A stretch of 52,288 nucleotides of DNA, from positions 1-52,288 of the forward strand of contig JALHOZ010000028.1 in assembly GCA_022842725.1 (NCBI GenBank), read 5' to 3'. Each line of letters begins with the position of its first letter. The stretch's first letter is position 1. The DNA comes from Saprospiraceae bacterium. GTDB taxonomy: Bacteria > Bacteroidota > Bacteroidia > Chitinophagales > Saprospiraceae. Below, one piece after another: positions 1 through 52,288 of the stretch. Both the position numbers and the translations under genes were made by a program. Under the pieces are notes generated by a model. That model ran no database searches and was not told where the DNA came from. It saw only the letters and a list, made by a program, of their open reading frames with translations.

Positions 1-145
1 CGAAGCGAGAAACCTACCCTTTCGAGCGAAGCGAGAAACCTACCCTTTCGAGCGAAGCGAGAAACCTACCCTTTCGAGCGAAGCGAGAAACCTACCCTTT
101 CGAGCGAAGCGAGAAACCTGTCCTTTCGAGCGAAGCGAGAAACGT
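1..145. repeat. 26-bp tandem REP-like array, cut by window start
   Basis: Five head-to-tail units of exactly 26 bp start at 1, 27, 53, 79 and 105, with a sixth partial unit from 131. Each unit opens CGAAGCGAGAAACC and ends CTTTCGAG; the fifth has a CTACC to CTGTC change. There is no unique spacer between units, so this is a tandem array and not CRISPR. The core TTTCGAGCGAAGCGAGAAA is an imperfect palindrome with TTTC/GAAA ends and GC/GC inner pairs. The same core recurs at 699-864 in the opposite orientation and at 945-1159 in this orientation. The left edge lies outside the window. Confidence 0.9.
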
Positions 146-182
146 TAATTTTAAACTTTTCTGTCTTACAGAAATCTCTGTT

Positions 183-554
183 CTACTCATTTTTTTCTCC
201 ATTATCTTTCAAAAAGTCGTCTACTGATTTTTCTACCTCATCTTTAAAAGGAATAGGTTTTTTGTGATTATTTACATCGATTTCAATCCATTCAGGATTT
301 ACTTTGTTAATCAAATTTTCTTTTTTAATTCTGCTCCATTTTTTAATTTCTTTCTCTCTTCTGATTGCCTCGAGTATGCCGGGAAACTTTTCAAAATAAA
401 TACAGTATTCCACATTATATTTACTTGTGAATGAATTTTTATAGTAATGAGATTTATGTTGAGCTATTCTTTTAATCAGATCACTTGTGACACCTACATA
501 CAGTGTGGTCCGATTTTTATTTGTCAAGATATATGTGTATCCAATTTTCATCAT
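183..554 (-). CDS. small GIY-YIG endonuclease-domain protein
   Basis: A 123-residue, single-domain GIY-YIG protein of the URI/UvrC-N type. The signature is visible near the N-terminus as Y6-T-Y8-I9-L10 and Y19-V20-G21, followed by the conserved Arg29 and, further on, the usual E-A-x-x-R-E-x-x-I-K-x-W segment around residues 62-73. The length is normal for the free-standing bacterial family, whose cellular role is mostly unknown; the domain fold is a DNA nuclease. The start is one of two consecutive ATG codons. The gene stands alone and is bracketed by arrays of REP-like repeats on both sides (1-145, 699-864, 945-1159). This is a setting where a repeat-handling nuclease could act, but function here is inference. 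Confidence 0.85.
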   Translation of the reverse strand: MMKIGYTYILTNKNRTTLYVGVTSDLIKRIAQHKSHYYKNSFTSKYNVEYCIYFEKFPGILEAIRREKEIKKWSRIKKENLINKVNPEWIEIDVNNHKKPIPFKDEVEKSVDDFLKDNGEKNE

Positions 555-698
555 TTATATAGTTTAATTTATTGTAATTTCTCTAGTAGAGTTAACAGAA
601 TTTTTATTTTCAAAATTAATAAACGAAGATTTGTTTAAAAAAGTTCTGTAATTAATTTATAAAATGATTAAACAAGTTTGATGGTAGTAGGGAAATTT

Positions 699-864
699 GG
701 TTTCTCGCTGCGCTTGGGTTTTCTCGCTGGGCTTGGGTTTTCTTGTTGCGCTTGGGTTTTCTCGCTTCGCTCGAAATGACGGGTTTTCTCGCTGTGCTTG
801 GGTTTGTCGGTGCGCTCGGGTTTGTCGCTTCGCTTAGGTTTTCTCGCTTCGCTCGAAATGACGG
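699..864. repeat. REP-like array, inverted orientation
   Basis: About eight degenerate units of roughly 20-21 bp with the core TTTCTCGCTTCGCTCGAAA, the reverse complement of the core at 1-145. Two units keep the full core followed by TGACGG; the rest vary, for example CTCGCTGCGCTTGGG. Open reading frames through this stretch give the repetitive peptide pattern typical of such repeats and are not genes. Confidence 0.85.
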
Positions 865-882
865 CAAGTGCCTTGTGGGGGG

Positions 883-926
883 AAATGGAGCGAGGCGAGG
901 CTAAAACGCCTCGCATCGCTCCATTT
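883..926. repeat. long stem-loop inside the repeat zone
   Basis: The left arm 883-901 (AAATGGAGCGAGGCGAGGC) pairs with the right arm 908-926 around a 6-nt loop, with a single mismatch. A short T run and then an A run follow on the plus strand. It could be a bidirectional terminator (for the exopolysaccharide operon on the minus strand) or a larger member of the REP family, since it shares the GCGA/TCGC character of the arrays. Confidence 0.7.
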
Positions 927-944
927 TAAAAAAAATAGCAAATG

Positions 945-1159
945 TCATTTCGAGCGCAGCGAGAAACCTCCCCTACTGCATGGTACTAAAAACCAACTCT
1001 CCAGAGCGAAGCGAGAAACCTACCCTCCTACGTGATTCGAGAAACCTGTCTTTTCGAGCACAGCAAGAAACCCAAGCACAGCGATAAACCAGTCTTATCG
1101 AGCACAGCAAGAAACCCAAGCACAGCGATAAACCAGCTCTTTCGAGCACAGTGAGAAAT
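945..1159. repeat. REP-like array, direct orientation, with a 44-bp duplicated unit
   Basis: At least seven degenerate copies of the TCGAGCRMAGCRAGAAACC core lie in the same orientation as the array at 1-145. A higher-order unit of 44 bp is repeated: TCGAGCACAGCAAGAAACCC starts at 1054 and again at 1098. The array ends a few bases before the stop codon of the O-antigen ligase-like gene. Differences between copies (GCGAAGC, GCGCAGC, GCACAGC) indicate older, diverged copies than those at 1-145. Confidence 0.85.
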
Positions 1160-1166
1160 AGGTCAT

Positions 1167-2459
1167 TTAATCCTTAATCCTCCCCGTCTTCACCAAATGT
1201 AATCGCTGCCACTTCGTCAAAATATTGCCCGGGCGGAAGGTAATGTACATGATGACCAGTTGATAAAATAATATGCCATAATTGGACTCTCCAAAGATGC
1301 CAAATTCTGTAAACGAATTGATGATCAACGGAATAAGCAGACAAAAAAGCATGAGCTTTTTTTCAGCATTCTCCCTCATGATACCTCTTATTGTAAATAG
1401 CATCTGAAACAACACAATAGTGATGCCGACCAAACCAAGATTCATCAGTACCTGCATAAAAGTATTATGGGTCATCTTGCCAGGGTAAGTATAAGCACTT
1501 TGAAAATATTCTTTATAGTCGATGCGCATAAAACCAAAACCCAATAGCGGTTCACGCGGCAAACCTTCATTGATCAATGCCTGCCAAAAGGGCAACCTTC
1601 CTGTCAGGGTAAACACCTCTTCCATTCGCTCCGGATCACCATCTTTTAATACCACTTTATAAATAGCAATTGGTGCGACCAATATCATAACCACAATGGC
1701 AGCTACAGCAATTTTTTTTTGTTCGGATTGCAACACGTGAAATCCAATAATAAGTAATGCTCCAATCAAGGATGACCTCGAGCCAGTAGCAAAAAGACCA
1801 TAAAAAAGGATTAATAATTTAAATATTGTCCACCATTTTTTGTGATTTCTTCTAATGTCAAACATCAGTCCGGCAACACCTACACCGGCAAGCATACCCA
1901 ACTCATTGGGATTCATCATGTAACCGCCCAATCGCGCTTCTTCACCACCATGGGTCAACCGGTAAAACACATCAGGATTGACATACATGCCTATCACAAA
2001 AATCAAAATGAGCACAAACGCTGCGTTGCCTAAGAGATTGTAAAGACGGATAGGATGGTCAGGAAAAAACTGATCTAATAAATACAAACTTTTGATAAAG
2101 AAAAAACAAAAGACCAATGTTTGTGACGTCATAAACCATTGTAATGCACTGTAACCTACATTGGTGCTCCACATAAAAGATGCAAATCCAAGCAACAAAT
2201 ATATGCCGTAAAAAACCATCGAGAGAATGTTGTTGGTTTTAAGATTGTCAGCAGCACCGTATTGAATGATACTCTTATAAACATACCAGGAGGCATAGAG
2301 CATTCCCATTCTGCCCACCACTTTGATGACTCTGGTAATAGCTACATTTTCACTCCAGGTAAAAAAACATGCCGTCATCAAAAGCAAAATCAGCATCAAT
2401 TGCCAATTGATCTTTTTCAGGAAAATGTTATGGTCTTTGTTTGATAATGCTATATTCAT
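1167..2459 (-). CDS. O-antigen ligase/polymerase-type membrane protein (Wzy/WaaL-like)
   Basis: A 430-residue polytopic inner-membrane protein with about 11-12 hydrophobic helices and a large periplasmic loop near residues 270-330. This is the layout of the Wzy_C/O-antigen ligase family, which polymerises or transfers lipid-linked oligosaccharides. Typical family signatures are the G-S-R-S/T motif (ATGSRSSLIGA) and a loop with H-N-T-F (MTHNTFMQVLMNLG). It starts directly after the TAG of the upstream glycosyltransferase. It is the last gene of the exopolysaccharide operon, so it most likely acts as the polymerase. The alternative, a ligase, cannot be separated by sequence inspection. Confidence 0.82.
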   Translation of the reverse strand: MNIALSNKDHNIFLKKINWQLMLILLLMTACFFTWSENVAITRVIKVVGRMGMLYASWYVYKSIIQYGAADNLKTNNILSMVFYGIYLLLGFASFMWSTNVGYSALQWFMTSQTLVFCFFFIKSLYLLDQFFPDHPIRLYNLLGNAAFVLILIFVIGMYVNPDVFYRLTHGGEEARLGGYMMNPNELGMLAGVGVAGLMFDIRRNHKKWWTIFKLLILFYGLFATGSRSSLIGALLIIGFHVLQSEQKKIAVAAIVVMILVAPIAIYKVVLKDGDPERMEEVFTLTGRLPFWQALINEGLPREPLLGFGFMRIDYKEYFQSAYTYPGKMTHNTFMQVLMNLGLVGITIVLFQMLFTIRGIMRENAEKKLMLFCLLIPLIINSFTEFGIFGESNYGILFYQLVIMYITFRPGNILTKWQRLHLVKTGRIKD

Positions 2460-3557
2460 CTATGTATATAATTCATCATATTGGTCCACAAGGACAGACC
2501 AGGAAAATTTTTGTTCCAACATCTTTTGCGCACCTGTAACAAATGATGCAGTTTGCTGATTTTTGTAAATTTTAAATAATCTACAAATAGCGTCCAACAA
2601 TGAACTTACATCATTATCTTCAATAGCTATACCTGCCTGAAAATCAGAGACATATTCTGCCACATTGGTAGCCTGAGTAACAATCGTTGGCACTCCAAAT
2701 GCCGCTGCCTCAAGGACTGCTGTAGGCAATCCTTCATTTCTCGATGGGTGAGCAAATACATGCATTTTGCTTAAAAGTTCGTCTTTTTCCTGACCGAATT
2801 TTTTTCCCCATAAAACGACGTTGGTAAGCTTTTTTTCTTTTATAAAATTTTCCAGGAAAGATTGCCCTTCTCCTTCACCTATAATCCACAACCTGGTGTC
2901 CGGTTCGTTTTTTTGGAATACATAAAAAGCTTCTAACAATAAATCGAGACCTTTGGTATGTATGTCCAAACGTCCCACAAAACCAATGGTAAAATCTGTA
3001 TTTTTTGTATTTTTTTTAAGTTGGTGAGTATATTGAAAACCATAAGGTAATAAAAATGATGTGCTTGCCGGTGAAATGTTATGAAGTCCGTTTACTTCAC
3101 TTTTACCTATAGAATGAACTTTATATGCTGATTTGAGGAGTCTTTTTTCAAACAAGTTGAAATATATTTTTTTTGTAAATGAACTTCTTTTCATGGCAAC
3201 TTCATTATAAGCTCCGTGAGGCGTCAACACAAATTTTATCTGATTTTTGTTGAAATATTTTGCCAAAGCACTAAAAACAGGAATCCATCCTCCATGTAGG
3301 TGAAAAACAGCGTTCCTGTGGTTTAAAACTGCTTTTTTTAGTGTTTCTGAAACAAAAAAAGGAAATTTAGATGTGTCGAAAAGCTCGGTTTTAAAATTGC
3401 GTTCAGGATAGTCGTGAACAGGGTTTTTTGTGATTCCCCAAACCGCAACATTTTTACCGGCTTTTTTCTGTTCTGTTGCCATATTGTAAACCACTTTATT
3501 GACACCATTCAGTCTGTCCGGATTGGCTTTTCCTAAAACGATGTGGATGATTTCCAT
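2460..3557 (-). CDS. glycosyltransferase family 4 (GT-B fold)
   Basis: A 365-residue GT-B glycosyltransferase. The N-terminal half holds the acceptor domain; the C-terminal half has the GT4 donor-binding signature: IGFVGRLDIHTKGLDLL, then the HPSRNEGLPTAVLEAAAFG segment carrying the E-x7-E motif. The ATG at 3557 (MEIIHIV) is chosen because the family starts right at this beta-strand; a longer reading frame to 3668 would run deep into the flippase gene. With this start the gene overlaps the end of the flippase gene by 25 bp. It is the only glycosyltransferase in the operon, so other sugars must come from enzymes encoded elsewhere. The substrate is not predictable. Confidence 0.88.
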   Translation of the reverse strand: MEIIHIVLGKANPDRLNGVNKVVYNMATEQKKAGKNVAVWGITKNPVHDYPERNFKTELFDTSKFPFFVSETLKKAVLNHRNAVFHLHGGWIPVFSALAKYFNKNQIKFVLTPHGAYNEVAMKRSSFTKKIYFNLFEKRLLKSAYKVHSIGKSEVNGLHNISPASTSFLLPYGFQYTHQLKKNTKNTDFTIGFVGRLDIHTKGLDLLLEAFYVFQKNEPDTRLWIIGEGEGQSFLENFIKEKKLTNVVLWGKKFGQEKDELLSKMHVFAHPSRNEGLPTAVLEAAAFGVPTIVTQATNVAEYVSDFQAGIAIEDNDVSSLLDAICRLFKIYKNQQTASFVTGAQKMLEQKFSWSVLVDQYDELYT

Positions 3558-4750
3558 AAGTTGATATTTTTTAATTTTAAAATGAAGGACAGGTAAGCCA
3601 TTAATACCAATTGCGAACCTATGAGTCCTGAAATGACACCATACAATCCAAACCCTGATATGAGCCACCCGGATGTTAGTAAAGCAAAAACAAGACTTAA
3701 AAAATAAGCGTAGAAAAAATGATTATTCATTTGCAATGACCTGATCAAAAACCGAACGGGTTGGCTGATAAAAATAAAAATGTAAAGAATACTCAGACCT
3801 TTTAAAATATAGGCATATTCTGTATAATCATTTCCCCCAACAAATTTCAATATCGGTGCTGCAAAAATAAAAACAACCAATAAAACTGGAATAAATACAT
3901 AAGCGAGCTTCTGATTCATCTTTTTGAGATAAGTGATGCCTGTAGTTTGACTTTGCTGCATTCTGAGTGCTGTCTGTGGCAAAATATAGTTTTCAAAAGT
4001 TTGTAGTATTACATTTAAAACACCAAAAACGGATTGTCCCAAACGGAGGGCTCCCAAAGCTGCAGTTCCCAGATAATATCCGGAGGCCACCACAAACAGG
4101 TTTCCTGCCCACCATTGACTTAACGCTGTAAAAAACAACCATTTTCCTTCTTTTATGTGACTGGTAATGTATACTTTATACGTAATTAAACTGAAATAAA
4201 ATGGCTTAATTATAAACATAGTAAATACTACTGAAATCAAATAAGCATTTGAAAAATATGGTAACAAGTCGTTAATATTTTTTGCAATTTGTTGTTGAAA
4301 AATATAAAATCCGGTTAGTGTTAATATGGAAGTTAAAATGTCCAAAATCAAAGTGGCTGATATCTTGTCCAATGCCAATAATATCTTTCGACTAAAATCA
4401 TACAAAACGAAACCGATTCCAAATAATACAGCCGCGTTCAGGATGTCAAATGAAAATAAACTGAAAATGCTTTTTAATAACGTGGCAAAAATCAGCAGCA
4501 AAATAATTTGTGCCCAAAAGATAAAACTTATATAACCTTTTGAACGATTAGCCGCAACTTGAAACACCTGAGTTGTCCACGCACTGATGGCACTGATGGC
4601 AAGATATGACACTAAAATAATCGCTGAAAACTCGCCAAAATCGGAGACAGAAAGGTTTCTTGCCACAAGTATAGTCATCAAAAAACTCGTCCCGCTAAAA
4701 ACGGCCTGATCAGCCAAAACCCAAATTTTTGTTTTATTCAAAATTTTCAC
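3533..4750 (-). CDS. polysaccharide flippase (Wzx/MOP superfamily)
   Basis: A 405-residue integral membrane protein with about 12 helices and the N-terminal MOP-superfamily look (VLADQAVFSGTSFLMTILVAR, LSVSDFGEF). Such proteins flip undecaprenyl-linked oligosaccharide across the inner membrane. Its start is GTG at 4750 inside a GTGA overlap with the stop of the upstream chain-length gene, which argues for translational coupling. It lies between the chain-length protein and the glycosyltransferase in an exopolysaccharide operon, consistent with a Wzx role. Confidence 0.87.
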   Translation of the reverse strand: MKILNKTKIWVLADQAVFSGTSFLMTILVARNLSVSDFGEFSAIILVSYLAISAISAWTTQVFQVAANRSKGYISFIFWAQIILLLIFATLLKSIFSLFSFDILNAAVLFGIGFVLYDFSRKILLALDKISATLILDILTSILTLTGFYIFQQQIAKNINDLLPYFSNAYLISVVFTMFIIKPFYFSLITYKVYITSHIKEGKWLFFTALSQWWAGNLFVVASGYYLGTAALGALRLGQSVFGVLNVILQTFENYILPQTALRMQQSQTTGITYLKKMNQKLAYVFIPVLLVVFIFAAPILKFVGGNDYTEYAYILKGLSILYIFIFISQPVRFLIRSLQMNNHFFYAYFLSLVFALLTSGWLISGFGLYGVISGLIGSQLVLMAYLSFILKLKNINLWKSSTSF

Positions 4751-6936
4751 TTTCTGATCATATTTTTAATCTGAGCCAATGATTTTTTTGTAAATCTGTA
4801 TGCCTCTAATATTATACTTGGGTTATATCCAGCTCTGTTCACTGCAAAATGAACATTAGATAATTTGTATTCTGATGTCAAAAGATCTACCTCAGTGATT
4901 TTTTTTGCCGGCGTGAGTCTTGTATCAATACATACCACATTCAAGTCGGCAATGGCCATATTCGCTAAAGTAAATGCTTCCCCAAAATCTGTGTTTATGA
5001 TAATGGTTTGATCAAAATTTTTACTTTGATTTTCGATGACACTTTGAATTTCTTCAGTGGTTGTGTAGATCATTTTTGATCTGTACAGTACCAGTTCTGA
5101 TGTTTGACCATTCCGATTTTCAAGGCGCCAAAAGTCATCGCAATGATTGTCATCTGCAAGGCGAACCATCAGGATTTTGCGTCCCTGATTTTGTAAAGTA
5201 CGGATTATCTCTGAAGAAATAAACGAGACTGCATGTTTTTGATTGAAGCCTGTGAAACATATGATCCCATGAGGTTGCATCAATTCTTTAACCTGCCATT
5301 GGGTCACAGCGGTAAGAAAAAATTTGGCTTTTGTTTCGTATTTATTAAATTTCGGCACTGTAGCGATAACCGGGATCATACTGCTCGATTCAACTGTAGA
5401 TATGTCATTGACTCTTGCTTTCATGCTGTGAACGATAAAAATCAACATCATAGCACCAAACATTCCCAATATCACTGCCACACCTTTAATGATGGTTCTG
5501 TTGGGCGATACCGGCATTTTGCTGATGCTTGCCGGCGTGATGATTCTGTGGAAAGAAACCTTAGCAGCTTTAGCGATTTCAGCTTCAATTTTTTTCTGAT
5601 TCAGAAAGTTGTACGATTGTTGATATATTTCAAATTCCCGATTTAAGATCGTCATCATTCTTTCCTTTTCAGGAACGGTGATGAATACTTTTTCAGCTTC
5701 TTCAATGTCATACATTAAATTATTGTATTTGGATTCCAGATTTTTTCTGGTATTTCTGATACTTTCTTTCAGGTATGATGAAATGTCGTTTATCTTATAG
5801 TCGATGGCGATGACTTTTTCATCTTTTGGTGTGTACTCCAATAATAAATCCTTTTTTTCTGATTGAAGTTGTTTGATTTTTTTAATCATTTCTGTAGAAA
5901 GAAGATCTGTAAACGCTTCAAAATTGGGCGCCAGATCTAAAAAATTATTTTTCCCTTTTTCCATATACATATCCAACTCACGGATAGCTTCCAGGCTCAT
6001 TTTGAGATTGGTTTGTTGTATTTTCAGTTGTGAAATTTTTCTCAGGTCAGTCTCTGTTTCCTGTCGGATATTAGTGATATCTTCTCTCTCCCGATAATTG
6101 AGAATGGCCGATTCAGTACCTGCCAGTTTACCACTGATCTCGTTGATGCGGTCATTCAAAAAGTTGCTCGTCACGTCTGCAGCACCAAATTTGGTTTGGA
6201 TGTAATCTTCAATATAAGCTTGAGCCAATGCATTCGGAAAAAGTGCAGCCTTTTCGGGATGTGCGGATTTATAGCTGATTCTGATTACCGGAACATCCTT
6301 GTCTACCGGCGTAACATCAAGATTTTTTAATATTTCACTGAGTTGGCTCTCTTCACTTACAAATGTAAATGTATAATGGTCTGCAATTGTTGTTTTGGGT
6401 TTTGAAAGGATTAAAACTTTGTTTAAAGAAATCAGGAAAGAGGACTGAGCTATATTTATGGTATCACGCAATTGTATTTCATGAGAAGCTCCATCAGGAT
6501 CAATCAAGGTGGCAGATGAAGTGTCTTTGACCATCAATTGAAAAGGTTTATTTAAAAAATGGTCTTCAATATTTATTTTAACTATAATCAATGGAGCATC
6601 GGTAAAAAGTTCTGTTGATTTTAATTTTCCTTGTCGGAAAATAATTGTTTCAAAAGGCACTTTCATCAATGCTTTTTTGATGATAGCATGAGACTTGATC
6701 AGCTCAATTTCTGCATTAATTTTTTGAGTATTGGCAAATACATCCAGATCTTTGTATAAGTTGCTGTTGGGAACACCTTCGTTCAGGTCTGCAAGTCTTA
6801 GTTTTGCAGTACTTTCATACATCGGTGTCACATAAGACAAGTATTTTGAAGCCAACAAATATGCACCAATCATAGCGGCTACTATAATGATCCATCCGCG
6901 CAGATAAGGTTTTATAAAATTGAATTGATTGTCCAT
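4747..6936 (-). CDS. exopolysaccharide chain-length/co-polymerase protein (Wzz/Wzc-like) with degenerate ATPase domain
   Basis: A 729-residue inner-membrane polysaccharide co-polymerase. A Wzz-type N-terminal transmembrane helix lies near residues 13-35, followed by a long periplasmic region with coiled coil (about 260-460, GNVR-like end MMTILNREFEIYQQSYNFL), a second helix near 480-501, and a cytoplasmic domain from about 530. The cytoplasmic part has the position and strand pattern of a BY-kinase but lacks a P-loop: where GxxxxGK[ST] is expected there is FTGFNQKHAVSF (near 560-571), and Walker A' is ILMVRLADD with no DxD. No Tyr-rich tail is present. It may therefore regulate chain length without kinase activity. 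Its stop overlaps the flippase start by 4 bp, and it begins 17 bp after the Wza-like gene. Confidence 0.88.
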   Translation of the reverse strand: MDNQFNFIKPYLRGWIIIVAAMIGAYLLASKYLSYVTPMYESTAKLRLADLNEGVPNSNLYKDLDVFANTQKINAEIELIKSHAIIKKALMKVPFETIIFRQGKLKSTELFTDAPLIIVKINIEDHFLNKPFQLMVKDTSSATLIDPDGASHEIQLRDTINIAQSSFLISLNKVLILSKPKTTIADHYTFTFVSEESQLSEILKNLDVTPVDKDVPVIRISYKSAHPEKAALFPNALAQAYIEDYIQTKFGAADVTSNFLNDRINEISGKLAGTESAILNYREREDITNIRQETETDLRKISQLKIQQTNLKMSLEAIRELDMYMEKGKNNFLDLAPNFEAFTDLLSTEMIKKIKQLQSEKKDLLLEYTPKDEKVIAIDYKINDISSYLKESIRNTRKNLESKYNNLMYDIEEAEKVFITVPEKERMMTILNREFEIYQQSYNFLNQKKIEAEIAKAAKVSFHRIITPASISKMPVSPNRTIIKGVAVILGMFGAMMLIFIVHSMKARVNDISTVESSSMIPVIATVPKFNKYETKAKFFLTAVTQWQVKELMQPHGIICFTGFNQKHAVSFISSEIIRTLQNQGRKILMVRLADDNHCDDFWRLENRNGQTSELVLYRSKMIYTTTEEIQSVIENQSKNFDQTIIINTDFGEAFTLANMAIADLNVVCIDTRLTPAKKITEVDLLTSEYKLSNVHFAVNRAGYNPSIILEAYRFTKKSLAQIKNMIRK

Positions 6937-6953
6937 TTCTTTTATGTAATTGG

Positions 6954-7700
6954 TTAAAAAGCGCCCATAAAAATGGCGGCTGAAGTCAATGCTGTGGTGA
7001 AAGGTATAATCGTTGAAATCCTTTTATCAAATTCTTTATACTTTTTGGATGGTACGACTACTACGTCACCCGGATAGAGATTGATATTTCGTTTTAATAA
7101 ATCACTTCCTTTGCTCAGGTCAATATTAGCGACATACACATGTGCGCCAACTTGTCTTAATACTTTTACATATTTAGGATTGGCATAAAACTCAAGCCCT
7201 TTGCAACGGGCGATCATTTCCATCAAAGTGTTTCTCTCTTTATCTACATTGATGACTTGCGGGTCTCTCACTTCACCTAAGATGGTGATTTCTCTGTTTA
7301 ATACTTTGATATCAATAACTGGTGTTTTGATCCAGTCACTGTAAATGCTTTTCAACGTATCTTTCAATTGAATAATGGTCATTTTTTCAACTTTAAAAGT
7401 ACCTATTTTTGGAATTTCCACATTTCCATTAGCATCGACCATAAGCCATTTGCCATACACTTCATTGGAGTTGTAGATGCCGTACGTAGATCCTACGCTG
7501 ATATCGTCCTGTCCCCAGACTGAAATGGTGATTTTATCATCCTTTCTGATGTGATATTGATAAGATGTATCAGACCAAAAAATATTGTCCAAAACGGTTG
7601 TGGAATGATTTGTATTTGGCCCGACAAATAAGTTGGTTGTTTTACATGAAGAAAATGTCAAAAGAAAAATCAGAGACATTAATAGCGAATACTTCATCAT
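6954..7700 (-). CDS. polysaccharide export outer-membrane lipoprotein (Wza-like)
   Basis: A 248-residue lipoprotein. The signal peptide ends in the lipobox FSSC near residue 19. A polysaccharide-export domain follows (RKDDKITISVWGQDDISVG) and then an SLBB-like domain (ITILGEVRDPQVINVDKERN) and GDVVVVP. It would form the periplasmic/outer-membrane channel that works with the co-polymerase encoded next. The C-terminus is short (FTTALTSAAIFMGAF), as in Bacteroidota homologues, without the alpha-helical barrel tail of E. coli Wza. Its ATG overlaps the stop of the preceding response regulator (TAATG), so these genes are translationally linked. Confidence 0.9.
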   Translation of the reverse strand: MMKYSLLMSLIFLLTFSSCKTTNLFVGPNTNHSTTVLDNIFWSDTSYQYHIRKDDKITISVWGQDDISVGSTYGIYNSNEVYGKWLMVDANGNVEIPKIGTFKVEKMTIIQLKDTLKSIYSDWIKTPVIDIKVLNREITILGEVRDPQVINVDKERNTLMEMIARCKGLEFYANPKYVKVLRQVGAHVYVANIDLSKGSDLLKRNINLYPGDVVVVPSKKYKEFDKRISTIIPFTTALTSAAIFMGAF

Positions 7701-8131
7701 TATATAAATTTGAAAATACTTTTTAATAATGAAGGTTTTCTTTCTTTGAGAAGCTCTCTGATTTCTGTTATTTTGACCAACACATTTTTGATGTTGGATT
7801 CCAGATTTTTATTTTTACGGATGTAGTCGAAAGCTCCGTGTTTCAGCGTTTCTACTGCGGTATCAATATTTTCCTGAGCAGATACCATGACCACAAATGT
7901 ATTAGGATTGTAGCGCTTGATTTTTCGGAGGGTTACCTGGCCGGTATAAATATCCATTTGATGGTCTAAAAAGATTACATCCGGCTTTTGATGAATCCGG
8001 TCGAGACAATCCACGCCACTTTCAAAACATGTAATATTATTTATCCCTGCCTCTGAAAGAATTTGTTTCATAATCTCCAGGTGGAACCGGTCGTCATCTA
8101 CTACAAATACTGATTGAAAATTGTGTTGCAT
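7700..8131 (-). CDS. single-domain response regulator (REC), first gene of the exopolysaccharide operon
   Basis: A 143-residue stand-alone receiver domain: acidic pocket DDD at 12-14, phospho-acceptor Asp56 in VIFLDHQMD, a Ser in the VVMVSAQE strand, and Lys in the DYIRKNK segment. No output domain follows, only a short basic tail. The ATG at 8131 is preferred over an in-frame start at 8197 because the receiver fold starts there and because a candidate sigma-54 promoter (8158-8174) lies in the interval. It is translationally coupled (TAATG) to the Wza-like gene. It probably receives phosphate from the Hpt of the neighbouring H-NOX-associated kinase and could act on the export machinery or as a phosphate sink. 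Confidence 0.88.
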   Translation of the reverse strand: MQHNFQSVFVVDDDRFHLEIMKQILSEAGINNITCFESGVDCLDRIHQKPDVIFLDHQMDIYTGQVTLRKIKRYNPNTFVVMVSAQENIDTAVETLKHGAFDYIRKNKNLESNIKNVLVKITEIRELLKERKPSLLKSIFKFI

Positions 8132-8157
8132 ACTATTCTTTATTTTTGAAATAGTAT

Positions 8158-8174
8158 ATGCGAAAGGCAGGCCA
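8158..8174 (-). promoter_or_regulatory. candidate sigma-54 (-24/-12) promoter of the exopolysaccharide operon
   Basis: On the minus strand the sequence TGGCCTGCCTTTCGCA has GG and GC exactly 10 bp apart (GG at 8173-8172, GC at 8161-8160) and matches TGGC and T-GCA of the TGGCAC-N5-TTGCA consensus; the A and C of GGCAC and one T of TTGC differ. Transcription would start near 8148, about 17 nt before the ATG at 8131. It lies next to genes for an NtrC-type sigma-54 activator, which is the reason to take an imperfect match seriously. Confidence 0.5.
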
Positions 8175-8228
8175 AAACACAGTTGCTTGATAATCAATAA
8201 AATATAATTTAAAACATTAAGAGTTAAT

Positions 8229-8261
8229 TTCCATAAATTGGAATAATGTTCATTTATGGAA
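8229..8261. promoter_or_regulatory. palindrome, candidate activator (UAS) site upstream of the sigma-54 promoter
   Basis: TTCCATAAAT (8229-8238) and ATTTATGGAA (8252-8261) are perfect 10-bp inverted repeats with 13 bp between them. The centre is about 97 bp upstream of the predicted start of transcription, the usual distance for bacterial enhancer-binding proteins. No T run follows on either side, so it is not a good terminator for the kinase gene. Two direct AACAGGTT copies lie just beyond it (near 8265 and 8278). The remaining part of 8262-8435 shows nothing else. Confidence 0.45.
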
Positions 8262-8435
8262 TAAACAGGTTTCTAAAACAGGTTAACTATTTTAATTTAA
8301 AATTTTGTTAAAAGGTAAAAGCAGATCAATGATAACTCATCAAGTTGATCAGGATTGATTTATAAAAGAACCTTGTAGAATAATTTTCAAAAAACACAAA
8401 AAATAAAATTTCTTGTTTGAATTATTTTTTGTAAC

Positions 8436-11400
8436 TTAATCTTTTTCCAATTTGCCCGCTACTTCTCTCAAAACACGGACAGTTATTTTAACCCAACTTT
8501 CCAGCTCTGTATGTGATCCGTTCTCAACTTCATATTTTTCTATATTTCTGACCACATCTTTGAGAGAAATAATGCCCAACTGATCGATACTTGGTTTTAT
8601 TTTGTGGGCCAGTTTTTTTATTTTTTCAGTATCGTCATGATCTATGGCATCTTCGAATGCTTCAGTATTCTCTGCTGTTAGTTTAACAAAAACAGCTACC
8701 ATCTTTTTCACAAAATCTTCATTGCCGCGGCTTAATTGCCGGAGTTGACTTAAGTCAAAGAGTGGTGCTTCGGTAATACGTTTTTCATCATTTCCAAATT
8801 CGGGTTTTTCGACTTTCAAAACATCATGAGAAAGACTCAGCACGTGTTCAATTTTTCTGAAAAAATCCTGCTCATCATAAGGTTTTGTGATAAAATCATT
8901 CATACCTTTCTGCAGGTACAAATCAATATCATGTTTGAAAGCATTGGCCGTAAGTGCAATAATAGGTGTATGGTTTTGGAGTTTTTCTCTGATAAAAGTA
9001 GTGGCCTCTACACCATCCATAACCGGCATTTGGATATCCATCAAAACAAGGTCGAAATCTTGTTTTTGAATAAGTTCGGTAGCTATCAAACCATTTTCAG
9101 CTTCAACCGTTTTAAAACCCAAAAAGTCGAGACTTTGTATAGCGATAAATCTGTTCATCTCATTATCTTCTACTAAAAGCGCTCTTTTGCCTTTAAATGA
9201 TCCTTCTTTGATCTTTTGGCTGTTGGAAACCAAACTTTCAGGATTACCAATTGATAAAGTCAATTCAAAACTGCAGACAGTCCCTTGATTTTTGGTACTT
9301 TTTACCTCCATCGTTCCTCCCATGAGACGGATCAAATCGTTAGAGATTGCCATCCCCAGACCTGTACCTTCATATTTCCGGTTTGAGGTATTTTGTTCCT
9401 GTGAAAACTTATCGAATATCCTGGAAACAAACTCCTCAGACATGCCGATACCTGTATCCGCAACTTCAAATTTTAATGTCTGAGTTAATTCATCTTCATT
9501 GACCAATTCTACTGAAACATGTATACTCCCTCTATCGGTAAATTTGATGGCATTACCTACCAAATTGATCAGGACTTGTCGCAATCTGGTATCATCACCT
9601 TTAAGTACAGGTTTAATATCCGGGCTGACGTTAAGCTTGAATTCCAGGTTTTTGTCTTTAGCCTGGGAATACATGATGGAATGAACGTTGTAGGTCAGGG
9701 CACCGGGACTGAAGGATTCTTCAAAGATCTCCATATCACCGGACTCGATTTTGGCAATGTCCAGCACATTATTGAGGATGGTGAGCAAGTGTTTTGCAGA
9801 ACTTTCTGATTGTTTGACATAAAAGTGCTGGTCTGTGGTCAGATTTTCTTTGGTCAGTTGTCGGATCATACCGATGATGACGTTGAGCGGCGTCCGGATT
9901 TCATGACTCATATTGGCCAAGAACAGTTCTTTGGCTTTGGCCGCAGCTTCTGCGAAGGTTATGGCTTTGGCCAATTCCTGTTCAAGCCTTTTTTGCTCTG
10001 TGATATCAAGATGAATACCGATGCTACCTATTAAATGACCTTTATCATTGTAGTTTGGTGCTCCGCTCACAAACCACCAATGCGGTTTTTTATATTTATC
10101 GGTTACTTCTATCTCATAACTATCTGAAACTGACTGAATTCTGATTTCATTTTTTTCATAAATAATGTTTCTCTGACTTTCTTTGACAAAAAGTTCGGCA
10201 GCTTTTTTTCCTTTCAGCTCTTGCAAACCATAGCCGGACATATCACAAAAACTTTGATTGGCATAAATGATTTCATCATTCAAATCCACTTCCAAAAGTC
10301 CCAGATTCATGTTGGCTATGATGTTTCGGTATTTTTCTTCCTGAATTCTGAGTTGGTTTTCCCATTTTTGCCGGTTGCGTATATTGATCAGCATTTGTCC
10401 GAAAAGAAACAACAACCTTTTTTCTTTGTCACTATAATCATGATGTTTTTTAACAGAGTCAAATCCCACGAACCCAGTCAATTCTTTGCCATCCAACATT
10501 GGTATGGCAATCAAACTTTTAATGCCTTGTGGTTCAAGGATGGATTTCAGACCACCTTCATCATCATCGTTAAGTGCCGGTACATCCGGTATATAAAAGG
10601 CTTCACCTTTTTGGTGTTGTTCTACCCACTGAGGAAAATACTCCATGGGCACTTTTTGAAGGTTGTTTATTTCAGGTTCGACACCTTCATTGCACCATTC
10701 ATACGTATTGGATGTGGTGGCTGAATCAAAATCATAATCAAAAATATATGATCTGTCTGCAGCAACAAAAAGACCCATTTTTTCAAGGGATTTGTTTATG
10801 GTGTTTTTAACATCCTTAGGGTCGAGATTGATATAAGTGGATGCTATATCAATCAGGGCCTCCTGTAATAACAACTCCTGAGCAAGTTCTTCTTCCGTCT
10901 GACATTGTTGGGTTCGGTCAGAAACGATACCGTCTAATCTTACAGGTACCTTTTCCTCATCAAAAATAAGTTTTCCATTATTATTTATCCATTTTAATGT
11001 ACCATTTGGGGTGATGATTCTGTATTTAACATCGAATTCACCTTTTTCCTTTAATTGATTTTGGATTTCATTGATGACATATACGTCATCCTTAGCAATT
11101 ATTTTTTTCCACAAATCAAAATCGTTAATAAATGCATTTGATTCAACCTCAAACAGCATAGATATTGAGGGTGTAATAAATATTACTTCCTGTTCAGGAA
11201 GTTTTACAGAATACACCACATCCGTCATTTCGTTAAAGATATTTTCAAGTTGCGTTTTTGCGAGGTTCAATTCAGCGTTAGTCCCTTTTATATGGGCTGA
11301 TTGATTGTCTATTTTTTTTATTAATTCAGTTAATTCATTTTTATGAATATCTGCTTGTTTTAAAACATGTAAATAATCAAAGGTAGGGTCATAGGCAGGA

Positions 11401-11762
11401 AAATCACTGATTTGCAATTTATAGGGCTTTAATTGTTCTATGTCCATAACCCATAAACTTCCCAAAAATATCAGATGATCGTCATCGGAGAGTTTCCTGA
11501 ATTGCCCTCTGAATAAAAATCCGCTTTCAATGTGTCTGATATAAAACCCTTCATTCAGAAGGGAGGAAATCACGTTGTAATCTACCATTTCAAGATATGG
11601 CCGCTGAATCTGAAAACAATGAAGAAAATCTAAGTCCTTTGAATTTCCTATTATTTTCTCAATACTTTTGCCAAAGTCTTTAATGTTGAGTGATGAATCT
11701 ATAACGATAGAATATGGAAAAATTTCTATCAATAAATTACTTTCTTTTATTGAATTTTCCAT
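8436..11762 (-). CDS. H-NOX-associated hybrid histidine kinase (HNOBA-PAS-GAF-PAS-HisKA-HATPase-REC-Hpt)
   Basis: A 1108-residue soluble hybrid kinase with no transmembrane segments. Residues 1-135 match the H-NOX-associated (HNOBA) domain: QIQRPYLEM, FLFRGQF, HLIFLGSLWV and the ISDFPAYDPTFDYL stretch, then coiled coil (about 135-175). A PAS domain lies at about 172-288, GAF at 297-462 and a second PAS at 475-592. HisKA carries His620 (MSHEIRTPLN), the HATPase has LVGNAIKFTD and GTGLGMAI, REC has Asp909 (LVLMDIQMPVMDG) and the C-terminal Hpt has His1053 (LAHKIKPS). Its start overlaps the H-NOX gene by 16 bp. The known H-NOX partners of this type are inhibited or activated by the haem protein on NO binding, so the kinase probably relays NO state through its Hpt to the two nearby response regulators. 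Confidence 0.93.
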   Translation of the reverse strand: MENSIKESNLLIEIFPYSIVIDSSLNIKDFGKSIEKIIGNSKDLDFLHCFQIQRPYLEMVDYNVISSLLNEGFYIRHIESGFLFRGQFRKLSDDDHLIFLGSLWVMDIEQLKPYKLQISDFPAYDPTFDYLHVLKQADIHKNELTELIKKIDNQSAHIKGTNAELNLAKTQLENIFNEMTDVVYSVKLPEQEVIFITPSISMLFEVESNAFINDFDLWKKIIAKDDVYVINEIQNQLKEKGEFDVKYRIITPNGTLKWINNNGKLIFDEEKVPVRLDGIVSDRTQQCQTEEELAQELLLQEALIDIASTYINLDPKDVKNTINKSLEKMGLFVAADRSYIFDYDFDSATTSNTYEWCNEGVEPEINNLQKVPMEYFPQWVEQHQKGEAFYIPDVPALNDDDEGGLKSILEPQGIKSLIAIPMLDGKELTGFVGFDSVKKHHDYSDKEKRLLFLFGQMLINIRNRQKWENQLRIQEEKYRNIIANMNLGLLEVDLNDEIIYANQSFCDMSGYGLQELKGKKAAELFVKESQRNIIYEKNEIRIQSVSDSYEIEVTDKYKKPHWWFVSGAPNYNDKGHLIGSIGIHLDITEQKRLEQELAKAITFAEAAAKAKELFLANMSHEIRTPLNVIIGMIRQLTKENLTTDQHFYVKQSESSAKHLLTILNNVLDIAKIESGDMEIFEESFSPGALTYNVHSIMYSQAKDKNLEFKLNVSPDIKPVLKGDDTRLRQVLINLVGNAIKFTDRGSIHVSVELVNEDELTQTLKFEVADTGIGMSEEFVSRIFDKFSQEQNTSNRKYEGTGLGMAISNDLIRLMGGTMEVKSTKNQGTVCSFELTLSIGNPESLVSNSQKIKEGSFKGKRALLVEDNEMNRFIAIQSLDFLGFKTVEAENGLIATELIQKQDFDLVLMDIQMPVMDGVEATTFIREKLQNHTPIIALTANAFKHDIDLYLQKGMNDFITKPYDEQDFFRKIEHVLSLSHDVLKVEKPEFGNDEKRITEAPLFDLSQLRQLSRGNEDFVKKMVAVFVKLTAENTEAFEDAIDHDDTEKIKKLAHKIKPSIDQLGIISLKDVVRNIEKYEVENGSHTELESWVKITVRVLREVAGKLEKD

Positions 11763-12298
11763 ACGACTTTAATAATTTCGTGTGTGTTTTCACCCTGGAT
11801 AGATTCCAGGTGTTGAGTGGTTACATTTGTATTAAAAAACTTTCCCAATCCTGTCATTAAACCATAAACAAATGCAGTGAGCCCTTTTCTTTTTGAAAAA
11901 TAATGTAAATGCAGAGATCTGTCTTCGACGTTGGTAACCTTAAATTCCGGTGGGGTTAGTTTGGGATACATCATCATGACTCTATTGTGAAAGGAAGGGA
12001 GATTGAGCATAAATGTCCTAAAATTGTCTCCGCCACTTTCCAGCATATAGCCATAATGGTTTTTACCTGTATGGAGAATCCACCATTCGCCAAAAAGCCT
12101 CAGTACATCGTCCACACTGACATTGAGTTCCTTAGCAATAGTACCGGCAAGTTGATAGGTGACATCGTCATCATAACTTTCACTGCTGATAAAGTATTCG
12201 ATATTGATATTGCTTTTGGACTTAATGTCTTCCCATTTTTCTTGTCCGTAATTTGCCAATACCAACTCTTCGATGGATTTGTTTACGATTCCGTACAT
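11747..12298 (-). CDS. H-NOX haem nitric-oxide sensor protein
   Basis: A 183-residue stand-alone H-NOX (HNOB) domain. The haem ligand is His104 in LPSFHNRV, and the haem-propionate motif YxSxR is present as Y133-F-S-K-R137. The conserved Pro-rich TPPEF follows the ligand helix, and the length matches bacterial stand-alone H-NOX proteins. Family knowledge: such proteins bind NO (sometimes O2) and control a partner kinase or cyclic-di-GMP enzyme. The overlap with the HNOBA-kinase gene and the adjoining NtrC-type regulator gene fits a three-part NO signalling operon. No obvious distal-pocket Tyr could be assigned by eye, so O2 discrimination is not addressed. Confidence 0.93.
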   Translation of the reverse strand: MYGIVNKSIEELVLANYGQEKWEDIKSKSNINIEYFISSESYDDDVTYQLAGTIAKELNVSVDDVLRLFGEWWILHTGKNHYGYMLESGGDNFRTFMLNLPSFHNRVMMMYPKLTPPEFKVTNVEDRSLHLHYFSKRKGLTAFVYGLMTGLGKFFNTNVTTQHLESIQGENTHEIIKVVWKIQ

Positions 12299-12304
12299 GT
12301 TTTA

Positions 12305-13678
12305 CTATTTTAATTTGATTTCTCCACTTTTGATCATGTTATAAATCTTAGATTTTCCGATATCCAGTTTTTCAGCAACAAAAACTACATTTTCATCGTA
12401 TTTTTTCAGATAAGATCCGATAATTTCTATTTCAAATTCTTTTAAGGTTTTTTCGCCGGAAGAGTAAGGTTTTGTGTCTCCTAATTGATAAAAACTCAGA
12501 TCTTCGGCTTTGATTTCACGATCATCCGACATGACACATGCCAAATCAATGACAGCTTTGAGTTCCCGAACATTGCCCGGCCAGGTATACTTCCTAAGTT
12601 TGGTTTTGGCAGTTTCGTTTAATGTCAAAGATTTTGAATGATTGTTTTTGGCAAAATCATCCATAAAATGTTTAGCCAAAATGATGACATCATTGCCCCG
12701 ATCTCTCAGTGGCGGAAGTTCAACAGGCAATCCCACCATCCTGAAAAACAGATCTTCCCGGAAACGACCGGCTTTGACTTCCTCAGCCATATTTTTGTGT
12801 GTGGCAGAGATCAGTCGGATATCCACTTTGATGGGTTTATTGCCTCCAACTCTTATCACCTCTCTTTCCTGTATCACCCTCAGAAGTTTACTTTGCATTG
12901 ACAAATCCAATTCTCCGATTTCATCCAAAAACAAAGTGCCACCCTGAGCTTCTTCAAACTTACCGATTTTTGTACTGACGGCTCCCGTAAATGCTCCTTT
13001 TTCATGACCAAACAATTCTGATTCTGCCAATTCATGAGGGATAGCTCCCATGTTCACGGCAACAAATGGCTTTTTTCGACGTTCACTGTTAAAATGAATA
13101 GCTTTGGCATATACCTCCTTGCCTGTACCGGTCTCCCCGGTGATGGAAACGTTTATATTGGAATTGACAGCTTTTTGAAGCAAATGAAAGGTTTTTTTAA
13201 TGGCATCACTCTGGCCGATGATGCTGCTTTCAAAACTGTATTTTTGACCTAATTGTTCCTTAAGCTCTTCAACCTCCTGTCGTAAATTCAGATTTTCGCG
13301 GATGTGGATGATGGATTTCCAAAGCTGATCTTTTGTATGGTCGTCTTTGATTATATAATCTTTGGCACCGGCTTTGAGTAATTCTACTGCAACACTGATT
13401 TCTTCCTGAGCACTGATTACAATCACTGGCAGATTTTTGTCGCGGGCCTTGATTTCTTTGAGCAGTTTGTCACCACTCATATCCGGCAACCCAAAATCCA
13501 TACATACCAAATCCGGTTTTTTGAAAACATTTTCCAATAAGGACTTTCCCGTTTTGAACAGTTCCAAATCATAATCAGGATTCATACCCAAATGGTGGAT
13601 AATGATCTGCCCGTACCAGGGATCGTCTTCTACCACAAAAATTTTAAAAGGAATATTTTTTAATTTCATCCCGATCAT
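12305..13678 (-). CDS. NtrC-type sigma-54-dependent response regulator
   Basis: A 457-residue REC-AAA+-HTH protein. The receiver holds Asp61 (LVCMDFGLP). The AAA+ domain has Walker A GETGTGKE at 181-188, the sigma-54 contact loop GAFTGA at 228-233, Walker B GGTLFLDEIGELD and the R-finger region. The C-terminal HTH is short, VAEKLDIGKSKIYNMIKSG. All elements for sigma-54 activation are intact. ATG codons at 13678 and 13669 are both possible; the second begins MKLKNIPFKIFVVEDD and would suit the receiver better. It is the first gene of the operon with the H-NOX sensor and kinase, and its likely targets include the promoter at 8158-8174. Confidence 0.93.
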   Translation of the reverse strand: MIGMKLKNIPFKIFVVEDDPWYGQIIIHHLGMNPDYDLELFKTGKSLLENVFKKPDLVCMDFGLPDMSGDKLLKEIKARDKNLPVIVISAQEEISVAVELLKAGAKDYIIKDDHTKDQLWKSIIHIRENLNLRQEVEELKEQLGQKYSFESSIIGQSDAIKKTFHLLQKAVNSNINVSITGETGTGKEVYAKAIHFNSERRKKPFVAVNMGAIPHELAESELFGHEKGAFTGAVSTKIGKFEEAQGGTLFLDEIGELDLSMQSKLLRVIQEREVIRVGGNKPIKVDIRLISATHKNMAEEVKAGRFREDLFFRMVGLPVELPPLRDRGNDVIILAKHFMDDFAKNNHSKSLTLNETAKTKLRKYTWPGNVRELKAVIDLACVMSDDREIKAEDLSFYQLGDTKPYSSGEKTLKEFEIEIIGSYLKKYDENVVFVAEKLDIGKSKIYNMIKSGEIKLK

Positions 13679-14254
13679 TGACTTTTACAACTTATAGATA
13701 TTCATGTACAGAGATTACCCCTATGAATGTTTGTGTTAATTTTATAAAAATGAAATCTGAAATAACATTCTTCATAAAAAACCCATTACTCTGTTTAAAA
13801 TGATAATTTTATAAATAATGCAAATTTATAATTTGTTTTTCATAACAGACATATTATTATATATTTCTTTTTATAAAGTCATGTTTAATCCATACGCAAC
13901 ATGTCTAAATGCTCATCAGAATCGTATCTTTTTCAAACAAAAAGGTATTACGTTGTGATTTTTTGATGCCAAAATCCCGTCGGTTTCATTTTTAAACCAA
14001 TTTTCATGAATTTGACAATCAAACATGTTACATGTCTGCAATCTTCATTTCACTACTTTTTTAGATGTGACGTCTGTAAGTGAGGTTTTATCAATGTTTT
14101 GATTTCTTTTGAATTAGCTTCCAGCAGCCGCCATATGGCATAAGGACGAAAACAAACCATACAGCATGTTCTATTTTTTCTTCAAAATCAATTTAGCAAT
14201 CAAATTGCACATTGCAAATACACCGGATGTTTAAAAAAACCTTCTTTACACCCA
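13679..14254. other. intergenic region, no gene recognised
   Basis: An AT-rich stretch upstream of the NtrC/H-NOX/kinase operon and downstream of the WG-repeat-like gene. The minus strand has a lone -7-like element TAAATTTG (13828-13821) without a TTTG 19 bp upstream. No reading frame here has family-like content. A promoter for the signalling operon must lie here or very near. Confidence 0.5.
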
Positions 14255-15538
14255 TCACATTGCCTTCCATACGATCCTCTTTTTATAGTTATAGATGCGT
14301 AAGGTTTCAGAGGCAGTATCGTTTTCCTGTTGGTATACATGGTTGTGATTGACGATGATGATATGTTCATCAAAATAGTTGATCGGCCATTCTGAGGTGA
14401 AAACAAACTTTTTTTTGTGTAAATCATAAATTCCGAAACCATACATTCTGTTGTCAAGAGTTTGTAATTGGGTCGCCACCAAAGCCAGATGTCCTTTGGT
14501 ATACCAAATATTCAGTTTTTGATCCTGGTTTGTGATTTCTTGTCCTTCCTTGTTGATATATTTTGAAGCTACCGGTACAGAGTAGCTGTTTCTTCCATTT
14601 TTTTGGGCCTCTTCCCATAGTTTTTCAGGGTCAGCACCATCGTATTTTATAAGAGCAATACCATTTTTAAAATTTCTGGTTTCAAGGCCCGTTTCTGTCG
14701 TGGACTTCCAGATAATTTTCCCGGTCGTATCTAAATACATGTGTGTCTCTTGTTTTTTTCCCGGTTCCTGATATTTAACCAGACAAATCCCTTCGTGAAA
14801 CATTCCTGCTCTGTTGATTTGGACACCAGGAAACACCTCTGAGAGATCCAAAATGGTTTTGCCGGAGGAGTTAATATAATAATAACTGCCTCTTCGGTTT
14901 TTGACACGAATCAAACCGTCATGTCCGGCACTTTCGTACACCATTCCTTCAGGGTCTTCTCTGTCTTCAAAGGTAAAAGTTGTTTTTCCTGTCGAATCGA
15001 TAATTTCCCATGTATCATAAATTTTAAGCAGTAAGTGGCCTTTTACGAATCTGGTCCTTCGGGTTATTCCTATATGGTTGTATATGATTTGACCGTGTTT
15101 ATTCACTATATCATATCCTTTGTTTTTATCGACCGGATAAAGGATCGTACATCCTTCACCCATATTTTCCGCATAATAATATATCGAAGACCAATCCAAA
15201 ACATTACCGTTTCTGTCGACAGTATAAAATTTTTTGCTTTCCTGAGAAAAAACAAACAATTTTGCTCCGGGATGATTCAAACAATTGATATCCTGACTCA
15301 TCCGGTAACAATCATCAAAGGTTTTGATCACTTTACCTTTCCTATTTATAATGGTCAGATATGAAAAATCTTCATTTTCATCCTGCTTATGACGAATGAC
15401 AAAACGGAGAGAATCTTCAGGAAGGGTGATTTTTTTATGTTTTACTGTCAAAACACCTGTCCCGGCAGATAGAGGCAAACAGGACAAAAACAAGAGAAAA
15501 AAACCGATCAACAAACTTCCTGAAAAAAAACTTTTCAT
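14255..15538 (-). CDS. secreted WG-repeat-like protein
   Basis: A 427-residue protein with a clear Sec signal peptide (MKSFFSGSLLIGFFLLFLSC, then A-G), perhaps a lipoprotein through LFLSC. The mature part is built of repeated strands of the type Y-x-I-I/V-x-x-x-G-K-x-I (TIINRKGKVIKTF, YDIVNKHGQIIYN, YYINSSGKTILDL, MYLDTTGKIIWKS, YINKEGQEI), the pattern of WG/KWG beta-repeat proteins. These form propeller-like or beta-solenoid surfaces; no catalytic residues are recognised. It is monocistronic, with no functional link visible to either neighbour. Confidence 0.72.
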   Translation of the reverse strand: MKSFFSGSLLIGFFLLFLSCLPLSAGTGVLTVKHKKITLPEDSLRFVIRHKQDENEDFSYLTIINRKGKVIKTFDDCYRMSQDINCLNHPGAKLFVFSQESKKFYTVDRNGNVLDWSSIYYYAENMGEGCTILYPVDKNKGYDIVNKHGQIIYNHIGITRRTRFVKGHLLLKIYDTWEIIDSTGKTTFTFEDREDPEGMVYESAGHDGLIRVKNRRGSYYYINSSGKTILDLSEVFPGVQINRAGMFHEGICLVKYQEPGKKQETHMYLDTTGKIIWKSTTETGLETRNFKNGIALIKYDGADPEKLWEEAQKNGRNSYSVPVASKYINKEGQEITNQDQKLNIWYTKGHLALVATQLQTLDNRMYGFGIYDLHKKKFVFTSEWPINYFDEHIIIVNHNHVYQQENDTASETLRIYNYKKRIVWKAM

Positions 15539-15858
15539 ATTATGTTACGATATATGTAAAAGGAGAAACCAAACATTAATGCATAAAAGTACATGTTTTT
15601 GTCAGAAAACCTTGTAAAAAAGTGAGGTATGACCTGATTTATATTAAAAAACCATGATTTGTAGTCAATAGTTGCTTTATGTCATTTTAGAGATTTTGAT
15701 AAAATTTTATTTGCCTAATGTCAAAAAATCGATGATTTCATTTCATGATAATGGGATTAAGTTGGGTTTTTCAGAATAATGTTTTTCTGAATCTGAAAAA
15801 TTATGTCCTTTTTTCAAATATTTTCCTCATTTTTATACTTTCTTCGCATACCTTTTTA

Positions 15859-15914
15859 TACCTTTGTGCCGAATTTGAAAAAGTTTGTAAAAGCAACGTT
15901 ATAAGAGCGTTGCC
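15859..15914 (+). promoter_or_regulatory. possible atp operon promoter and leader hairpin
   Basis: TACCTTTG at 15859-15866 matches the Bacteroidota -7 element TAnnTTTG, but no good TTTG lies 19-20 bp upstream. The leader that follows has a short stem-loop, GCAACG (15893-15898) pairing with CGTTGC (15909-15914). The rest of 15539-16006 holds no recognisable gene; a reading frame extending atpB upstream to 15950 has no signal-peptide-like N-terminus and is not favoured. Confidence 0.35.
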
Positions 15915-16006
15915 GCCGACGAAATCAGAAAAAAAGAGACGTTTTTTTAATGTGTTTTTTTGGAAAATTTCGAGTGGTTTTTCATCTAATTGAAGTCAAT
16001 TTGCAC

Positions 16007-17239
16007 ATGAAGTATCATATATTAATTGCTTTTTTCCTTTTACTCACAAGCCTCAATAAAGGGTTTGCAGGAGGAGGTGAAGGACATGGTCAGGCTTTCG
16101 ACCCTGCAGGAACGGCCATTCACCACATCAGTGATGGTAATGTTTACACGATATTGGATGGTATCGGAGTCACGCTTCCCCTTCCCGTAATCGTGTATGT
16201 TCCGGAAAAAGGTTGGGATATGTTTTCTTCAGGTCACTTTCATCCGGGACATCACGAAGATGGTCACCATGCATATAATGGTTTTGTACTTCACCACGGA
16301 TCCATATACAGAGTGACTGACCCGACATTTCCGGCAGAAGGTTCTGTGGAAGTTCAGGGATTTGAGCACGAGCTTGAAAATAACGGTGGAAAAGATAAGG
16401 ATGTATATTATGTGAATTATAACGGAACGAAATACAGATTAGATGCCAGATCAACATTAGACGGTGGTGTTCTTGGAGGAGGCATCACATCATTTTATGA
16501 TTTTTCAATCACTAAAAATGTGGTCTCGATGATTCTGGTATCTCTCTTTTTATTATGGCTGTTTATTTCGGCTGCCAATGCTTACAAAAAGAATCCAAAC
16601 AAGGCACCCAAAGGTATACAAAATGTTATCGAGCCTATGGTTTTATTCATCAGAGACGAAGTAGCCGTTCCGTTTATCGGAAAAAAATATCCGGTTTTCC
16701 TTCCGTTTTTGTTGAGTGTGTTTTTCTTTATCCTGGGATTAAATCTTTGGGGACAAATTCCGTTTTTAGGAAGTGTCAACGTCACAGGAAGTTTGTCTGT
16801 CACCATGGTATTGGCTGTATTGGTATTTATCATTGTAAATGTCAATGGCAACAAACATTATTGGGGACACATATTCTGGATGCCGGGAGTACCGGGACCC
16901 ATCAAAATTTTACTTGCCTTTGTAGAAGTTATGGGATTGTTTATCAAGCCATTGACTCTGATGCTTCGTTTGGCTGGTAACATTTCGGCAGGACACATTG
17001 CCATCCTGAGTTTTATCGGTTTGATCTTTATTTTCGGTAAATCCGGAGAAAGTCTGGGAGGAAGTGTGGTAGGTTCAGTAGTATCTGTTCCTTTGACGAT
17101 GTTTATGATGGCTATTGAAGTAATCGTAGCATTTGTTCAGGCATTTGTTTTTACCATTCTGACCGCATCTTTTATAGGTGCAGCGACAGAAGAACATCAC
17201 CACGATCATGAACACGAACATGGTCACGGTCATGCTTAA
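16007..17239 (+). CDS. atpB: ATP synthase F0 subunit a
   Basis: A 410-residue a subunit, longer than the roughly 270 residues of E. coli because of an N-terminal signal-peptide-like segment (MKYHILIAFFLLLTSLNKGFA) and a periplasmic domain of about 150 residues, as usual in Bacteroidota. The essential Arg lies in LTLMLRLAGN. The C-terminus is a His/Glu/Gly-rich tail (EEHHHDHEHEHGHGHA). The ATG at 16007 is chosen since it begins at the signal peptide. It forms the proton half-channels with the c ring. First gene of the atpBEFHAG operon; atpE starts 40 bp downstream. Confidence 0.93.
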   Translation: MKYHILIAFFLLLTSLNKGFAGGGEGHGQAFDPAGTAIHHISDGNVYTILDGIGVTLPLPVIVYVPEKGWDMFSSGHFHPGHHEDGHHAYNGFVLHHGSIYRVTDPTFPAEGSVEVQGFEHELENNGGKDKDVYYVNYNGTKYRLDARSTLDGGVLGGGITSFYDFSITKNVVSMILVSLFLLWLFISAANAYKKNPNKAPKGIQNVIEPMVLFIRDEVAVPFIGKKYPVFLPFLLSVFFFILGLNLWGQIPFLGSVNVTGSLSVTMVLAVLVFIIVNVNGNKHYWGHIFWMPGVPGPIKILLAFVEVMGLFIKPLTLMLRLAGNISAGHIAILSFIGLIFIFGKSGESLGGSVVGSVVSVPLTMFMMAIEVIVAFVQAFVFTILTASFIGAATEEHHHDHEHEHGHGHA

Positions 17240-17276
17240 TTTTTGAATTTTTATTTTTAATCCATATAAATACTAA

Positions 17277-17486
<210 letters not shown>

Positions 17487-17511
17487 TCAACCAAATCTTA
17501 AATGGTTAAAA

Positions 17512-17557
17512 AAAAGAAAGATTGCAATGCGGTTGGCGGAGCAATCTTCTTTCTTTT
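17512..17557 (+). terminator. stem-loop between atpE and atpF
   Basis: AAAGAAAGATTGC on the left (ending at 17525) pairs with GCAATC (17541-17546) and TTTCTTTT (17550-17557) on the right, with a 3-nt bulge and a 15-nt loop. A short U-rich end makes it a possible partial terminator or an RNA stabiliser at the 3' end of atpE. Either would raise c-subunit mRNA relative to the downstream genes, as the c ring needs many copies. The remainder of 17558-17710 shows no feature. Confidence 0.5.
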
Positions 17558-17710
17558 GAAATAAAATTCAAAGGAATTTTAAAAATTAAAAATTAAAACG
17601 ATCGAACAGACCTTCAAAAGTTTGTACGATAGTACATAAATCAAGTTTTGCCTGATGGCAATTCATAACCTTCAGAATCACGTTTTTTTTAAATAATATT
17701 CTTAACAGAC

Positions 17711-18223
17711 ATGATTAATTTATTGACATTTACTCCTTTTCAGCCGACACCGGGTCTGGCTATATGGTCATTGGTTATTTTCGTAATTTTCTGGTACATC
17801 ATGGCAAAATTTGCTTTGAAACCTATAGCCGGTGCATTGGCAAAAAGAGAAGAAGACATTCAGAGTGCTTTGGATCAGGCCAAAATAGCCAGAGAAGAAA
17901 TGGCTAATATGAAAGCTGAAAACGAAAAACTATTGGCAGAAGCCAGAGAAGAAAGAGCAAAAATTCTTATGGAAGCCAAAGAAGCCAAAGCTTCTATCAT
18001 TACAGAGGCAAAACTGAAAGCCAAAGAAGAAGCTTCCAAAATCATGCACAATGCTATGCACGAAATTGACAACCACAAAAAGGCTGCCATGATCGAAGTT
18101 AAAAATGAAATCGGTAATCTGGCGACTCAGATTGCGGAAAAAGTATTAAAAAAAGAATTGAAAGGTCAGGCAGAACATGATGGTTTTGTCAACAACCTTA
18201 TCAAAGATATGAATTTGAATTAA
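17711..18223 (+). CDS. atpF: ATP synthase F0 subunit b
   Basis: A 170-residue b subunit: one N-terminal membrane helix (LAIWSLVIFVIFWYIMAKFAL) and then a long charged helix rich in Ala, Glu and Lys that forms the right-handed coiled coil of the peripheral stalk. Length and layout are standard. It links the a subunit to the F1 head through delta. It ends 33 bp before atpH. Confidence 0.94.
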   Translation: MINLLTFTPFQPTPGLAIWSLVIFVIFWYIMAKFALKPIAGALAKREEDIQSALDQAKIAREEMANMKAENEKLLAEAREERAKILMEAKEAKASIITEAKLKAKEEASKIMHNAMHEIDNHKKAAMIEVKNEIGNLATQIAEKVLKKELKGQAEHDGFVNNLIKDMNLN

Positions 18224-18256
18224 TCAGAACTTTATCGTTCTTCAAAAATAAATCGT

Positions 18257-18817
18257 ATGTCAATCACCAGAATCTCGTCCAGATATGCCAAGTCCCTGCT
18301 GGATCTGGCTGTCGAACGAAATGAATTGGAAACCATTCATGAGGATATGTTGCTTTTTCAGAAAATGGTGAGCAACAGAGACCTTTATTTGTTATTAAAA
18401 AGTCCTATCGTCAACGCTACAAAAAAACACAGTATCTTTAAATCGCTTTTTGAAGGAAAGGTGTCTGATACTACCCGAGCCTTTTTTGATATCATCGTGA
18501 CAAAAGGCAGGGAAATGTATCTTCCGGAAATCACCACAGAGTTTATGAACCAGTATAAACAACTGAAAAAGATTTCGGTGGTACATCTTACGACAGCATC
18601 AGAAATATCAGAAGGACAACTCAATGAAATCAAAGATAAACTTCTGAAAACGACAATTACCGCTGACAGTATTGAATTTATAAAAAAAGTGGATCCGGAA
18701 ATCATCGGAGGATATATCGTTCAGATCGGTGATAACCTGTATGATGCAAGTGTAAAACATAAACTTGCCCAATTGAAAAAAGAATTTTTAGACAACGAGT
18801 ATATAAAAGCCATTTAA
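18257..18817 (+). CDS. atpH: ATP synthase F1 subunit delta
   Basis: A 186-residue OSCP/delta subunit. It begins with the family's [18 protein letters not shown] helix and ends with the conserved [28 protein letters not shown] segment, where GG-x-x-x-x-x-G and D-x-S are typical. It sits on top of F1 and binds the b stalk. Position between atpF and atpA is canonical. Confidence 0.94.
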
Positions 18818-18839
18818 TAAAATATTAAAATTAAGTACT

Positions 18840-20423
18840 ATGGTTGATGTAAAACCAGATGAAATATCCGCAATCCTCAAGCAACAATTATCAGGATTCA
18901 AAACAGAAGCGGAACTTGAAGAAGTAGGTTCTGTACTCCAGGTAGGAGATGGTATCGCCCGTGTTTACGGTTTGTCAAAAGCACAAGCCGGTGAATTGGT
19001 CGAATTTGAAAACGGGGTTCAGGCAATTGTCTTAAACCTTGAGGAAGACAATGTGGGTGTGGTTCTTTTGGGTTCCGGTTCCGGAATCAAAGAAGGTTCT
19101 GTAGTCAGACGTACCAACCGTATTGCTTCTATCCAGGTAGGAGAAGGATTTGTTGGCCGTGTGGTCAATCCGCTTGGAGAACCTATAGACGGTAAAGGTC
19201 CTATCCAGGGCACAAAATATGAAATGCCTCTTGAAAGAAGAGCTCCGGGAGTTATTTACAGACAACCGGTAACAGAACCTCTTCAGACAGGTATCAAAGC
19301 GATTGACTCCATGATTCCGATCGGAAGAGGACAGCGTGAGTTGATCATCGGAGACAGACAAACCGGTAAAACGGCTATCGCCATCGACACGATCATCAAC
19401 CAAAAAGAATTTTACGAAAGAGGTGAACCTGTATACTGTATTTACGTTGCTTCAGGTCAAAAAGCATCTACCGTAGCTCAGGTTATGAGATCTCTTGAAG
19501 AAGGTGGCGCTATGGCTTATACTACCATTGTAACAGCATCAGCATCAGATCCTGCTCCATTACAGTTTTATGCACCTTTCGCAGGAGCTGCCATCGGTGA
19601 ATATTTCAGAGATACCGGAAGACCGGCTTTGATTATCTATGATGACTTGTCAAAACAAGCGGTAGCTTATCGTGAGGTTTCTTTGTTGTTAAAAAGACCT
19701 CCGGGAAGAGAAGCATATCCGGGTGACGTTTTCTACCTTCACTCAAGATTGCTTGAAAGAGCAGCAAAAGTCATCAACAATGATAAAATCGCTCAGAGCA
19801 TGAACGATTTGCCTGATTCTTTGAAAAATGCAGGAATCGTAAAAGGTGGAGGTTCTTTGACTGCTTTACCGATCATTGAAACACAAGCCGGTGACGTATC
19901 CGCTTATATTCCTACCAACGTGATTTCCATCACGGACGGTCAGATATTCCTTGAATCAAACTTGTTTAACGCAGGTATCAGACCGGCAATCAACGTAGGT
20001 ATCTCGGTATCCAGAGTGGGTGGTAATGCTCAGATCAAATCCATGAAAAAAGTGGCAGGTACCCTGAAACTTGACCAGGCACAGTACAGAGAATTGGAAG
20101 CCTTTGCAAAATTTGGTTCTGATTTGGATGCAGCGACTTTATCTGTCCTTGAAAAAGGAAAAAGAAACGTTGAAATCCTGAAACAACCTCAATACTCTCC
20201 CGTATCGGTTGAAAAACAGGTTGCCATCATTTATTTGGGTACTCAGGGATTGTTGAGAAATGTTCCGGTTGACAAAATCAGAGAGTTTGAGGAAATTTAC
20301 CTGATGACACTGGAAAGAAATGAATCAGCAACCCTTGAAGCCATCAGAAAAGGTAAATTGGATGATGAAATTCTGAACACTTTAAAAAGAGTGGGCGGAG
20401 AAATCGCAACTCAGTTTAAATAA
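18840..20423 (+). CDS. atpA: ATP synthase F1 subunit alpha
   Basis: A 527-residue alpha subunit with Walker A GDRQTGKT at 171-178, the [13 protein letters not shown] region, the conserved [16 protein letters not shown] strand, and the arginine-finger region ([20 protein letters not shown]). Length is typical. It forms the non-catalytic nucleotide sites of the F1 hexamer. The catalytic beta subunit (atpD) and epsilon (atpC) are not in this window, as is usual in this phylum where they form a separate locus. Confidence 0.97.
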
Positions 20424-20453
20424 GACCTATTTTTAATATTGAAGTAATATAAC

Positions 20454-21347
20454 ATGTCCGGAAAATTAAAAGAGGTACGGGAAAGGATTAAATCGGTACA
20501 ATCGACACAGCAGATTACCAAAGCCATGAAGATGGTTTCTGCTGCCAAATTGCGAAGAGCCCAACAGGCGATCACCGAAATGCGACCTTATGCCAACCGA
20601 TTGGGCAAAATGATGAAAAACATCGTGTCCAACCTCGAAGGTGACATCAAGTCTCCTTATGTTGAAAAACGAGAGGTCAATAAAGTTGCCATTGTTGTCA
20701 TTACATCCAACCGTGGTCTTTGCGGCGCATTTAATACCAATATCATCAAGGAAGCTATTTCCAAAATTGAAAATGAGTATGCCTCGCAGAAACAACAAAA
20801 AAATATTACCCTGATTTTTGTGGGTAAAAAAGGTTTTGATGTTTTGAAAAAAAGGTACGCTGACCAGACCATCATGGATAATTACGTAGATTTGTTTTCT
20901 GATTTGTCATATGAAAACATTTCCCGGGTATCTCAATATGTTATGGATGGTTATACCGCCAGGCAGTTTGACGCAGTGGATGTTTGTTTCGGACAGTTTA
21001 GAAATGCCGGTGTACAGGAACCTAAATGTGTTGGATTTTTACCAGTGCAACCGGTACAAAAAACCGATAATAATACAGAAATGAAGTCTGATTACTTGTT
21101 TGAACCATCCAAAGAAGCTTTGTTGGATGAGTTGCTTCCAAGTATTCTGCAAACTACTTTCCAGAAGTTTATTCTTGAAAATCATGCTTCAGAACATGGT
21201 GCCCGAATGACTGCCATGGACAATGCAACATCCAATGCTGATGAATTGATGAAGGAATTAAAAATCAATTACAACAAAGCAAGACAGGAAGCCATCACCA
21301 AAGAATTGTCAGAAATTGTTGGTGGTGCCGCAGCACTCAACGGATAA
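20454..21347 (+). CDS. atpG: ATP synthase F1 subunit gamma
   Basis: A 297-residue gamma subunit. The N-terminal coiled-coil start (KEVRERIKSVQSTQQITKAM) and the C-terminal helix (MTAMDNATSNADELM, then NKARQEAITKELSEIVGG) are the two conserved ends that form the rotor shaft. The last gene of the operon, followed 20 bp later by a strong terminator. Confidence 0.96.
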   Translation: MSGKLKEVRERIKSVQSTQQITKAMKMVSAAKLRRAQQAITEMRPYANRLGKMMKNIVSNLEGDIKSPYVEKREVNKVAIVVITSNRGLCGAFNTNIIKEAISKIENEYASQKQQKNITLIFVGKKGFDVLKKRYADQTIMDNYVDLFSDLSYENISRVSQYVMDGYTARQFDAVDVCFGQFRNAGVQEPKCVGFLPVQPVQKTDNNTEMKSDYLFEPSKEALLDELLPSILQTTFQKFILENHASEHGARMTAMDNATSNADELMKELKINYNKARQEAITKELSEIVGGAAALNG

Positions 21348-21366
21348 AAGAGATTTAAATTTTTAT

Positions 21367-21405
21367 AAAAAAGGCAAAACAGATTCTGTTTTGCCTTTTT
21401 TTTTT
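21367..21405. terminator. bidirectional rho-independent terminator after atpG
   Basis: GGCAAAACAG (21373-21382) and CTGTTTTGCC (21386-21395) form a perfect stem with a 3-nt loop, flanked by an A run before and a run of ten T after. The T run ends the atp transcript on the plus strand; the A run on the other side could also end the converging DUF4199 transcript. Confidence 0.9.
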
Positions 21406-21446
21406 AATGTATCTTAGCTCAAAACCTTATTTCAAAGGTTTAATTC

Positions 21447-21968
21447 TTACACAGGTTTTTCATCCTTGCGTAAAAATATCGATACAATAGCGGCCAAAAT
21501 AGCGGAAATAACTGCATTGGACAAAAGACTCTGTATCATCCCGACACCGGAAAATTGTTTTGGCATATCTTCTTCCATTTTTTCCAATGCCTTATTGATT
21601 TCTTCTTCAGGAGCACCCATAGAAGACATCAAATTTTGGGTAGATGCTGAATATTTTTCTACCAGAACATCCAAAAGTTCTGTATCAATATACTTAATCA
21701 GTACAAAAGAAAAAATTGAACTAATAGCAAAACCGACGATTGTTGTCAGGAAGGTGACCTTAAAAGCTTCTCCGTATAAAATGACATTCTGATTGTTTTT
21801 TCTGAATTCAAGACCGGCAATAATCATAAAAATCAAAGAAACGATATATATGACCGCTGCCTGCGTAAACAAACCCAGCTCCAACAAATAAAACAAAGCT
21901 ATAGAAGTGCCAATCAGTGCTAATCCTGTTAATACACCATATTTAAACCATACATTCTGAAATATCAT
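21447..21968 (-). CDS. DUF4199 membrane protein
   Basis: A 173-residue protein with four transmembrane helices (about residues 8-30, 35-52, 70-92, 145-166) and a charged loop between helices 3 and 4. The N-terminal helix followed by the FRKNNQNVILYGEAFKVTF segment is the pattern of the Bacteroidota family DUF4199, whose function is unknown. It starts 4 bp after the stop of the upstream 517-residue membrane protein gene, so the two are probably co-transcribed. Confidence 0.8.
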   Translation of the reverse strand: MIFQNVWFKYGVLTGLALIGTSIALFYLLELGLFTQAAVIYIVSLIFMIIAGLEFRKNNQNVILYGEAFKVTFLTTIVGFAISSIFSFVLIKYIDTELLDVLVEKYSASTQNLMSSMGAPEEEINKALEKMEEDMPKQFSGVGMIQSLLSNAVISAILAAIVSIFLRKDEKPV

Positions 21969-21972
21969 TGAA

Positions 21973-23526
21973 TTATATTTTTATAAAAGGTAAAATTATA
22001 GAATCTTTTGATATTTTATCATCAGAAGCAATAAATTTTCTGATGATCTTAAAATCATGAAACCCTTTGGATAAAGAATCTGTATTGAAATAACATTTTA
22101 AACCTTCTTCACCAAAATGAGGATGATTAAAATAAAAAGTTTCTGATATCTGTAAACTCATGCTGTCAATATAGAACGAAAAGGCTGAAAGATATTTTTC
22201 TTTCACAAGTACTGATTTTTTTCGTTTTTCGTTCTCAATCTGACTTTCAAAAGCTGATTCCAGCAATGTTATCTTTTGTTTTATTGAATCCAACCGATTT
22301 TCAAGGACCGCATCATTTTTGTTAATCCTTAGTTCTTTATTCGTTTGCCTCCTGAGACCGTACAGATTTTCTAAAGCTGCTTTCTTTTTATTCCTGATTT
22401 TATTCAATTCTTTGTCCTCTTTGTGGTGTGCATTAAACCAGGTAAAAACATACCCGGTTTTGTAATACGGTGTAATAGTGGAGTCCTTTTCCATAAATTC
22501 GTACAGTTTTTTATCCATTTTGATAAAAAAAGAAGAAGTCGATTTGGTGATTTCATATTGTTCCATAGAGACCCAGGATAAAAACTTTTTATTGACCTTT
22601 CTTTCTTCATTCGGAAACTCATTGAGCCTCGTAATTCTCAGGTCGTCATAGAAGTTTTCATCAAGAATTAACCCATTGGACAACATATAATCCCGGTCCG
22701 GTTTAAACGGATTTTTAACATTTGTCACCATTATATCGCCGAAACCTAAAATGATGATATAAGGAATAGAAAGGTAAAACAACTTTTTTGTATATCCATT
22801 ATCAATAAAATTATACAATAAAGGCCTATACAAAAAGGATAATGTTACAAATCCATAAAATCTGTACAAATAAAAATAAACTTTACTAAAAGTTTTATTT
22901 TTGATCTTTTTAAATCCACCCAAAGTAATCAAATCAAAAAAGACCATGGATCCTAAGGCAAAAAAAACCAAAGCAAACCATCCTGATACTGCCATTACCG
23001 TGTCATTTCCGGGATATAATTCCTGAATAAAAACAGTTATCGAAATATTCAGGGTAATAAATAACATAAAAGACATAAATAGCAAAAACAGAAGAAAGGT
23101 GTAGGCAAAAATGACACTACATACTTTTTCCAATCTTTCGATAAAATCATCATAACTGCCAACAGAATTTTTTAAAAACCGGTTAAAAATATCAGAATAG
23201 GCAAACTTGTCGTAGTCGATATCCTGGGAAACATATCTTAACCCGATAGCTCCAATCCAAAGACTTCTCAAAATAACATGAATCAACAGATTGATAAAAA
23301 AAATAAGCCACCCCTTTTTAACAATAAATCCCAGAATACCTAATAAAAGCCCCGAATCATCCAACACAGTATTTCTCAAAAAGTCCAGATCCGTTATCAC
23401 CGTTCTCGATTGATAAATACCTAATATAGCAAATCCCGAAATCAATAATTCAAGTTGCCACGATTCTTGCTGTAACTTTTCCAACCATTCTCTGAATATG
23501 GATTTGGAATCCTGTTGGTTTGACAT
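21973..23526 (-). CDS. multi-pass membrane protein with cytoplasmic coiled coil, unknown function
   Basis: A 517-residue protein not recognised as a named family. Residues 1-270 contain about six hydrophobic helices (near 26-48, 65-92, 130-160, 175-198, 212-232, 245-262). Residues 270-517 are soluble and include a Lys/Glu-rich coiled coil (about 370-440) and an end segment rich in beta strand. It has no signal peptide. A downstream DUF4199 gene is 4 bp away. A perfect palindrome and a -7-like element lie in its upstream region. A membrane-stress or transport-accessory role is possible but unsupported. Confidence 0.75.
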   Translation of the reverse strand: MSNQQDSKSIFREWLEKLQQESWQLELLISGFAILGIYQSRTVITDLDFLRNTVLDDSGLLLGILGFIVKKGWLIFFINLLIHVILRSLWIGAIGLRYVSQDIDYDKFAYSDIFNRFLKNSVGSYDDFIERLEKVCSVIFAYTFLLFLLFMSFMLFITLNISITVFIQELYPGNDTVMAVSGWFALVFFALGSMVFFDLITLGGFKKIKNKTFSKVYFYLYRFYGFVTLSFLYRPLLYNFIDNGYTKKLFYLSIPYIIILGFGDIMVTNVKNPFKPDRDYMLSNGLILDENFYDDLRITRLNEFPNEERKVNKKFLSWVSMEQYEITKSTSSFFIKMDKKLYEFMEKDSTITPYYKTGYVFTWFNAHHKEDKELNKIRNKKKAALENLYGLRRQTNKELRINKNDAVLENRLDSIKQKITLLESAFESQIENEKRKKSVLVKEKYLSAFSFYIDSMSLQISETFYFNHPHFGEEGLKCYFNTDSLSKGFHDFKIIRKFIASDDKISKDSIILPFIKI

Positions 23527-23554
23527 GGGTATCTGTTTTGGAAGGTAAAGTAAT

Positions 23555-23599
23555 CAAATATATTTTACTTCACCAATTATCTATTTGGGAAATAGATAA
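23555..23599 (-). promoter_or_regulatory. promoter region with perfect palindrome upstream of the 517-residue membrane protein
   Basis: On the minus strand TATATTTG (23562-23555) matches the -7 element. Upstream of it TTATCTATTT (23577-23586) and AAATAGATAA (23590-23599) form a perfect 10+10 bp palindrome with a 3-bp centre, about 39 bp before the expected start of transcription. No T run follows, so an operator is more likely than a terminator of the converging... upstream helicase transcript, which also runs on the minus strand. Confidence 0.4.
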
Positions 23600-23659
23600 T
23601 AAACAAACAAAAAGGTAACATAATTCCTTATATGGACATTGTTGGAAGGTGCAAAAGGA

Positions 23660-24955
23660 CTATCTCTTTCTGGGTTTTCGTTTGGTATCCTTTTTCAACT
23701 TGGTATTGATCGTCCTCTTTTTGGAAATAAAAGCTGACTTTTCAGGAAGGATGATCGGAATCTTGGCCAGCTGGTTTTTCATTTTAATCACAGGCAATTC
23801 TTCCATGATCATTTCAGGATTCACTTCCACACCTTCAGGAAAATCAATTTTTTCAGGTGTTTTTTGCATCAGGTCTATGATATCTTCAAAAAAAGGCATT
23901 TCTCTTTCTGTGACAAAACTGATGGCGATACCTGATTGATTGGCACGACCTGTCCGACCTATACGGTGCATATAATCTTCCGGCTCTTCCGGAATATCAA
24001 AATTGATAACATGGCTCACCTGACTGATATCTATACCTCTGGCGATGATATCTGTGGCTATAACAAAAGGCAATTCATTGTTTTGAAAGGCATTGACGAT
24101 AGCAAATCGTTGATTCTGAGATTTATTGGAATGAATGACGTTGATTTTTTCACCCAATTCAGGTTCGAGTTTATGGTAGATGATATCGGCAAAAGCTTTG
24201 GTAGCTACAAAAACCACTACTTTGGTTTTTGTCTTGTCTTCCATCAATAGTTTTTTCAGCAGATTAACTTTGGTATTAAAGTTTAAAACATTGTAATAAT
24301 ATTGTTCTATTCTTCCCAAAGGAGTTCCTGTAGGTGCTGCTTCGACAAACTCCGGAAAATTAAAATATTCTTCAATAATTTCCAATACATCCTCCGTCAT
24401 AGTGGCCGAAAACATGATGTTTTGTCTTTTTTCTTTCATCAGATCAAGGATGGCTCTGAGTTGCGGTCTGAAACCCTGATCCAGCATTTCATCTACCTCA
24501 TCGATGACCAACTTTCTGATATGTTTTAACTGAAGGGTTCCGTGATAAGCCAGGTCCAACACCCTTCCCGGTGTACCGACGATAATATCGGCTCCCTGTA
24601 AAAGTTCCATGGCTTGTGTATTCAGATTTGCTCCACCGTGAACACCTATCGTTGCAATATTGACATACGTAATGAGCTGTTTTGCTGCATTTTCGACCTG
24701 GACCACGAGCTCCCGGGTTGGTACAATGATCAGTATCTGCGGATGTCTTTCTTTTGAGAACTTCCACATTCTGATGAGAGGTATTAGATAGGCAAACGTT
24801 TTACCGGTTCCTGTCTGCGCCACACCAAGGATATCCTTTCCCGACATGATGATTGGAAAAGAACGTTCCTGAATAAGGGTAGGCTGTTGGATACCCATAT
24901 CCGCTAAAGCATTGTTTAACGCTTTACCGAGATTAAACGTTTCGAAAGTAACCAT
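23660..24955 (-). CDS. DEAD-box RNA helicase
   Basis: A 431-residue ATP-dependent RNA helicase. Q motif region (FNLGKALNNALADMGIQQPT, then Q29), motif I AQTGTGKT at 46-53, motif II as DEVD at 152-155 (Val for the usual Ala), motif III SAT, and motif VI HRIGRTGR. A short basic tail (TKRKPRKR) may bind RNA. It is of the small RhlE/CsdA-like size without a long C-terminal domain. DEVD is a frequent variant in Bacteroidota and should not abolish activity. Cold-shock or ribosome-assembly roles are typical. It starts 17 bp after the lipoamide dehydrogenase stop. Confidence 0.95.
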   Translation of the reverse strand: MVTFETFNLGKALNNALADMGIQQPTLIQERSFPIIMSGKDILGVAQTGTGKTFAYLIPLIRMWKFSKERHPQILIIVPTRELVVQVENAAKQLITYVNIATIGVHGGANLNTQAMELLQGADIIVGTPGRVLDLAYHGTLQLKHIRKLVIDEVDEMLDQGFRPQLRAILDLMKEKRQNIMFSATMTEDVLEIIEEYFNFPEFVEAAPTGTPLGRIEQYYYNVLNFNTKVNLLKKLLMEDKTKTKVVVFVATKAFADIIYHKLEPELGEKINVIHSNKSQNQRFAIVNAFQNNELPFVIATDIIARGIDISQVSHVINFDIPEEPEDYMHRIGRTGRANQSGIAISFVTEREMPFFEDIIDLMQKTPEKIDFPEGVEVNPEMIMEELPVIKMKNQLAKIPIILPEKSAFISKKRTINTKLKKDTKRKPRKR

Positions 24956-24972
24956 AATATTATTTATCTGTA

Positions 24973-26373
24973 TTAAATATGCAGTGCCCGATTGTCTGTC
25001 GCTGCTAAAGCTGCTTCTTTGACTGCCTCAGTAAATGTCGGATGCGGATGTGAAATCCTCGACATATCTTCAGCGCTTGCTCTGAATTCCATCATGGCGA
25101 CTGCTTCAATGATGACGTCAGCTACGCGAGGGCCTACCATATGAACCCCGAGCACTTCATCGGTATGTTGATCGGCCAAAACCTTTACCATACCGTCGAG
25201 GTCATTGCTTGCTCTGGCACGTCCCAATGCTTTAAATGGAAATTTTCCTGATTTGTAGGAAACACCGGCGGCTTTCAATTCTTCTTCCGTTTTACCGACA
25301 GAAGCGACTTCCGGCCAGGTATAGACCACTCCCGGAATGAGGTTGTAATCAATGTGAGGTTTTCCGCCGCTAATCACTTCTGCTACAAGGATACCTTCTT
25401 CTTCAGCTTTGTGTGCCAACATAGCGCCACGGATGACATCTCCGATAGCATATATATTTTCCACACTGGTCTGCAAATGATGATTAACTTCGATGCGGCC
25501 TTTGTCATCAGTTTTGATTCCGACATTTTCCAGTCCCAGACCTTCAGTATACGGTTTGCGACCTATGGCTACCAGGCAATAATCGGCTTTGATATCAAAA
25601 GTTTCTTCCGTTCCTTTTTTCTGAACGGTAACTGTACAAGAGGTTTTGCCGGATGTGACAGTACTCACTCCATGGCCGAGATAAAAATTGATTCCCAATT
25701 TTTTGAGACTGCGCATCAATTCTTTACTACAATCACCATCCATGGTCGGGATAATTTTATCCTGAAACTCCACAACATCGACAGAGGTACCCAATCTGGC
25801 GAATACCGAACCCAATTCCAATCCGATGACACCGCCACCGATGACTACCATTTTTTTAGGAACGGTATCGATATTGAGTGCTTCCGTGCTGGTAATGACT
25901 CTTTTTTTATCATAACCAAACTGAGCCGGAACAATTGGTTTTGAACCTGTGGCAATGATGATATTCTGACCGGTTATTTGTTTCTGTTCTGTTCCGTTGG
26001 TAATCTGAACGGTATGTTTATCTACAAAAGAACCTAATCCTGTGAAAACGTCAATTTTATTTTTTTTCATCAAAAAATCGATGCCTTTACACGTTTGGTC
26101 AACGACATCATTTTTTCTGGCCACCATTTGTTTCATATTCACTTTCAGTCCGGTAGTTTCAATACCATGAAGAGAAAACTGATGGGCTGCGTTGTGGTAA
26201 TGTTCTGAACTGTCCAATAAAGCTTTGGAAGGGATACATCCTACGTTGAGGCACGTTCCGCCCAATGTGTTATACTTTTCAATGATGGCTGTCTTTTTGC
26301 CAAGTTGTGCATTTCTGATAGCACTTACATATCCTCCGGGGCCTGATCCGATTACGATCACGTCATATTCCAT
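24973..26373 (-). CDS. lpdA: dihydrolipoyl dehydrogenase (E3)
   Basis: A 466-residue FAD flavoenzyme that reoxidises dihydrolipoamide in 2-oxoacid dehydrogenase complexes and the glycine cleavage system. FAD motif VIGSGPGG, redox-active disulfide Cys41/Cys46 in GGTCLNVGCIPSK, NAD-binding GGGVIGLELGSVF, and the C-terminal catalytic HPHPTFTE pair are all intact. The ATG at 26373 (MEYDVIV) is preferred; a GTG two codons upstream at 26379 is possible. It follows the RicT gene closely (8 bp). Confidence 0.96.
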   Translation of the reverse strand: MEYDVIVIGSGPGGYVSAIRNAQLGKKTAIIEKYNTLGGTCLNVGCIPSKALLDSSEHYHNAAHQFSLHGIETTGLKVNMKQMVARKNDVVDQTCKGIDFLMKKNKIDVFTGLGSFVDKHTVQITNGTEQKQITGQNIIIATGSKPIVPAQFGYDKKRVITSTEALNIDTVPKKMVVIGGGVIGLELGSVFARLGTSVDVVEFQDKIIPTMDGDCSKELMRSLKKLGINFYLGHGVSTVTSGKTSCTVTVQKKGTEETFDIKADYCLVAIGRKPYTEGLGLENVGIKTDDKGRIEVNHHLQTSVENIYAIGDVIRGAMLAHKAEEEGILVAEVISGGKPHIDYNLIPGVVYTWPEVASVGKTEEELKAAGVSYKSGKFPFKALGRARASNDLDGMVKVLADQHTDEVLGVHMVGPRVADVIIEAVAMMEFRASAEDMSRISHPHPTFTEAVKEAALAATDNRALHI

Positions 26374-26381
26374 GTTCACTA

Positions 26382-27929
26382 CTATTGATTATTTTGATTT
26401 GGATTATTCTGATTCGGGTTATTTCCTCTCTTTTTTTTGAAAAATTTCTTTTTAGGTTGTTGAGGATTTGTTCCTTCCATTTTAGGTTGTTGGTCAGAAC
26501 CTTCCGGTTTTGGTTTTTGAGGTTGTTGGTTAGGGTTTTGACCTTGAGGACCTGAAGGATTTTTTTGATTTTCAGGACGGTTTGTATTTTTTTGTTCCGG
26601 CCTGTTTTGTTGTCTGTTTTCAGGTGACTGACCGGGTCTGTTTTGCGGATTAGGTTTATTCACCTGGTCCTGGCGCGAATCTCTGTTTGGGTCCCTGTTA
26701 GGTTGATTCGGTTTTTGATTTCTGTTGGGATTTGAAGCATCGCCGGATTTTTCCTGTGTGTTGTTTGAAGGTCTCGGACCATTTTGGTTAGGTCTTGATC
26801 CGTTATTTGGTTTTTTCTTTTTCCTTCTTTTTTCAACAGGCAATTCTATCTGACCGGTTACATCTTCATAGTCAGGAGTATTATCCTGTTCTTCTTTGAT
26901 TTGAGCCAACGTTTCTTTATCCAGAAGTTCTTCCGGAAATACTCCTTTTTTATTTTGGAGTTTGATTTCTTTGACTCTTTCTTTATTAACGGCTATGAAG
27001 TTGGAGCGCATTTTATCATTATCGTATACATAGTACATGATACCTTTAAAAATATCGGTTTTCATCAATGAAGCGCTGCCCAATTTGGTTTTGAGTACAT
27101 CGACATCATCCGGAAAATCGCGAACGGCCTCCATATACATATCGAGTTCATAATTGAGACAACACTTTAATCTACCGCATTGGCCGGATAGTTTTGTCTG
27201 ATTGATGGAAGCACTCTGATATCTGGCGGCAGATGTGTTGACTGATTTAAAGTCGGACAACCACGTAGAACAACATAATTCCCGGCCACAGGAGCCGATA
27301 CCACCAATTCGGGCAGATTCCTGTCGGGCCCCGATTTGCCTCATTTCAATTTTTACTTTGAATTCGCGGGCGTATTCTTTGACCAATTCTCTGAAGTCCA
27401 CACGGCCTTCGGCGGTATAATAAAAGGTGGCTTTCTTTTTGTCTCCCTGGTATTCGACATCACCGATTTTCATATCCAGCCCTAATGTTCTGGCGATAAC
27501 CCTGGCTTTGACCATAGACGCTTTTTCAAGGGTCCTGGCTTCCTGTAGTTTTTCAAGATCTCTTTCATTTGCTTTACGGATGATCTGAAAGGTCACTTTA
27601 TCCTCTGTGATTGATTTTTTTTTCATCTGAAGCCTGACCAGTTCTCCGGATAGTGATATTCTACCCACATCGTAACCGCTTGCCGTTTCGACGACGACCA
27701 TATCCCCGGTGAGGGTATGGAGAGAAGGGATGTTTTTAAAAAAATCTTTGTGGGCTCCTTTTTTGAAAGAAACTTCTACAAAATTATATTCTGTCGGATC
27801 GTACAGGTCTTTTGTATTGATCCAATCATATGTATTCATTTTATTACAACTGCCTGAAGAACAGTGGCCTTTATCTCCGCATCCTTTGGGAGTTCCGCTT
27901 TTATCTACACTACAAGTACTACAACCCAT
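26382..27929 (-). CDS. ricT: RicT/PSP1-domain protein with long Asn/Pro/Gln-rich tail
   Basis: A 515-residue protein. An N-terminal Cys-rich segment (MGCSTCSVDKSGTPKGCGDK) precedes the PSP1 domain, which has the conserved CGRELCC and CGRLKCC cysteines (about residues 215-255) associated with iron-sulfur binding in the RicAFT complex. From about residue 370 the protein is a low-complexity tail of N, P, Q, R and K ending KKKRGNNPNQNN, probably disordered and RNA- or nucleic-acid-binding in character. In Bacillus the homologue (yaaT) is next to holB, and the same adjacency is seen here. RicT in Firmicutes affects RNA processing with RNase Y; the Bacteroidota role is not established. Confidence 0.88.
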   Translation of the reverse strand: MGCSTCSVDKSGTPKGCGDKGHCSSGSCNKMNTYDWINTKDLYDPTEYNFVEVSFKKGAHKDFFKNIPSLHTLTGDMVVVETASGYDVGRISLSGELVRLQMKKKSITEDKVTFQIIRKANERDLEKLQEARTLEKASMVKARVIARTLGLDMKIGDVEYQGDKKKATFYYTAEGRVDFRELVKEYAREFKVKIEMRQIGARQESARIGGIGSCGRELCCSTWLSDFKSVNTSAARYQSASINQTKLSGQCGRLKCCLNYELDMYMEAVRDFPDDVDVLKTKLGSASLMKTDIFKGIMYYVYDNDKMRSNFIAVNKERVKEIKLQNKKGVFPEELLDKETLAQIKEEQDNTPDYEDVTGQIELPVEKRRKKKKPNNGSRPNQNGPRPSNNTQEKSGDASNPNRNQKPNQPNRDPNRDSRQDQVNKPNPQNRPGQSPENRQQNRPEQKNTNRPENQKNPSGPQGQNPNQQPQKPKPEGSDQQPKMEGTNPQQPKKKFFKKKRGNNPNQNNPNQNNQ

Positions 27930-27957
27930 GGTAAAATTGACATTTATTTAAATCCCT

Positions 27958-29112
27958 TTACGGGTAATATGTCGGCAAAGATACACTTTCTTTTCCGTTC
28001 ATAATGTCTCCGAGTGTCAAAGTATCCGTTAAAAACATGATTTTGAGGTTTGCATTCCGTGGAATCGCCATAATTTGTCTCTCAAAAACGGAGATCATGG
28101 CCGTTGCTTTGGGGATATCGATTACTTTCTGCATTCTTTGAATGGTCTCTTTTTCATGATCCGTTATACGGACGACCTCCTGACCGGCATATTGAAACAA
28201 TATAAACTGTCTCAAAAAGTGAAGGCCATACTCAATAAAGGCTGTTTTTTCATTTTTGGATAGTGGTTCAAAACCCGCATACCATTCCTGGATGGTGACC
28301 GGATTGCCTGTATAAGCCAGTCTCATCCAGGAAATCAGCATGTCCGAAAAATCTTTGGTTTCCTGATTGCACACCTGAATGGCAAAATGGAGATTCCCGT
28401 CTGCCATATTGGCTATTTCCTGACTTCTTTGGTTGGTGGATTTATATTTTTGGTAAATATAATTTGCTATTTCATCTCTGTCGAATGGTGTGACCCTCAA
28501 AACCTGACACCGGGAAATAATAGTCGTCAGAATCGCATCCATATCATGAGACACAAAAATAATCAATGTCTGATCAGGGGGTTCTTCAATGAGTTTCAGC
28601 AATCTGTTGCCGTCTTTGCCCAGATATTCGGGTAGCCAGAGAATCAGGATTTTATAACCACCGTCAAAGGACATGAGGGACAGTTGATGGATGATGTCAT
28701 TACATTCGCGAACGTTGATATTCGGTGTGCTACCCTCCCCTTCCAGTTTTTCTACCCAATCGGTCAGACTCAGAAACGGATTGTGCAGTATGGCTTCCTT
28801 CCAGTCAACGATGGCGTTGGTACTTTTGGTGTCCTCTCTTTTGAGGTTTTTGTATTTGATCATCGGATAGACAAAATGAACATCCGGTTTGGCGTAATGG
28901 TCATACTTTTTGCACGAATCACAGGTGCCACAGGCATCATCTTCCTGTTTGTTTTCACACAACACATACCGGCTGAATGCCAATGCCAGGGCTAAAGCTC
29001 CGAAGCCTTCTTTTCCGACAAAAAGTTGGGCATGAGCAATTTTATTTTGTTTGACCTGCTGGAGTAATTGTTGTTTTTCCGGTGTTTTACCGGGAATATC
29101 TTTAAAGTACAT
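27958..29112 (-). CDS. holB: DNA polymerase III subunit delta'
   Basis: A 384-residue clamp-loader subunit. N-terminal AAA+ with a degenerate P-loop (LFVGKEGFGALALALAF), the zinc-binding cysteines C..CGTCDSCKK, the family sequence ILWLPEYLGKDGNRLLKLIEEPP, and the SRC motif (TIISRCQVL). A -7-like TATCTTTG lies on the minus strand at 29139-29132, giving a leader of about 14 nt. Upstream of ricT in the same direction, the classic holB-ricT pair. Confidence 0.92.
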   Translation of the reverse strand: MYFKDIPGKTPEKQQLLQQVKQNKIAHAQLFVGKEGFGALALALAFSRYVLCENKQEDDACGTCDSCKKYDHYAKPDVHFVYPMIKYKNLKREDTKSTNAIVDWKEAILHNPFLSLTDWVEKLEGEGSTPNINVRECNDIIHQLSLMSFDGGYKILILWLPEYLGKDGNRLLKLIEEPPDQTLIIFVSHDMDAILTTIISRCQVLRVTPFDRDEIANYIYQKYKSTNQRSQEIANMADGNLHFAIQVCNQETKDFSDMLISWMRLAYTGNPVTIQEWYAGFEPLSKNEKTAFIEYGLHFLRQFILFQYAGQEVVRITDHEKETIQRMQKVIDIPKATAMISVFERQIMAIPRNANLKIMFLTDTLTLGDIMNGKESVSLPTYYP

Positions 29113-29229
29113 TTCAGAATGATGATGGGCACAAAGATAAAAAAAAATGATGGTATTGTTTGAATGTTGGAAGGATGGAAGTAGATTTGATAAATTTCAG
29201 AAATTTTTTACATGATTGCTTATAAACAA

Positions 29230-29261
29230 AAAGGCCATCCTTTGTCGTGAAGGATGACCTT
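29230..29261 (-). terminator. terminator of the small secreted protein gene at 29294
   Basis: AAGGCCATCCTT (29231-29242) pairs with AAGGATGACCTT (29250-29261) except for one G-T step, loop of 7 nt. Read on the minus strand it is followed by TTTTTG, so it ends the 29294-29620 transcript. Confidence 0.8.
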
Positions 29262-29293
29262 ATGTTAGTATGAAAACTTTTTAAAAACGTCGC

Positions 29294-29620
29294 TTATTTA
29301 AAAGATACCGGTAGTGTGTATACCGTATTGTATTCCAATTCGCTGACAGAAATTTTCTGATAATTTAATGCTGACTTGATAGCCTGATCCAAATCCTGGT
29401 TGTTGGTTGACAAAACAATGATTTCATTCTGGCCATTCACCAGGAAAGAAATATTCACTTTGGTGTCTTTGTCCAAACCATTCATGACATTATTGGATGT
29501 CAACATTTTTTGAATTTGTTTTCCTTCAGAATTAATGATGTTATTTTTTGGTGAAGCAAACATCATCGTTGAAAAAACAACCAATCCCAACATTAAAAAA
29601 ACATTTTTTACACTTTTCAT
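29294..29620 (-). CDS. small secreted protein, TonB-C-like; paralogue of 30118-30441
   Basis: A 108-residue protein with a Sec signal peptide (MKSVKNVFLMLGLVVFSTMMFAS). The mature half has the pattern TKVNISFLVNGQNEIIVLST, then a helix (LDQAIKSALNYQ) and a final strand NTVYTLPVSFK. This resembles the lone C-terminal domain of TonB energy transducers (VxFxVNxxG.., ..YTLPVxF), but the resemblance is by eye only. A gene 500 bp upstream on the same strand encodes a close paralogue with the same ends (MKSVK, NTVYTLPV). Each has its own terminator, so both are separate transcription units. Confidence 0.72.
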   Translation of the reverse strand: MKSVKNVFLMLGLVVFSTMMFASPKNNIINSEGKQIQKMLTSNNVMNGLDKDTKVNISFLVNGQNEIIVLSTNNQDLDQAIKSALNYQKISVSELEYNTVYTLPVSFK

Positions 29621-29842
29621 GATAATAAAAATTTGAGGTTAATAATATATTTAATTTATAATAATAATTATGTTAACATTTTCATAACATATTCATTAAC
29701 AAAATGTTATAATGAATAATTATTGAAACTTGTATACATCTATTGACGTCAGAACAGGATGTTTAGTTGCATGAATCAGATATAAAATCAGTTTTTTTCT
29801 ACGAATGGCACTTAAACAAGGATGAAGGGTATAAAAATCAAT

Positions 29843-30018
29843 GGGTGCATTTTACGACTTCCCGAAAATTACATCACAGATTTTGTCATGATTTTTGCAA
29901 CTTTTGGCAAAAATCCCGCCAAAATGAATTTCCGTATTAAATTAACCACGGATTTCATCCGTGGCTACTCACATTTTGCCCTTCCAGGGCAATAATTGAG
30001 AACCGGTGAAATGCACCC
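29843..30018. mobile_element. MITE-like element, copy 1 (176 bp)
   Basis: Begins GGGTGCATTTTACGACTTC and ends with the inverted form GAACCGGTGAAATGCACCC; about 15 of 19 terminal positions pair. Three internal hairpins: GATTTTTGC/GCAAAAATC (29890-29915), CCACGG/CCGTGG (29946-29964) and TTGCCC/GGGCAA (29976-29992). There is no reading frame. A second, clearly homologous copy lies at 43616-43808. This copy sits between the two paralogous small secreted protein genes. Confidence 0.8.
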
Positions 30019-30060
30019 AAATCAATTTAACATAATTGATAGTTTTTTCAATCGCACATT

Positions 30061-30098
30061 AAAAAAACAAGGTTTTCCCTTTTCAGGAGAAAACCTTG
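30061..30098 (-). terminator. terminator of the small secreted protein gene at 30118
   Basis: CAAGGTTTTC (30068-30077) and GAAAACCTTG (30089-30098) form a perfect 10-bp stem. On the minus strand it is followed by TTTTTTT (30067-30061), a strong rho-independent terminator 20 bp after the stop codon. Confidence 0.88.
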
Positions 30099-30117
30099 TC
30101 GTAAACAAACCTATCAT

Positions 30118-30441
30118 TTATCTGAATGTTACCGGCAAAGTATACACGGTATTTTGTTTCAGGTCTGATAAAACAATTTTTTTGTAATTCAGCAACGATT
30201 TGATGGAATCATCAAAAAGATGATTATTGGTAGTCAGTACCACCAATTCATTTTGATTATTGACGATAAAAGTAATATTTACTTTTGTCTCCTTTGTTGT
30301 TTCATCAGGTGAAGGTACTGATTTCAGGATTTGCTGAATTTGTGTACCTTCAGAAAACTTTTTCGGAATGTCCGTTGCATTTGACAGATTGGACAATAAC
30401 AGGGTTGTCGTCATGAATAAAACAATTTTTACACTTTTCAT
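30118..30441 (-). CDS. small secreted protein, TonB-C-like; paralogue of 29294-29620
   Basis: A 107-residue protein with a signal peptide (MKSVKIVLFMTTTLLLSNLS, then NA). It shares with its neighbour the blocks SEGxQIQxxL, TKVNIxFxVNxQNE, VLxTNN, IKSxLNYxKI and NTVYTLPVxF, roughly half identical overall. The function is unknown; a periplasmic TonB-C-like fold is suggested by the strand-helix-strand order. The pair looks like a tandem duplication later separated by a MITE-like insertion. Confidence 0.72.
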   Translation of the reverse strand: MKSVKIVLFMTTTLLLSNLSNATDIPKKFSEGTQIQQILKSVPSPDETTKETKVNITFIVNNQNELVVLTTNNHLFDDSIKSLLNYKKIVLSDLKQNTVYTLPVTFR

Positions 30442-30900
30442 GGTAAAGATATTTAAATGGTTAATAATTTGAAACTTATGGTCATAACAGGTTCATTCGG
30501 TATTTTTACATTTAAAAAAACCGGCAGGTCGTTGATGATTTGTTTGTTGTGACCCTTTATAATCCCGGAAAACGTATTAGAAATTTATAATGAATACTTC
30601 CGGATTAAAAACAAAATTCAGGGTTTACAACACAAAAGTCAAGGCTTTGTGTATTTTTTACACTAAGTTTAACATCTTGTTTAAAAATGATTAATAAAGG
30701 GAATGTGGTTTAACTTTTCGAAAAGGAAAAAAATACAATATGACCTATTTCATTGATAATAAACATATTATGTTCTTTTAAAACATAAAATATGAAGAAA
30801 TAAAACACGTGTGACTATCTTCGGTCAAAAAAGCAACGTTAACAATAATGTTTTTATCAAAATAAACACCATCCGAACGGAATACCGAATTCCCGGACAT
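30442..30900. other. intergenic region without recognised gene
   Basis: AT-rich sequence upstream of the 30118-30441 gene. No convincing reading frame, repeat or promoter was found apart from general AT richness; a TTG-started frame to 31008 on the minus strand runs through the terminator at 30901-30931 and is rejected. Confidence 0.5.
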
Positions 30901-30931
30901 AAAAAAACCCGGCAAAATTGCTTCTGCCGGG
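30901..30931 (-). terminator. strong terminator after a small minus-strand gene
   Basis: CCCGGCA (30908-30914) and TGCCGGG (30925-30931) with a 10-nt loop, followed on the minus strand by seven T (30907-30901). It shows that a minus-strand transcript ends here; the only plausible gene just upstream is the 36-residue frame at 30963-31073. Confidence 0.88.
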
Positions 30932-30962
30932 CTTGTGTAAGGTGGTATTCGTCGAATGACTT

Positions 30963-31073
30963 CTATAATACTTGTGCCGATACCAAGGTATACGTGACGA
31001 TAACACAAAGTATACAGAAAGCCAGTACAAAACGAACATCCTTAAACAGGACTTCGTCTTTAAATGAGTACAT
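30963..31073 (-). CDS. candidate 36-residue single-pass membrane protein
   Basis: An ATG-started frame of 36 codons, MYSFKDEVLFKDVRF followed by a hydrophobic helix (about residues 15-34) and VSAQVL. Its stop is 31 bp before a canonical terminator, which is strong support that something short is transcribed here. No Shine-Dalgarno is visible, as is normal in this phylum. A small hairpin TCCCGC/GCGGGA (31113-31128) lies in its leader. It sits divergently from the nos cluster. No family is recognised; a small membrane regulator or assembly factor is possible. Confidence 0.42.
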   Translation of the reverse strand: MYSFKDEVLFKDVRFVLAFCILCVIVTYTLVSAQVL

Positions 31074-31450
31074 AATGAGTTTGGTCTTGGTTATTAAAAT
31101 TCTCTACTCGTCTCCCGCCTTTGCGGGACTTGCTTCTGTGTTTTGTTTGCTGACATGAACGTTAAGCCAAAAACAATACCATTACATTTTTTTATAATAT
31201 CAGGATTACCCTCATTTATAACCTATAATTGTATTCATTTTATCATTGACCAATATTCGTCAGACGTAATGTGTTGTTTTTCAGATAATATCATCTCTGC
31301 CCTTCTTTATATATAAAGACATGACCATATGATAAATGTGAAAAAATTACCCAAATTTTGAAAAATTGAGTATTGGGATGAAAATCATCTGGTCAAATCA
31401 ATTTATAAGCACCCAAACCGTGTATCTGTTATACAATCATTGAAAAGTAC

Positions 31451-31481
31451 TTTATGACTGCAATCATAAATTTTAATTTTG
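31451..31481 (+). promoter_or_regulatory. promoter of the nos cluster with a Crp/Fnr-spaced palindrome
   Basis: TTTATGACTGCAATCATAAA (31451-31470) is a palindrome with perfect 7-bp arms and the TGA-N6-TCA spacing used by Crp/Fnr-family dimers. Four bases downstream is TAATTTTG (31474-31481), a match to the -7 element TAnnTTTG; the -33 position has TTTA rather than TTTG. The cytochrome c gene starts 38 bp later. A Crp/Fnr-type gene lies in the same window (50712-51305). The rest of 31074-31450 shows nothing more than AT-rich leader. Confidence 0.5.
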
Positions 31482-31519
31482 AATAACCTGACTTTTGCAT
31501 CAAAATAAATTTAAACAAA

Positions 31520-32011
31520 ATGGTAAAAATCAAAATTTTTGCAGCATGTATAGCCATGATACTGATATGGTCTTGTGGCAATAAACAATCATCAGCTCCG
31601 GGCACTTCGGGAGATGCACCCGGCAGCAGTACCTCTGCGGAAGCAGCCGATTCAGACTATGACCCTAAAAGAGGCGAAGGAAAATTTAATGAAAGCAACC
31701 TCACGCTTGAAACATCTTTGAATGTACCCATGGCTGAAGCCGGCGAAATTGCATCAGGTGTCAAATGTACTTCATGTCACAAACTATCAGAAGAAAGGTT
31801 GGTAGGACCAGGTTGGAAAGGAGTTACGACCAGAAGAACACCCCATTGGATTATGAATTTTATAACAAATCCTGAACCCATGATTGATAAAGACCCTGAA
31901 CTTCAGGCACAACTTGAACTGTGTCTTGTAAGAATGCCCAATCAAAGTCTGACAGAAGAAGAAGCCAGAAATATATTGGAATTTATGCGTAAAAATGATG
32001 GTATTAATTAA
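31520..32011 (+). CDS. cytochrome c lipoprotein of the nos cluster
   Basis: A 163-residue monohaem c-type cytochrome. Lipoprotein signal ends IWSC at residue 19, followed by a Ser/Gly/Ala-rich linker. The haem site is CTSCH and the distal ligand is the Met in VRMPNQSLTEEEA. It is anchored in the periplasm and most likely donates electrons to the NosZ encoded 16 bp downstream, an arrangement common for clade II nos clusters of Bacteroidota. Maturation would use the ResB/CcsA-type system that begins at 51837. Confidence 0.9.
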   Translation: MVKIKIFAACIAMILIWSCGNKQSSAPGTSGDAPGSSTSAEAADSDYDPKRGEGKFNESNLTLETSLNVPMAEAGEIASGVKCTSCHKLSEERLVGPGWKGVTTRRTPHWIMNFITNPEPMIDKDPELQAQLELCLVRMPNQSLTEEEARNILEFMRKNDGIN

Positions 32012-32027
32012 ATAAAAATCAAAAAAA

Positions 32028-34019
32028 ATGAAAACCAAAAATGTATTTTTTATAGTAATGGTTATGGCAACATTAGTTTATATAACATCTTGCCGACCTA
32101 AAAATGCCGGAACTTCCGTTAAAGGAGATTCAGCCGTCAAAGCATACGTAGCTCCCGGCCAATACGACGAATACTATAACTTTGTGAGTGGAGGATTCAG
32201 CGGTCAAATGTCGGTTTATGGTCTGCCAAGCGGACGTTTATTCAGAGTTATTCCGGTTTTTTCAGTAGACCCTGAAAAAGGTTGGGGTTATAGTGAAGAA
32301 ACCAAACCTATGTTGAACACATCTCACGGATTTGTCCCTTGGGATGACCTTCACCATGTGGAATTATCGCAAACTTCCGGAGAGATAAATGGTAAATGGG
32401 CTTTTGCCAATGCCAACAATACACCCAGATTGGCACGCGTTGACTTAAAGACATTCAAAACAGCAGAAATTCTGGAATTACCAAATAGCGGCGGAAACCA
32501 CAGTTCTCCGTTTGGAACAGAAAATTCCGAATACATTGTAGCCGGAACCCGATTTAGCGTTCCTCCGGACTATGCAGATGGTGATGTTCCGATTTCTACC
32601 TACAAAGAAAATTTTAAAGGGCACATTTCATTTGTCAGTGTAAATAAAGAATCCGGAGAAATGGACATTGCTTTCCAATTAAAAACACCGGGAGTCAATT
32701 TTGACCTGGCAAGATGCGGAAGAGATAAGTCGCACGGGTGGTTTTTCTTTTCCTGCTACAATACCGAACAAGCTAACACCCTACTGGAAGTAAATGCTTC
32801 TCAAAAGGATAAAGATTTTATCATGGCTGTCAATTGGAAAAAAGCTGAAGAATATCTCAAAGCAGGCAAAGGAGTAAAACAAAAAGTACGATATGCTCAT
32901 AATGTTTGGGATGAAAAAACCCATACAGCGGTCTCGACAATCAAAAATGAAGTTACAGTACTTGATGTGGCTGAGCTCAAAGACATATGTTACATGATCC
33001 CTTGTCCGAAATCTCCTCACGGATGTGATGTTGACCCTACAGGTGAGTATATTGTGGGCAGTGGAAAACTGGCGGCACTTATTCCGGTATTTAGTTTTGA
33101 CAAAATTCAAAAAGCCATTGCCAACAAAGCTTATGATGGCGAATATGGCGGCATTCCTGTGATCAAATATGAAGAAGCCCTTTACGGTGAAGTAAAAAAA
33201 CCGGGATTAGGTCCTTTACATACAGAATTTGACGGTAAAGGTTTTGCGTATACATCCTTTTTTGTTTCTTCAGAGGTAGTCAAATGGAACATCAAAGACC
33301 TGACAGTTGTGGACAGAGTTCCTACCTTTTATTCGGTAGGACACTTATGTATTCCGGGTGGAAACACCAGAAAACCATCACCTAAATATCTGATAGCGTA
33401 CAATAAAATCACCAAAGACCGATATCTGCCTACAGGTCCTGAACTGACACAAAGTGCCCAGTTATTTGACATAAGCGGTGAAAAAATGCAAATGATCCTT
33501 GATTTTCCTACCATTGGGGAACCCCATTATGCGCAGGCAGCACCGGCCGATCTTATCCGAAATAATGGCCAGCTTAAAATATATCCGATAGGTGAAAACA
33601 AACACCCCAGAGTTGCAAAAGGTGAATCTGAAGCCAAAGTCGTCAGAGAAGGTAATAAAGTACATGTCTATATGACAGCGGTTCGTTCACACTTTGCGCC
33701 GGATAATATCGAAGGTGTAAAAATGGGTGATGAAGTATATTTTCACGTGACCAACTTAGAACAGGATTGGGACGTTCCGCACGGATTTGGTGTAAAAGGA
33801 GCTAACAATGCAGAATTGTTGATCATGCCGGGAGAAACCACCACCCTTAAGTGGGTACCGGACAGAGTCGGCATTTTCCCAATGTATTGTACAGATTTTT
33901 GTAGTGCCTTACACCAGGAAATGCAAGGATATGTCAGGGTTTCGCCTGCTGGCAGTAAAACACCTCTCACTTTTCATGTGGGAAAACAAAACCCGGTTGT
34001 AGAAAAACCGGCTCAATAG
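32028..34019 (+). CDS. nosZ: nitrous oxide reductase, clade II (Sec-type)
   Basis: A 663-residue N2O reductase that converts N2O to N2. The N-terminus is a Sec-type signal ending YITSC, so the protein is probably a lipoprotein; no twin-arginine motif is present, which with the overall sequence marks clade II. A seven-bladed propeller with CuZ histidines is visible (DDLHHVE, CPKSPHGCD, GPLHTEF, SVGHL, GEPHYAQ). The C-terminal cupredoxin carries the CuA motif MYCTDFCSALHQEM and an earlier His (VPHGFGV). All key residues appear intact. It is followed by a strong terminator before nosL. Confidence 0.97.
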   Translation: MKTKNVFFIVMVMATLVYITSCRPKNAGTSVKGDSAVKAYVAPGQYDEYYNFVSGGFSGQMSVYGLPSGRLFRVIPVFSVDPEKGWGYSEETKPMLNTSHGFVPWDDLHHVELSQTSGEINGKWAFANANNTPRLARVDLKTFKTAEILELPNSGGNHSSPFGTENSEYIVAGTRFSVPPDYADGDVPISTYKENFKGHISFVSVNKESGEMDIAFQLKTPGVNFDLARCGRDKSHGWFFFSCYNTEQANTLLEVNASQKDKDFIMAVNWKKAEEYLKAGKGVKQKVRYAHNVWDEKTHTAVSTIKNEVTVLDVAELKDICYMIPCPKSPHGCDVDPTGEYIVGSGKLAALIPVFSFDKIQKAIANKAYDGEYGGIPVIKYEEALYGEVKKPGLGPLHTEFDGKGFAYTSFFVSSEVVKWNIKDLTVVDRVPTFYSVGHLCIPGGNTRKPSPKYLIAYNKITKDRYLPTGPELTQSAQLFDISGEKMQMILDFPTIGEPHYAQAAPADLIRNNGQLKIYPIGENKHPRVAKGESEAKVVREGNKVHVYMTAVRSHFAPDNIEGVKMGDEVYFHVTNLEQDWDVPHGFGVKGANNAELLIMPGETTTLKWVPDRVGIFPMYCTDFCSALHQEMQGYVRVSPAGSKTPLTFHVGKQNPVVEKPAQ

Positions 34020-34034
34020 TTAACAACATAATGT

Positions 34035-34077
34035 AAAAAAAGGGGACAGTCATTTTGATGTGTCTGTCCCCTTTTTT
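34035..34077 (+). terminator. terminator between nosZ and the nosL fusion gene
   Basis: GGGGACAG (34042-34049) and CTGTCCCC (34064-34071) form a perfect stem, preceded by a run of A and followed by six T. It would stop or attenuate transcription after nosZ, so the maturation genes are read at a lower level or from their own promoter in 34078-34143. Confidence 0.9.
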
Positions 34078-34143
34078 ACTCACCGGGTGCTGTATCATAT
34101 TTTTTTCAGGGATTAGAATTTATTTTCCATACAAAATTACATC

Positions 34144-35157
34144 ATGAATGTCTTTTCAAAATCATCAGTAATTTTACTGATAGTGGCCGGATTTTGTATC
34201 CTGTCAGCTATTTATTTTCCCATTTGGCGTATAGAGTTGGATGCTCCCCAATATCCCGAAGGACTTGCTCTTTTGATTTATGCCAACAAAATGGGTGGAG
34301 ATGTCGAGATTATCAACGGATTGAACCACTACATCGGTATGAAAACATTACATGCCGAAGAATTTATAGAGTTTACCGTTCTACCCTATATTTTGGGATT
34401 TTTTGGACTATGGTCGATTGTAACCGGTATATATTTTAAAAGTAAAAAATCTGTTTTGATTTTATTGATAACCTTTGCTTTATTCGGCATTTTGGCAATG
34501 TATGACTTCTGGCGTTGGGAATACGAATACGGACATAATCTTGATCCTACAGCTGCCATCATTGTGCCCGGTATGGCTTATCAACCTCCTTTGATTGGAT
34601 TCAAACAATTGCTCAATTTCGGAGCTTATTCCATCCCTGATACAGGAGGTTGGCTGATGCTTACCGGAGGAATTTGTATAGCTTTTGTTTATCTGCAGGT
34701 TTCAGGCTTTGTAAATAGATTTAGAAAAAATACAACATTACCCCTATTGGTATGGCTGTTGCCCCTATTTTTTATTTTTTCATGCAGCAATGATGGTCCT
34801 CAAAAAATATCCTTACATAAAGATACCTGTGCCTTTTGTAAAATGAATATTTCCGAAGGACATTTTGCAGCACAGATATTAACTAAAAAAGGACGATATT
34901 ATCATTTTGATGATATCACCTGCATGTCGGCTTTTCACCTCGAAAATCCCGACAAAGAGGTCAAAAGTTTTTTTGTGCATTATTACCCGGGAGAAAACGA
35001 ACTCATTCCCGCGGAATCCGCCTTTTACATCAAAGGAGGAAACCTAAAAAGTCCGATGGCCGGAAATATTGCAGCTTTCAAAACCTCGGATGAAGCAGAA
35101 AAATACAGGTTGGATTTATCTGCAGAACGTATTGATTGGTTGGAAATTTTACAATAA
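34144..35157 (+). CDS. nosL: membrane domain-NosL fusion, copper chaperone for NosZ
   Basis: A 337-residue two-part protein. Residues 1-200 have four hydrophobic helices (about 7-28, 76-97, 103-120, 168-188) and a conserved extracytoplasmic loop (APQYPEGLALLIY, then LNHYIGMKTL). A further hydrophobic segment (199-213) leads to FIFSCSND, exactly like an internal lipoprotein signal, with Cys214. From there the sequence is NosL: the copper-binding DTCAFCKM (Cys229, Cys232, Met234) and the YHFDDITCM motif. NosL delivers copper to the CuZ site. The fusion keeps NosL at the membrane and adds a domain of unknown role, perhaps in electron or copper supply. nosD begins 9 bp downstream. Confidence 0.9.
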   Translation: MNVFSKSSVILLIVAGFCILSAIYFPIWRIELDAPQYPEGLALLIYANKMGGDVEIINGLNHYIGMKTLHAEEFIEFTVLPYILGFFGLWSIVTGIYFKSKKSVLILLITFALFGILAMYDFWRWEYEYGHNLDPTAAIIVPGMAYQPPLIGFKQLLNFGAYSIPDTGGWLMLTGGICIAFVYLQVSGFVNRFRKNTTLPLLVWLLPLFFIFSCSNDGPQKISLHKDTCAFCKMNISEGHFAAQILTKKGRYYHFDDITCMSAFHLENPDKEVKSFFVHYYPGENELIPAESAFYIKGGNLKSPMAGNIAAFKTSDEAEKYRLDLSAERIDWLEILQ

Positions 35158-35165
35158 CAGACACC

Positions 35166-36410
35166 GTGAAAGACCTGACATATCACTTTTTACTTTTAAT
35201 ATTTGTTTTGATGCCTACGGTAGTTATATCCAAAAACATTCATGTAGGCCCGGGCAAAGAACACAGGTCGATACGAGCAGCCCTGCTTTCTGCAAAAGAT
35301 GGTGATACCATTTTTGTTTACCATAGTTTGTACAAAGAAGGTAATATTATTATCAATAAAAAAATAACCATGATCGGTGTAGACTACCCGGTCATCGATG
35401 GCGATAAAAAATTTGAAGTAGTATCAATCAAATCAGACAATGTAATATTCAGAGGATTTCAGGTCCAAAATTCAGGGTATGGTTCGCTGAATGATCTCGG
35501 GGGCATCAAAGTGTATGATGCCGGGAATATTATCATTGAAAACAATATACTGGAAAACAACTTTTTTAGTATTTATATCAATTTTGGAAAAAACATTCTG
35601 ATAAAAAACAATAAAATAAGAGCTTACGGCATAGAAGAACAACAAATCGGCAATGGCATCCATTGCTGGAAATCTGATAGTTTACAAATCATAGGCAACC
35701 ATATTCAGGGTCACAGAGATGGTATTTATTTTGAATTTGTAACCCATTCCATCATTTGGCGCAATGTATCCAGGTTTAATATCCGTTATGGACTACATTT
35801 TATGTTTTCGAATGACGATGCTTATATCAATAATGTTTTTGACGGAAACGGTGCAGGGGTTGCTGTGATGTATACCAAAAAAGTGACCATGTACAACAAT
35901 ACTTTCAAAAACAGTACGGGTGACGCTTCTTACGGAATACTACTCAAAGAAATATCAGATGCCGAGATTGTTGGCAACCGGTTTTTGTCCAATACTTCGG
36001 CCTTGTTTTTAGAAGGAGCCAACAGGATTATGATTAAAAAAAATGTATTTTTAAACAACGGTTGGGGTTTGAAAATTCAGGCTAATTGTATGGAAAATGT
36101 GATATCACAAAATAATTTTATCGGAAATACCTTTGACGTAAGTACAAACGGCAGTCTGGTTTTGAATAAATTTGACAAAAACTATTGGGACAAATATGAA
36201 GGGTACGATCTGGATAAAGACATGTATGGCGACATACCCTTTCATCCGCTTAATGTGTATTCCTTTATTATCGAAAATAATCCGATCGCCATGTTACTCT
36301 TCCGAAGTTTTATGGTGACTTTGCTTGAAAAAACAGAAAAACTGATACCCAGCATCACTCCTGAAGATTTCAGAGATGACCATCCTTTATTAAAAGCTTA
36401 TTCATTATGA
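35166..36410 (+). CDS. nosD: periplasmic copper-site maturation protein NosD
   Basis: A 414-residue right-handed beta-helix protein with a signal peptide (KDLTYHFLLLIFVLMPTVVIS) and many parallel-beta coils (IIENNILENNF, IYINFGKNILIKNN, DAYINNVFDGNG). NosD acts with NosF and NosY in assembling the CuZ centre. The GTG at 35166 is chosen because it begins at the signal peptide and lies 9 bp after the nosL stop; a TTG at 35136 would overlap nosL. Its stop overlaps the nosF start (ATGA). Confidence 0.93.
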   Translation: MKDLTYHFLLLIFVLMPTVVISKNIHVGPGKEHRSIRAALLSAKDGDTIFVYHSLYKEGNIIINKKITMIGVDYPVIDGDKKFEVVSIKSDNVIFRGFQVQNSGYGSLNDLGGIKVYDAGNIIIENNILENNFFSIYINFGKNILIKNNKIRAYGIEEQQIGNGIHCWKSDSLQIIGNHIQGHRDGIYFEFVTHSIIWRNVSRFNIRYGLHFMFSNDDAYINNVFDGNGAGVAVMYTKKVTMYNNTFKNSTGDASYGILLKEISDAEIVGNRFLSNTSALFLEGANRIMIKKNVFLNNGWGLKIQANCMENVISQNNFIGNTFDVSTNGSLVLNKFDKNYWDKYEGYDLDKDMYGDIPFHPLNVYSFIIENNPIAMLLFRSFMVTLLEKTEKLIPSITPEDFRDDHPLLKAYSL

Positions 36411-37120
36411 TTGAGATTAATAACCTGACCAAAAAATTTGGAAAAACAACGGCACTCCGTAAAGTCAACCTGACCCTTACTTCAGGCACCTGTGTAGGAT
36501 TGATAGGTCCGAATGCATGCGGAAAAACGACTTTGATCAAAAACATATTGAGTATGGTAGTTCCGACAGAAGGTGAAATATTTTTTGATGGAAAAAATAT
36601 CCATGGTGATGTATTTTACAAAAATAATATTGGGTATATGCCGCAAATCGGAAGGTACCCTGAAAACATGTCAGTTCGTCAGGTGATACAAATGATCAAA
36701 AACATCAGAAACCATCAGGGCACAGAAGACAAAGAATTATTCGAAGCCTTTGAGATGGAAAAAATCGCCGATAAAAAAATGAGAACCCTTTCAGGAGGTA
36801 CGACACAAAAAGTGAGTGCTACTTTGGCATTTTTATTTAATCCTCCCGTTTTAATATTGGACGAACCCACTGCCGGTCTTGACCCGATTGCATCCGAAAT
36901 CCTCAGGGTTAAAATCATCAAAGAGCGCGAAAAAGGAAAACTCATCCTGATTACTTCTCATTTACTCAGCGAATTGGACGACCTGTTGACCAATATAGTT
37001 TTTATGCAGGAGTCTGTTGTTGTTTTTAATAAAACCATGGAAGACCTGTTTGCCGAAACCGGAGAAAACAGGGTTTCCAGAGCGATTCACAAATTATTGA
37101 AAACCGGAGTTTTGTCATGA
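36407..37120 (+). CDS. nosF: ABC transporter ATPase NosF
   Basis: A 237-residue ABC ATPase: Walker A GPNACGKTT, signature LSGGTTQK, Walker B LILDEPTAGLDP and the H-loop (ITSHLLSEL). It pairs with NosY and NosD for NosZ metal-site maturation. It overlaps nosD and nosY by 4 bp at each end (ATGA), so the three are tightly coupled. Confidence 0.95.
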   Translation: MIEINNLTKKFGKTTALRKVNLTLTSGTCVGLIGPNACGKTTLIKNILSMVVPTEGEIFFDGKNIHGDVFYKNNIGYMPQIGRYPENMSVRQVIQMIKNIRNHQGTEDKELFEAFEMEKIADKKMRTLSGGTTQKVSATLAFLFNPPVLILDEPTAGLDPIASEILRVKIIKEREKGKLILITSHLLSELDDLLTNIVFMQESVVVFNKTMEDLFAETGENRVSRAIHKLLKTGVLS

Positions 37121-37884
37121 AAGGGATTACTACATTTATCATAAAAGATATCCTGAAAAACAGGATAGTCATCTTGTATACGTTGATATTATGCGGATTT
37201 TCATGGAGTATATTCAGTCTTGAGGATAATGTTTCCAAAGGAATATTATCCCTGCTCAATATTATCCTACTCATCGTTCCGTTAGTTTCCGTCATTTTTG
37301 CCAACATATATATGTACAACAGTACGGAGTTTATCGAATTATTAGTAAGTCAACCGGTAAAAAGGTCTTCTATCTGGTATGCAATGTTTACTGGATTGGC
37401 AGTAGCTTTGAATGCAGCATTTTTGATTGGTATCGGAATTCCTGTATTATTGTTTATCCACCCATTGACCGCACTTGTAGTCATTTTGGCGGGAGTACTG
37501 CTCACAACTATTTTTGTATCAGTGGCTATGTTGTGTTTTATTCTTATGAGAGATAAGGCCAAAGGTATAGGATTGTCCATTATGTTGTGGTTATTTCTTT
37601 CATTAATGTATGATGGCCTGGTATTATTTTTTATGTTTCAGTTTGCAGATTATCCAATAGAAAAAATAATGGTATTATTAACAGCAATCAATCCTGTAGA
37701 TCTTGCCAGAATTCAGGTACTGCTGCAAATAGATGTTGCCGCTTTGATGGGATATACAGGCGCCATTTTCAAAAAACTTTTCGGCACACAAACCGGATAT
37801 TTCACCTCATTTATTTTCATGTTGGTATGGATTGTCGTACCTTACTTTTTTTCACTCAGATTATTTAAAAATAAAGATTTATGA
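37117..37884 (+). CDS. nosY: ABC transporter permease NosY
   Basis: A 255-residue permease with six hydrophobic helices and the N-terminal amphipathic KDILKNRIVILYTLILCG segment of the ABC-2/NosY family. It forms the membrane part of the NosFY transporter, thought to move a sulfur species or otherwise support CuZ formation with NosD. 4-bp overlaps with nosF and with the following cupin-like gene. Confidence 0.93.
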   Translation: MKGITTFIIKDILKNRIVILYTLILCGFSWSIFSLEDNVSKGILSLLNIILLIVPLVSVIFANIYMYNSTEFIELLVSQPVKRSSIWYAMFTGLAVALNAAFLIGIGIPVLLFIHPLTALVVILAGVLLTTIFVSVAMLCFILMRDKAKGIGLSIMLWLFLSLMYDGLVLFFMFQFADYPIEKIMVLLTAINPVDLARIQVLLQIDVAALMGYTGAIFKKLFGTQTGYFTSFIFMLVWIVVPYFFSLRLFKNKDL

Positions 37885-38183
37885 ACCAGATAATAACAGA
37901 AATCAACAAAAAACTGGCCACAACAGATAAACCTGTCGCCCGCATTTTTTACAAGTCAGGTGAACATAAAATTATGTTGATGGGCTTCTTAAAAGGTATG
38001 ACACTCGAACAACATAAAACCTCTGTCCCGGCCAGATTGTTGGTCATGTCAGGCTTTGTTACCTATAAACAGGACAATGAACCAACCACTTTACAACAAT
38101 ATGATTTTTTTGACATACCCGTAGACGTTTTGCATGAAGTTCATGCAGAAGAAGATAGTTTATGTATGTTAATCCAGGGATAA
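37881..38183 (+). CDS. cupin-like small protein in the nos operon
   Basis: A 100-residue protein with the cupin outline: FLKGMTLEQHKTSVPARLLVMSG (motif 1 region) and LQQYDFFDIPVDVLHEVHAEEDSLCMLI (motif 2 region, with candidate metal ligands H-E-V-H). It overlaps nosY by 4 bp, so it belongs to the nos operon. No standard nos gene name fits. It could be a small sensor or a metal- or NO-related accessory protein. The cupin call is by eye. Confidence 0.7.
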   Translation: MNQIITEINKKLATTDKPVARIFYKSGEHKIMLMGFLKGMTLEQHKTSVPARLLVMSGFVTYKQDNEPTTLQQYDFFDIPVDVLHEVHAEEDSLCMLIQG

Positions 38184-38211
38184 ATCAACATTCATCTTAA
38201 AATGTAAACTT

Positions 38212-38610
38212 ATGGCAAAGCCGGATATTATGAACCGACATGATCTTGAAATCATAGTTAATTCCTTTTATGAAAAAGTCAAAAAAGACCAAACTATAGG
38301 CTTTATGTTTTCCCATGTAGATTGGGACAACCACTTGCCTGTAATGTATGACTTTTGGGATAATGTACTATTTTACACTGGAAATTACTCCGGCAACCCG
38401 ATGGCCAAACACATGATGGCTCACAACAGAAATCCAATGACCCGGGAACATTTTGAACATTGGTTGTTGTTGTTTTTTGAGACCATAGATGGCTTATATA
38501 CAGGCAAAAACAGCAAATTACTCAAAGAGAGAGTAAAAAGTATCGCCACCATCATGCAAATGAAAATTTTAGGAACCCATCCTACCATTCCTGTTGTAGA
38601 AGCCAAATAA
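38212..38610 (+). CDS. group III truncated haemoglobin
   Basis: A 132-residue globin of the truncated group III type (IIVNSFYEKVKKDQTIGFMF, FWDNVLFYTGNYSGNPMAKHM). The proximal haem ligand is most likely His80 in REHFEHWLLLF. Such globins bind O2 and NO; group III members are linked to NO metabolism in several bacteria. It lies 28 bp after the cupin-like gene and ends the nos operon, which suggests NO protection or delivery near NosZ and NorB. No terminator is seen directly after it. Confidence 0.88.
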   Translation: MAKPDIMNRHDLEIIVNSFYEKVKKDQTIGFMFSHVDWDNHLPVMYDFWDNVLFYTGNYSGNPMAKHMMAHNRNPMTREHFEHWLLLFFETIDGLYTGKNSKLLKERVKSIATIMQMKILGTHPTIPVVEAK

Positions 38611-38968
38611 TCTGCGGACGTAACTACATGTGATGTTTTTAAGGAGATAGTCGTATAATTATAGTGAAGAAATATTTTTTTCATTTCGAAAGTTTTTGTT
38701 TTTATTGAAAAAGGATTTAAAAAATGCTGTCGAAATAACAAAACGTGCATATCAATGTAAAAGAAAGCTGTAAGACCCCAACGCGCTATCGCAACAAATC
38801 AAGTCCGGAAAAGAAATTAAAGAATAACAAAACCATCATTAAATCAGTATTTTATATATTTTCTTATTAAATTTATATAAAATCTTTAAATTTATATTAC
38901 AAATTGTTTTTTATTTCAAAAATATCGGATATATTTGTCCATTATTTAACAATTTTAAAAATTTCGGT
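38611..38968 (+). promoter_or_regulatory. intergenic region with a -7 element before the haloperoxidase gene
   Basis: TATATTTG (38930-38937) matches the -7 element, 32 bp before the ATG at 38969; the -33 area has ATTG and TTTT but no clean TTTG at 19 bp. Between about 38700 and 38830 there is a stop-interrupted stretch in one plus-strand frame (LLKKDLKNAVEITKRAYQ, later LSQQIKSGKEIKE) that looks like the remains of a short coding region. No intact gene. Confidence 0.4.
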
Positions 38969-40363
38969 ATGAAGTCTTTAGTTTTTCATCGGATGATTTG
39001 GTTTTGTTTAGCTCTGTCATCTTTATTATTTGTTACGTCATGTACCAATGACATAAATGACACGACAACAGAATTCAAAAATGCTTCTGAATATAATGCA
39101 GATGTCCCTTATGAATGGTATGAGTTATTAACAGAAATTGACAGGTTTTCTCCCAATTACCGGCCACCGGCAGCGTCAAGAATGATGGGATATGTTGGTT
39201 TGGCTGTTTATGAAGCTGTGGTACCTGGCATGCCCCAAAATAAATCTTTACAATCAGAATATTTTGGTTTGGAAATTCCGAAAATTGATAAAGAAAAAGA
39301 ATACCACTGGCCAACAGTAGCGAATTCAGCTTATGCAGAAATGTTCAGAAAATTTTATCCTCACATTAAAACAGAACATCTGTTAAAAATCGAAAGATTA
39401 GAGAAAAAATTTTTAGACTACTTCAGCAGCGAGGTGAGCAATGAAACCATTAACCGATCAAAATATTTTGGGGTTGCCGTAGCAGAAGCTGTATTTGCTT
39501 TTAGTGCCACAGATGTATACGGACATGAAGCGTATAAAAATCCGAGACCAAGTTCTTATATTCCTCCGGTTACAGGTCCCGCAGGAGAAAAATTATGGCA
39601 ACCAACGTGGCCTGATTATACACCTGCATTACACCCATATTGGGGCAAAGTAAGAACTTTTGCTATGAAAGACACAGATTTACGTGCCAAAGCTCCCTTA
39701 GGTTACAGCGAAGACCCAAATTCAAAGTTTTATCAGCAAGCTCTGGAAACTAAAGTCTGGGTTGACAATCTAAATTATGAAGATAAATGGATTGCAGAAT
39801 TTTGGAGTGATGACTTCTTTGAGGTGACATTTGAGCCGGCTTGCAGACAAATAGCAATTGCAAATCAAATGGTGGCAGAAGATAAAATTTCTTTGGCGAC
39901 AGCCGTAGAATTATATGCCAAATTAGGTATGGCCATGGCGGATGCTTCCATTGCTATTTGGAATTCAAAATATATATACAATGTCAGACGTCCTATTGAG
40001 TTTATCAGAGAAAATATCGACCCTAACTGGAAAACGGCGCTACATAACCCATACTCTAATGTACAAAGTCTGACGCCTGAATTTCCTGCTTATCCATCCG
40101 GACATTCAGGATTTGGTGGATCTGCATCTATTATATTAACTGATATTTTTGGAAATAACCGATATTTTACGGACAACTGCCATAAAAACAGATTTGAATT
40201 TTTAGGTGTGCCAAGATCTTATACTTCATTTATTGAAGCAGGAGTAGAAAATGCTTACAGCAGATTGCCGTTAGGTGTACATTACAGGATGGACTGCGAA
40301 GAAGGATTAAGATTGGGATATCTGGCAGCAAACAGAGTTTTGCAAAAACCCTGGAAAAAATAA
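38969..40363 (+). CDS. vanadium-dependent haloperoxidase/PAP2-type lipoprotein
   Basis: A 464-residue lipoprotein (signal ends FVTSC). All three parts of the vanadate/phosphate site are present: K-x6-RP (KYIYNVRRP), PSGH in YPSGHSGFG, and SR-x5-H-x3-D (SRLPLGVHYRMD). The size and the helical middle match the vanadium-haloperoxidase-like branch rather than short lipid phosphatases. Reaction could be halide oxidation or phosphate-ester hydrolysis; sequence alone does not decide. It stands between the nos operon and norB and is followed by a complex stem-loop. Confidence 0.88.
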   Translation: MKSLVFHRMIWFCLALSSLLFVTSCTNDINDTTTEFKNASEYNADVPYEWYELLTEIDRFSPNYRPPAASRMMGYVGLAVYEAVVPGMPQNKSLQSEYFGLEIPKIDKEKEYHWPTVANSAYAEMFRKFYPHIKTEHLLKIERLEKKFLDYFSSEVSNETINRSKYFGVAVAEAVFAFSATDVYGHEAYKNPRPSSYIPPVTGPAGEKLWQPTWPDYTPALHPYWGKVRTFAMKDTDLRAKAPLGYSEDPNSKFYQQALETKVWVDNLNYEDKWIAEFWSDDFFEVTFEPACRQIAIANQMVAEDKISLATAVELYAKLGMAMADASIAIWNSKYIYNVRRPIEFIRENIDPNWKTALHNPYSNVQSLTPEFPAYPSGHSGFGGSASIILTDIFGNNRYFTDNCHKNRFEFLGVPRSYTSFIEAGVENAYSRLPLGVHYRMDCEEGLRLGYLAANRVLQKPWKK

Positions 40364-40406
40364 TAAGCTCAAAAGCTGCTCTCAGATAGAAGGTACTGCA
40401 CCAATT

Positions 40407-40465
40407 AACAGAAGTTTATAAATATATCCGGCATCACGTTTCGGCGTGATGCCTAAACTTCTGTT
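40407..40465 (+). promoter_or_regulatory. nested stem-loop between the haloperoxidase gene and norB
   Basis: An outer stem AACAGAAGTTTA (40407-40418) pairs perfectly with TAAACTTCTGTT (40454-40465). Stacked inside it is GGCATCACG (40430-40438) pairing with CGTGATGCC (40445-40453). An 11-nt bulge lies only on the left side. TTTTCC follows. It may terminate the haloperoxidase transcript or form a structured 5' leader for norB, which starts 54 bp later. Confidence 0.6.
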
Positions 40466-40519
40466 TTCCTGAATTCCGAAGTTTTATATTCTTTAATCTT
40501 AAAATATTAAATAATAGAT

Positions 40520-42898
40520 ATGGAAAATCAAAATTCAGGCTCACGAAGTATGAGCTATATCATGAATACTAAAAATTGGTGGGGTCCTTTAACTTTTATC
40601 CTTATTATCAGTCTGCTAGGCGTAGGTTTGATCGGTTTTCAGACATATATAGATGCTCCGCCGATGGCAGGATTTATTGATGAAAAAGGGAGTACCATTT
40701 TAAATCAAAAAACAATTGAACGGGGTCAGGAAGTATTTCACAAATATGCTCTTATGGAATACGGAAGCTTTTTTGGTGATGGTGCTCAAAGAGGCCCGGA
40801 TTTTACTGCTGAAGCTTTACATCTGACCTCTGCATTTATGACAGAATATTATATTGATGAATTTAAATCTACTAAAAGAGAGAGTCCTGATTCATATGCC
40901 ATCAAACAGCTTCAGGAAAAAGTAAAACAAGAATTAAAAGTAAACCGGTACAATAAATCATCTGATATGGTAACTCTTACACCGGCACAAGTGTATGCAC
41001 ATGGAAAACTTCAAAATTATTACATTGACATTTTTATAAATGACAAAGGAGGATTGGGTTCATTACCACCTGATTACATCAAAGATCAACAGGAAGTTAA
41101 AGATTTAAGCTCCTTTTTCTTTTGGGGTGCATGGGTATGTGTAGCTGAAAGGCCAGGTGCTAATTACAGTTATACACACAACTGGCCTTTTGATCCGTCC
41201 GCAGGAAATTCCCCTACATCACCGGTCATATTGTGGAGTGTTTTAGGCTTGTTAGCTTTTGTTTTGATGTGTGGAATTGTTTTGTACTTTATCGGTCAGT
41301 ATAATCAATTACCGAATAAATTTTTCAAACCAGCTACAAAAGATTTATTTTCCATGGAGCGGGTTTCCTCATTTTCGCCTACACCGACCCAAAAAGCAAC
41401 CTTTAAATTCTTTTTTGTTGCCATTTTACTTTTTTTTATTCAGGTATCCAGTGGATTGGTGACCATTAATGACTTCGTCAATTGGCTTGGATTTTTTGGT
41501 ATTAATATACAGGATAGTTTTCCGGTTACCATTTCAAGAAGCTGGCATTTAATGCTATCCCTTTATTGGATCTCAACATGCTGGATAGCCTCATCCATTT
41601 TTATATTGCCAATCCTTGCTAAAAAAGAGATACCCGGACAGTTAAAATTAATAAATATTTTGTTTGTATTATTATTTATTCTTGTGGGTGGCTCTCTCAC
41701 AGGAATGGTATTAGGCCCGTTGGGATTAATGGGAGACTGGTGGTACTGGCTTGGACATCAGGGATGGGAATTTGTGGATTTTGGAAAAGGATTTCAGGTA
41801 TTATTAATGGTTGTTTTTATATTATGGATGGTAGTGGTCTATCGGGGTATCAAACCTGCGCTTATCAAAAAAGAGCCATGGAACTTATCCAATTGGATAT
41901 TATATTCTGTGATCGGTATTCCACTACTTTTTTTATCCGGCTTTGTTGCCAAACCGGAAACCAATTTTGTGATAGCGGACTTCTGGAGATGGATGGTAAT
42001 TCATATGTGGGTCGAAGCTTTTTTTGAAGTTTTTATTACAGTCATTGTGAGTTACCTGATGGTATTAATGGGATTGGTAAGCAGACAAGCTGCTATCAGG
42101 GTGGTATATTTTGCAACTATTTTATTTTTAGGCACAGGATTATTAGGCATATCTCACAATTTTTATTGGAATGCCAAACCCGTAGCAACCATGGCTCTGG
42201 GTAGCGTATTTTCCACTTTACAATTTGTACCACTTATCCTCTTAACTGTAGAAGCATGGAGATTTAAAAATATGCCGCGCATGGCAGTAGGTGAGATAGA
42301 ACACAAAAATCTTGGAAATTTTGGATTTCCTGAAGTTTTTAAGTTTTTAATAGCGGTTAATTTCTGGAATTTTTTTGGAGCCGGTGTTTTAGGAATTATC
42401 ATCAACCTACCCATCATGAATTATTTTGAACATGGAACCTATCTTACTGTTAACCATGCTCATGCTGCATTGATGGGCGTATACGGCAACATATCTCTAG
42501 CGGCCCTATTGTTTGCTTCAAGACTTATGATCAAAGAACAGGCATGGAATAAAAAGGTGGTAAATTTTTCATTCTGGTCTATTAACATAGGTTTGATGTT
42601 AATGGTGGTTTTGGATTTATTTCCGGCCGGATCTATACAGTTTAAGGCAGTAGTCGAGCAAGGACTTTGGTATGGTCGTTCACATGAATTTATTGATTAC
42701 GGCATCTTCAATAAGCTTACCTGGATGAGAGGAATCGGCGCATCTGTATTCTTTTTTGGTGGCGTATTGCCACTCACCTGGTTTATTGTCACAAGAATAA
42801 AATCCCTAAAACCGATGGTAAAAAACATAGACCAAATGGATCCTGTCCTTCCCACAAAGGTTCAACAGAAAACACAACATCTTGAAGAAGTACTTTGA
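40520..42898 (+). CDS. norB: quinol-dependent nitric oxide reductase (qNor)
   Basis: A 792-residue single-subunit NO reductase that reduces NO to N2O with quinol electrons. The N-terminal extension (helix near 22-44, then a periplasmic domain with ALMEYGSFFGDGAQRGPDF and VAERPGANYSYTHNWPF) is the qNor fused cytochrome-c-like domain without haem motif. The core has 12 helices with His ligands (SRSWHLMLSLYWIST, WMVIHMWVEAFFEVF, GISHNFYWN, LTVNHAHAALMGVYGNIS) and the characteristic Glu residues of NORs in VEAFFEVF. It produces the substrate for the neighbouring NosZ. Convergent with the Rrf2 gene. Confidence 0.96.
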   Translation: MENQNSGSRSMSYIMNTKNWWGPLTFILIISLLGVGLIGFQTYIDAPPMAGFIDEKGSTILNQKTIERGQEVFHKYALMEYGSFFGDGAQRGPDFTAEALHLTSAFMTEYYIDEFKSTKRESPDSYAIKQLQEKVKQELKVNRYNKSSDMVTLTPAQVYAHGKLQNYYIDIFINDKGGLGSLPPDYIKDQQEVKDLSSFFFWGAWVCVAERPGANYSYTHNWPFDPSAGNSPTSPVILWSVLGLLAFVLMCGIVLYFIGQYNQLPNKFFKPATKDLFSMERVSSFSPTPTQKATFKFFFVAILLFFIQVSSGLVTINDFVNWLGFFGINIQDSFPVTISRSWHLMLSLYWISTCWIASSIFILPILAKKEIPGQLKLINILFVLLFILVGGSLTGMVLGPLGLMGDWWYWLGHQGWEFVDFGKGFQVLLMVVFILWMVVVYRGIKPALIKKEPWNLSNWILYSVIGIPLLFLSGFVAKPETNFVIADFWRWMVIHMWVEAFFEVFITVIVSYLMVLMGLVSRQAAIRVVYFATILFLGTGLLGISHNFYWNAKPVATMALGSVFSTLQFVPLILLTVEAWRFKNMPRMAVGEIEHKNLGNFGFPEVFKFLIAVNFWNFFGAGVLGIIINLPIMNYFEHGTYLTVNHAHAALMGVYGNISLAALLFASRLMIKEQAWNKKVVNFSFWSINIGLMLMVVLDLFPAGSIQFKAVVEQGLWYGRSHEFIDYGIFNKLTWMRGIGASVFFFGGVLPLTWFIVTRIKSLKPMVKNIDQMDPVLPTKVQQKTQHLEEVL

Positions 42899-42923
42899 TA
42901 TTTTGATATAGAATTCTTTAATG

Positions 42924-42953
42924 TGCCTCAATGTCTGTCATTGGGGCATTTTT
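42924..42953. terminator. terminator between norB and the Rrf2 gene
   Basis: TGCCTCAATG (42924-42933) pairs with CATTGGGGCA (42939-42948), one G-T type step, loop of 5 nt, then TTTTT (42949-42953). It ends norB and reaches the last codon of the converging Rrf2 gene. Confidence 0.85.
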
Positions 42954-43383
42954 ATATCCTTAAAAATGTTTCGCCATTTTCAATCCCTTTCATCAAATCT
43001 TTAAGGCTCGTACTTTCGAAAATATGAAGCAACTTTTGTTTAACGGGCTTGTACTTGTAATGAAAAGGGCAAGGTTGTGAATCTGAACATTCGTTAAGCC
43101 CCAGACTACATCTTTGCAAAACATCCCCTTCAAATGCTTCTACTATCATTTTTAAACTGATACTTTCCATTTTTGACAAGTCTGTCATAAAGCCTCCTCC
43201 CGGACCTTTTACAGAAATTATTATATTATTTTTAACAAGTTTTTGAAGAATTTTTGAAGTAAAAGCTTCCGGAGATTGTATTTTTTCTGCCACATCAATC
43301 AGACCTACCTTCCTACCGGCCATGGTTTGAGAAGCTATATATATCGAAGAACGTATGGCATATTCACAAGCTTTTGAAAACAT
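42952..43383 (-). CDS. Rrf2-family transcriptional regulator with three-Cys cluster site
   Basis: A 143-residue Rrf2 regulator. N-terminal winged HTH (CEYAIRSSIYIAS, VAEKIQSPEAFTSKILQKL), wing with SVKGPGGGF, and three cysteines Cys92, Cys99 and Cys105 (CSLGLNECSDSQPC) that would hold an iron-sulfur cluster, as in IscR, NsrR and RsrR. With norB next door, an NO-sensing NsrR-like role is the best guess; an iron-sulfur or redox role is the alternative. ATG at 43383 is chosen; a TTG three codons upstream is less likely. A perfect-spacing promoter lies just upstream. Confidence 0.88.
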   Translation of the reverse strand: MFSKACEYAIRSSIYIASQTMAGRKVGLIDVAEKIQSPEAFTSKILQKLVKNNIIISVKGPGGGFMTDLSKMESISLKMIVEAFEGDVLQRCSLGLNECSDSQPCPFHYKYKPVKQKLLHIFESTSLKDLMKGIENGETFLRI

Positions 43384-43401
43384 ATTTATCAAATTTTAAA
43401 A

Positions 43402-43432
43402 CAAAAGTAATTAAAGTTAATCTATTTTCAAA
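43402..43432 (-). promoter_or_regulatory. consensus Bacteroidota promoter of the Rrf2 gene
   Basis: On the minus strand TTTG (43432-43429), exactly 19 bp, then TACTTTTG (43409-43402), a full match to TTTG-N19-TAnnTTTG. Transcription would begin about 12-15 nt before the ATG at 43383. Confidence 0.75.
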
Positions 43433-43615
43433 CTGGTTTACTTTGGGCGAACCATCAATGAAAAAGTTATTCATGCACTATACAAATATTTCCCCCTTTT
43501 TTTCGCAACAGTCGGAAAGAGCAAACTTTGTGTAAAATACCCCATTTTTTTACAAAACATATGAAAGCAGTCAGATTGGAATGTGATTGTAAAACTGCTG
43601 TGAACCTCAAAATTC

Positions 43616-43808
43616 GGGTGCATTTCACGACTTCCCGGAATATTCATCCCTGATTTTGTCACGATTTTTGCAATTTTTGGCAAAAATCCCGCCAAAATGA
43701 ATTCCCGGTTTAACTTAACCACGGATTTCATCTGAGGCTACTAACATTTTGTCCCGTTGTGACAATTACTCCAACGGGACAATAAGTACGAAGTCGTGAA
43801 ATGCACCC
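43616..43808. mobile_element. MITE-like element, copy 2 (193 bp, perfect 19-bp terminal inverted repeats)
   Basis: GGGTGCATTTCACGACTTC (43616-43634) and its exact inverse GAAGTCGTGAAATGCACCC (43790-43808) bound the element. The inner hairpin GATTTTTGC/GCAAAAATC (43663-43688) and the block CCGCCAAAATGAATT are shared with copy 1. The CCACGG hairpin is decayed (43719-43737), while TTGTCCCGTTG/CAACGGGACAA (43749-43782) is a longer form of the last hairpin of copy 1. No reading frame. It lies in the gap between the Rrf2 promoter and the end of the nrdG-like gene; the rest of 43433-43970 shows no gene. Confidence 0.85.
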
Positions 43809-43970
43809 CAAAATTCTATATTATCGTGAGACAATGTCTTTCTTCCCGGAATATACCACCCGATAATATTTTTGGATTTTTTAAATAAGTTGGGATGTTT
43901 ATTTTTTCATGCATATGAAATAAAATACATTCCCGGCGAAGTAGCAAGTGTTCATTATTGTAAAATAACA

Positions 43971-44684
43971 TTATCTTTCTAAAACCTGTATCAAATCATT
44001 GCTGCATTCAATCAAATTAAAATTATAAAAAGAAGGCCCGGGATTGCCTAATGTTTGCCAATGGTTTCTGAAGTTTTGGATAAAATATTTGCCTCGATAA
44101 CCCAAATCAGAAAGAATATTGACCATTTCACTAATATCCCCGCGATCCAATAAAACAGAATGTATAGTCGTTCTCACTTCGTACTTGATATTTGAATCTA
44201 ATAAAATCTGGAGACTTGATATAAATTCACCGTAAAAATCACTTTTAGTTACATTAAATATTTTTGCTTTTGTGGCTTTAAAATCAAGAGAAACATAATC
44301 TATCAATTCATTTTTAATCAAATTTCTTAATAATTCAGGTCTGCTGGCATTTGTGTCAACTTTTATCAAAAATCCCATTTTTTTTATTTCAAAAATAATA
44401 TCCACGATTCCTTCGCTCAGCAGACATTCACCTCCGCTCAGGACCACTGCGTCTAGAAATTGTTTTCTGGACTGAAGAAATGTTTTGACTTCTTCAAAAG
44501 AAAGTTTTCCTTTTCCATTCACAATTTCCGGATTGTAACAATAACTACATCGCATATTGCAACCTGCAAACCACAAAATACAGGCAGTTTTATCAGGATA
44601 ATCCAACAACGTAAATGGCGTATAATTATAAATTAATTTCCGCTGCAGGTTGTTCTTTGAAATATACTCTTTGTTTGTGCTCAC
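43971..44684 (-). CDS. nrdG: radical-SAM activase of the anaerobic ribonucleotide reductase
   Basis: A protein of up to 237 residues of the NrdG/PflA-like type that installs the glycyl radical on NrdD. The cluster motif is CNMRCSYC (CxxxCxxC) preceded by TPFTLLDYPDKTACILWFAG; the SAM-binding VVLSGGECLL is present. The GTG start at 44684 makes it overlap the upstream glycyl-radical peptide gene by 59 bp; the conserved part begins only at LIYNYTPF, so the true start may be slightly downstream. Last gene of the ric-nrd block. Confidence 0.9.
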   Translation of the reverse strand: MSTNKEYISKNNLQRKLIYNYTPFTLLDYPDKTACILWFAGCNMRCSYCYNPEIVNGKGKLSFEEVKTFLQSRKQFLDAVVLSGGECLLSEGIVDIIFEIKKMGFLIKVDTNASRPELLRNLIKNELIDYVSLDFKATKAKIFNVTKSDFYGEFISSLQILLDSNIKYEVRTTIHSVLLDRGDISEMVNILSDLGYRGKYFIQNFRNHWQTLGNPGPSFYNFNLIECSNDLIQVLER

Positions 44685-44808
44685 CTTTTTTACCTATATT
44701 AAAACTTTCTACCGGTCTGTGATATCCCATTACCCGGGTGTAAACCAAACACTTTGTTCTTTCGGGAGTGTCATGGTTCAAATTTGAATTACATTTTTTC
44801 GAGTTCAT
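44626..44808 (-). CDS. stand-alone glycyl-radical peptide of class III ribonucleotide reductase
   Basis: A 60-residue protein whose second half, TRVMGYHRPVESFNIGKKGE, is the glycyl-radical loop of NrdD, with Gly28 as the expected radical site. The large NrdD gene directly upstream lacks this loop, so the enzyme appears split. This gene has its own ATG, overlaps nrdD by 20 bp in another frame, and overlaps the activase gene. The overlap includes a run of six A, so a one-base slip (sequencing or programmed +1 frameshift) that would join the two frames cannot be excluded. Either way the radical segment is present and complete. Confidence 0.82.
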   Translation of the reverse strand: MNSKKCNSNLNHDTPERTKCLVYTRVMGYHRPVESFNIGKKGEHKQRVYFKEQPAAEINL

Positions 44809-46906
44809 ATTTTTGTTTATTTTTTTGTATCATTAATAAATCGTCACACTTAGGACAATATTCATGCTCTCCGTTAAGGTATCCATGCACCGGGCAAATA
44901 CTAAACACCGGAGTTATTGTAATGTAAGGCAGGCGAAAGTTTGATATTACCTTTTTTACAAAATTTCTACAAGCTTCAGCACTGTTAATTTTTTCGCTCA
45001 TATATAGATGTAACACAGTTCCACCGGTATATTTACATTGGAGGTTATCCTGCAACAAGAGCGCTTCAAATGGATCTTCTGTATAATCAACAGGTAATTG
45101 AGAACTATTGGTATAATAGATATTACTCATGGAGCCCGCTTGTAATATATCCGGAAATCTTTTAACGTCTTCTTTGGCAAAACGGTAAGTGGTACCTTCT
45201 GCCGGAGTTGCTTCCAGGTTATACAGATTACCTGTATTTTCCTGAAAAACTTTTAAGGTGCTGCGGATATGATCTAAAATTTCTTCGGCAAAATTGATTC
45301 CTTTTTGCGTACTGATATCATGTGTGTTTTTGGTAAAATTCAAAATCATTTCATTCATACCATTTACCCCGATGGTGGAAAAATGGTTTTTGAAACCTGG
45401 TAAATACCTTTTTGTATAAGGATAAAGTCCTTTTTCAAACATTTCTAAAATAAAAATCCGTTTTTTTTCAAAGGTTGACTTAGCAATGGTGAGCAATTGA
45501 TCCAGTTTTTCGTACAATTTTGATTTATCACCGGCATAAAGATAGCCTAATCTTGCCATATTGATTGTAACTACTCCGATACTACCCGTCATCTCGGCAC
45601 TGCCAAAAAGTCCGTTTCCCCGTTTGAGTAATTCTCTGAGATCCAGTTGTAATCTACAGCACATACTGCGTACAGCATTTGGTTTGTAGGCGAGAGGATT
45701 TTCTGTTTTATTACCCTGGTCGTCATAAATGTATTGACTTCCCACAAAATTTTGAAAATAGGATGAACCGATTCGGGCGGTATTTTCAAATAATAAGTCT
45801 GTATTCTCTCCATACCAATCAAAGTCTTCTGTGATATTAACCGTAGGAATGGGAAAAGTAAAAGGCTGTCCATTTGCATCACCTTCGGTCATCACCTGGT
45901 AAAATGCCTTATTAATCATGTTCATTTCCGGTTGAAAGTGTTGATAACACATGTCAGAAGGCGCAGATATTCCTCTATCCTGAATCCTTGATAAAAAACC
46001 ATTGTCGGAAATTTGGTCAAATAAATGTCGATCGTTTCTGGCAGGAAATTGTTGTTTGAGATCGTCGGGTACCACCCAGTCGAGAGTAATGTTGGTAAAT
46101 GGGGACTGTCCCCACCTTGCAGGAACATTTAGATTATACACAAAACTTCTTATGGCCTTTAATACCTCCGGAAATGAAAGATTATCTTTAAAAACGTAAG
46201 GAGCAAGGTAGGTGTCAAATGAACTGAAAGCTTGTGCTCCGGCCCATTCACTCTGAAGGATTCCCAAAAAATTGGCCATCTGCCCTAAAGCTTCTCTAAA
46301 GTGATTGGGTGGGCGGCTTTCCACCCTGCCTCTGACACCATTAAACCCTTCATTCAAAAGGACTCTCAAACTCCACCCTGCGCAGTATCCTGTAAGACAG
46401 TCAAGGTCATGAATGTGAATATCCCCATTTCTGTGTGCATATCCTTCTTCAGGTGCATATATTTTATCCAGCCAAAAATTGGCAATAATTTTCCCCGAAA
46501 TATTGTTAACCAAACCTGCATTGGAATATGATGTATTGGCATTGGCATTAATTCTCCAATCACTTTGGTGAATATATTCCTCTACCGTTTGCGTACTGTC
46601 AATATAGGTTGTATCGTCATTCATTCCGTTTTGATGCTCCCGCTGCATTTTTCTTGTATGTCGGTATAACATAAAACTTTTCATTACTTCAAAGTATTGA
46701 CTATTGAACAATACCTTTTCGATGATATCCTGAATTTCTTCAACGGAAATGACAGTTTTTTCACCTATATAGCCCTCAACTTTATCAATTATATCACTGC
46801 TGTAAGTCGCAGAAACACTCTGAAAAGCCTTCTGAATGGCATCCCGGATTTTATAAGCTTCAAATAATTTATATTCGCCGTTTCTTTTAATCACAAAACG
46901 ATGCAT
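44789..46906 (-). CDS. nrdD: anaerobic ribonucleoside-triphosphate reductase, large part without glycyl-radical loop
   Basis: A 705-residue NrdD. An ATP-cone lies at about 1-90 (FVIKRNGEYKLFEAYKIRDAI). The barrel carries active-site regions HDLDCLTGYCAGWSL and RSMCCRLQLDLREL. A C-terminal zinc site is seen as CPVHG and CPKC. The frame stops at LEKM shortly after the zinc site, where family members normally continue into the RVxGY radical loop; that loop is encoded by the next gene. It makes dNTPs without oxygen. It begins 5 bp after the ric stop. Confidence 0.93.
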   Translation of the reverse strand: MHRFVIKRNGEYKLFEAYKIRDAIQKAFQSVSATYSSDIIDKVEGYIGEKTVISVEEIQDIIEKVLFNSQYFEVMKSFMLYRHTRKMQREHQNGMNDDTTYIDSTQTVEEYIHQSDWRINANANTSYSNAGLVNNISGKIIANFWLDKIYAPEEGYAHRNGDIHIHDLDCLTGYCAGWSLRVLLNEGFNGVRGRVESRPPNHFREALGQMANFLGILQSEWAGAQAFSSFDTYLAPYVFKDNLSFPEVLKAIRSFVYNLNVPARWGQSPFTNITLDWVVPDDLKQQFPARNDRHLFDQISDNGFLSRIQDRGISAPSDMCYQHFQPEMNMINKAFYQVMTEGDANGQPFTFPIPTVNITEDFDWYGENTDLLFENTARIGSSYFQNFVGSQYIYDDQGNKTENPLAYKPNAVRSMCCRLQLDLRELLKRGNGLFGSAEMTGSIGVVTINMARLGYLYAGDKSKLYEKLDQLLTIAKSTFEKKRIFILEMFEKGLYPYTKRYLPGFKNHFSTIGVNGMNEMILNFTKNTHDISTQKGINFAEEILDHIRSTLKVFQENTGNLYNLEATPAEGTTYRFAKEDVKRFPDILQAGSMSNIYYTNSSQLPVDYTEDPFEALLLQDNLQCKYTGGTVLHLYMSEKINSAEACRNFVKKVISNFRLPYITITPVFSICPVHGYLNGEHEYCPKCDDLLMIQKNKQKYELEKM

Positions 46907-46911
46907 ATCAA

Positions 46912-47646
46912 CTAATTTAGTTTGTGTCTGAGATTTTCTTCTTCTTTAATTGCTTTTGGAAAAAGAATATTATTCTCAAGATGTATATGTTCATGGAGTT
47001 TTTCTTCAAACTCCTGCAGCATAGCATAGGTTACCATAAAAGTATTACATGCACCCGGTGGAGGAGTATAACCATTAGTTAATGCAGAAATTTCCCGGTA
47101 CCTGTCTCCTTCAATGGCATGTTCTTCTTCCATCATAGAAATCGGATTGTTTAAAACTCCGAACATAGGTTTTTCGTATGGCAAACCTGATCTTGATTCC
47201 ATTACCATTTTTCTGATGTGTGGAAATAAGATTTTTTCCTCTTTATACATGTGATTTAATAAATCTTCAGATGATGCCCTGAATATTTCCTGAACTTTAT
47301 ATAACTCATTGTAACCATGTCCATGTACTTTACAAACTTTGGCGAGGTATTCATCAATCACCGGCAATTTTTCTTCAATGTACCGGTGATATTTTTTTTC
47401 AATATAATCTGCCAATAAATCCAATGGCCAGGTATTAAAATCAGTCCCGGAATCTTTTTGATCTGTCAAAACAAGGTTTAAATCTCTGATTAATTGTTCT
47501 AACCAAATTTCATCCGCGTCTTTAATCTCTTTGAGAGTTCGGTTGCCCTTGCAACAAAAATCGACTCCATATGTCCTGAAAACTTCAGCGGTTTTGTAAT
47601 TATTCGCCACTATATCACCTATAACAGCATGACTATCAATACTCAT
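46912..47646 (-). CDS. ric: Ric/ScdA/YtfE di-iron protein, repair of iron centres
   Basis: A 244-residue protein with the ScdA N-terminal domain (AVIGDIVANNYKTAEVFRTY, then GVDFCCKG with Cys31-Cys32) and a hemerythrin-like four-helix bundle with several His/Glu ligands (HRYIEEKLPVIDEYL, HMYKEEKILFPHI, EEEHAIEGDRY, HEHIHLENNILFP). The family repairs iron-sulfur centres damaged by NO or oxidants. It is located directly upstream of the oxygen-sensitive NrdD, which needs an intact activase cluster. Confidence 0.94.
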   Translation of the reverse strand: MSIDSHAVIGDIVANNYKTAEVFRTYGVDFCCKGNRTLKEIKDADEIWLEQLIRDLNLVLTDQKDSGTDFNTWPLDLLADYIEKKYHRYIEEKLPVIDEYLAKVCKVHGHGYNELYKVQEIFRASSEDLLNHMYKEEKILFPHIRKMVMESRSGLPYEKPMFGVLNNPISMMEEEHAIEGDRYREISALTNGYTPPPGACNTFMVTYAMLQEFEEKLHEHIHLENNILFPKAIKEEENLRHKLN

Positions 47647-47683
47647 TTTATTAAATTTAAAGTAAAAAATATATATTTAATTA

Positions 47684-48223
47684 TTAAAATCCAAGTCCCA
47701 TATGAATCCCTCCTAATTGCGTATATCCCGAAGCTTTTTCCGGTCCAAAACGGCCGGGTAAGACCAATTCGATAAAAAAGGTAGTTCCTTTGCCGGTTTT
47801 AAATCCTTTATTAATCAGAGGGGTAAACCCAAATTGACCTTGACCGATTTCAAAAGCTGCCCGCATCCCTAAGGTCCAGCCTCCTTTTAAAGGGTACAAA
47901 ATGCCGGGATGGTATAACAGGTGAATGTTGTAAGGCAAGTCAGAATAAATATAAGGATTTATAAAAGGAACCAGTTCCAAATCTATTTTAAGTTTGCCGG
48001 CGGTATTAAATGTAATTCCAAAAGGAAATCCCACAGAATATACACTTGTTCTGTCAAAAAAAACAGTTTCCCCTTTATTGGTAGCAAACAAAATCTGTAC
48101 AACTCCAACATGATAACCATTGATTTTAGTCTTTACCGGCGGATTTATGATTGTTGAATCCTGTGCCATAATACCTGATAGAAAGAGGAAAATACAGATT
48201 AGGGAAAGAAAAAAATGTTTCAT
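47684..48223 (-). CDS. secreted outer-membrane-like beta protein, unknown function
   Basis: A 179-residue protein with a signal peptide (MKHFFLSLICIFLFLSGIMA, then QDS). The mature part alternates polar and aromatic residues in short strands with many Gly/Pro turns and ends in GGIHMGLGF, a terminal Phe as in outer-membrane barrels. The ATG at 48223 is chosen because it begins at the signal peptide. First gene of the ric-nrd block; 37 bp separate it from ric, so it may be co-transcribed. No family recognised. Confidence 0.68.
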   Translation of the reverse strand: MKHFFLSLICIFLFLSGIMAQDSTIINPPVKTKINGYHVGVVQILFATNKGETVFFDRTSVYSVGFPFGITFNTAGKLKIDLELVPFINPYIYSDLPYNIHLLYHPGILYPLKGGWTLGMRAAFEIGQGQFGFTPLINKGFKTGKGTTFFIELVLPGRFGPEKASGYTQLGGIHMGLGF

Positions 48224-48265
48224 ATAATACTTATTTAAAATACTTTTAAAAATGATTATCAGGTG

Positions 48266-48305
48266 CAAATATAAAAACAAATTTAATATTGGACAATTAT
48301 GTCCA
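48266..48305 (-). promoter_or_regulatory. promoter with palindromic operator upstream of the ric-nrd block
   Basis: On the minus strand TATATTTG (48273-48266) is a -7 element, with ATTG about 20 bp upstream. Overlapping the -33 position is the palindrome TGGACAATTATGTCCA (48290-48305; 6-bp arms, 4-bp centre), centred about 37 bp before the expected transcription start. The arm spacing (TGGA-N8-TCCA) does not fit a Crp/Fnr dimer. An Rrf2-type or other regulator of the anaerobic block is possible. Confidence 0.45.
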
Positions 48306-48804
48306 TTATATTTTTAAAAAAATATAATCAATTCCGGTTGTCACAATCTACAAACCCATTTCCGCATGATGGAATGTTGATATTTTAATCTTTAAATAAC
48401 AATTGATCCAAACTAACAGAAGAGCATCTTCCGGAAACAATCTATTTAATCAAGGACTGAAAAATATGTGCAAAATATTCATTATCTGTACTTGATACCC
48501 GCTGAATAATGAAAACTCTTCAATTTCTATAGTATATGTTTACTTTTTTCTTAAAACGGTAAGGTTTGAAGGGTAAAGTCATTATATGTCGTATGTCTTT
48601 GAAGCTGAATATTGCTTCATTTCTATTAACCGTTATCATCCTTCTGACAAAATTACGTTTAAGCCATATCGAGGTTTTACGATATATCTTATTTGTTTTT
48701 ACTTTGAACCTGACTCATTGGTGACTTATTCAGCAGCACTTGTATATTACAGAATCTTGCTTGAGGGCTTATATTTTTTTTCACTTACCCTTACCTCAAA
48801 AACA
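48306..48804. other. intergenic region without recognised gene
   Basis: Between the ric-nrd block promoter and the terminator of the fasciclin gene. An ATG-started plus-strand frame at 48586-48861 runs through the terminator palindrome and has no family-like content; it is rejected. Confidence 0.5.
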
Positions 48805-48835
48805 AAACCCTTGTGTTTTCAAAACACAAGGGTTT
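48805..48835 (-). terminator. terminator of the fasciclin gene
   Basis: AAACCCTTGTGTTTT (48805-48819) and AAAACACAAGGGTTT (48821-48835) are perfect 15-bp arms around a single C. On the minus strand a TTGTTTTT run follows. It lies 31 bp after the stop codon of the fasciclin gene. Confidence 0.88.
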
Positions 48836-48866
48836 GTAAAATGAAAAATTTCAGAATGTAATCTTA

Positions 48867-49436
48867 TTATTTGGGTAATAACACATCTCCTATGACATGA
48901 ATCATACCATTTGATGCCGGAATCGAAGCCAGAATCTCAGTACCGTTCACAAAGGTTTTTCCGTCTTTCACGGTAATATCAACTTTTTTACCATTAACCT
49001 GCTCATAGGATTGGCCGTCAGAAAAATATTCAGCTTTTAAAGATCCTACGTATGTATGATATTCGAGGATATTAACCAGATCCGCTTTTTTTTCAGGTTT
49101 CAACAATCCTTCTACCGTGCCCGCAGGAAGTTTTTCAAAAGCAGCATTTGTCGGAGCAAAAACAGTAAACGGTCCGGCATTACTCAATGCATCTACCAAT
49201 CCCCCTGCTTTCACTGCTGCAACAAGGGTCGTGTGATCTTTGCTGCTGACTGCCACCTGAACCACATTGGGATTTGATACATCGTCCTGTACATTTGATT
49301 GGCCGACTCCGTCTGTAGCTGATGCCACATCAGATCCTGAAGTCATGTTTTCTGCAGAAGCGTCTGATGTCGTGGATTTGCAGGAAATAAAAAAAAGTAA
49401 TAATCCTAAAAATAAAGTTGGAAATATTCGTGTCAT
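48867..49436 (-). CDS. fasciclin-domain lipoprotein
   Basis: A 189-residue lipoprotein: signal ends FFISC near residue 19, then a Ser/Asp/Thr-rich linker and one FAS1 domain with the two conserved motifs, FTVFAPTNAAFEKLP and GMIHVIGDVLLP. FAS1 proteins mediate adhesion or surface binding. The ATG at 49436 is chosen since it begins at the signal peptide. Its own terminator and 60 bp to the upstream gene suggest an independent unit. A matrix or aggregate role would fit an exopolysaccharide-making organism, but this is inference. Confidence 0.9.
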   Translation of the reverse strand: MTRIFPTLFLGLLLFFISCKSTTSDASAENMTSGSDVASATDGVGQSNVQDDVSNPNVVQVAVSSKDHTTLVAAVKAGGLVDALSNAGPFTVFAPTNAAFEKLPAGTVEGLLKPEKKADLVNILEYHTYVGSLKAEYFSDGQSYEQVNGKKVDITVKDGKTFVNGTEILASIPASNGMIHVIGDVLLPK

Positions 49437-49496
49437 GATGTTAAATTTTATTGACACAAAGTTGGTGATTAACAAATTGCAACTTTATGCTTACAA

Positions 49497-50711
49497 TCAT
49501 AAAATCCTCGCTTTTTGATACGAAAATATTAGAATGATGAGGCTCAGGAACATAAACAGACTGACAGCCAACAACATTTCGTTGAGGTGGGGTATCAGCA
49601 CATAGCCAAAAGAAGCTATTCCCTGAACCATCAAAACAAATTCATTGGCAAAAACGCCAAAAACAAACATAAACAAGGCAATAAGTGCCGTTTTATGATG
49701 AGAAATAAATCCATTCCACAATAAATATCCCAATAAAAACAACGTGGTAAAAGCGAGAAGCACCAAATGAAGATAAGCTATAACGATTGACCTGAACCCA
49801 AAAGCAAGTTTGCTGATTTCAGGAAAAATACTGGCTGTCTGAAGACCTGTTTTGATTACCATAGCCATCAAAGCCAAACCAATTATCCATCTAACGTAAA
49901 CGGATGTTTGTGCAACAATCAGGGAATAATGTTTTTTAATTTTTTGAATTAACAAAACAAGTCCAAAAACCTGAAGGACTACTGCTATTACCGTTATGAG
50001 GTATAGATACCACGGAAGACCAACCCACAAAACGGACAATAAGTAGGCTGGCATACATGCTGCAAAAAATGATAAAAATATTTTCCTATCATAAGTAATC
50101 CCTGCTATGGTGTGTAATTTATAAAATAACAAACCTAAAATTGTAAATAAAAACCAGCCGTTATATTGGAAATGGAGGAAAAAGTAAACCGAACCCAAAT
50201 AATGATCCTGCTGTAAACTTTTGGTCGCCATCATGAACGCCAGATAAAATGTACCAATAGAAGAAATCACGTTAAAAAACAACGCTGCTATAAACCAATC
50301 CTTCGAAGGATGTCGAAACGGAATTTGTTTGATTTCTTTAATAAAAAACCAGGCAAAGAAGTAGCTTATAAAAATCGACATGGTCGAAAATGTAATAGAA
50401 ACAGCACCATAACCCTGCACAGAAAAAGAAAAGAGCATACCATACGCACAAACCAGATTGGCTATGATTAAAACAGGAAAATATTTTGGTTTCTGAGTTT
50501 GATAAAGCAGAAAACCATACATCAACGTGTATAATATGTGAGAAACCCAGCCATAAAATGCAAAATGAGAGTGGGCATGCAATAAATATTTTTGATTTAA
50601 ATAAGGAAATTCAAATCCAATTTTATACCTCATCAAAACACCTAACAATGCTACTATTACTAGGTTAAACAAAGCAAAAAAAATAAATCCCCATTGTTGT
50701 CGATTTTCCAT
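49497..50711 (-). CDS. haem-copper-oxidase-like polytopic membrane protein
   Basis: A 404-residue protein with about 12 hydrophobic helices and no soluble domain. Conserved-looking histidines lie in helices: HAHSHFAFYGW (His45, 47, 49), FFLHFQYNGW (His180), AYLHLVLLAF (His315), and IPHLNEML (His375). The first motif resembles the NHAHAALMGVYG segment of NorB in this same window, so a distant relation to haem-copper oxidase subunit I or NnrS-type haem proteins is likely. The full active-site set is not visible. It directly follows the Crp/Fnr gene (TAG-ATG), so the two are coupled and it is probably a target or partner of that regulator in nitrogen-oxide or redox response. Confidence 0.72.
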   Translation of the reverse strand: MENRQQWGFIFFALFNLVIVALLGVLMRYKIGFEFPYLNQKYLLHAHSHFAFYGWVSHILYTLMYGFLLYQTQKPKYFPVLIIANLVCAYGMLFSFSVQGYGAVSITFSTMSIFISYFFAWFFIKEIKQIPFRHPSKDWFIAALFFNVISSIGTFYLAFMMATKSLQQDHYLGSVYFFLHFQYNGWFLFTILGLLFYKLHTIAGITYDRKIFLSFFAACMPAYLLSVLWVGLPWYLYLITVIAVVLQVFGLVLLIQKIKKHYSLIVAQTSVYVRWIIGLALMAMVIKTGLQTASIFPEISKLAFGFRSIVIAYLHLVLLAFTTLFLLGYLLWNGFISHHKTALIALFMFVFGVFANEFVLMVQGIASFGYVLIPHLNEMLLAVSLFMFLSLIILIFSYQKARIL

Positions 50712-51305
50712 CTAATAATACAATTTATGTTTTCTGATTTCAACTTTTTTTTCCTCCTCCATTTTTTTAAGCGTTCGGATGACCGTTTCTACCCTAAGTC
50801 CCAAAAAATCCGCCATCTGTTGTCTTGTAAAAGGTATCAATACTTTTTGTTGTGGAAGTTTATTATCTGCTTTATATCTGTTTAAAAAACCGGAAATCCG
50901 TTCTGCGGGATGCGGGCTGACTATATTTTTACTTTTGTTTGTCTTATCGTAGATCCTTTTGGCAAAATGGACAATAAATTTCATTTGCAACTCAGGAAAT
51001 TCAATTAATAATTTGAACAAAGTATCTTTGGAAAGCTTAAAAATAACACAATCGGATTCTGCAACGGCGCAAGCGGGATATGTAGCATTGATAAACAACG
51101 GTGGCTCTCCGAAACTTTCGCCGGGACCAAAGATTCCTTGTGTAAAAGATCTGCCTTCGTCATTAAAAGAACACATCTTTACATTACCTTCGAAAACCTG
51201 AAAATAAAATCGCGAACTGTCACCTTCGTAAAAAACAAACTCGTTTTTTTTATATTTTTTTGCTACAGCGCCATAAGTCAAAAGATGATCGGGGTTGATA
51301 AACAT
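50712..51305 (-). CDS. Crp/Fnr-family transcriptional regulator
   Basis: A 197-residue regulator: cNMP-binding-like beta barrel (KKNEFVFYEGDSSRFYFQVF, GPGESFGEPPLF), dimer helix, and a C-terminal HTH (TRQQMADFLGLRVETVIRTL). The recognition helix has the R-x-E-T-V-x-R arrangement of the Crp branch. No N-terminal cysteine cluster for Fe-S binding is present, so it is not an Fnr-type oxygen sensor; haem or small-ligand sensing (Dnr/NnrR-like) is possible. It may bind the TGA-N6-TCA palindrome at 31451-31470. It heads a two-gene unit with the haem-copper-like protein. Confidence 0.92.
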   Translation of the reverse strand: MFINPDHLLTYGAVAKKYKKNEFVFYEGDSSRFYFQVFEGNVKMCSFNDEGRSFTQGIFGPGESFGEPPLFINATYPACAVAESDCVIFKLSKDTLFKLLIEFPELQMKFIVHFAKRIYDKTNKSKNIVSPHPAERISGFLNRYKADNKLPQQKVLIPFTRQQMADFLGLRVETVIRTLKKMEEEKKVEIRKHKLYY

Positions 51306-51343
51306 GATATTAATACTTTTGTATGAGGGGTATTTTTATCATG

Positions 51344-51374
51344 TAAATATAAGATTTATCTGTTGATATACAAA
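51344..51374 (-). promoter_or_regulatory. promoter of the Crp/Fnr gene
   Basis: On the minus strand TTTG (51374-51371), exactly 19 bp, then TATATTTA (51351-51344), seven of eight matches to the TTTG-N19-TAnnTTTG pattern. The leader to the ATG at 51305 is about 33 nt. Confidence 0.65.
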
Positions 51375-51836
51375 TCCTGAACATAACCTGTTTTCTACTT
51401 TATGCCAAAAATGGTTAATAAAACAGGTACAAAATTACCTTTGATATATGATAGGTTTTATGCGTCTGGTCATAAATCAGGATTGACAGCTTACAAAATT
51501 TCAGGAAAACACACGACGGAAGTCAACAATATTCCAGAATGAGCAAAATAAAAAGGCGTTTCTGTCCAAATAAATCTGAAAATACAAAAATATTTTGCAA
51601 AACATTCCTTCCTGATCGGGCATCACAATCCACCTTTTCAGTAAATTTGTATAAACCGTTAAGAATTAAAGATGTATTTTTGTCATTTGATGTGGCTTTG
51701 GCGACATGACAATATTTATGGTCACCTGATACATTATGGCAAACAAATATTTTGGTCATCACGGATTTTCTGTAACACCGGAATGGATGTTGACATTTAG
51801 GTGAATAACAATTTTATACTTTTATACATAAATTTT
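51375..51836. other. intergenic region without confident gene
   Basis: Holds a 46-codon plus-strand frame (51402 onward) and a 79-codon minus-strand frame (51523-51762, Cys/His-containing, normal-looking codons). Neither has a recognisable family, promoter or terminator. The divergent promoter for the cytochrome c maturation gene must lie near 51780-51836, but no clear motif was found. Confidence 0.4.
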
Positions 51837-52288
51837 ATGGATATCATCCGGATTGTACGAAAAACAAGCGATATACTTTTTTCAACTTCTGCAGCAGGCG
51901 CTTATCTTCTGATTTTTGCGGCAGCTATTGGTGCTGCAACATTTATCGAAAATGATTATGGAACGAGTTCTGCACAAGATCTGGTCTTCCGGGCACGTTG
52001 GTTTGAAGTTTTATTGGTATTGTTCAGCGGAACCCTCATCGCCAATATCATCCGTTTCAGAATGATTCAGCAAAAAAAATGGGCGGCTCTGATTTTTCAT
52101 TCTTCCATCATCATTATTATCATCGGGGCAGGTGTCACCCGATATTTCGGATATGAAGGTATGATGCACATCCGCGAAGGTAAATCTTCCCAATCCTTTT
52201 TGTCTGCCGAAAACTTTCTCAATTTTAAGGTTTTTGATAAGGGCAAAACCTATTCTTTTTCAGAACCTGTCCATGTTTCTACTTTGGG
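51837..52288 (+). CDS. cytochrome c biogenesis ResB/CcsB-type protein, 3' end outside the window
   Basis: The first 150 codons of a membrane protein. A hydrophobic helix follows the N-terminus (AAGAYLLIFAAAIGAATFIE), then FRARWFEVLLVLFSGTLIANI and the ALIFHSSIIIIIIGAGVTRYFGYEGMMHIREG segment, the pattern of ResB/CcsB in system II cytochrome c maturation. In Bacteroidota this N-terminus usually belongs to a fused ResB-CcsA protein of about 1000 residues, so most of the gene is missing here. It would attach haem to the nos-cluster cytochrome c at 31520. Confidence 0.85.
   Translation, partial: MDIIRIVRKTSDILFSTSAAGAYLLIFAAAIGAATFIENDYGTSSAQDLVFRARWFEVLLVLFSGTLIANIIRFRMIQQKKWAALIFHSSIIIIIIGAGVTRYFGYEGMMHIREGKSSQSFLSAENFLNFKVFDKGKTYSFSEPVHVSTL

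What the first reader, a model, noticed from the sequence alone, without database searches (positions are those of the whole stretch)
1167..13678. H-NOX/HNOBA-kinase/sigma-54 regulator set next to an exopolysaccharide operon: candidate NO-to-matrix circuit
Seen: an intact H-NOX (His104, YxSxR), an overlapping hybrid kinase with an HNOBA domain and Hpt, an intact NtrC-type regulator (GAFTGA), a second single-domain receiver, then export, co-polymerase, flippase, transferase and polymerase genes, all on one strand. Known: H-NOX proteins bind NO and control partner kinases, and NO controls biofilms in several proteobacteria, mostly through cyclic-di-GMP. Inference: here NO would act through sigma-54 directly on polysaccharide genes, with no cyclic-di-GMP enzyme visible. 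The lone receiver as first gene of the polysaccharide operon suggests a second, post-transcriptional branch from the same Hpt.
Basis: partly seen in the sequence, partly recalled or inferred. Interest (0 to 1): 0.8.

Follow-up and report, generated by a model that had tools for sequence, protein, structure and literature searches.

The report
Nitric-oxide sensor wired to slime genes
A bacterium, probably of the Saprospiraceae, carries a nitric-oxide sensor, a relay kinase and a gene switch next to its polysaccharide (slime) genes, with predicted switch sites in front of them; in sister species the same switch and slime genes sit beside an unrelated, probable nitric-oxide sensor in the same place.

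Summary
In detail: sigma-54 response regulator, H-NOX, HNOBA hybrid kinase (REC+Hpt), lone receiver, then OPX-Wzz-Wzx-GT4-Wzy on one strand. The main inference, NO to sigma-54 to polysaccharide genes without cyclic-di-GMP, gains three kinds of computational support. (1) Before the lone receiver lies an enhancer-type promoter: palindrome TTCCA-N5-TGGAA, IHF-like site, GG-N10-GC. The genome has four palindrome+TTGGC matches: three before polysaccharide genes, one inside a reading frame. In 35 such sites from relatives the -12 G, not searched for, is present in 30 (not in three further sites with a longer gap). (2) The gene set is conserved in Saprospiraceae, Chitinophagales and Cyclobacteriaceae. 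(3) In G257, G289, G160 and G116 the H-NOX slot holds a FIST protein, the domain of the NO sensor NosP, with a different kinase N-terminus, while kinase core, regulator, promoter type and polysaccharide genes stay. No GGDEF was found in 10 of 10 module genomes searched. So the sensor slot of a sigma-54 polysaccharide switch appears exchangeable, with NO the likely common denominator. Not shown: haem or NO binding, phosphotransfer, direction of control. The receiver's second branch is only suggested. No paper in the listings seen describes this circuit.

The parts
12305..13678 (-). NtrC-type sigma-54 response regulator (REC, AAA+ with GAFTGA, short HTH)
   Evidence: Pfam; motifs; tree
11747..12298 (-). 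H-NOX of the Alr2278/sGC beta-1 type, His104, YFSKR
8436..11762 (-). Hybrid histidine kinase HNOBA-PAS-GAF-PAS-HisKA-HATPase-REC-Hpt; the N-terminal ~185 aa is the sensor-coupling part that differs in FIST loci
8229..8243 (.). Predicted enhancer palindrome TTCCAATTTATGGAA
8180..8192 (-). IHF-like site TATCAAGCAACTG (one mismatch to WATCAANNNNTTR, consensus recalled); position counted by hand
8159..8175 (-). Predicted sigma-54 promoter TTGGCCTGCCTTTCGCA (GG-N10-GC)
7700..8131 (-). Lone receiver, 143 aa from ATG 8131, with amphipathic C-terminal tail; first gene of the polysaccharide operon
6954..7700 (-). OPX polysaccharide export protein (Poly_export, SLBB)
4747..6936 (-). Wzz/GNVR co-polymerase, no kinase domain in the Pfam scan
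3533..4750 (-). Wzx-type flippase (weak Pfam match)
2460..3668 (-). GT4 glycosyltransferase (start uncertain)
1167..2459 (-). Wzy-type polymerase (Wzy_C)

Best explanation
A cyclic-di-GMP-independent NO-to-matrix circuit. H-NOX binds NO and sets the activity of the HNOBA hybrid kinase; phosphate passes through the kinase's REC and Hpt to the NtrC-type regulator, which binds TTCCA-N5-TGGAA palindromes and, with IHF-type bending, drives sigma-54 RNA polymerase at the promoters of the polysaccharide genes (REC-OPX-Wzz-Wzx-GT4-Wzy here; two more operons on another contig). The lone receiver is probably a second target of the same Hpt and may act at the membrane. The sensor is exchangeable: relatives have a FIST (NosP-like) protein and a matching kinase N-terminus on the same kinase core. 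Shown by sequence: anatomy, promoter architecture, conservation, exchange. Inferred: haem and NO binding, phosphotransfer, regulator-palindrome binding, direction. My guess, about 60:40, is that NO lowers kinase activity and so polysaccharide expression, as reported for several H-NOX kinases.
For: Promoter: palindrome+TTGGC occurs 4 times in the own genome (reversed control 0); three are intergenic, before polysaccharide genes (window 8171-8243; C13:108402; C13:114088), one is inside an ORF. Of 39 matches in 27 hand-picked loci I kept 35 (dropped 3 without an ORF start and 1 overlapping another on the other strand in L072): GG-N10-G in 30 of 35, against 0-13 at offsets -4 to +4; IHF-like site with at most 1 mismatch in 27 of 35, against 5.2 in shuffles; gaps 49-54 (24), 61-65 (4), 70-73 (7). 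Full pattern in 12 of the 14 genomes with the best regulator matches against 30 of 284 others, Fisher p 1e-9; the cut at 14 was set after seeing the identities. Gene order contiguous in L031 and L063; with inserted genes in L034 and L032/L033/L042; permuted in L158. FIST loci: G160 and G116 in the window's order; G257 on one contig with the two units on opposite strands; G289 split over contigs. Kinase core 52.5% identical to G257 from residue 278, N-terminus unrelated; HNOBA part in 14 of 22 H-NOX-side and 0 of 4 FIST-side kinases; FIST-type N-terminus in 3 of 4 FIST-side and 0 of 22. RpoN present; GGDEF 0 of 10.
Against: No experiment. FIST proteins score far below NCBI's NosP cut-off (best 73.1 against 450 bits), and a FIST protein may sense haem instead (PMC8846402, passages). 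Other sigma-54 activators could bind the palindrome (37 first-look candidates for the regulator in the own genome, 5 scored, 1 over the threshold). The palindrome alone is not rare (19 places against 8 in the reversed control). Three receiver promoters of Aquiflexum/Cognataquiflexum (L032, L033, L042), outside the 35 because their gap is 82-84, have TTGGCA but no G at GG-N10. Most H-NOX loci (106 of 131) have no sigma-54 regulator in the stretch fetched. In several relatives the slot holds no NO sensor. G220 and G239 have no match to the full pattern; the window's own site (TTGGCC) also misses it. Related sites are not independent, so p-values are too good.
Confidence: 0.72

Rival explanations
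1. The wiring is right but the common signal is not NO: the slot senses haem, CO, O2 or redox state, and NO is at most one ligand.
For: FIST of V. cholerae CdpA responds to haem (PMC8846402, passages); FIST proteins here are only distant NosP relatives.
Against: Two H-NOX types and FIST, whose shared reported ligand is NO, occupy the same slot; the window also encodes a NorB-like reductase, NosZ-type protein, an Rrf2 regulator and a ScdA-type protein.
Confidence: 0.15
2. Another sigma-54 activator, not the neighbouring regulator, controls the polysaccharide promoters; the H-NOX set is a neighbour controlling something else.
For: Other candidates for sigma-54 activators in the genome; the only palindrome below window position 16000 is that before the lone receiver, so the window's regulator operon has none of its own.
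Against: The full-promoter pattern tracks the closest regulators (12 of 14 against 30 of 284), and 15 of the 23 matches in those genomes lie on the regulator's contig; in L052, L054 and L055 sites also head H-NOX, the lone REC or genes divergent from the regulator.
Confidence: 0.08
3. The lone receiver has no separate branch; it is a phosphate sink or a competitor of the regulator's receiver.
For: Shares the SAQExIxxAVxxLKxGAxDYIxK region with the regulator's receiver; lone receivers of G110, G101 and G112, with no OPX or Wzx seen next to them, lack the tail.
Against: In 7 of 9 tails tested the hydrophobic moment is reached by under 5% of shuffles; tails of this kind are seen in 10 of 14 aligned lone receivers, those before OPX or Wzx, L199 being the exception.
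Confidence: 0.4
4. Gene order by chance or hitch-hiking, without function.
For: Draft contigs; H-NOX is usually elsewhere.
Against: Same gene set in several families and with unrelated sensors.
Confidence: 0.03

Closest known systems
H-NOX/HnoK/HnoB-HnoC-HnoD network of Shewanella oneidensis (PMC8738867 and PMC8846402, passages read)
   Same: Stand-alone H-NOX controls a kinase with several response regulators, one a transcription factor (HnoC); biofilm output
   Different: Known output is cyclic-di-GMP turnover by HnoB, and HnoC acts on the hno genes; here the predicted output is a sigma-54 activator with sites at polysaccharide operons, and no GGDEF was found in the genome
NosP/NahK/NarR and NosP/NosK/NosR (PMC11237717, PMC12570481, PMC8846402; passages read)
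   Same: FIST protein in an operon with a kinase; NO input; biofilm output; FIST relatives here lie in the H-NOX slot
   Different: Known outputs are cyclic-di-GMP enzymes; here sigma-54 and polysaccharide genes
H-NOX/HqsK (V. parahaemolyticus) and NosP/VpsS (V. cholerae) both feeding quorum-sensing relays (PMC8738867, passages)
   Same: The two NO sensors reach analogous pathways in related species
   Different: Different kinases; here sensor and kinase N-terminus change on one kinase core at one locus
PrsK/PrsR sigma-54 system of PEP-CTERM exopolysaccharide loci (PMC1569441, PMC9850573; passages)
   Same: NtrC-type regulator near exopolysaccharide genes, two-part cis site (activator motif plus -24/-12)
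   Different: PrsK is a transmembrane kinase of unknown stimulus; targets are PEP-CTERM genes; the regulator here is below the PrsR cut-off (361.2 against 502.6 bits)

Membership tests
H-NOX (PF07700) | Profile match, proximal His, YxSxR | tested here: met
   169 bits against 25.5; His104; YFSKR 133
H-NOX (PF07700) | Haem and NO binding | not testable with these tools
   none
HNOBA-type H-NOX kinase | HNOBA domain plus HisKA/HATPase | tested here: met
   68.8 bits against 23.4, catalytic boxes present
sigma-54 enhancer-binding response regulator | REC, AAA+ with GAFTGA, HTH, rpoN in genome | tested here: met
   the HTH match (HTH_17) is weak, below cut-off
PrsR (TIGR02915) | Score over NCBI equivalog cut-off | tested here: not met
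   361.2 against 502.6 bits
Hno cyclic-di-GMP network | Cyclic-di-GMP enzyme as output | tested here: not met
   GGDEF 0 of 10 module genomes searched; EAL and HD-GYP were not searched
NosP (FIST in relatives) | Score over NF041558 cut-off | tested here: not met
   Only family matched, 20.5-73.1 bits against 450, in 5 of 5 proteins
sigma-54 promoter | GG-N10-GC at -24/-12 | tested here: met
   Window TTGGCCTGCCTTTCGCA; among relatives GG-N10-G in 30 of 35, second base C or T in 20 of 35; 0 of 3 in L032, L033, L042
Wzx/Wzy polysaccharide locus | OPX, Wzz, Wzx, Wzy, GT | tested here: met
   Wzx below Pfam cut-off

The most novel reading that the evidence does not exclude
A Bacteroidota-wide plug-in circuit in which unrelated NO sensors (sGC-type H-NOX, a second H-NOX type, and FIST/NosP-like proteins) are exchanged, each with its own kinase N-terminus, on one kinase core and one sigma-54 activator that controls matrix polysaccharide directly, in place of cyclic-di-GMP as the NO-to-biofilm link; a membrane-bound lone receiver adds a fast second branch.
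Probability: 0.5. Interest if true: 0.82.

Novelty: new variant of a known kind. Interest (0 to 1): 0.72.

Why it matters
In the papers seen here, NO control of biofilms runs mainly through cyclic-di-GMP. Here NO sensing would reach matrix genes by transcription, in organisms in which no GGDEF protein was found. The natural exchange of H-NOX for a FIST protein in one slot lets sequence comparison suggest what the kinase listens to, and gives matched pairs for testing how sensors couple to kinases. The predicted promoter makes the idea testable in named Aquiflexum/Cognataquiflexum strains that carry the same genes.

Tried and rejected
Plain sigma-54 consensus scans of the window found no excess over chance (6 against 4.67 expected; 25 against 25.66); the promoter only stood out by comparing relatives. 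The palindrome alone is weak evidence (19 against 8). The thought that H-NOX always goes with sigma-54 was dropped (25 of 131 loci). PrsR membership rejected. The model of the lone receiver supports a receiver domain, but most of its tail (130-137, 139-142) has pLDDT under 50, so membrane binding rests on the sequence only. No palindrome before the window's regulator gene. The nos/nor genes are about 20-30 kb away; whether that is conserved was not tested.

Literature: searches returned 0 papers. Searches were seen as listings only, of which 49, 63, 80 and 90 showed part (15 of 24, 8 of 10, 10 of 19, 10 of 188); none of the papers listed is, by title and start of abstract, about this circuit. 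PMC8738867, PMC11237717, PMC1569441, PMC9850573, PMC12570481 and PMC8846402 were read as passages. Most subscription papers are not in that library.
Full report
WHAT IS THERE. The window is part of contig C28 of a 4.6-Mb draft genome. G190, in the same family, has a 60,603-base contig C29 that matches in length and number the contig of a record titled Saprospiraceae bacterium (L034), so I take the genome as Saprospiraceae (inference). On the minus strand, in order of transcription: NtrC-type regulator, H-NOX (6 nt later), HNOBA hybrid kinase (16-nt overlap), 304 nt of non-coding DNA, lone receiver, OPX, Wzz, Wzx, GT4, Wzy. That suggests two transcription units: a sensor-regulator operon and a polysaccharide operon. 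Among solved chains the H-NOX is nearest to Alr2278 (E 1.9e-42) and sGC beta-1 (1.4e-29); the next bacterial chains, which I recall as the Shewanella type, come at 5e-10.

THE PROMOTER. Comparing relatives upstream of the lone receiver showed a shared palindrome and a TTGGCA box. In the own genome the pattern TTCCA-N5-TGGAA-N40-70-TTGGC occurs four times, the reversed control none. Three are intergenic: window 8171-8243; C13:114088, before a 797-aa P-loop protein, a hexapeptide acetyltransferase and GT4 genes; C13:108402, before GT4 and a WecA-like transferase. The fourth lies inside an ORF. In G190 and G160 a like second block follows Wzy on one contig, so C13 and C28 may adjoin here. I extracted 39 matches from 27 hand-picked loci and kept 35, dropping 3 without an ORF start and 1 that overlaps another on the other strand in L072; one kept row (L031 13925) is out of register. 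Although only palindrome and TGGC were searched, a G stands at GG-N10 in 30 of 35 (0 to 13 at the eight neighbouring offsets); an IHF-like site (consensus recalled) with at most one mismatch is in 27 of 35 (300 single-base shuffles: mean 5.2, maximum 11), 19 of these at -17 or -18; palindrome-to-box gaps fall in 49-54 (24), 61-65 (4) and 70-73 (7), about one helical turn apart. Against this, the receiver promoters of L032, L033 and L042, left out because the search stopped at a gap of 75, have gaps of 82-84 and no G at GG-N10 (0 of 3). Before the receiver of G160 the pattern finds nothing; by eye there are two close palindromes, a TATCAATGATTAA and CTGGCCCAGCTTTTGC (GG-N10-GC), so the -24 box varies as in the window. 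The sites are related by descent, so the p-values overstate. A full pattern searched in 298 family genomes hits 42, the reversed control 7; 12 of the 14 genomes with the best regulator matches have it (a cut I set at the drop from 58% to 54-56% identity), against 30 of 284 others.

CONSERVATION. Of 131 H-NOX neighbourhoods, the window among them and one duplicate left out, 25 hold a sigma-54 regulator and 11 an OPX gene; short contigs make both lower bounds. The order regulator, H-NOX, kinase, receiver, OPX, Wzz, Wzx, GT4, Wzy recurs without interruption in L031 (Chitinophagales) and L063; with two inserted genes in L034 (Saprospiraceae); with a large inserted gene in L032, L033 and L042 (Aquiflexum, Cognataquiflexum; Cyclobacteriaceae), where the fetched stretch ends in Wzz; and permuted in L158. 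Most H-NOX loci in the sample have another architecture.

SENSOR EXCHANGE. G257, same genus, has no H-NOX hit, but has regulator (70% identical), FIST protein, kinase, and REC-OPX-Wzz-Wzx-GT4-Wzy behind the same kind of promoter. G289 has the same parts on two contigs, and a separate H-NOX elsewhere. G160 and G116 have regulator-FIST-kinase-REC-OPX-Wzz-Wzx-GT4 in the window's order. The kinase of G257 is 52.5% identical to the window's from residue 278 to 1087, with an unrelated N-terminus. In 26 kinases the HNOBA part is in 14 of 22 H-NOX-side and 0 of 4 FIST-side kinases; the FIST-type N-terminus is in 3 of 4 FIST-side (not G160) and 0 of 22. The 8 H-NOX-side kinases without HNOBA stand beside the other H-NOX type, which begins MKG and not MYG; in 3 of them (L100, L121, L136) a FIST gene follows the regulator. 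In the tree of kinase cores a FIST-side kinase (G116) groups with two H-NOX-side kinases at 96% SH-aLRT. In the quick tree of 40 regulators the slot label needs 8 changes; starred branches force at least 3 for FIST; 14 of 37 inner branches are weak. Slot content after the regulator in the 30 family loci that the search returned: H-NOX 12, FIST 6, HNOBA kinase directly 1, kinase directly 5, other or contig edge 6; in 17 further loci from a sample of 395 genomes of the phylum: FIST 10, H-NOX 1, Hpt 1, other 5. So FIST is the commoner occupant outside the family, and several loci have no NO sensor in the slot.

MECHANISM. Best reading: NO to H-NOX to kinase REC-Hpt to regulator to IHF-assisted sigma-54 transcription of polysaccharide genes. 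One rpoN match was found. GGDEF was found in 0 of 10 genomes with the regulator-sensor set (10 of the 14), so the usual cyclic-di-GMP route is unlikely there; EAL and HD-GYP were not searched. The sign of control is open. The lone receiver resembles the regulator's receiver at the switch face more than the kinase's own receiver, which fits one Hpt serving both. Its tail (KPSLLKSIFKFI in the window) has counterparts in 10 of 14 aligned lone receivers; L199 has none evident, and those of G110, G101 and G112, with no OPX or Wzx seen next to them, end before it; 7 of 9 tails tested are more amphipathic than 95% of shuffles. AlphaFold gives a receiver fold at mean pLDDT 70.9, with most of the tail under 50.

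CONTEXT. The same window holds a nos cluster (31520-37884) and a NorB-like reductase, an Rrf2 regulator and a ScdA-type protein (40520-47646): the organism probably handles NO and N2O.

VERDICT. Observation confirmed; main inference supported at the level of wiring, unproven biochemically; second branch suggestive. A new variant: known sensors and a known kind of activator in a combination, and with a sensor exchange, that I saw in no paper of the listings.

Noticed in passing
window 31520-37884: N2O reductase cluster: cytochrome c, NosZ-type (nos_propeller), NosL, NosD, ABC transporter parts.
   Followed up: partly
window 40520-47646: NorB-like NO reductase with cytochrome-c-like domain, Rrf2 regulator (perhaps NsrR-like, recalled), anaerobic NRDD, ScdA/hemerythrin: an NO-handling island on the same contig as the NO sensor.
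   Followed up: partly
L032 14022-18635; L196 6940-11601: Large FG-GAP/UnbV protein with T9SS-type tail (1537 and 1553 aa) near the kinase, with a palindrome and TTGGCA box close by: a possible matrix protein of the same regulon.
   Followed up: partly
L034 14018-15488: Two genes, one AbiEii-type, inserted between kinase and lone receiver in the Saprospiraceae MAG.
   Followed up: no
L041, L103, L152; L100, L121, L136: H-NOX and FIST genes in one locus, with kinases: possible NO-sensor pairs sharing a relay.
   Followed up: no
L219 (G220): HNOBA kinase directly after the regulator with no H-NOX between; an H-NOX lies on another contig.
   Followed up: no
window 183-554: Small GIY-YIG protein between Wzy and the contig start.
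   Followed up: no
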